Shown piece after piece: positions 1 to 27,011 of a DNA stretch of 27,011 nt (within the stretch, counting starts at the first letter, position 1; the number at the start of each line of letters is the position of its first letter). Origin of the DNA: a virus; the IMG/VR virus record IMGVR_UViG_3300038534_000054, positions 1-27,011 of that record; one strand, given 5' to 3'. The translations under genes and the position numbers were made by a program. The notes under the pieces are model-generated. The model searched no databases, was not told the origin of the DNA, and was given only the letters and a program-made list of their open reading frames with translations.

Positions 1-24
1 GCTTAATCGCGCAAGCCTTTTTTT
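1..24 (+). terminator. Rho-independent terminator, left edge of the stem cut off
   Basis: GCTT (1-4) pairs with AAGC (13-16) around an 8-nt loop, and seven T residues follow at 18-24. C17 would pair with a base just outside the window, so the stem is probably longer. It should end a rightward transcript coming from the left, separating that operon from the late operon that begins here. Confidence 0.55.
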
Positions 25-44
25 ATTTCATCATTTCTCAAACA

Positions 45-53
45 TGCTACAAT
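45..53 (+). promoter_or_regulatory. Extended -10 sigma-70 promoter of the late operon
   Basis: TGC followed by TACAAT forms an extended -10 element (TGn at 45-47, hexamer at 48-53). There is no convincing -35 box 16-18 bases upstream, as is usual for extended -10 promoters. Transcription would start near G60. It lies between a terminator and the first gene (start 115). The capsid promoter at 9435-9462 has the same TGnTACAAT core, so both are probably read by host RNA polymerase. Confidence 0.5.
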
Positions 54-59
54 ATCCAT

Positions 60-109
60 GCGGGGTGCGGTTTTCCCTCCTTGTTTGCCAATCCCCGCCT
101 TTCAAGAGG
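60..109 (+). promoter_or_regulatory. Structured 5' leader, possible pseudoknot covering the ribosome binding site
   Basis: GCGGGG (60-65) pairs perfectly with CCCCGC (93-98). Separately, CCTCCTTG (76-83) can pair with the Shine-Dalgarno stretch CAAGAGG (103-109) with one bulged C. The two helices cross, so they form either an H-type pseudoknot or two alternative folds. The first helix begins at the predicted transcript start. Folding is drawn by hand and no energy was calculated. Confidence 0.35.
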
Positions 110-114
110 TTGCT

Positions 115-231
115 ATGTCTCGAATCTATTTTTGTATTATCTATATTTTAATTGTTTTTTATATTGGAATATCGGTTCTTGCATCTATTCCAGCTTATGC
201 GGCTGTTGAGGCGTATGAGATTAATGAGTGA
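115..231 (+). CDS. 38-aa putative exported or membrane peptide
   Basis: This short ORF starts at ATG 115 behind a good Shine-Dalgarno sequence (AAGAGG, 7 nt away). Residues 4-24 are strongly hydrophobic and are followed by a pattern like a signal peptidase I site (PAYA, then AVEAYEINE), so the mature part would be only about nine residues. It could equally be a single-span membrane peptide, or a leader whose translation couples to the next gene: its stop overlaps the next start in ATGAGTGA. It is the first ORF after the leader and promoter. I know no family for it. The reading frame is supported by the ribosome binding site, the signal-like composition and the coupling, not by homology. Confidence 0.5.
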   Translation: MSRIYFCIIYILIVFYIGISVLASIPAYAAVEAYEINE

Positions 232-511
232 TTTGAAAAGAGCTGTTTTTCGGTTTCTTGAGCTTAACCCCAAAGTCGATATTGCTGAAGTCGTAAAACG
301 GCATTGCAATGAATACAAAGATTTGAACCGATTTAGGCGTGACGTATCGAACAGCCCTTTAGCTAAAAAGCTGGAATCGGGAGATTTTTTGCGATCTAAC
401 CATAAAACCGCACAGGCTCGCCCAAACAAGAATAAAAAAGTAGATTCTAAGCGGTGCTATATAACCGAAGATCAGATAAGGTTTATAAAATATGGCCGCT
501 CTAGTATCTAA
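224..511 (+). CDS. 95-aa hypothetical phage protein
   Basis: The frame is open from 152, but the start at ATG 224 is preferred because it overlaps the stop of the preceding 38-aa ORF (ATGAGTGA), the same coupling seen through this operon. The upstream in-frame extension is Leu/Arg-rich and has no ribosome binding site. The protein (begins MSDLKRAVFR) is basic and probably helical, with many Lys and Arg residues near the end (TAQARPNKNKKVDSKR). There is no membrane segment. It overlaps the next gene by 20 nt. A small basic DNA-binding or DNA-packaging helper would fit the place in front of the terminase block, but I do not recognise the family. Confidence 0.6.
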   Translation: MSDLKRAVFRFLELNPKVDIAEVVKRHCNEYKDLNRFRRDVSNSPLAKKLESGDFLRSNHKTAQARPNKNKKVDSKRCYITEDQIRFIKYGRSSI

Positions 512-3500
512 TTTAATACGTCCACTTGATCTTGGCAGCACTGCGCTTACCCGTGCTGTTGTGGCTGGCGCTGATGCAGCTATGATTGATGGCTTCGTTT
601 CTGGCTCAAACGGCATTGATGGCTCATCCGCTGCTAATTATTTTGAAAATGGTGGCACTGCTGTAGTCACAGATGATTGGTATTCAGCTTGGGCGGCTTT
701 CCCTAGTGCAGCAACTTACGATATGAGTGCGGTAGATCGCGCTTTTGTTTGCCATTACAAAGTCGGATCGGCAACGTTTAACAATCTCAAAGCTGTTCGT
801 TTCTGTCTGCGTTCCGGCTCAGGCACAGCCAATTGGGGTATATGGGAGTACACGTTAGACAGTACGGGAAATAACGGTTTTTATCACCCGTTTATGATGG
901 TTGGTACACCCGATTCGACCGTAGGAACATTTGATAATACGGATATTACCGGCTTTGCCTTTATGGCGCAGCCGTCAAATACCGATGTTTTTGCTTTCGC
1001 CCAGTACATAGACCAGTTGGTTTTTATTGATGGGCCGGTTAATTTTGAGGACACAGGCACGGCGGCAACAGTCCAAATGCAAGATTATTTTGATCTTGTT
1101 GAAAGTTCATCCACGCAGGACTATAGAACACAACTTGCTGTAAAAGCGGGGCCAGCGTTTGAGTTTGGATTTCCTGTCAGAATAACGTCTGATGATTATT
1201 TATCCTCCTCAGCGGCAGAAGTAATTGCGTTTAAAGAAGCGGATTCTATAGGTTTTCCTTCGATGGCTTCGGGTTATTACCAATTAATATTTGAGCCACA
1301 AGCGTCTGGCTCTCAGGTTTACTCCAATTTAACAGCCGCAACGAACTCAACGGCTTATGACTTAACGATAGACGGCAGCGCAGCAGGATCAACGCTGGAT
1401 TTTACCTCTTGCCTTTTTGCCGGTCTTGATGATGTTGTTATTAGTGGTGCTAATACTATGATGGCATCATGCTCTATTTCTTCTCCGGCAACCTGTGATA
1501 TTGCTGAGGGCGACCTATCCTTAACAATTAACGATTCTGTGGCGGCGATAAACTGGTCTGCCGATCTTGTGGCGGGGTCTACAATTACCACTAACAGCCC
1601 TATTGATGTCAGTTTTGGTGTTGGCGATTATTCTGATATTAATATCAATATGACCGCAAGTGCTGATTTTGCTGTAAATCCGTCTACTGTTGGAACGTAT
1701 GTTTTCACGGGATTAACAACGACTGGAACGGTTAATTTTGACAATGATTCAGCAAATAACACGACGATTTCAATATCTGGATCGTTAAACAATACGGTAG
1801 CAAGTCCTACTACTGGTGGCGGTACGATAACAATCACTCAGCCTCAAGATACGTTTACAATAACTTCCTCCGAATCATCGTCATTAATTCAGATATTTGC
1901 AACCGGCACACAAACATTACTTGACTCTACAACAGGCACAAGCTTGGCTTATGTGTTTTCTGGCACGGTGGTAGTCGATTATGTTGTCCAGAAGGCAGGT
2001 TTTATTCCTCAAAGGGTAACAGGTGTTACTTTAAGTGACACTACGGTAAATGTTTCATTGATTGCAAGCAGGGAATATGACGCTTCTCATGGGCTTACGT
2101 ACACAACGGACGCAAGCTGGTCGAGTAATCAATTAACTGTCCCCACATACGGCGTAACGGCTCAAGGCGTTTTTTCTTTGATGATCGATAGCTTTATCAG
2201 TGAGACCGCTTTACGAAACACAGCGTTTAATCTGGAAATGGATGGCGCAGGCTCGCTTTATCTTACAAATGGCGCAGAAGGCGCAAGTGACTCGACTCCG
2301 GAAAACATCATTGATGGGGGTGTGGCTTACCTTGATTCATCCGGCACAACCACGGCGGCGTGGTCTTATGTTCAATCAATCGGCACAGCCACTGGATTCC
2401 AAGGCGAATTTCAGCAGGTTGATGGTTCTGGGACAGCAGATGCTAGGGCGACAGGCCCATTCGCACAAAATATCAAAGTCTTTGGTGACGCTACGCATGG
2501 TAATTTTGATTACAGAAACCACTTGGTTCTTAAGTATCAGCCTAATGGTTATCGTCCGGTAAGAGTTGATGTTTTAAGCACTTATGGAATAACAAGTCTC
2601 GCTCCGGCGGTCTACGTTGTTGCTATGGAGCCACAAGCAATAAGCGCGGCAACGGGTGATCCTGCTATTTCAATTACGATCACCAAAGAAACTACGCCGG
2701 TTACATGGAATGGTCAGGACTTTTCTATCACCGTTGAAGATACTGGCGCTAATTCTGGCGAGGCAATTTTAAGAGAGATTAACTATAATTTATCGCTCGA
2801 TGCCACATATCAAGGCTTAGACCCGTTCAATTGGCCTGAAATGGTAAAAGAGCTGGGTTCTAGCTATGAAACCTTACGCGGCGTTGTAGAAGGTGATGGC
2901 ACTCCAGTATTGCATGGCGTAAGAGTTATTAGAACAGGCGGTGACCCGCATCCAGACTTTACACGATTCCAAGCGGACAACGGAAATTATTACACGCCAC
3001 CTGTTACAGCGAACGCTTCAATCACAAGCATCACTTCGGGATCAAGGGTAAGAATTTACAACGAGACCACGCTAACAGAGACTTATAATGACGTTGTGGG
3101 CACGTCTTATTCTGCCAGCTATACAGACGGAACTACGTACAGTAGCGGTGATGTAATCAATATCCGTATAACGCAGTCAGGCGCAAGCGCGGCTAAGTTG
3201 CCTTTTGAGACCACTGTAGTCGCTACAACAAGCGGCTGGTCTGCTATCGCAAGCCAAGAAGATGACACGGTATACGCCGCAAACGGAATCGATGGCTCGA
3301 CAGTTACTAAGTTCACTGCTGATTTCACTGATGATGAAATAGATATAAATTCAGCGACTAATTTCACAATGGCTGAGGCGTACGCCTTTTATGTTTATCA
3401 GTTGACGACATCACAGGGTATAGCCGAGTTTTTCAATGGTGTGACTGCGATCGATGCTGGTAATTATCGCAACAATTCATCCATTGTCAGCATTTATTGG

Positions 3501-3827
3501 GACAACCTGACCACAACAAACGTAAGGCAAACCGATACGGCTCGATTTTTCCGTTCAGATGGCAATTATCCCGTTAAGAATGGAGGGGCAACAACTGGTG
3601 GAGGTGGCGTAGATTTAAACTGGTTGAATCAGGTCTACGTTGTAGAAACCGGCACAAGCGGCTTAACAGCGCAGGAATCAGCCTTATTAAACGACATATC
3701 AAGCGTTAAAACGCAGACGGATAGATTGACCTTTACACAAACAGGCGTAGTTGATGCCAATATCCAATATGTGAATGATGTTGAGGTGTCAGGAACCGGC
3801 CAAGATAACGACCCTTGGGGGCCGTAA
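492..3827 (+). CDS. Large beta-rich virion protein, probable tail or adhesin component (1111 aa)
   Basis: Start is ATG 492, with TAAGG about ten bases upstream. The protein is rich in Thr, Ser, Gly, Asn and Asp, almost without Lys, and lacks membrane segments: the composition of exposed beta-structured phage proteins. Residues 1-230 look like a beta-sandwich. About 250-450 has a regular short-strand pattern suggesting a beta-helix or stacked beta-domains. About 470-530 resembles an Ig-like or PEGA-like sandwich. About 776-840 holds a compact motif with HGVRVIRTGGDPHPDF that I associate with phage structural proteins. The C-terminus (VDANIQYVNDVEVSGTG, ending DPWGP) is a recurrent ending of phage tail and baseplate-associated proteins. 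The place ahead of the terminase rather than beside the tail fibre is unusual. Specific function is inferred; a role in receptor or polysaccharide binding is possible. Confidence 0.65.
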   Translation: MAALVSNLIRPLDLGSTALTRAVVAGADAAMIDGFVSGSNGIDGSSAANYFENGGTAVVTDDWYSAWAAFPSAATYDMSAVDRAFVCHYKVGSATFNNLKAVRFCLRSGSGTANWGIWEYTLDSTGNNGFYHPFMMVGTPDSTVGTFDNTDITGFAFMAQPSNTDVFAFAQYIDQLVFIDGPVNFEDTGTAATVQMQDYFDLVESSSTQDYRTQLAVKAGPAFEFGFPVRITSDDYLSSSAAEVIAFKEADSIGFPSMASGYYQLIFEPQASGSQVYSNLTAATNSTAYDLTIDGSAAGSTLDFTSCLFAGLDDVVISGANTMMASCSISSPATCDIAEGDLSLTINDSVAAINWSADLVAGSTITTNSPIDVSFGVGDYSDININMTASADFAVNPSTVGTYVFTGLTTTGTVNFDNDSANNTTISISGSLNNTVASPTTGGGTITITQPQDTFTITSSESSSLIQIFATGTQTLLDSTTGTSLAYVFSGTVVVDYVVQKAGFIPQRVTGVTLSDTTVNVSLIASREYDASHGLTYTTDASWSSNQLTVPTYGVTAQGVFSLMIDSFISETALRNTAFNLEMDGAGSLYLTNGAEGASDSTPENIIDGGVAYLDSSGTTTAAWSYVQSIGTATGFQGEFQQVDGSGTADARATGPFAQNIKVFGDATHGNFDYRNHLVLKYQPNGYRPVRVDVLSTYGITSLAPAVYVVAMEPQAISAATGDPAISITITKETTPVTWNGQDFSITVEDTGANSGEAILREINYNLSLDATYQGLDPFNWPEMVKELGSSYETLRGVVEGDGTPVLHGVRVIRTGGDPHPDFTRFQADNGNYYTPPVTANASITSITSGSRVRIYNETTLTETYNDVVGTSYSASYTDGTTYSSGDVINIRITQSGASAAKLPFETTVVATTSGWSAIASQEDDTVYAANGIDGSTVTKFTADFTDDEIDINSATNFTMAEAYAFYVYQLTTSQGIAEFFNGVTAIDAGNYRNNSSIVSIYWDNLTTTNVRQTDTARFFRSDGNYPVKNGGATTGGGGVDLNWLNQVYVVETGTSGLTAQESALLNDISSVKTQTDRLTFTQTGVVDANIQYVNDVEVSGTGQDNDPWGP

Positions 3828-4013
3828 ATGAGCGCTTGGCTAAACTCATGGGGGCTATCATGGGGTAATAGCTGGGGCAGTCTAAGCGAGCAAGAAAGAC
3901 CGCCAGCGGGCTATGGCGGGTATAAAGACACCCAAACTACAGAGGATGAAGAGATTGTGCTTTTGGCTAAGGTAGTAATAGATATTATTAACGACAACAT
4001 AGGTGATGTATGA
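3828..4013 (+). CDS. 61-aa Trp-rich small phage protein
   Basis: The gene starts directly after the stop of the 1111-aa gene, with GGGGG about seven bases upstream. The N-terminus repeats a Trp-Gly-Asn-Ser pattern (NSWGLSWGNSWGSLS), followed by a Gly/Tyr stretch and an acidic segment, then a hydrophobic helix (IVLLAKVVIDIIND). I have seen short proteins with WGNSWG repeats next to large phage structural genes ending in DPWGP, but know no function. It could be a small virion component accompanying the preceding protein. The next gene overlaps it by ATGA at 4010-4013, so the two are translationally coupled. Confidence 0.6.
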   Translation: MSAWLNSWGLSWGNSWGSLSEQERPPAGYGGYKDTQTTEDEEIVLLAKVVIDIINDNIGDV

Positions 4014-4225
4014 CAGAAGAAACAAAAGAACGATTTAACGCAAAACAGGCGATTGAAAACATCGACGCACAGCTAGACGCATTTGAGCTGGTTATTGATG
4101 CTAATATCAAAGCAATCGATGATATTCGAGAGCGGCAAGAAATGATCGTATCAATGCTGCACAAAATGTCGTCTGCCTTGGGGCTTCCAAAGTCTATTCT
4201 TCCTGATTTAAAAGAGGTGGGTTAA
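4010..4225 (+). CDS. 71-aa helical hypothetical protein
   Basis: Start ATG 4010 overlaps the previous stop and has AGGTGATG just upstream. The sequence is almost entirely helical and charged (FNAKQAIENIDAQLDAFELV, then IKAIDDIRERQEMIVSMLHK), with heptad-like hydrophobic spacing suggesting a coiled coil over residues 10-55. It lies immediately before the small terminase subunit, with which it shares one base. It could be an oligomeric helper of packaging or the anchoring part of the preceding proteins. I do not recognise the family. Confidence 0.6.
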   Translation: MTEETKERFNAKQAIENIDAQLDAFELVIDANIKAIDDIRERQEMIVSMLHKMSSALGLPKSILPDLKEVG

Positions 4226-4671
4226 TGGCTAATGGCCAAAGAGGTAGAAAGTCCTTATTTAAGGATGAGTATATAGAGCAAGCATACAAGCTGTGTCAGC
4301 TTGGGGCTACGGATGTACAGATTGCCGAATTTTTCGGCGTTACAGAAAAAACACTAAACAACTGGAAGCATGCTCACCCTGAATTTTTACAGTCCTTAAA
4401 AAACGCAAAGGATGATCTTGATGCTAGGGTGGAAAGGTCTTTGTTTGAACGGGCAACAGGTTACAGCCACCCAGAGGATAAGATATTCAACCATGCTGGT
4501 GAGCCGCTTATTGTTCCCACGGTTAAGCATCACGCGCCCGATGTAACAGCGCAGATATTTTGGCTTAAAAATAGGCAGCCGGACAGGTGGCGAGATAAGC
4601 AGGAGGTGCACAATACCGGAGAAATAACAGTTAAAGTCACAAGAAAGAAGTTTGATGGCTCAGACGATTGA
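4225..4671 (+). CDS. terS: Terminase small subunit
   Basis: The small terminase binds the viral packaging site and hands DNA to the large subunit. The 148-aa product has an N-terminal helix-turn-helix (about residues 23-46: LGATDVQIAEFFGV, TEKTLNNWKHAHPEF), the usual pattern of this family. A central helical oligomerisation region (SLKNAKDDLDARVERSL) follows, then a conserved-looking part ending PDVTAQIFWLKNRQPDRWRDK, typical of small terminases of this type. Length is normal. The start has a strong ribosome binding site (GAGGTGGG) and overlaps the preceding stop by one base (TAATG). It overlaps the large subunit gene by 17 nt. I am confident of the role from motif plus position. Confidence 0.9.
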   Translation: MANGQRGRKSLFKDEYIEQAYKLCQLGATDVQIAEFFGVTEKTLNNWKHAHPEFLQSLKNAKDDLDARVERSLFERATGYSHPEDKIFNHAGEPLIVPTVKHHAPDVTAQIFWLKNRQPDRWRDKQEVHNTGEITVKVTRKKFDGSDD

Positions 4672-6121
4672 GTATGTGCTAAAGCCGCAAGGCCCTGTTT
4701 TACAGCAGTTTGCAGATTGCCGTAAAAGAAATAGCTTTATCCGTGGGCCGCTTGGAAGTGGAAAAACAGTTCAAACGATCTTAAAAATATTCGATATCAT
4801 TTGCGAACAGGCCCCCGTAAAAGCGAAAGATAATAAAAATTACAATACTAGATTGTCTAGGTGGATAGCGGCACGAAATACATATTCCGAGCTATTTTCA
4901 ACAACGATCAAAGACTGGCTTGAGATTCATGGCGATCTTGGACAGTTTAAGCAAGGCTCAAAAGAACCCCCGACACACTATCTTGATTTCAAGCTTGACG
5001 ATGGGACTCACGTTAAGGCCGAGATTATTTTTATTGCGTTCGACCGTCCAGATCACGTTAAGAAGGCTCGGGGAATACAGGCTACTGGGATATGGCTCAA
5101 CGAAACAAAAGAGTTGGCAAAAGCAGTTGTTGACATGCTAGACCTTAGGCATGGTCGATACCCTTCAAAAAAAGAGGGCGCTACGCCCACATGGCATGGT
5201 ATGGTTGGTGATACAAATGCTCCAGATGAGGATCATTGGTATTACAAGCTAGCGGAAGAGGATAAGCCTGATGATTGGGCTTTTTACACTCAAGCTGGGG
5301 GTGTGTATAAGAAGGGCGAAAGCTGGGAAATAAATCCTTACGCTGAAAACCTAGATAATCTACCGAAGGGCTATTACGAAAGAGGTTTGCAGGGTAAGTC
5401 TAACGACTGGATAAAAGTCAACCTAGCAAACGAATATGGTTTTGTTAGTGCGGGCAAGCCTGTTCACCCAATGTATGTCGATAGTGTCCACTGTGTTGAT
5501 ATGTCATTTATGCCTGACAAGGGACTAGATATTGTTTTAGGTTTTGATTTTGGCCGTACCCCAGCATGTGCCTTTATGCAAAGAACGTCGATCGATAGAT
5601 GGATTTGTTTTGATGAATTCCTCGCTCAGGATATGGGGGCAGTGGAATTTGCTCCACAACTTAAGCGATATATTGATCAACACTATCAAGGGTATCGATT
5701 CAAAGGCTGGGGCGACCCCTCCGGTGACAATGGAAATCAGGCTAACTCTGATACACCATTTAAAATAATCCGTGCCGCTGGAATACCGTGTGCTCCAACC
5801 CAATCCAACGACCCGATAAAACGAAGAGCGGCGCTTGAGTCTCCAATGAAGGAGCTGGCGATGGATGGTAAGCCAAGGTTTATAGTTTTACCTAAGGCTA
5901 AAACCATAAGAAAAGGCTTGCAGGGTGGATTTTGCTACAGACGACTACAGGTAAGTGGAGAAAAATACACTGATGAGCCTGATAAGAACGAGTATTCTCA
6001 CCCTGTTGAAGCTTTAGAATATGGGCTTCAGGGCGAAGGAGAGGGCAGGCAGGCCTTGTCAAGGTCTAGTAACTCCTTTTCAAGACCGCATCAAGCTAAG
6101 GTTAATGTAAAGCTATGGTAA
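4655..6121 (+). CDS. terL: Terminase large subunit (packaging ATPase and nuclease)
   Basis: This is the DNA packaging motor. I chose ATG 4655 over the in-frame TTG at 4652; the product is 488 aa, normal for the family. A Walker A motif (GPLGSGKT) lies at residues 31-38. A probable Walker B and catalytic Glu lie in GIWLNETKEL near residue 150. The RNase H-like nuclease domain begins at LGFDFGRTPA near residue 292, whose Asp should bind metal, with further acidic residues at GWGDPSGD (about 354), and ends near HPVEALEYGL. The gene overlaps terS and sits upstream of the portal, as expected. A 58-aa ORF follows after four bases. Which packaging type it uses (cos, pac or terminal repeats) cannot be told from this alone. 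Confidence 0.93.
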   Translation: MAQTIEYVLKPQGPVLQQFADCRKRNSFIRGPLGSGKTVQTILKIFDIICEQAPVKAKDNKNYNTRLSRWIAARNTYSELFSTTIKDWLEIHGDLGQFKQGSKEPPTHYLDFKLDDGTHVKAEIIFIAFDRPDHVKKARGIQATGIWLNETKELAKAVVDMLDLRHGRYPSKKEGATPTWHGMVGDTNAPDEDHWYYKLAEEDKPDDWAFYTQAGGVYKKGESWEINPYAENLDNLPKGYYERGLQGKSNDWIKVNLANEYGFVSAGKPVHPMYVDSVHCVDMSFMPDKGLDIVLGFDFGRTPACAFMQRTSIDRWICFDEFLAQDMGAVEFAPQLKRYIDQHYQGYRFKGWGDPSGDNGNQANSDTPFKIIRAAGIPCAPTQSNDPIKRRAALESPMKELAMDGKPRFIVLPKAKTIRKGLQGGFCYRRLQVSGEKYTDEPDKNEYSHPVEALEYGLQGEGEGRQALSRSSNSFSRPHQAKVNVKLW

Positions 6122-6125
6122 ATAT

Positions 6126-6302
6126 ATGAAAAAAAGCAAAAGTGATTATGAAGATTATCTTAAAAAAAATGGTTTTTTAATGCTTTGCGGGGAGCCTAAA
6201 AAGCTAGACACGAGCAGTCTGACACATGATGACGTTAAAGTCTTAGATGAGGAAACAGTCAGCGACATATCATCTAATAAGCAGTTTTACATTATCAGCT
6301 AA
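6126..6302 (+). CDS. 58-aa hypothetical protein between terL and the portal block
   Basis: A short ORF from ATG 6126 to TAA 6302 fills the space between terL and the next gene exactly: it starts four bases after the terL stop, and its stop overlaps the next start (TAATG). The product begins MKKSKSDYED, has a Lys-rich N-terminus, one Cys (MLCGEPKKL) and an acidic middle (DDVKVLDEETVSD). The ribosome binding site is weak, so coupling to terL is likely. I do not recognise it. Support comes from exact packing in the operon and normal codon usage. Confidence 0.55.
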   Translation: MKKSKSDYEDYLKKNGFLMLCGEPKKLDTSSLTHDDVKVLDEETVSDISSNKQFYIIS

Positions 6303-6670
6303 TGCTCGGTGTGACAGCTTTTATCGTTTACCGTTCAGGCAATGACCACTGGATAAGCCGATTTTTGCACCCAGAGATAAAGCATTGTTTTATTTGTTTT
6401 ATTGATCGGGGTAATTGGGTGTCCGTTGATTACACCTTAGACGGAATAAGCGTTACGGTTAGTAACAATCTGCCCGAAGGTGTATACTATCAAAGAGTAG
6501 ATATTGATAGGCTAAGGTTATGGCCCGTGTTCCCTACCTGTGTTGGTATGGTCAAGCACATAATCGGAGTGAAAAACCCCTTTATATTAACGCCGTGGCA
6601 ATTATTGAAGAGTATTGACTATGGGAAGCAAAGCCAAAAAACCAAAGAAAACAAGCGAAGAAAAGGCTAG
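6302..6670 (+). CDS. 122-aa protein, possible permuted NlpC/P60-like cysteine hydrolase fold
   Basis: The start overlaps the previous stop by one base. The product (begins MLGVTAFIVY) has a His early in the sequence (H28 in HPEIKHCF) and a Cys late (C80 in FPTCVGMVKHIIG) that starts a helix, followed by a second hydrophobic helix (FILTPWQLLKSI). An early His strand and a late nucleophilic Cys helix are the order seen in circularly permuted NlpC/P60 (LRAT-like) proteins. Similar small proteins of unknown role occur beside terminase and portal genes of podophages. The catalytic assignment is inference; it might be a degenerate, structural version. The C-terminus is highly basic and overlaps the next gene by 50 nt. 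Confidence 0.6.
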   Translation: MLGVTAFIVYRSGNDHWISRFLHPEIKHCFICFIDRGNWVSVDYTLDGISVTVSNNLPEGVYYQRVDIDRLRLWPVFPTCVGMVKHIIGVKNPFILTPWQLLKSIDYGKQSQKTKENKRRKG

Positions 6671-6914
6671 AGAACGCTATCAAGCTATCGAGCTTGATCA
6701 GCAGATAGCAGAGTCAGAACAAAAGTTCAAAGCCTTGGCCCGTAATAAGCTTGGTGCACAATCTTTGCTGGGTGGAGCCGTTGACGCGCCAAAGTATGAT
6801 AGCAAGGCTCCAAAGAGTAAGTACGAAAAGGTCAAGCCTAAGAAGAAAAAAAAGCTGATTCCAAGTGATACTCAGGGCGGTGATAGCGGTAACGATGGTG
6901 ATGGGGGCTTCTGA
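6621..6914 (+). CDS. 97-aa Lys-rich conserved phage protein preceding the portal
   Basis: I chose ATG 6621 (GAAGAG about nine bases upstream) over an in-frame TTG at 6615. The product is very basic in two stretches (GSKAKKPKKTSEEKARER and VKPKKKKKL), has a helical segment between (IELDQQIAESEQKFKALARN) with an LGAQSLLGG motif, and ends in a Gly/Asp-rich tail. It overlaps the preceding gene by 50 nt in another frame and shares a TGATG overlap with the portal. Short proteins with this layout often precede portal genes in podophages; they may bind DNA or belong to the virion, but no activity is known to me. Confidence 0.65.
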   Translation: MGSKAKKPKKTSEEKARERYQAIELDQQIAESEQKFKALARNKLGAQSLLGGAVDAPKYDSKAPKSKYEKVKPKKKKKLIPSDTQGGDSGNDGDGGF

Positions 6915-8461
6915 TGCTACCTAATATTTTTACTTTAAAGGCCTTAAAGGCAAGGGCCAAAAAAGCATTTGAGAGAGAGATGCAGTGGGAAAACCTGCTT
7001 TCTGATGCCTACGACTATTTCCTCCCTAACAGAAACCTATTTGACCGTGATGATGTTGGTCAAAAGAAAATGGATTTAATCTTTGATTCGACTGGCCCTG
7101 TAGCTATTCAACAGGGAGCCTCGAAGCTACAAGAAAATATCGCACCTATATGGTCAAGGTGGGCTATTGCTGAAATTAGCGAGGAGATGGCCCGCGAAAT
7201 AAAGTTATCGGGTGGTCAGGTTGATGAGAATCAAATACGAGAAAGCCTAGAAGAGCAGAGCGAGATTATTTTTGACTATATAAACCGCTCTAATTTCTCA
7301 ACGCAATTCTTTGAAATGGCATTAGACCTACTGATTGGCACGGGAACGCTAATGGTACAGGAAGAGACTGACGACGATGTTATCTCATTTCATGCTTTAC
7401 CTCAGAAATATATTGCATTTGAAGAGGGGCCAAACGGCAAGATAGAAACACATTGGCGCAAACATAAGGTAAAAGCGCGTGATATTGAACGCATGTGGCC
7501 CGACTTTAAACCAAGCCAGCCTATGTCTGAGAAGATCAAGAAAGACCCTGACTGCATGATCAATTGCACGGAAGGCGTTATTTTTGATCCAGAAGCCAAG
7601 GAATACCACGGTGTGGTGTGGTGTGATGATGAGAATCATGTTTCTTGGTATTTCAACTACAAAAAATCTGGCCCTATGATTACGGGTCGATACTCTAAGA
7701 CAGCCGGTGAGGTCAGAGGTAGGGGGCCAGCCGTTCAAGTATTGCCTGATGTAAAAACTTTAAATAAGGCGAAAGAGTTTGCTTTAACCAAGGCTGCAAT
7801 TGATCTTTCGGGCATGTGGACTGCTACTGATGATGGCGTTACAAACCCTTATAACATCACGATAGCTCCAGGAGTTGTACTGCCTGTAGGGTCCAATAAT
7901 TCAAGCAATCCCTCCATATCGAGACTTGATACGTCTACCGATTTAAAGCTAGGTTTATTTGTCATTGAGGATTTACAGAATACGATTAAAACAACTTTGT
8001 TTAACGATATTCGCAGCCCTGATAGCCCTGTGCGCTCAGCCACAGAGATAGCAATAGAGCATCGAGAATTAACTAAACGTATAGGATCGGCCTACGGTCG
8101 GCTTCAGACAGAGGTGCTAGTTCCTATCTTGAAGCGCGTCATGTATATCCTTATCCGTCGAGGCAAAATTGATCCTATTCTTGCGGATAATAAAGCAGTC
8201 GATATTAAGTTTACCTCCCCGATGTCACGGGCACAGGACATGGAGGACATCTTATCTGTTCAACAGGCTGTCGAGTTCACTTTAAATACCGCTGGCCCCG
8301 ATCAAGCCAAGATGGCATATAAGCTAGAAAACTTTGGTACATGGGCCGCTAAGAAAACAGGCATGCCGGCTGAGTTGGTTCGATCTGAGGCCGAGAAGGC
8401 GCAAGTTATACAGGCAGGCGCACAAGCGGCACAGGCGGGAATGGAGGTGGCACAAGCATGA
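6914..8461 (+). CDS. Portal protein (T7-type head-to-tail connector)
   Basis: The portal forms the dodecameric ring at the packaging vertex and joins head to tail. The 515-aa product is close to T7 gp8 in length and shows the family's typical N-terminus (WENLLSDAYDYFLPNRNLF, then IFDSTGPVAIQQGASKLQEN), a middle region with FFEMALDLLIGTGTLMVQE, and a helical C-terminal part with RSATEIAIEHRELTKRIG. The C-terminus is Ala/Gln-rich, probably the barrel. The gene follows the terminase genes and precedes the scaffold and capsid genes. Start overlaps the previous stop (TGATG) with GGGGG upstream. Overlap with the next gene is ATGA. Confidence 0.9.
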   Translation: MLPNIFTLKALKARAKKAFEREMQWENLLSDAYDYFLPNRNLFDRDDVGQKKMDLIFDSTGPVAIQQGASKLQENIAPIWSRWAIAEISEEMAREIKLSGGQVDENQIRESLEEQSEIIFDYINRSNFSTQFFEMALDLLIGTGTLMVQEETDDDVISFHALPQKYIAFEEGPNGKIETHWRKHKVKARDIERMWPDFKPSQPMSEKIKKDPDCMINCTEGVIFDPEAKEYHGVVWCDDENHVSWYFNYKKSGPMITGRYSKTAGEVRGRGPAVQVLPDVKTLNKAKEFALTKAAIDLSGMWTATDDGVTNPYNITIAPGVVLPVGSNNSSNPSISRLDTSTDLKLGLFVIEDLQNTIKTTLFNDIRSPDSPVRSATEIAIEHRELTKRIGSAYGRLQTEVLVPILKRVMYILIRRGKIDPILADNKAVDIKFTSPMSRAQDMEDILSVQQAVEFTLNTAGPDQAKMAYKLENFGTWAAKKTGMPAELVRSEAEKAQVIQAGAQAAQAGMEVAQA

Positions 8462-8724
8462 GCTGGGATGATGTAGAGGTAAAATCACCTAATCAGATAT
8501 CTGAGCAGCGAGAAAAACAAGCGGCGATAGCTAAGCATTATCACGCTTGCTTTACCTCTGATTCCGGTAAGGCTGTTTTAGACCACCTTGTCCAGAATTT
8601 CATCATGTCAAATGATACCGATATTCATTCACCTAACATTGAGTACGTCAGTGGTTATCATGCGGGTGAAGCAGGCATAGTGAAAATGATTCTTAATCAA
8701 ATGAAGAGAGCGCAAGAGCTATGA
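8458..8724 (+). CDS. Bbp19-like small phage protein (88 aa)
   Basis: The product contains a short alpha-helical domain typical of proteins found between portal and scaffold in BPP-1-like podophages: HYHACFTSDSGKAVLDHLV followed by YVSGYHAGEAGIVKMILNQM. The second part matches the pattern of a conserved Gly followed by a long helix in this family. The role is unknown; position suggests a head-assembly or connector function. It overlaps both neighbours by ATGA, so it is part of the coupled morphogenesis operon. Confidence 0.7.
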   Translation: MSWDDVEVKSPNQISEQREKQAAIAKHYHACFTSDSGKAVLDHLVQNFIMSNDTDIHSPNIEYVSGYHAGEAGIVKMILNQMKRAQEL

Positions 8725-9431
8725 GTGAAGATACTTTACTAAACAGTGAACCTTCAAACGAAACAAACGAAACGGAGCAACCTTCCTTTCTGTGGGCCGA
8801 AGGTGTGGCGGGTCAAGGCGATGTGCCCGAGTGGTATAAAGCAGATAAGTATAAATCCGTATCAGATCAGGCAAAGGCGTATGGTGATCTAGAAAAGCGG
8901 TTTGGCGGTTTCACGGGTGCCCCTGAGGCTTATGAGTTAGGTGAGGATGTTGATCCCGAGGACACCTTCGTGCAAATGTTGTCCGAAATTGGCACCTCTT
9001 CAAATATGAATCAAGAGACTTTTGCTAAGGTTTATGAACTTGGTGAAAAACTGCTAGAAGCTAACGCTGGCATCAATAAAGAGCGTGAAATGGCAGCGCT
9101 TGGAGATAAAGCCGAAGAACGCATACAGAATGTTGATGCCTTTCTGAAAAACAATTTAGGTGCTGATTACGAGCGTCTAATGGCTGGCGTGAATAGTGCT
9201 GCTACTGTTGAGCTTGTGGAAAAGCTAATTGCTCAAACGGGTCAAGCTAAGTTGCCAACTGGCAATGCCGTTCCGGTTAATGTGCCAACGCAGGCCGATA
9301 TTGATGAAATGATGAATAAGACCGACGAGAATGGCAGGCAGCTTTATCATACGTCCGAGTCCTATCGTAACAAGGTACGCCAAGCTATGGCTCAAATGCA
9401 CGGAAAGTCTGAGTTTTCCTATGTGGGTTAA
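8721..9431 (+). CDS. Capsid assembly scaffolding protein
   Basis: The 236-aa acidic, largely helical product is expected to guide major capsid protein into a procapsid and then leave. Family-like features are a disordered acidic N-terminus (SEPSNETNETEQ), the block PEWYKADKYKSVSDQAKAYG then LEKRFGGFTGAPEAYEL (about residues 35-75), a helical middle, and a C-terminal basic helix (ESYRNKVRQAMAQMHG) that in scaffolds usually contacts the coat protein. It lies directly before the capsid promoter and capsid gene, the standard order. Its stop codon is followed within four bases by the -35 box of that promoter. Confidence 0.87.
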   Translation: MSEDTLLNSEPSNETNETEQPSFLWAEGVAGQGDVPEWYKADKYKSVSDQAKAYGDLEKRFGGFTGAPEAYELGEDVDPEDTFVQMLSEIGTSSNMNQETFAKVYELGEKLLEANAGINKEREMAALGDKAEERIQNVDAFLKNNLGADYERLMAGVNSAATVELVEKLIAQTGQAKLPTGNAVPVNVPTQADIDEMMNKTDENGRQLYHTSESYRNKVRQAMAQMHGKSEFSYVG

Positions 9432-9434
9432 TGT

Positions 9435-9462
9435 TTGACAATTAGCGACACATTGTTACAAT
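9435..9462 (+). promoter_or_regulatory. Strong sigma-70 promoter for the capsid genes
   Basis: A perfect -35 box TTGACA (9435-9440) is followed after 16 bases by TACAAT (9457-9462), which also carries an upstream TGT, giving an extended -10. It starts four bases after the scaffold stop. Transcription would begin near 9468-9470. It gives separate, high expression of the major capsid protein by host RNA polymerase. Confidence 0.8.
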
Positions 9463-9467
9463 TTATG

Positions 9468-9585
9468 TAATTCTCCGATACCCGTAAGGCCGGAGGTGGT
9501 TTTTAAGTTTGTATGACCGCCCCCGTATCGGGACACGCGGAAAGCAAATAGTAACTATTTTGTTTTCTGAATATTGGAGAATACT
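9468..9585 (+). promoter_or_regulatory. Structured 5' leader of the major capsid gene
   Basis: This stretch of about 117 nt has no ORF. CCGATAC (9475-9481) pairs with GTATCGG (9525-9531). Nested inside, GGTGGT (9495-9500) pairs with ACCGCC (9516-9521) including one G-U pair, with a 15-nt loop. CCCG (9522-9525) can alternatively pair with CGGG (9529-9532), which would break the outer stem. An AT-rich hairpin (AAATA and TATTT, about 9545-9559) lies nearer the gene. The ribosome binding site is TTGGAG just before ATG 9586. The fold is drawn by eye; the role could be mRNA stability or translational control. Confidence 0.5.
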
Positions 9586-10431
9586 ATGTCTAAGTTTCTT
9601 TCAGATGTAGCACGTACGGAATTTGATAGCATGGTTAAGCATGCGTATCAGGGTTCAGGTAAGCTACGATCAACTATTGAGTATCGCGGCAATGTTGTCG
9701 GCGACACTTATAAATTCCGTCTAATGGGTAAAGGCCAAGGCCACGAACGTACTGGTTCTAGTTCTTTAGTTGTACCTATGGATATTACTCACTCGTTACC
9801 TACTGCCACTCTGACAGATTGGGAGCATCCAGAATATACCGACATTTTTGATGCGGCTACTGTGAATTTCGATGAGCAGCGCCAGCTAACTCAAACTATC
9901 GGTAAAGCAATGGGTCGCACAGAAGACCAGATCATCATTGATACTGTAGTGGCAGGTACTTACAACACCACTGCTACTGATGGTCAAGGTTTTGATATTG
10001 CCGCAAGTGATACTGGTTTCACTACTGACAAGCTGCAATCATTACGTGCTTACTATGACGACCTAGAGTGTGATGATACTGTCACTATTGTGGTATCAGG
10101 TACGGGTATGCAGCGCTTGTTAGATAACACTGAGACTACATCGTCAGACTTTAATACGGTTAAAGCATTGGTTAATGGCGAAATGAATACCTTTATGGGT
10201 TTCAAGTTCGTTACTGTTGGTGCTCGTCGTCTTGAAGGCGGTTTAGGTGGTTCGGGTTTGGTTGCTTACGCATGGGCACCTAATGCTGTTGGTCTTGCGT
10301 GTGGTAACTTATCAAAATCAATGTCTGTTGACTGGATTCCAGAACGCACCTCTTGGCTGTGTAATGGTATGTTAAAATGTGGTTCTACTATCATTGATCC
10401 AGAAGGCACAGCGCGTATCGCGTTCGTTTAA
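9586..10431 (+). CDS. Major capsid protein
   Basis: This protein forms the icosahedral shell. I chose ATG 9586 (MSKFLSDVAR), which has GGAG about seven bases upstream, over an in-frame TTG at 9574. The 281-aa product resembles the coat proteins of BPP-1-like podophages: an N-terminal part (SDVARTEFDSMVKHAYQG), then a region with YKFRLMGKGQGHERTG, then LTDWEHPEYTDIFD and a helical spine (QTIGKAMGRTEDQIIIDTVV), and a C-terminal part ending PEGTARIAFV. It has its own strong promoter and leader and lies directly after the scaffold. The fold is presumably HK97-like (inference from family). Confidence 0.88.
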   Translation: MSKFLSDVARTEFDSMVKHAYQGSGKLRSTIEYRGNVVGDTYKFRLMGKGQGHERTGSSSLVVPMDITHSLPTATLTDWEHPEYTDIFDAATVNFDEQRQLTQTIGKAMGRTEDQIIIDTVVAGTYNTTATDGQGFDIAASDTGFTTDKLQSLRAYYDDLECDDTVTIVVSGTGMQRLLDNTETTSSDFNTVKALVNGEMNTFMGFKFVTVGARRLEGGLGGSGLVAYAWAPNAVGLACGNLSKSMSVDWIPERTSWLCNGMLKCGSTIIDPEGTARIAFV

Positions 10432-10446
10432 TAGGAGAAATTAATC

Positions 10447-10722
10447 ATGGCTTTTGTAAGAACTGATCTACAAGCAATTGGCGGTCAAACTGGCACTTCT
10501 CCTACTATCTGGAGTTACACCACGACTGACACTATTGCTGATGCAAATACAGCGGGTTATTTCAATGATGCTTCTGAAGTTTTAGAAGTTGGCGATCTAA
10601 TCTATCTGTGGACTTCAACAGGTGGGACGCCTGTGGCTGTGCTGTCGCAAGTATTGAGCAACGCTTCTGGTGTTGTTGATATTGCGGACGGTACTGTTTT
10701 AGCCGCAACTGACACCGACTAA
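10447..10722 (+). CDS. Probable capsid decoration or head-stabilising protein (91 aa)
   Basis: Located 15 nt after the capsid gene with a strong ribosome binding site (AGGAG, then ATG 10447). The small Thr/Ala/Gly-rich, acidic product contains PTIWSYTTTDTIADANTAGY, then a segment with VGDLIYLWTSTGG and VSN-like strands near the end. This pattern (IWSY, a DTA-GYF element, then LKVGDLIY-like residues) recurs in small proteins immediately downstream of phage capsid genes and in some head-fibre proteins. It shares the capsid transcript and is followed by a terminator, so it should be made in large amounts, consistent with a virion surface protein. The exact role is inferred. Confidence 0.7.
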   Translation: MAFVRTDLQAIGGQTGTSPTIWSYTTTDTIADANTAGYFNDASEVLEVGDLIYLWTSTGGTPVAVLSQVLSNASGVVDIADGTVLAATDTD

Positions 10723-10726
10723 TTAA

Positions 10727-10749
10727 AAGGGGCTTCGGCCCCTTATTTA
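10727..10749 (+). terminator. Hairpin terminator after the capsid transcript
   Basis: AAGGGGC (10727-10733), a TTCG loop (10734-10737) and GCCCCTT (10738-10744) form a seven-pair stem with a very stable tetraloop, followed by ATTTA. The U tract is interrupted, so partial read-through into the tail genes is likely. The hairpin ends seven bases before the start codon of the next gene. Confidence 0.75.
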
Positions 10750-10751
10750 TT

Positions 10752-11573
10752 ATGAAATGGTTAATTTTATTACTGTTAATCCCTCTTTTTGCTTTTGGTC
10801 AAAGCTATGAATTGAGAAGCCCTGCACCGTACCCCGATAATATTAATTTGGGCGAATACCCTTTTGTCAGCACATTAAATAAATTTGCTTACCGTGACGG
10901 TATTCAAGCGGCAGATGGTGACGCTTTGGTTTGGCCTGATGGTGCGATCAATACTCCAACTATTTTGACATCTGCCAGCACCTTTACAGTTACATACAAT
11001 AATGCAACTGATGGCCTGGGGACTACTGGAGCGCTTTCATTGCTGTTTACCTACATTGATGAAAACGAAGAAGAAACTACAGGTGTTTTAACTTTAGGCT
11101 CTTCCGGTTCAGATGTAACAAGTTTTTCAGGGCTAGGAATTAATCGAGTGGTGGTGCTATCCAGTGGTTCGGCTGGATTTAATACAAACGACATTACTAT
11201 TACGGCGACAACGGGCGGTAGCACTCAGGCTTTCTTAGATGCGGGAACAAGTGTTACTCAGCAATTAATAGCCCACATTCCCGCGAATACGACTGGGATA
11301 GGTAAGTTTTTATTTGTAAATGCGTTACGCCTTTCTGGAGGCAGCGCCCCAAGAGTTGTCTTTAAAGTCAAAGTGTATAGCAGGATAACCCAAACAACGT
11401 ATGAAGTATTCCGCTATGAGATGGACACTGGTGTGCAAAACAGTTTGGCGCTTATAGACCCTATAGGTTTTAATTTCTCTCCAAGGAATGTGATTTATAT
11501 TACAGCCAATACAGACACCAATAATACCGATGTTTCTGCTAGGATTTCTATCCATCGCTATGAGAACCCATAA
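10752..11573 (+). CDS. Virion-type beta-rich protein with an N-terminal signal peptide (273 aa)
   Basis: The product starts MKWLILLLLIPLFAFGQSYE, a textbook Sec signal peptide (Lys, then a long hydrophobic core, then FAFG as a possible signal peptidase I site before Gln17); no lipobox Cys is present. The rest is Thr/Ser/Gly/Asn-rich and beta-structured, with TSASTFTVTYNNATDGLGTT, a stretch around TGVLTLGSSGSDVTSFSG, and a C-terminal beta-sandwich-like part ending RISIHRYENP. Composition and position between capsid and tail tube genes suggest a virion or head-fibre protein, yet the signal sequence would send it to the periplasm. There is no ribosome binding site: the terminator hairpin ends seven bases before the ATG. 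The stop overlaps the next start (TAATG). Family not recognised. Confidence 0.65.
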   Translation: MKWLILLLLIPLFAFGQSYELRSPAPYPDNINLGEYPFVSTLNKFAYRDGIQAADGDALVWPDGAINTPTILTSASTFTVTYNNATDGLGTTGALSLLFTYIDENEEETTGVLTLGSSGSDVTSFSGLGINRVVVLSSGSAGFNTNDITITATTGGSTQAFLDAGTSVTQQLIAHIPANTTGIGKFLFVNALRLSGGSAPRVVFKVKVYSRITQTTYEVFRYEMDTGVQNSLALIDPIGFNFSPRNVIYITANTDTNNTDVSARISIHRYENP

Positions 11574-12130
11574 TGGCCTCAAAAATAGACCTTATATCTA
11601 ATGCGTTAATCTTAATTGGTGACGTACCAATTAATGATCTTACTGGTAGTGATCGCCGCAAAGTTATTGCAAATAACCTATACGATAACATTGTTAAGAA
11701 TGAGCTATCAAAGCATCGATGGGGGTTTGCTCGAAGGCTTCAAGCATTATCGTTGTTGACGTCGACCCCTATTGGTAACGAATGGCAATATGCTTATCAA
11801 TTACCATCCGATCTGATTGCATTAATTAAGTTAGACCCACGCATTCGTTATCAGGTATATGGAACGCAAATTTATTGTGACTACAACCAAACATTGTACG
11901 CTGATTATATTTACGATTGCCCCGAATCTGAATGGCCCATCTATTTTTCAAAGATGATTGAATATGCCCTTGCTAGAGATATGGCAACGTCACTAAGAGA
12001 TTCCACTTCTATACGTGTTGAGATGGCGGCTGAGTACGAAAACGCCTCGCGTATGGCAAGGTACAGTGATTCACAACAGCACCCACAAACACCGATTGTA
12101 AGCAGACCCTTTATTGATGTGAGGCCATAA
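11573..12130 (+). CDS. Tail tube protein A (T7 gp11-like)
   Basis: This 185-aa protein should form the ring joining the portal to the nozzle of the short tail. It has the family's N-terminus (IDLISNALILIGDVPINDL, then a basic part RRKVIANNLYDNIVKNEL), a conserved-looking block WGFARRLQALSLL, and EWQYAYQLPSDLIALIKL, which is typical of gp11-like proteins, followed by a helical end (FSKMIEYALARDMATSL). T7 gp11 is of similar length. The gene lies before tail tube B as in T7. Overlaps both neighbours by TAATG. Confidence 0.88.
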   Translation: MASKIDLISNALILIGDVPINDLTGSDRRKVIANNLYDNIVKNELSKHRWGFARRLQALSLLTSTPIGNEWQYAYQLPSDLIALIKLDPRIRYQVYGTQIYCDYNQTLYADYIYDCPESEWPIYFSKMIEYALARDMATSLRDSTSIRVEMAAEYENASRMARYSDSQQHPQTPIVSRPFIDVRP

Positions 12131-14673
12131 TGGCTAAAAGCAGGTCAATACAAAATAATTTCCTTTCAGGGGTGTTATCACCACTGATAAACGGCAATGT
12201 AACCTTGCAACAGTACTATCAAGGCTTGCAGCAGGGCGAGAACGTTGTCATTGTGCCTCAGGGCGGGGTAAAGCGGCGAGGCGGCATGGCGTTTTCGCTT
12301 GAGCCTTACAACACGCTACAAAGGCTTACGACTACGCCCACGATGCCGAACGGTGGCACACCTGCAAATATTAACGATGGTGATACGGCAACCACAACGG
12401 CAACTACTACTCCGATAGGCACAACTGATCCTTATGTGGTCGCTCAGTATGATTTAGGTTCCGCACAAGAGGTCGTGCTAGTTGATGTAAAAGGAGCCAG
12501 TTTATCGGTAGGTTCATCCGATGAGTTCAGGATTCAATATTCAGATGATGGCGCAGCATGGTTTGGAAGTTATCGGAACTTATCACTTGATACAACAAGC
12601 GCAGATAAGCGGATAGAAATCAACACGGTATCAGGCTCCAGTTCGCTACCACATAGATATTGGCGACTGGTCAAAATAGGTGGCACAGATGCAGGCGCGG
12701 CGGTTGTTAATATTGCCGAGTTTAATCTCTTGGTTAATTCAGGAACACTATCTAATGTCGGCAACGTAGGCATGTCGCCTGATGTTGGTGTTGATTACTT
12801 AGCTATTCTTACGGATGGAAATATTCAAATAATCCGCTATGTTGGCAATACCCTTGTTAATGTCGGGAGTGTTGAAGCCCCTTACGCTAGTGCTGATGTA
12901 TCTAAGGTTAGAGGGGCTACGCTAGGTAGCGTTACCCTGTTATTCCACGAGGATTACCCGACACAAAGGCTAATTAACTACGGCGATCCATTTGTTAATA
13001 GTGGCGTAACAACAAATCCTTTTGATGATTATTCATATTGGTATATCGATGATGCGCCGTTTACCAACGTCCCTTTATTCGATTACAACGACAGCTTAAG
13101 TCCTGTTCCTGTCGCTGAACAGCAAGATATAGCTTTTGGTAGCTTCTCTAGGGGGATGCAATACCAGATAAACATTAATAATATTTTAAGCAAGCAAATT
13201 ACTTTTGCCGGTGACGCCACTCCAGATGAGCAAGCGTCCACAGAGGAGAATTTACGTAAGAATCTGCAAGATATGCCAGTGTTTGGTGATACGGGAATAT
13301 CGGTAAACCGTGTAGGGGCGAACCAATATCGAATCACAATTGAGGGTGAGTCTGCGGATGATTACAATTTGTTTAGCGGCTTTAATACTACAGGCACAAC
13401 GTCAGCCAGCATCACCTTTACTAAAGTTGCAACGGGGTCACCTAGGCGCGAGCCTGTATGGTCTGCTAATCGCGGTTATCCGCGCATGGGAACTTTTTTT
13501 GAGGGGCGCTTGTGGATAGGTGGCACACGAGACAAGCCGCAATCTTTATTTGCGTCTAAGTCAGGTTCCAACCTTGATTTTGATACTGGTTCAGGCGCGG
13601 ATGACGAGGCGATATTCACCACTCTATCAGGCAGGCGATTAAACGCCATTACTGATATTTATGCTGGGAGAAACCTTCAGGTTTTTACTACAGGCGGTGA
13701 ATATGCCAGTTTAACATCAGGTGTTACCCCTTCATCCGTTAATTTAAAAAACCAAACGTCTAACGGTTCGCTTGACGTTGCAGTTCAGGAAGCTGACGGG
13801 GCGGTTATCTACGCAGACCAGAATGGTAAGACTCTAAGAGAGTTTATCTATACGTTTAACGAGGATGCTTACAATTCAACCGATATCAGCGTTCTATCCT
13901 CTCATTTAATCAAAGAGCCTGTATCTATGGGCTTTCTCACAGGTACAGCATCAGATGATGCTAACTGGTTGTTTATTATCAATGCCGATGGTGATGCCTC
14001 GGTATTAAACAAGCTTAGGTCGCAAGATATAAACGGCTTTACAAAGATGACCACCACAGGCAATATTTTAAAGGTGACGGTTTTCGGTGATGAAGTTGCA
14101 TTTGTTGTTGATCGAACGATTAATGGCGTTGCAAAACGCTACGTGGAAAGGTTTACATTTTCAAATAGAATGGATTGCTCGGTGTCGTCAGTTTTTACCT
14201 CTTCAACCATAACTGGTCTAGACCACCTAGAAGGTGAAACGGTTGACGTTAGAGTAGATAACACTGTTTTAAGTCAACGCACAGTAACGGGTGGGCAAGT
14301 TGTTTTAACTGCCTCGGAGTCAACAGGACTAAATACAAGTAATGTTGTTGAGGTTGGACTCAACTTCAACGTGGCTGTTCAGTCGATGCCGATGAATACC
14401 AACATTGGAAGCGGTGAAAACTTTTTGCGATTGAAGAAAATCACGCGAATGAACTTGCGTGTCTATGAAACCACGGGCGTTTACGTCGATGGCTACCCAG
14501 TAGCGAACAGATCGTTTGGCGAGCCTTTTGGCAGTCAGGACGTGTTGACAGGTATAATTGATGATTTTTACGTTGCCGAGGGTTGGAATAGGGGCACCGT
14601 TCCCGTTATCACATGCCCAGCCCCGACGCAATTTCACCTGCAAGCTATTGAGTATGAGGTAGAATCGTCGTGA
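12130..14673 (+). CDS. Tail tube protein B / nozzle (T7 gp12-like) with an inserted discoidin-like domain
   Basis: This 847-aa protein should form the distal nozzle of the short tail. Residues 1-60 show the family N-terminus (SIQNNFLSGVLSPLINGNV, then VVIVPQGGVKRRGGM). Between about residues 74 and 201 lies a segment with the pattern of F5/8 type C (discoidin) domains: INDGDTATT, YDLGSAQEVVLVDVKG, FRIQYSDDGAAW, HRYWRLVKIGG, VNIAEFNLLV. The remaining nozzle part resumes after it (VGVDYLAILTDGNIQIIRYV; later VWSANRGYPRMGTFFEGRLW, a typical gp12-like block). Discoidin domains usually bind carbohydrate or lipid, so the tail tip may touch host surface sugars. T7 gp12 is 794 aa. The start has GAGG six bases upstream. 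Confidence 0.88.
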   Translation: MAKSRSIQNNFLSGVLSPLINGNVTLQQYYQGLQQGENVVIVPQGGVKRRGGMAFSLEPYNTLQRLTTTPTMPNGGTPANINDGDTATTTATTTPIGTTDPYVVAQYDLGSAQEVVLVDVKGASLSVGSSDEFRIQYSDDGAAWFGSYRNLSLDTTSADKRIEINTVSGSSSLPHRYWRLVKIGGTDAGAAVVNIAEFNLLVNSGTLSNVGNVGMSPDVGVDYLAILTDGNIQIIRYVGNTLVNVGSVEAPYASADVSKVRGATLGSVTLLFHEDYPTQRLINYGDPFVNSGVTTNPFDDYSYWYIDDAPFTNVPLFDYNDSLSPVPVAEQQDIAFGSFSRGMQYQININNILSKQITFAGDATPDEQASTEENLRKNLQDMPVFGDTGISVNRVGANQYRITIEGESADDYNLFSGFNTTGTTSASITFTKVATGSPRREPVWSANRGYPRMGTFFEGRLWIGGTRDKPQSLFASKSGSNLDFDTGSGADDEAIFTTLSGRRLNAITDIYAGRNLQVFTTGGEYASLTSGVTPSSVNLKNQTSNGSLDVAVQEADGAVIYADQNGKTLREFIYTFNEDAYNSTDISVLSSHLIKEPVSMGFLTGTASDDANWLFIINADGDASVLNKLRSQDINGFTKMTTTGNILKVTVFGDEVAFVVDRTINGVAKRYVERFTFSNRMDCSVSSVFTSSTITGLDHLEGETVDVRVDNTVLSQRTVTGGQVVLTASESTGLNTSNVVEVGLNFNVAVQSMPMNTNIGSGENFLRLKKITRMNLRVYETTGVYVDGYPVANRSFGEPFGSQDVLTGIIDDFYVAEGWNRGTVPVITCPAPTQFHLQAIEYEVESS

Positions 14674-15032
14674 ATGATTTAAGTGTTGTCGAGATGGAAG
14701 AGGAGATGAGACACCTCCCGCAAATAAAGCTGGAAACAATACACCGTTTTTCGGATGGGTGTTATGCCAGAGAGCTAAGAATTCCAGCGGGTGTTATGTT
14801 GTCTGGAGCCTTACACAAAACCAACCACCATTGGGTTCTTTCTAAAGGTAAAATCTTTGTTAAAAATGGAAATGAGAAAATTATCTACGAAGCCCCTTAT
14901 CATGGGCAGACGTATTCAGGGGATAAAAGGATTATATTTGCTTTTGAAGATTCAGTATTTACAACTTTTCATGTAACTGATTCAACAGACATTGAAGAGA
15001 TCGGACGCGAGATTTTAGGAGAAGAGTTATGA
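14670..15032 (+). CDS. Phage cupin-domain protein (120 aa)
   Basis: A GTG start at 14670 is chosen because GAGGT lies nine bases upstream and the codon overlaps the previous stop (GTGA); the in-frame ATG 24 bases later has no ribosome binding site. The product is a single small beta-barrel of cupin type: VMLSGALHKTNHHWVLSKGK (H49, H53, H54), EAPYHGQTYSGDKRIIFAFE, then FTTFHVT (H101), arranged as expected for metal-binding His pairs. Cupins with this signature occur beside tail or internal virion genes of many podophages. Their job is not known to me; it may be structural or enzymatic. It overlaps the next gene by ATGA. Confidence 0.8.
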   Translation: MNDLSVVEMEEEMRHLPQIKLETIHRFSDGCYARELRIPAGVMLSGALHKTNHHWVLSKGKIFVKNGNEKIIYEAPYHGQTYSGDKRIIFAFEDSVFTTFHVTDSTDIEEIGREILGEEL

Positions 15033-15490
15033 GCTGGGTTGTTACGGTTGTAACCGTTGCCGCTGCCGTGTATTCCGCTCAACAAAGCAGAGAGGCGGGT
15101 AAGCAGCAGCAATATAATCTTGAAAGGCAAGCCGAGCAGGAAAGATTGTCTGCCGAAGATCAAGAAATACAGCGTAGAGATAAGTTAAATAAGGTTCTCT
15201 CGGCCAATATCGCCAGTGCAGCGGCTTCGGGCACTTTAGGCGAAGGATCACAACAGTCTATAGCGATAGGTGCGGCGCAGCGGGTGGCTAGCTCGGAGGG
15301 TGCCGAATCCTTATCCGAACGAATGCGGCAAGATTTATTACGTAGAGAAGGCAAAGCGGCAAAAACGGCAGGGGATGTCCAAGCCGCTTCTACTTTATTG
15401 AATGCAGGCGTTAAGGCAGCGAGAACACGCTCCGCCCAAAAAACCCAATCACAGGCAGCGAGAACACGCTCCGCCCAAAAAACCCAATAA
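15029..15490 (+). CDS. Internal virion protein, T7 gp14-like (153 aa)
   Basis: The product starts with a hydrophobic segment (MSWVVTVVTVAAAVYSAQQS), followed by a long Gln/Glu/Arg-rich helix (AGKQQQYNLERQAEQERLSAE) and an Ala/Gly/Ser part (ANIASAAASGTLGEGSQQSI), the usual layout of gp14-like proteins that are ejected into the outer membrane. T7 gp14 is 196 aa, so this one is short. The C-terminus contains a repeated AARTRSAQKTQ unit made by a 39-bp tandem duplication that runs to the stop codon. Strong ribosome binding site (AGGAGAAG) and ATGA overlap with the cupin gene. Confidence 0.75.
   Translation: MSWVVTVVTVAAAVYSAQQSREAGKQQQYNLERQAEQERLSAEDQEIQRRDKLNKVLSANIASAAASGTLGEGSQQSIAIGAAQRVASSEGAESLSERMRQDLLRREGKAAKTAGDVQAASTLLNAGVKAARTRSAQKTQSQAARTRSAQKTQ
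15415..15488 (+). repeat. Tandem duplication: two identical 35-bp copies, period 39 bp
   Basis: The 35 bases at 15415-15449 recur without mismatch at 15454-15488, separated by TCACA-like linker bases. Both copies are in frame and encode AARTRSAQKTQ; the second copy ends just before the TAA stop. The period (13 codons) keeps the frame. The lack of any difference suggests a recent duplication. Confidence 0.9.
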
Positions 15491-15510
15491 AAAGTTCGGA
15501 AGGTTAGGAA

Positions 15511-17511
15511 ATGCTAGAAGAAATCCAACGCTATGGCAGTATCCGGCCCCAAGGGGTAGGCACTTCATCCAGAGAGATTAGGATGCAGGCTTTGGCGAAC
15601 CTTGGGAAAAATATTAGTGATGCTGGCTTTGGGTTGCTTGCAGAGAAGCGGCAAAAGGAAGGGCAGATTGAGGGCGCTAAAGCGGGCCAAGAAGCAGTCG
15701 AAACAGGAGAAATTAAAGAGCAAAAAAGCCTTTTTCCTTCTGTTTATCAAGAATCGTTTAATAACGCCCAACAAGCGGCCTACCTCGCTGGTGTTGATCG
15801 ACAAGCCGTAGAAAGATTGTCTGAGCTTGAAAATGAGTTTTCTCACGATCCAGAGGCTTATCAAAAATCCGCTCAAGGTTTGCTTGAAGGTTATGTGAAG
15901 AATGCGCCAGAGTCTTATAAGTTCGCGCTTAACGAATCGATAGGCAAGTATGTTTCCCGTGGAACCATGCGTATTAATGACAATGTTGTTAAGCGGGGCA
16001 AGGAGGAAGCCAAAAGCGAATTGCTAGGCGCTCTTGATACCTATTCGAGAGAAGCATCAAGGGCGGCAAGAAACGGCGATGTCGATGCTGTTCAGGACTA
16101 TTTGCAGAAGTCTGAATTAAGTGCGGCTGCCTTGGTTGAGTCTGGTGAGTGGACTAAGGAGCAGGCTGATGAACAGGTGCGTGTTGCGCGAAACGAAACA
16201 ACAGCACAGGTTTACTTGCAGATAGTCGATGACTCAAGCATAGAAGAAGCGACTAAAGTTATTGAACAAGCAGAGAAAGACGTTCCTAAAGGCTTTTCGG
16301 GTGATGAGTGGGATAGAGTTATAGCTGGCGCTAAAATGCGCTTAAAGACTAAAATGCTTAATCAAGCTAAGGCCGGAAGCGGAAAGCCTAAAGATATTTA
16401 CAGGGATAGAGAAACCGCGCTAAGAATTGCCTTGGATAGCGGTGACAGTGACCCCGAAAAGCTACAAGAGGAGCTATTTTTCCTCTACAACAAAAAAGTG
16501 TTCACTCCATCGCAAACTGCTGGTATTTATTCAAAAATATGGGAAGGCATTGGTGAGCAAGAGAAAGTCTGGAATCGCTATCACGGGGATTCTTCAATCG
16601 TCGTACAGCCTAAAGCGGTTGACAATGTTTACCGCAAAGATATTGCAGAATTAGAGGCGGGTGATAAGGTCAATTTTGTCCGTAATGTTAATCTCGTTCC
16701 CGAGACCATGAAAAAAGAAATTCTTAATGATTTGCACTCGGGCGACATTCAGACTGCGGCAAGCGCCGCTGATATGATAACTCGATTGGAAGAGATACAA
16801 GGGCTACCGGATACATTTAAATCTACTGATAAGGCTTACGCAGCGCAGCTAGACAGATTGATTCAAATTTATGAGCCTGAGACAGCGGTTAAAATGGCAA
16901 GGGAAATGACCGATCCTAAAGATAAAGCAAGAATCGAGGCCGCTCAAGACTTTATCAAGAAAGAGTATAAAAAAGGTTTTTCTGATCACGCAGAAAAAGC
17001 AATGGGGCCATTCTTCGGTAAGCTAGATCCAATGATTGCGCCAAATATAACAAAGGATTATGAAACCGCGTTCAAGCAAAATTACATTAACGGCATGGAC
17101 GAAGATCAAGCCCATGAAGCTGCTGAAAGGGATTTAAAACGTGTTTATCAGGAATGGATGGGGCGACCTATGAAATATTCCCCTGACAAATACTATCAGG
17201 TAGAAGGCTCTACAGATTGGATTGCGAACGATGTAATCAAGGAGTTAAAAACGAATATAGCCGGATCGCCAGATATATTAGATTTTTACCTCATTCCTAC
17301 AGATCAAACGGCAAGAGAGGCCGAAACAGGGAAGCCAAGTTATATTATTCGCTATAAAACTAATGAGGGATGGGATTCAATCGGGCGATATTACCCTGAT
17401 ATTGAAGGGCAGATAGCTGGGAAAATAGAGGAAAATCGAGCATTTGTTGATAAAATGAGAAAGCGTAAAAGCTTTACTTATGATCCCACGCCGTCAGTGT
17501 TTGGACCTTAA
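15511..17511 (+). CDS. Internal virion protein, T7 gp15-like (666 aa)
   Basis: This large, almost wholly helical and charged protein (Glu, Lys, Ala, Gln) has no membrane span, as expected of the gp15-like tube-forming ejection protein. The start shows the typical opening (QRYGSIRPQGVGTSSREIR, then LANLGKNISDAGFGLLAEKR). Repeated helices follow, for example SELENEFSHDPEAYQKSAQG and YVKNAPESYKFALNESIG, near residues 105-150. T7 gp15 is 747 aa. It lies after the gp14-like gene and before the gp16-like block, the T7 order. AGGA lies five bases before ATG 15511. Assignment rests on order and composition; sequence identity to T7 gp15 is probably very low. Confidence 0.72.
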   Translation: MLEEIQRYGSIRPQGVGTSSREIRMQALANLGKNISDAGFGLLAEKRQKEGQIEGAKAGQEAVETGEIKEQKSLFPSVYQESFNNAQQAAYLAGVDRQAVERLSELENEFSHDPEAYQKSAQGLLEGYVKNAPESYKFALNESIGKYVSRGTMRINDNVVKRGKEEAKSELLGALDTYSREASRAARNGDVDAVQDYLQKSELSAAALVESGEWTKEQADEQVRVARNETTAQVYLQIVDDSSIEEATKVIEQAEKDVPKGFSGDEWDRVIAGAKMRLKTKMLNQAKAGSGKPKDIYRDRETALRIALDSGDSDPEKLQEELFFLYNKKVFTPSQTAGIYSKIWEGIGEQEKVWNRYHGDSSIVVQPKAVDNVYRKDIAELEAGDKVNFVRNVNLVPETMKKEILNDLHSGDIQTAASAADMITRLEEIQGLPDTFKSTDKAYAAQLDRLIQIYEPETAVKMAREMTDPKDKARIEAAQDFIKKEYKKGFSDHAEKAMGPFFGKLDPMIAPNITKDYETAFKQNYINGMDEDQAHEAAERDLKRVYQEWMGRPMKYSPDKYYQVEGSTDWIANDVIKELKTNIAGSPDILDFYLIPTDQTAREAETGKPSYIIRYKTNEGWDSIGRYYPDIEGQIAGKIEENRAFVDKMRKRKSFTYDPTPSVFGP

Positions 17512-17513
17512 TT

Positions 17514-19040
17514 ATGCCTATAGTAAGAGATGAAATAGACTTAAACGTAGATCGGGCGATTAATTATGCCGCTCCTGAAATTAAAGACGATATTAGCTTT
17601 AAGAAAAAACTAACGAGCGCTTTTCGTCTTGAAAATGAAATTATCTCATTTATAGCAGAAGAGGGGGGATTACCTGATGGTTACGCCTCAACTGAATATG
17701 ATGTGTTTTCAAAATTTACGGAAGAGGAAAAGCTGGATAAGCGCTTTATTGATGCGGCTGTTTATGCTGACAATGATTCAGAACTAGAGGCGGTAAGAAA
17801 CCAATATCAGCGGGAGCTTGCGGACAGAGAAAATATCCAAGGATATGATGGTGTCCTTGCAGCAATACTTGCGGGAACTTTAAGCCCTGTTAATTTAATT
17901 CCTGTAGGTGGCGCAGCGACTAGGGCATACAAGTCAGGAAATGTTTTAAAGGGTGGTCTGAGTACTGCGGCGGTTGCAGCAGGTACGGTCACAGCATCTG
18001 AGGCGTTGTTGCATGAATCTCAACTAACCAGAACGGGTGATGAATCCGCACTTAACATTACTGGCGGGGCGTTGCTTGGTGGTGCCCTTGGCGGCTTGGT
18101 CGCTAAGTTAAATAAAAACACCTTAAATAAGGCTGCAAAAGAAATTGAGACTACGTTTGATGGCCCAGAAGTTACGACTAGAGTGGGGCCGGATAGTGTT
18201 GGTGCGGCTCAAGTCTTTGGTGATGTTCGCATTAAGGGTAAGAATGTTGAAAAGGCATTGTCGGCTTTAAAAGGGATTGACCCTACAGCGAGAGTTATGA
18301 CCGCTGATAGTCAAGCGGCTAGAAAGTATGGTGCAATGCTATTTGAAAACCCGTTAGAAGTTGAGGGATTAAAAGGCCGCTCCGTTGAGCAATCCGCAAG
18401 AACAAAGCAGCAAATGTACCTTGGCCGAGCGATTAATGTAGCGCATAATGAATTTAAGAAGTTAAAGGAATCGGGCAGCAAAATAAAATACCGTGAATTT
18501 GATGAAATGGTGTCCAGAGAAATAAGGAACCCTAATTCAACAGGAAACGAATACGCAGCTAGGGCGGCCAATGCTTACTCTAAAGAGGTTTTTGATACTG
18601 TATTAAAAGAAGGTCAAGAGCTTAAATTATGGGGCGATGATATGGACGTTGTGACCGCTAAACGGTACTTGAATCGGCGCTGGAACAAAGAAGCGGTAGC
18701 AGGAAATATAAAAGAGTTTGAGCGGGTAATTGAGGACTGGATTAAACGAACTGACCCCTCTGTGGAGTCGCCGGATGAATTAGCTAGCGATATAGCGTTA
18801 AGGATTATGGGTACGCCTGATGGGATGATCCCTTATGATGCGGTAATTCGTGAGGGCGTTGAGGGTGTTTCTGAGGCACCAAACCTTAATAAATTAAAAG
18901 GCTTGCAAGTCTCTGAAAAAGTTTATGTAAAAGAAACTGGCGAATTTAAAAAAGTAAAGGGTGATGCTTTTGAGGTTCACGGCAGGCTAACGAAGCAGCG
19001 TAAAATGGTTGATGTTCTTCGGGGGTGTTTAAATGCGTGA
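17514..19040 (+). CDS. Internal virion protein, gp16-like N-terminal portion (508 aa)
   Basis: The product begins with a helical acidic part, then hydrophobic Ala/Gly segments (LAAILAGTLSPVNLIPVGG near residue 115, and GGALLGGALGGLVAKL near 180) typical of podophage ejection proteins that insert in the membrane. Further on are TAKRYLNRRWNKEAV and LASDIALRIMGTPDGMIPYD, blocks I associate with the middle of large gp16-like proteins. The lytic transglycosylase domain of T7 gp16 is not visible. The C-terminus (VYVKETGEFKKVKGDAF, then RLTKQRKMVDVLRGCL) looks like a small added domain. It overlaps the next ORF by eight bases in the +1 frame. Together with the 579-aa gene at 19268 it probably corresponds to one longer protein in relatives (inference). 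Confidence 0.72.
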   Translation: MPIVRDEIDLNVDRAINYAAPEIKDDISFKKKLTSAFRLENEIISFIAEEGGLPDGYASTEYDVFSKFTEEEKLDKRFIDAAVYADNDSELEAVRNQYQRELADRENIQGYDGVLAAILAGTLSPVNLIPVGGAATRAYKSGNVLKGGLSTAAVAAGTVTASEALLHESQLTRTGDESALNITGGALLGGALGGLVAKLNKNTLNKAAKEIETTFDGPEVTTRVGPDSVGAAQVFGDVRIKGKNVEKALSALKGIDPTARVMTADSQAARKYGAMLFENPLEVEGLKGRSVEQSARTKQQMYLGRAINVAHNEFKKLKESGSKIKYREFDEMVSREIRNPNSTGNEYAARAANAYSKEVFDTVLKEGQELKLWGDDMDVVTAKRYLNRRWNKEAVAGNIKEFERVIEDWIKRTDPSVESPDELASDIALRIMGTPDGMIPYDAVIREGVEGVSEAPNLNKLKGLQVSEKVYVKETGEFKKVKGDAFEVHGRLTKQRKMVDVLRGCLNA

Positions 19041-19281
19041 GGTTTCATTAGCAAGTATCCAGCCTGAAAAAAAAGAGGATTTATCTAAGGTTATTGAGGC
19101 AGCAGTTAAAGCCGCATTGTCGGGCCAGCCTGTACCCGTGATTAAACCATCTACGGTTGTTAATCCGCCCGAGGTCAATGTAACCGTACAGAAGCCCGCC
19201 GCAAAGCATGTAATTGAGGTCAAGCGCGATGGAGCGGGTAGAATTGAGCGAATGATAGTGAGTGCTTATGAGCCTGAGTAA
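19033..19281 (+). CDS. 82-aa small protein between the two halves of the gp16-like block
   Basis: ATG 19033 lies six bases after GGGGGTG and overlaps the preceding stop (ATGCGTGA). The N-terminal half is helical (KEDLSKVIEAAVKAALSG); the middle is Pro/Val-rich (INPPEVNVTVQKP-like region); the end has the pattern VIEVKRDGAGRIERMIVSAY. A Pro/Val linker followed by a VxRDxxGRIxRxxV strand pair is common in short phage proteins near structural genes. Function unknown. Its last 14 bases overlap the next gene, so all three ORFs are translationally linked. Confidence 0.6.
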   Translation: MREVSLASIQPEKKEDLSKVIEAAVKAALSGQPVPVIKPSTVVNPPEVNVTVQKPAAKHVIEVKRDGAGRIERMIVSAYEPE

Positions 19282-21007
19282 CTGTATAAAAAAGGCAGGT
19301 AAATCTTTATCTAAGGTCGATGCAGATTATTTAAATAATCGGTACAAGATCGCTTTAAATAAAGGTTTAGATGATGTTGCAGCAGGCAATCAAGCGCTTG
19401 ATGACTTAGCTAGGATCATTGATTCAGACATTGATACTGTACTGTCAAAGACTGGCGTGAAGGGTAAAGGAAAGCAAGGACTAAGATCACCTTTTAAGGC
19501 TAGAAATTTTCTTATCCCTGATGAGCTGGTGGAGCCGTTTTTAGAAAACTCGGCTGAGCAATTAGCGCACATTTACCTAAGACACACAGTGCCTGATATT
19601 GAGATTTTAAAAGCCTTCGGGGATGCTAAGACCGCGCCAAAAGATACGCTAGACTTCTCGATCATCAATAAAGAAATCATGGAGGATTTTAGAAAGAAAG
19701 CGGTTGAAGCAAAGACAGAAAAAGAAGCGAATAAAATTATTAAGGAAGGTCAAAAGGTTGTCGAGGCAATGGCAGGCGTGAGAGATCGTATAAGGGGTGT
19801 TTATGACCTACCCGAAGGATCGCCTACATTTGGGCGAAGGTTTAACGCGGCTATGAGAAACCTTAATTATGTGAGGTTAATGGGCGGGGTTGTCGCCTCG
19901 TCAATTCCCGATATTGGCAAACAGGTTATGGCCGAAGGTTTTATGCGAGCATTTGGAGATGGTTTTGGGCCGCTGGTAAAAAACCTAGCTAAAATGAAGC
20001 CTATCCGTGAAGAAATGCGGCACATGGGATTGGCACTAGACACTATTACAAATGGTCGAATTGAGGCTATTGCAGATATTAACTCGTATGCTCTAGGGAA
20101 TACTAAAGTTGAACGCGGCTTGGAGTATGTCGCCAATAAGTTCGGCAATATCTCACTTATCAATCAGTGGAATGATTTAATGAAAACCGCACACGCTTTG
20201 GCTATGCAATCGAGGGTTTATGATGATCTGTCGAAAGGGAAGTTTGACAATAGATTGTCTCGGCTTGGCTTAAGCGAAGACGAAGCCCAAGGCATTTATG
20301 AGATGGCTAAAAAACATGGGCGCGTAGAAAATGGTGCAAGATTGTTTAATACAAAGGATTGGGAGCGTCAGGATTTGGCTTTTGCGTGGGCAGCAGCATT
20401 GAGAAAAGAATCAGATCGAGTGGTTATCATTCCAGGACAGGAAAAGCCTTTATTTATGTCAAGGCATGTAGGTCAAACCCTATTGCAGTTTAGATCGTTT
20501 ATGCTTTCGTCAACGCAGAGAACAATGCTTGCAACGGCGCAAGGGCAAGAAGCTAATCCTTTAGCTGGGGTCTTAATTATGACCACACTAGGGTCAATGG
20601 CTTATGCTTTTAAACAGTGGGATGCAGGCCGAGAAATAAGCGACGATCCTAAAGTGTGGGTTGCAGAGGGAATAGACCGATCTGGTGTTTTAGGGATTTT
20701 AATGGAGGGTAACAATACCTTAGAACGGTTCAGCGGGCACAACTACGGGCTAAGGCCTATGATGGGTATATCACAACCGGCATCGAGGTTTGCCTCAAGA
20801 TCACAATATGAGGCTCTTTTGGGGCCAACATACGGAAGCGCTGCGCCAAACATGTTAAGGCTTTTCACGGCTGGAAGCGACGAGCACGAATGGAAGGAAA
20901 GCGACACAACGGCTTTGCGTAGAATGTTGCCGTTTCAAAATTTAACTATATTCAGACAAGGCGTTGATGCCGCTGAGAAATATGTCCATGAGGAATTTAT
21001 AGAATGA
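19268..21007 (+). CDS. Internal virion protein, gp16-like C-terminal portion (579 aa)
   Basis: I chose ATG 19268 over an in-frame GTG at 19262; both overlap the previous gene, so coupling probably drives initiation (no clear ribosome binding site). The first 65 residues (SLSNCIKKAGKSLSKVDAD, then LDDLARIIDS) form a small helical domain. From about residue 75 the sequence shows a typical ejection-protein part: FKARNFLIPDELVEPFLENS, VRLMGGVVASSIPDIGKQVM (a possible membrane segment), HVGQTLLQFRSFMLSSTQR, GVLIMTTLGSMAYAFKQW (second hydrophobic segment), VAEGIDRSGVLGILME and GLRPMMGISQPASRFASR. These blocks recur in gp16-like or equivalent DNA-ejection proteins of podophages. The stop overlaps the tail fibre start (ATGA). 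Confidence 0.78.
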   Translation: MSLSNCIKKAGKSLSKVDADYLNNRYKIALNKGLDDVAAGNQALDDLARIIDSDIDTVLSKTGVKGKGKQGLRSPFKARNFLIPDELVEPFLENSAEQLAHIYLRHTVPDIEILKAFGDAKTAPKDTLDFSIINKEIMEDFRKKAVEAKTEKEANKIIKEGQKVVEAMAGVRDRIRGVYDLPEGSPTFGRRFNAAMRNLNYVRLMGGVVASSIPDIGKQVMAEGFMRAFGDGFGPLVKNLAKMKPIREEMRHMGLALDTITNGRIEAIADINSYALGNTKVERGLEYVANKFGNISLINQWNDLMKTAHALAMQSRVYDDLSKGKFDNRLSRLGLSEDEAQGIYEMAKKHGRVENGARLFNTKDWERQDLAFAWAAALRKESDRVVIIPGQEKPLFMSRHVGQTLLQFRSFMLSSTQRTMLATAQGQEANPLAGVLIMTTLGSMAYAFKQWDAGREISDDPKVWVAEGIDRSGVLGILMEGNNTLERFSGHNYGLRPMMGISQPASRFASRSQYEALLGPTYGSAAPNMLRLFTAGSDEHEWKESDTTALRRMLPFQNLTIFRQGVDAAEKYVHEEFIE

Positions 21008-23280
21008 CCATTTTAGACAACGGCACAAGAAATCAATACACCGCAACAGGAGGGCAAACTGTATTTATTTATGACTTTGAGATATTCGAGTCAGGCGATA
21101 TTGTTGTTTATCGCAATACCACCTTATTGAGCTTTGGCACGGATTACACCTTAACTGGTGTAGGTGATGACAATGGCGGCACGGTTGTTTTAACGGCTGG
21201 TGCTACTGCGGGTCACGTTTACACGATATTTCGTCAAACAACACCAGAGAGAATTACTGACTACCAACAAAGTGGTAATTTCCTAGCAGAAGAAATCAAC
21301 AACGATTTAGACCGTATTTGGGCTGTTATTCAAGAGCTAGAAACAGATCAATCGCGGTTTTTACAAACATCCGAAATAACACAAGTTCCACTTCCAGTAA
21401 CGCTTGAGGATTCTATTACAGGTAATTATTTACGCTGGAAGGACGCTAACACTGTAGAGTCTGTGAGCCTTGGCACTTTTTCCAGTGCGAATGCTGCGGC
21501 ATCGACCTATGATGATTCTGACTCTACTGTCACAGCGGGAAGTGTTCAAGATGCGCTAGATGAAACGGATAGCCGTTTAGGTTTTCATAGGGTTGCTGAT
21601 TACGCTGAATTGATAGCGCTAGACACTACAAATATGGTTGATGGACAGGTAGTCCATATCACTGATTCAGGCATTGCAGGCTCGGGCAATATCCGTAAAG
21701 TAGTGGGACATGGGTTTACGTCTACAAGTGGCGTTATTGTTAGGATAGATGACGATACATATTGGGAAAGGGAGTATGGCGAAAAAATCAATATCCGATG
21801 GTATTCTCCAGCGGGTGACGGCACAACAAACGATGCCTCGATAATAGATTTATTAAACGTCACGGGTAATAGTATTGATTTAGCTGGTTTGAGCTATGCT
21901 TATACAGGATCATTTTCACGTGTCGCTAAATTCTATAATGGAAATATTATCAGTAGCGTAAACGGGACTTATGAATACACTGACAACATTATTACGACAG
22001 ATAAAACTATTACAGTCGGCGCAGCGGGGACTTTTTTAAGATTAGATGCTGCGCTTGATTACTTAAAGTCGCAGGTAATACTTGCTCAGGTTCAATTATC
22101 TATTTTAGATAAGTACTCAACAAAATCAGCATCCGACCCTATGGCACTAGATCAATATCTATTCGATCACCCGCAGTCTTACAATGTTGAGCTGGTTGGC
22201 CCCGCAATGGCGGGAGCAGTCCCCAGTAATTCAGATATGACGGGTACCGAATCAACGGACGAAACATTTTGTTTAGGTCGGTACAATGCCGCGATTTATT
22301 TGCATGGCACAGGTTCAAGCGGAAGTTACGGCCTAGCTTGCCCTAATGGGTTAGCTAGAATAAAGGATTTAATGGTATTTAGTGCCACTCGATATAGTAT
22401 AGATTTAGGCTTTAATGGAAGCCATTTTGCTTCTGATAAAACTAGAGGTTGTATATTTGAAAACTATACCGGTTTTGGGGGTGTTTGGGGAATCATAGGG
22501 AAAGACGCACATTTAGCGTTTAATACAGATTCGTTTTTTGCCTATCAATTTGAGGGTGGCCCCATAGATTCATTAGGCTGTGTAATTAGAGCAGACGCTG
22601 CGACCATGAATCTCTATACTATTTCAGGAGTTCAGCCTTCGACTGGCCCCAAGTATGGTATTTTTGCGGATGAGCGCTCAATGGTGTATTTACCATTTAA
22701 TAACGTAGAGCTATTGCAGATACAAGGATCGTTTTTGCATGGCATCTTTGCGGATAACGGCAGTTTTGTTAGCGGGGTTGACGTAGAATTTACGGGTGTT
22801 ACTCAACCGCTGACAGCTTCTAAAGCCGGAGCTTATATTAAAATCACAAATCCAGTAATTTCTGATGCCGACCCTACTAACACCGCATCTGTGAGCGGCG
22901 CGAGCCAAGGCGGGTATGGTAATAATATCTATCAAGGGTCATTAATTTGTGCAGGTTTAGATGCAACAGTGGACATACATAATGGCACTATGGACAATTG
23001 TATAGCAACTAGGGGTTTGACCGCTGCTGGCGGTAGAATCTTTGTTGCTACGGGTGATATTGCTGTAGATGATTGCCGGTTTACCGTGGCGTTTGCTAAC
23101 TTTGACGCGGCGGGTACCAGCCAGATAAACGCTACCTTAACAAACCCTAAATCTGGATCATTAGATCAATGTTTAGCCACTAATCAATCATCTGTTCGTG
23201 TTGGAACTAGTAGCGGCTTATCGTTTGGCCCAGCTTTGAACACCACCACAAATGGTAATCTGTTTAGTTCGAGTGCTTAA
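21004..23280 (+). CDS. Tail fibre / tailspike protein (758 aa)
   Basis: This should be the receptor-binding fibre. Residues 1-120 form a virion-attachment domain common in podophage fibres: NQYTATGGQTVFIYDFEIFE, YRNTTLLSFGTDYTLTGVG, GGTVVLTAGATAGHVYTIFR, ERITDYQQSGNFLAEEIN, then a trimerising helix DLDRIWAVIQELE. A linker with YDDSDSTVTAGSVQDALDE (about 168-190) follows. From about 270 on, short strands with turn residues (NGNIISSVNGTYEYTDNI; later SFVSGVDVEFTG, and ATVDIHNGTMDNC) suggest a right-handed beta-helix, which in spikes may bind or cleave polysaccharide. No catalytic site is identifiable by eye. GAGGAA lies nine bases before the start, and the stop is two bases before the endolysin start. 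Confidence 0.85.
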   Translation: MTILDNGTRNQYTATGGQTVFIYDFEIFESGDIVVYRNTTLLSFGTDYTLTGVGDDNGGTVVLTAGATAGHVYTIFRQTTPERITDYQQSGNFLAEEINNDLDRIWAVIQELETDQSRFLQTSEITQVPLPVTLEDSITGNYLRWKDANTVESVSLGTFSSANAAASTYDDSDSTVTAGSVQDALDETDSRLGFHRVADYAELIALDTTNMVDGQVVHITDSGIAGSGNIRKVVGHGFTSTSGVIVRIDDDTYWEREYGEKINIRWYSPAGDGTTNDASIIDLLNVTGNSIDLAGLSYAYTGSFSRVAKFYNGNIISSVNGTYEYTDNIITTDKTITVGAAGTFLRLDAALDYLKSQVILAQVQLSILDKYSTKSASDPMALDQYLFDHPQSYNVELVGPAMAGAVPSNSDMTGTESTDETFCLGRYNAAIYLHGTGSSGSYGLACPNGLARIKDLMVFSATRYSIDLGFNGSHFASDKTRGCIFENYTGFGGVWGIIGKDAHLAFNTDSFFAYQFEGGPIDSLGCVIRADAATMNLYTISGVQPSTGPKYGIFADERSMVYLPFNNVELLQIQGSFLHGIFADNGSFVSGVDVEFTGVTQPLTASKAGAYIKITNPVISDADPTNTASVSGASQGGYGNNIYQGSLICAGLDATVDIHNGTMDNCIATRGLTAAGGRIFVATGDIAVDDCRFTVAFANFDAAGTSQINATLTNPKSGSLDQCLATNQSSVRVGTSSGLSFGPALNTTTNGNLFSSSA

Positions 23281-23282
23281 AA

Positions 23283-23741
23283 ATGAAATACTTCACTCCA
23301 CAAGAATTTATTCGAAAAGGTTCAGTAGGTGATATTGACTGGTTCCCCCGAATGTCACAGGAGCTGTTGATTAAGTTAGACTTGCTTAGGTTTAATTGGG
23401 GTAAACCAATACATATCAGTCCTCACAATGGTGCTATAGGCCGTTTTGGTAATGGAACAGGTTATCATTATGGTGAAACACACGGCGAAGTAAAAGCCAT
23501 TGACATCATGCCCGAAGGTATAGAAACCTACGACGATGCACAGGCATTCATTAAGTTGGCTACCAGCCTAGGATTTACCGGAATAGGCTTTTATCCGAAT
23601 TGGAAGCCAGAGTGCGGCTTTCATGTAGACGTAAGACCGGATCGAGACTACGGAAGTCCGGCAATGTGGGGGGCTGTAAACGATGGAGAAGGTCAGTATA
23701 CTGTCACCTTAACCGAAGCAATGAATAGGCTATTAGCATGA
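23283..23741 (+). CDS. Endolysin, M15-type zinc peptidase (152 aa)
   Basis: The enzyme should cut the peptide part of peptidoglycan at lysis. It has the metal signature of the M15 family: H67 and D74 in THGEVKAIDI (spacing HxxxxxxD), and H114 in GFHVDVRP; E110 just before the last motif could be the general base. The length suits a single catalytic domain, and there is no signal peptide, so a holin is needed for release. It starts two bases after the tail fibre stop without a clear ribosome binding site, and overlaps the next gene by ATGA. The neighbouring holin candidate and spanins support the lysis role. Confidence 0.87.
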   Translation: MKYFTPQEFIRKGSVGDIDWFPRMSQELLIKLDLLRFNWGKPIHISPHNGAIGRFGNGTGYHYGETHGEVKAIDIMPEGIETYDDAQAFIKLATSLGFTGIGFYPNWKPECGFHVDVRPDRDYGSPAMWGAVNDGEGQYTVTLTEAMNRLLA

Positions 23742-23962
23742 GATTACCTACAGCAGATGATTTGAGATCAGACACCGTTAAAACTGGCGCATTAGCAACA
23801 CTATTTGGCGCTATTGGCGCATTAGCACAAGGGCTTGGCGCGGGCGGCTTAATACCACAATCCACCGTAAACACAATCTTGGCGGTATCACCTTATGCTT
23901 TAATCGTGGTTGGCTACCTTTCGTCATATTTTCGTATTAACCAAAAGACCATTTTAAAATGA
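23738..23962 (+). CDS. Putative holin (74 aa, two membrane segments)
   Basis: Two hydrophobic helices are visible: residues about 17-38 (TGALATLFGAIGALAQGLGAG) and 43-64 (VNTILAVSPYALIVVGYLSS), with short polar ends and a basic C-terminus. Size, two spans and position between endolysin and spanin genes fit a class II-type holin. No sequence family is recognised, so a different small membrane role remains possible. It overlaps both neighbours by ATGA. Confidence 0.7.
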   Translation: MRLPTADDLRSDTVKTGALATLFGAIGALAQGLGAGGLIPQSTVNTILAVSPYALIVVGYLSSYFRINQKTILK

Positions 23963-24216
23963 GCTGGCTTAAATTATTCTTAGGTGGGTCGTGGGCCTAC
24001 CTTGTTGCTGCTGGTGGTGCTATTCTCGCGGCATTTGGCTATATTCAAAAAGTCAAATATGATACTCGCAAGGCTGAACGTATAAAAGCGGAACAGGTCA
24101 AAAGCGAGTATGAGAAAGAGCAGCTTAAAAAACGAGTTGAGCATGATGAGCAAATTGATACTCTTGATGACATTGATCTTGATCGCCGGTTGCGCGAGCA
24201 GTCTCGTCGTCATTGA
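23959..24216 (+). CDS. i-spanin (Rz-like inner membrane spanin subunit, 85 aa)
   Basis: An N-terminal membrane anchor (about residues 9-28, GGSWAYLVAAGGAILAAFGY) is followed by a long charged, periplasmic helix (KVKYDTRKAERIKAEQVKSE and onward), the classical Rz architecture. The last residues (DIDLDRRLREQSRRH) are basic. A lipoprotein gene starts inside it in the +1 frame and runs past its end, the usual Rz/Rz1 arrangement. The pair fuses inner and outer membranes at the end of lysis. Short for an i-spanin but within range. Confidence 0.82.
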   Translation: MSWLKLFLGGSWAYLVAAGGAILAAFGYIQKVKYDTRKAERIKAEQVKSEYEKEQLKKRVEHDEQIDTLDDIDLDRRLREQSRRH

Positions 24217-24346
24217 TAAGGTTATCTCTTGTGATAGGGTTGAGATTATATCGGTTAATCCCGAAGCGTTACCCTATCTTGAGAGAAAAACAAAGGAAGA
24301 AATCATAAGGATTAACGACTTAATTATTGAAAATTGTGGAGATTAA
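24143..24346 (+). CDS. o-spanin (Rz1-like outer membrane lipoprotein), overlapping the i-spanin gene
   Basis: Two adjacent ATGs (24143 and 24146) open a lipoprotein in the +1 frame within the i-spanin gene: MSKLILLMTLILIAGC, with a lipobox LIAGC giving Cys as the mature N-terminus. The mature part is about 50 aa (ASSLVVIDKVISCDRVEII, then EALPYLERKTKEEIIRIN) and contains two more Cys residues that could form disulphides. It extends 130 bases past the i-spanin stop. Nested start and lipobox together make the o-spanin call good. The mature part is not Pro-rich like lambda Rz1. Confidence 0.82.
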   Translation: MMSKLILLMTLILIAGCASSLVVIDKVISCDRVEIISVNPEALPYLERKTKEEIIRINDLIIENCGD

Positions 24347-24347
24347 T

Positions 24348-24533
24348 ATGCCAGGTGGACGTGGTTCGTTAGAACAAATTACAGATAAATACATTGAATT
24401 AGCCGAGAGAGTGGATGGCTCTAACCTTGACAAATCAGCCAAAGATGTTGTGCTTGGCAAGCTGGGCGATATTATCGCGGCTTCGATTGTTCAAGATTAT
24501 GAATTAGAGTTTTACGAGGACTACAAGAAGTAA
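24348..24533 (+). CDS. 61-aa hypothetical protein
   Basis: ATG 24348 follows GTGGAG and lies one base after the o-spanin stop; an in-frame TTG at 24327 is less likely. The product begins MPGGRGSLEQITDKYIELAE and is an acidic helical protein (KDVVLGKLGDIIAASIVQDY) with a very acidic end (ELEFYEDYKK). No membrane segment. Unknown family; it is embedded in the lysis cassette. Its stop overlaps the next start (TAATG). Confidence 0.6.
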   Translation: MPGGRGSLEQITDKYIELAERVDGSNLDKSAKDVVLGKLGDIIAASIVQDYELEFYEDYKK

Positions 24534-25141
24534 TGGAATTAACCGCTCTTGCAGACTGGCAAACACACCATTTAATGATTTTTAATGTTTATGGTGTTCG
24601 ATTCAATTTACATTTCGTTATATGGATGGCTTTTCTAGGCTGGTTTATGTTTTGGTGTAAAGGTGCTCAGGAGCGGTTAATCACGGCAACTTTACTAGGC
24701 TTTCAGTTCCTCTATATTGCTGTGGCTTTTTGCTTAGATATTATCGATTATCAAAACGTTGGTTCTGGTAGTTTTTTAAGCTTCATATCACAAATAAAAG
24801 AGGGTCAGGAAAGATCATTAGGAATTGGACTTGACGCATTTCTCTATGCGTGTATTGATTATTTAACGATATTGATTCTTATTACAATGAGGCCGAGGCG
24901 AATAGTTGATCCTATCACCTTTGTTCTCGTCGTTTTAATCGTTCTTCATCTAGTCGCAGCAATAGTCCCGATGTCGTCTTATACAGCGTATGATATTTTA
25001 TGGCATGGGTTATACTATCTTATATTCGCTATTTTGTTTCTCACTAGCGGTCGAGTGGAGAAGAAAATTGGACATATTCGGCTTTTTGATATTTGTCATT
25101 TTCTTGCTCGCCCTGATAGCTCGAAGGTGGTACACCGATGA
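24533..25141 (+). CDS. Polytopic membrane protein of unknown function (202 aa, about five spans)
   Basis: Five hydrophobic helices are visible at about residues 26-42, 50-71, 102-119, 127-147 and 155-172, with short loops containing charged pairs (QERLIT; RPRRIVDP). No motif of a known transporter or enzyme is seen. It is larger than a holin. Location at the end of the late operon suggests an accessory membrane function, such as superinfection exclusion or modulation of lysis, but that is speculation. The 3' part overlaps a small membrane ORF in another frame (25068-25175), and its stop overlaps the start of the next gene. Confidence 0.6.
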   Translation: MELTALADWQTHHLMIFNVYGVRFNLHFVIWMAFLGWFMFWCKGAQERLITATLLGFQFLYIAVAFCLDIIDYQNVGSGSFLSFISQIKEGQERSLGIGLDAFLYACIDYLTILILITMRPRRIVDPITFVLVVLIVLHLVAAIVPMSSYTAYDILWHGLYYLIFAILFLTSGRVEKKIGHIRLFDICHFLARPDSSKVVHR

Positions 25142-25175
25142 TAAAAAAGATAGTCGTAAACGGCCTCGTTTTTGA
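25068..25175 (+). CDS. Possible 35-aa single-span membrane peptide in an overlapping frame
   Basis: A TTG codon at 25068 lies seven bases after GGAG (25057-25060). It opens a 35-residue frame with one clear membrane helix (IFGFLIFVIFLLALIARR) and a strongly basic tail (DDKKDSRKRPRF). In the same bases the 202-aa protein is past its last span and reads as an unremarkable tail. The frame is open further upstream to ATG 24990, without a good ribosome binding site. Small spans with basic tails are typical of lysis accessory peptides. The overlap with two genes and the TTG start keep confidence low. Confidence 0.35.
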   Translation: MDIFGFLIFVIFLLALIARRWYTDDKKDSRKRPRF

Positions 25176-25365
25176 TTTGTCATTTATCATGGCGACAAAT
25201 GGCTATGCCAATATAGTCGCTCCTCAAGCTATACCAGAATACTCTACAATCCTTCAATTTTTTGCAGGCGTATCGGGAATACTTTTATGTCTTGGCCGTT
25301 TTATGAAAATGCTTGCCGAGGCTTACGCTATTAAAAAGCAAGCAGATAAACAGGATAATACATAA
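25138..25365 (+). CDS. 75-aa putative membrane protein at the end of the late operon
   Basis: ATG 25138 is preceded by AAGGTGG at about nine bases and overlaps the previous stop (ATGA). The N-terminus (MIKKIVVNGLVFDLSFIM) is signal-like; residues about 33-55 (IPEYSTILQFFAGVSGILLC) form a membrane segment, followed by a basic helical tail (GRFMKMLAEAYAIKKQADKQ). The order of signal-like N-terminus, Pro-Glu motif, span and basic end resembles small phage membrane proteins of unknown role. It is the last rightward gene; its stop lies three bases from the stop of a leftward gene, and I see no strong terminator between them. Confidence 0.6.
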   Translation: MIKKIVVNGLVFDLSFIMATNGYANIVAPQAIPEYSTILQFFAGVSGILLCLGRFMKMLAEAYAIKKQADKQDNT

Positions 25366-25368
25366 GGG

Positions 25369-25500
25369 CTACTTGAAGAGTATAATGTAGCTGATAGTGC
25401 TAGCAATGGCTCCAGCAATTATAGCCATATCACTAAAACCTAAAATCTTATTAAAAGCAACACCCGCAACCATAGCAATAAAGAACACTAAAACGTTCAT
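25369..25500 (-). CDS. 43-aa small membrane protein, leftward
   Basis: On the minus strand, ATG (25500) lies seven bases after GGAGATGG, a strong ribosome binding site, and the frame runs to TAG at 25369. The product begins MNVLVFFIAMVAGVAF and has two hydrophobic stretches (residues 2-16 and 22-41, DMAIIAGAIASTISYIIL) with almost no charge. It is the last gene of the leftward group and converges with the 75-aa gene. Unknown function; small membrane toxin-like, holin-like or regulatory peptides would all fit. Confidence 0.55.
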   Translation of the reverse strand: MNVLVFFIAMVAGVAFNKILGFSDMAIIAGAIASTISYIILFK

Positions 25501-25518
25501 TATATAACCATCTCCAAA

Positions 25519-25704
25519 TTATGAATTAGCCTTATAAAGGTAATCCCTTAGCTTTTCACTCCATCGAAAAGCGATGTTTTCATTTTTTGTGAATCTGCCG
25601 CCTAAAAAAAACCACCCCCATCCATGTAGACGATGGCGTCCATAGCAAATCTTATATCTACTGCCAATGATAATATCTTTTTCGTGACCTGCTTGTTCTG
25701 TCAT
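25519..25704 (-). CDS. 61-aa hypothetical protein, leftward
   Basis: The minus-strand start at 25704 overlaps the stop of the gene to its right by ATGA, and its own stop is directly followed by the ribosome binding site of the next gene. The product is basic and aromatic (ICYGRHRLHGWGWFFLGGRF) with a helical end (FRWSEKLRDYLYKA). No recognised domain. Codon pattern and packing in the operon support it as real; otherwise hypothetical. Confidence 0.5.
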   Translation of the reverse strand: MTEQAGHEKDIIIGSRYKICYGRHRLHGWGWFFLGGRFTKNENIAFRWSEKLRDYLYKANS

Positions 25705-25955
25705 GCTCTTTGCTCTTTAGTTATCTTAAGTATTTTTATGTAATAAACGTCTGTAAAATCGTGTAACTGTGCATCTATGTAAGCATTATTGTAGTAGTCG
25801 AAGGTGTGAAAACGTAGGTTGTAGTCGTGTTCTATGGTTTCCCATATAAAATCAAGCGTCCCCGCAATGACATCACCCTCCCATATAACTACAAACTTTC
25901 CTTCATATCTTGGACATTCTAGGCATCTAAATTCTACCTGTGTCTGATCGTTCAT
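25701..25955 (-). CDS. 84-aa hypothetical protein, leftward
   Basis: The start at 25955 has AAAGGAAA upstream. The product has one CxxC pair near the N-terminus (FRCLECPRYEGKF) that might bind metal or form a disulphide, and is otherwise rich in Asp, Tyr and Ile, with alternating strands (KFVVIWEGDVIAGTLDFIWE; later DVYYIKILKITKE). I do not recognise the family. It overlaps the next gene by ATGA and starts directly after the HTH gene. Confidence 0.55.
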   Translation of the reverse strand: MNDQTQVEFRCLECPRYEGKFVVIWEGDVIAGTLDFIWETIEHDYNLRFHTFDYYNNAYIDAQLHDFTDVYYIKILKITKEQRA

Positions 25956-26141
25956 TTATTTTTTCCTTTTGGTAATATTATATTGCTCTCTTATTTTCTT
26001 TAACGCTGCTCGCTCAAGCTGCCCTATAAATTGGTGGCTACATCCTATTTTATTGGCTATATCTCTCTGCGACAAAGGCTCCCCGTTGCCATTCTTTATC
26101 CAGTCATCAAAGGCTTGATCTAATCTGTCTAGTGCATTCAT
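25956..26141 (-). CDS. Small HTH protein resembling sigma-70 region 4 (61 aa)
   Basis: I chose ATG 26141, which has GAGG six bases upstream, over an in-frame TTG at 26153. The helix-turn-helix lies at about residues 24-52: PLSQRDIANKIGCSHQFIGQ followed by LERAALKKIREQ. A Q-LE-AL-K-RE ending is typical of region 4-like domains that read a -35 box, but without region 2 it cannot be a full sigma factor. It could be a small DNA-binding regulator. The C-terminus is basic (ITKRKK). It overlaps the gene to its right by 35 bases. Target genes are unknown. Confidence 0.65.
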   Translation of the reverse strand: MNALDRLDQAFDDWIKNGNGEPLSQRDIANKIGCSHQFIGQLERAALKKIREQYNITKRKK

Positions 26142-26331
26142 GCTGTGCCTCAAAAATATTATCTAGTGCTTTTTGCGCGAAATAGCCAGTTTCGTAGCAT
26201 TCGCCCATACCTTCACGTATTTCTCTACCGGCTTTAGCGTCTATCACGCCGTCAAGAAATTCATTAGGGTTTTCGATTTTCTCACCTAACATCATTTCCC
26301 ATTTGCTTATATGTTCTTTGATTTCTGACAT
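26107..26331 (-). CDS. 74-aa hypothetical protein, leftward
   Basis: ATG 26331 has a good ribosome binding site (GAGGTGA, four to five bases before the start). The product is acidic and helical (SEIKEHISKWEMMLGEKIEN, then DGVIDAKAGREIREGMGECY) with two Cys residues. It overlaps the HTH gene by 35 bases in another frame. No known family. It starts after a 49-base gap containing a hairpin. Confidence 0.55.
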   Translation of the reverse strand: MSEIKEHISKWEMMLGEKIENPNEFLDGVIDAKAGREIREGMGECYETGYFAQKALDNIFEAQHECTRQIRSSL

Positions 26332-26361
26332 AAATCACCTCGTTTGTTTTGTTTATTATTG

Positions 26362-26380
26362 ACCCGAATCGGGGTTTTTT
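26362..26380 (+). terminator. Hairpin with T tract (rightward orientation) in the gap of the leftward operon
   Basis: ACCCG (26362-26366), loop AAT, then CGGGG (26370-26374) and six T residues (26375-26380). The stem is only four to five pairs. It has terminator form on the plus strand, although the flanking genes are on the minus strand. On the minus strand no U tract follows. It might stop antisense transcripts or be an mRNA-stabilising or processing hairpin. Confidence 0.3.
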
Positions 26381-26842
26381 CTAATTGTTTTTGCCTATCG
26401 ATAATCCATGCATGATAGTTTCTTTTGATGGGAAGAAAGGTAGCACTATCTGTAATCTTTGCGAGAAGGTCATAGCGAGGGCTTCAACTACGTCATGTAT
26501 GATCTCGCTGTTCTGCACTTGAGTAGAGCTTTTATCGTGAAGTGCTGCCAGTGTTGGCTTATAGATTAACTCTTTGAAAAGGTTTTCAGTCCATGCGCTT
26601 TGTATAGTTCTTTGGTTTATTATTGATACTGTATCGCACGTATAACCAGAATCATTTAGCGCCTTAGCGCATTGCCGAAACCAGACATGAAGAGCTTTAT
26701 TTTGTGCTGAAGTAATAGCCGTTTTATCAGTGTAATACCAGTCAATATGGAGCGTTTTTCCCTTATCAAACTGTAGGCACGCTTCCTTTTTAACAACATC
26801 AAGCGTGCTGTCAATCATTGAGTAATTAGTTAAGGTGATCAC
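26381..26842 (-). CDS. Unknown early-type phage protein, possibly NinB-like (153 aa)
   Basis: The start is GTG at 26842, supported by GAGG five bases upstream and a GTGA overlap with the stop of the gene to the right. An N-terminal beta part (LHIDWYYTDKTAIT) leads to SAQNKALHVWFRQCAKALND, a helix pattern like that of NinB-type recombination proteins (QN near a Trp-containing helix). Then WTENLFKELIYKPTLAAL follows, with an end (VVEALAMTFSQRLQIVLPFF, then PSKE) seen in several phage early proteins of this size. The resemblance is weak and from memory. A DNA recombination or replication helper is plausible but not proven. Confidence 0.5.
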   Translation of the reverse strand: MITLTNYSMIDSTLDVVKKEACLQFDKGKTLHIDWYYTDKTAITSAQNKALHVWFRQCAKALNDSGYTCDTVSIINQRTIQSAWTENLFKELIYKPTLAALHDKSSTQVQNSEIIHDVVEALAMTFSQRLQIVLPFFPSKETIMHGLSIGKNN

Positions 26843-27011
26843 CGCTGCCTCAAAATCATTTGCTTGTAATGTGTTTTTGCTTCAAATAGCTGGCCTGTTT
26901 TTGAATCTCGCACATAACAAGCCTCATCAAAAAAACTATATTTAGTTTCTTGGTTTGATATTTCACCATAAAACGCACAATTCCTAACCGGCAAAAAGCC
27001 AAAAGCGCAAA
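26839..27011 (-). CDS. Partial unknown gene running off the right edge (C-terminal 56 aa)
   Basis: The minus-strand frame is open from the window edge to TGA at 26839-26841, and that stop overlaps the next start (GTGA). Visible sequence includes PVRNCAFYGEISNQET, FFDEACYVRDSKTGQLFEAK and an end LRQR. Three Cys residues occur at about positions 1, 11 and 31 of the visible part. No ATG is present in frame, so the start lies outside. The charged, mixed composition and operon overlap support it as coding; no family recognised. Confidence 0.5.
   Translation of the reverse strand, partial: CAFGFLPVRNCAFYGEISNQETKYSFFDEACYVRDSKTGQLFEAKTHYKQMILRQR

Follow-up and report, generated by a model that had tools for sequence, protein, structure and literature searches.

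A T7 gp16-type ejection protein encoded in two pieces, each with a lone cysteine at its broken end

The ejection protein gp16 of phage T7 is one chain that has no cysteine in its 1318 residues and carries an N-terminal lytic domain. According to PMC8954989, this N-terminal peptidoglycan-cleaving domain is variable in the gp16-type family and absent in P22. Distant cultured phages also encode the ejection protein as two genes. In Epsilon15-like phages, e.g., phiV10 and Alcaligenes phage Piluca, the halves are the separate neighbouring genes gp16 and gp17 (PHROG_684), with one cysteine per broken end, and in the Autographiviridae pelagiphages HTVC134P and Bylgja EXVC010P, the gp16-type protein is divided between two genes of 619 and 825 aa, again with one cysteine per broken end.

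Here we analysed a 27,011-nt stretch of viral DNA (IMG/VR record IMGVR_UViG_3300038534_000054, positions 1 to 27,011; referred to as the window), in which a gp16-type protein, which assists the delivery of DNA into bacteria, occupies the same slot as in T7. The window displays the gp16-type gene order on the plus strand, i.e., a gp14-like internal virion protein (15029–15490, 153 aa; PHROG_418, E 2.2e-8), a gp15-like gene assigned by position only (15511–17511, 666 aa), both without cysteine, the gp16-like locus, and then, after the ejection genes, a tail fibre gene (21004–23280; N-terminal part matching PHROG_1640, E 1.8e-29). The gp16-type protein itself is not continuous, and is found in two ORFs that lie in different frames with stops between them. 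All three overlapping ORFs described in an earlier sequence-only reading are present, each on the plus strand. ORF1 (17514–19040, 508 aa) is the N-piece of the ejection protein and includes the first hydrophobic/membrane region. ORF2 (19033–19281, 82 aa), which has no cysteine and bears a C-terminal RDGAGRI motif, lies in the +1 frame as that reading stated and begins within the final 8 nt of ORF1 (ATGCGTGA), giving an 8-nt overlap. ORF3 (19268–21007, 579 aa) is the C-piece; the ORF lister starts it at GTG 19262 (581 aa), yet ATG 19268 is the better start because the related contig L018 aligns from that Met.

Both pieces align with consecutive regions of a single family profile. Residues 58–426 of ORF1 match positions 253–659 of PHROG_342 (internal virion protein with endolysin domain; E 7.5e-29) and residues 66–564 of ORF3 match positions 717–1215 (E 5.1e-43), and the match of the joined halves is far beyond chance. 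ORF3 also matches PHROG_16310 (E 5.9e-106) and the Epsilon15-like family PHROG_684 (E 1.5e-7), although the Epsilon15-like core sequences are distant from those of the window. Against T7 gp16 itself, the C-half is homologous (hhalign probability 95) and the N-half gives a weak hmmsearch match. The sequence blocks that had first suggested one large protein lie where they were reported, with GTPDGMIPYD ending at ORF1 residue 442 and FKARNFLIPDELVEPF beginning near ORF3 residues 75–80. In contrast to T7 gp16, the window encodes two chains with one cysteine each and lacks the lytic domain, and unlike the Epsilon15-like proteins, its halves belong to a single-chain lineage and are separated by ORF2. 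Absence of the lytic domain had been noted from the sequence and is borne out, as the PHROG_342 match begins only at profile position 253, and neither ORF1 nor the gp15-like gene showed a lytic domain. The unsplit relative L123 also begins at PHROG_342 position 220 without a lytic domain, arguing that this absence is unrelated to the split. In HTVC134P and Bylgja, differing from the window, the first piece is annotated with a lysozyme-like (pesticin) domain.

Both halves are joined in one ORF at 89 of the 95 fetched loci, with the remaining loci comprising five truncated by contig ends and one, L018, that is split. The break falls in a linker that these homologs keep intact and that, in a predicted single chain, is of low confidence (residues 505–533). 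The single-chain model aligned best, among 912 chains, with gp16 of the mature T7 core (chain 9jyy_I; Z 7.8, 284 residues aligned), followed by 9vvp_W (Z 6.1); confidence in the predicted models is low to middling (pLDDT 58 and 67). At a threshold of E 0.001, Foldseek matched no PDB structure, and family-profile searches of PDB sequences did not recover a gp16 protein. By extrapolation only, the break would correspond to T7 gp16 residues 750–780, near the mutants G737D, I754T and E761K listed in PMC8954989; neither the position nor the mutants are relied on here.

L018 retains all three ORFs and both overlaps, at identities of 56%, 33% and 65% for ORF1, ORF2 and ORF3, respectively. Between the window and L018, pN and pS are 0.28 and 0.78 for the C-terminal extension of ORF1, and 0.29 and 0.80 for the N-terminal head of ORF3; judged from these values, the added ends of both ORFs are under purifying selection, constrained like the cores. 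The DNA upstream of the locus is 97.4% identical between L018 and L123 over 5.5 kb and reaches 94% identity again downstream, whereas the locus itself is split in L018 and encodes a single 975-aa chain in L123. Such near-identical flanks around different forms of the locus indicate that split and single forms have been exchanged. The split pair falls among single chains in the tree, with support of 100/99 with L083/L094 (L123 is not in the tree). The proposal that the locus is split functionally, with pieces added at the ends, and is not decaying is thus supported by the joined homologs, the linker break, the L018 layout and the L018/L123 swap. As to the relatives that would argue otherwise, i.e., those having the two proteins as independent families, separate genes for the halves do occur in distant relatives, whereas in the nearest relatives they are joined.

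The material added at the break forms a cassette of three parts: a C-tail module of ORF1 (18894–19037, plus strand, 48 aa, ending LRGCLNA), ORF2, and an N-head module of ORF3 (19268–19465, plus strand, 66 aa, beginning MSLSNCIKKAGK), for which a low-confidence predicted model gives helices at residues 3–13, 16–32 and 37–61. The three-ORF layout with ORF2 is found within this gp16 lineage in two contigs, the window and L018, and cassette parts recur more widely. The C-tail ends the N-piece in both L018 and L137, and in L105 it lies at the C-terminal end of a cut ORF; the N-head and counterparts of ORF2 are present in all three contigs. In L105, where three extra genes separate the ORF2-like gene from the head gene and the contig end truncates the tail-bearing ORF, the head belongs to an LPD38 large polyvalent protein (PF18857) that forms a separate piece. 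The heads of the two proteins resemble each other, yet similarity between the LPD38 and ORF3 main bodies is undetectable (hhalign probability 0.4), and ORF3 matches no Pfam domain, LPD38 included. Searched alone, ORF2, the C-tail and the N-head gave nothing useful against phage records, Pfam and NCBIfam, and weak matches only against PHROGs. Scans of viral contigs with ORF1 or ORF2 returned zero relatives and a scan with ORF1 and ORF3 pair alignments returned L018 only, while an N-head profile had no match in 398 genomes and an LPD38 scan of 295 genomes of one family gave a single match, which was not used. A possible short Lys-Gly-Leu repeat was seen by eye at both cassette edges, too weak to use.

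Each piece in the window contains a single cysteine, and each lies next to the break. Cys505, the fourth residue from the end of ORF1, is encoded by the TGT codon at 19026–19028 (plus strand), and Cys6 of ORF3 by the TGT codon at 19283–19285 (plus strand). The same holds across the split proteins, in which N-pieces have exactly one cysteine, within the last 10 residues, in 14/14 phages, and C-pieces have exactly one near the start in 13/14 as annotated and in 14/14 after one start correction (APEC, where a longer start puts one cysteine at residue 7); not all start codons are certain, and the full C-piece count rests on this re-assigned start. Complete single chains, by comparison, lack cysteine in 73 of 76 cases, and in the other three the cysteine sits in a start extension that overlaps the upstream gene. 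Among 60 other structural genes used as a control, none has a cysteine in the last 10 residues and two have one in residues 2–10. Fisher values for the terminal cysteines are 2e-15 and 4e-10, although the 14 phages are related and independence is therefore overstated. In prophages found after the rule was formed, all eight C-genes have one cysteine, at positions 6–20 of the longest ORF, and all five identifiable N-genes have one, 3–11 residues from the end; in three of the eight prophages the N-gene was not identified. Two further proteins agree. The middle piece of L137 is broken at both ends and has exactly two cysteines (at 6 and 114 of 119), and the L105 LPD38 protein has one in 1089 aa, at residue 7, downstream of an ORF ending LLRCIYG, whereas unsplit LPD38 chains (four complete, two partial) have none. 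As read from these sequences, the cysteine rule for split ejection proteins is a new finding; searches of the openly accessible literature found neither a disulfide nor a cysteine link described for such proteins.

How the two pieces work together admits several explanations. The pieces may cooperate by non-covalent docking only, with the terminal cysteines serving metal binding, packing or contact with another virion protein. The conserved modules at both ends could indeed dock by themselves, ORF2, encoded between the pieces, has no cysteine, and a disulfide is itself deduced from sequence; yet cysteine number equals broken-end number, be it 0, 1 or 2, and HTVC134P and Bylgja follow the rule despite unrelated end sequences, so we regard docking alone as unlikely. 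A less probable arrangement still is that the cysteines bond like pieces, N with N and C with C, in the core ring instead of joining the halves. T7 gp16 is a tetramer in the core, as given in PMC8954989, and like pieces would lie close together, but single chains form the same kind of ring without cysteine, and cysteines come only with the break.

Two further explanations both appear highly improbable. Programmed frameshifting could fuse the three ORFs into one long product, as the window and L018 alike step by +1 at each of the two junctions. However, in the window a stop at 19030–19032 directly precedes the start of ORF2, and ORF1 itself stops at 19038, leaving almost no room for a shift; each of ORF2 and ORF3 has a start of its own, a Shine-Dalgarno-like sequence lies ahead of ORF2, and RNA folding at the first junction is not above that of shuffles (z 0.28); fusion by frameshifting was rejected on these grounds. 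An ordinary gp16 gene in decay or misassembled would fit the occurrence of the exact layout in two contigs only, but is refuted by the conservation of that layout in L018, an independent and diverged contig; the constraint on the added ends and the cassette parts shared with L137 and L105 also speak against it.

Taken together, the halves are homologous to single chains, their layout is conserved, they interchange with a single-chain form, and each broken end has one cysteine. On this basis, we read ORF1 and ORF3 as two portions of a single T7 gp16-type ejection protein, which a disulfide probably staples together in the virion. An ancestral single chain would have become two separate chains by insertion of the cassette into its linker; the C-tail and N-head are presumed to dock, bringing together the two lone cysteines, which would pair as a disulfide after the virion exits the reducing cytoplasm. 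Joined covalently, both chains could exit the capsid as a single thread; in the cytoplasm of the new host the bond could be reduced, and the C-piece would come free of the membrane-bound N-piece. The putative role of ORF2 is most likely that of a small assembly helper or a minor core protein.

The break in HTVC134P and Bylgja lies elsewhere than that of the window, at profile position about 224–251 of the N-half, and their ends are unlike those of the window; these different break sites and unlike ends suggest that cysteine-marked splitting arose more than once. We somewhat favour, with less assurance than for the window itself, a picture in which several podophage lineages broke a cysteine-free ejection protein and placed one cysteine at each broken end, such that a disulfide would restore the thread and reduction in the host would separate the membrane anchor from the cytoplasmic DNA-handling part. 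The correspondence between cysteine number and broken ends provides a handle on how gp16-type proteins unfold, pass a narrow channel out of the capsid and fold again across the cell envelope. It predicts residues in contact within the virion, offers a redox switch testable on gels, and points to natural cut sites within a large, flexible machine, and split ejection proteins, often annotated as hypothetical, may be paired by their cysteines alone.

The 27-kb virus record carries a podophage head and an ejection module, in which a gp14-like gene (15029-15490) and a gp15-like gene (15511-17511) are followed by ORF1 (17514-19040), the 82-aa ORF2 (19033-19281), ORF3 (19268-21007) and a tail fibre gene (21004-23280). 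A single profile, PHROG_342 (internal virion protein with endolysin domain; 1235 positions), is matched in order by ORF1 (positions 253-659) and ORF3 (positions 717-1215), the N-piece and C-piece of a split T7 gp16-type ejection protein. T7 gp16 itself aligns with the family, over the C-half by hhalign (probability 95) and over the N-half weakly. The sequence-only reading had noted a missing T7-type transglycosylase domain, and PHROG/Pfam matching of the window proteins indeed found no lytic domain in ORF1 or the gp15-like gene. The endolysin-like gene at 23283-23738 is more likely to act in lysis than in cutting the cell wall at entry; with an Rz-like spanin it makes up a likely lysis set at 23283-24213 (PHROG_894, E 1.5e-6, and PHROG_1026, E 7.4e-7, respectively). 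Elsewhere in the window, a nozzle-like tail protein (12130-14673; PHROG_376) contains an F5/8-type-C-like domain inserted at about residues 73-168 (E 5.6e-6, below the Pfam cut-off), and a Ser/Thr/Gly-rich 1111-aa ORF adjoining the packaging genes (492-3827) has no match in Pfam or PHROGs.

In most of the relatives read, the two halves are one protein. Among 95 loci fetched, some on the same contig, both halves lie in one ORF at 89; the contig ends before the N-half at five, and one, L018, is split as in the window. The scan retained the best 80 of 510 relatives and may therefore miss rarer splits. Alignment with single-chain homologs, a check proposed earlier, puts ..TPDG..PYD before the break and L(R/K)GP.K.R after it; in single chains a short linker occupies this place. 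The break region of one predicted single chain (residues 505-533; mean pLDDT of the whole model 67) has pLDDT below 50 and is flanked by well predicted helices.

Decay of a formerly intact gene was rejected, as the sequence-only reading had anticipated. L018 keeps three ORFs (516, 83 and 585 aa; 56, 33 and 65% identical to ORF1, ORF2 and ORF3), an 8-nt overlap, ATGCGTGA, identical to that of the window, and a similar second overlap. Against L018, pN is lower than pS in the ends added to ORF1 (C-tail; 0.28/0.78) and ORF3 (N-head; 0.29/0.80); for ORF2, the values are 0.51/0.66. Frameshifting that joins the ORFs was also rejected, as the first junction leaves almost no room for it. In a tree of 32 C-halves, the window pairs with L018 and their neighbours, L083 and L094, are single chains, and the single chain therefore looks ancestral.

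The cassette of C-tail, ORF2 and N-head recurs in other contigs. In L137, whose C-gene is of the PHROG_684 type (Epsilon15-like two-gene ejection C-gene), a 403-aa N-piece ends in the same C-tail as ORF1 and overlaps a 96-aa ORF2-like gene by 8 nt, followed by a 119-aa piece bearing the N-head and a 771-aa C-piece. In L105, an incomplete (cut) ORF ends in the C-tail and overlaps by 8 nt an ORF2-like gene with an RDSRG motif; three more genes follow, and then a protein with the large polyvalent protein domain LPD38, which starts with the N-head. An 823-aa ORF located after the ORF2-like gene and before the LPD38 piece (L105 1368-3839) contains many near-identical repeats (SPTGIASAESFGTA).

Split ejection proteins follow a cysteine rule, with one Cys per broken end. 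In 14 two-gene phages, two of them (MD-2021a, Bylgja) near-duplicates of others in the set, C-gene homology was detected in all and N-gene homology to the ORF1 family in nine (E <0.01); at this threshold none was detected in phiV10, YeP5, APEC, Piluca and MD-2021a. The N-piece has exactly one Cys, within its last 10 residues, in 14/14. With annotated starts, the C-piece has exactly one in 13/14, within residues 2-10 in 12/14; the sole Cys of FluPA14 is residue 12, and APEC has one at residue 7 given the longer start. Among other structural genes of these loci, Cys occurs in the last 10 residues in 0/60 and in residues 2-10 in 2/60. Distinct complete single chains are Cys-free in 73 of 76 cases; in the remaining three, Cys falls within an extension at the start, overlapping the gene upstream. 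No Cys occurs in T7 gp16 (1318 aa) or gp15 (747 aa).

Loci collected once the rule existed were then read. A PHROG_684 search of 398 genomes yielded eight prophage C-genes (822-898 aa), all with exactly one Cys, which falls at positions 6-20 when the longest ORF is taken; an N-gene was identified at five loci and has exactly one, 3-11 residues from the end (5/5), whereas the flanks of the other three yielded none. L133 also conforms: its N-piece has one Cys, six residues from the end, and its C-piece has one, residue 6, once the start is corrected (two uncorrected). The N-gene was read in L141, L148 and L187 and has one in each, fourth from the end. Vibrio phage ZCVPP1 has one in its C-gene; no N-gene was identified there. 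The middle piece of L137 has two, residues 6 and 114 of 119. HTVC134P and Bylgja, with a different break site and ends unlike the others, end the N-piece in YKCK and start the C-piece with MAECK. Unsplit LPD38 chains, four complete (1679-2706 aa) and two partial, have no Cys; in L105, where the LPD38 protein is a separate piece, it has one, residue 7 of 1089.

In Pelagibacter phage HTVC309P (L100 4059-6536), a TAA and a TAG stop lie in frame within the second ejection gene, which may be decay, sequence error or recoding; the annotation gives two genes here, against a single 825-aa gene in HTVC134P and Bylgja. Seven single chains (L022, L024, L035, L040, L041, L043, L059) carry extra blocks of ~150-400 residues near N-half profile position 230, near the pelagiphage break site.

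The review PMC8954989 describes a T7 gp16 that refolds on ejection and has two membrane regions, with its N-part in the periplasm and a DNA-binding part in the cytoplasm. By homology, the first membrane region would lie in ORF1 and the second in ORF3. We infer that the ORF1/ORF3 Cys pair bonds in the mature virion; both pieces would then be drawn out as a single thread, and the putative bond may be reduced in the cytoplasm. A protein Cys-free except for a matched pair would have an advantage when crossing the oxidising periplasm. ORF2 has no Cys and no family was found for it; the small core protein T7 gp6.7 (PMC11784390) is a possible parallel rather than a relative.

A further contig, L123, shares 97.4% DNA identity with L018 across 5.5 kb, ending mid gp15-like gene, and 94% in the tail fibre, yet has one 975-aa chain in place of the three ORFs; its C-half shares 65-66% identity with the C-halves of the window and L018. 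The exchanged block (L018 5543-10275) begins midway in the gp15-like gene and extends through the gp16-like gene in otherwise near-identical phages, which suggests that the two ejection proteins move as a unit. Split and single forms thus stand in for one another within the same virion, an argument that both are functional.
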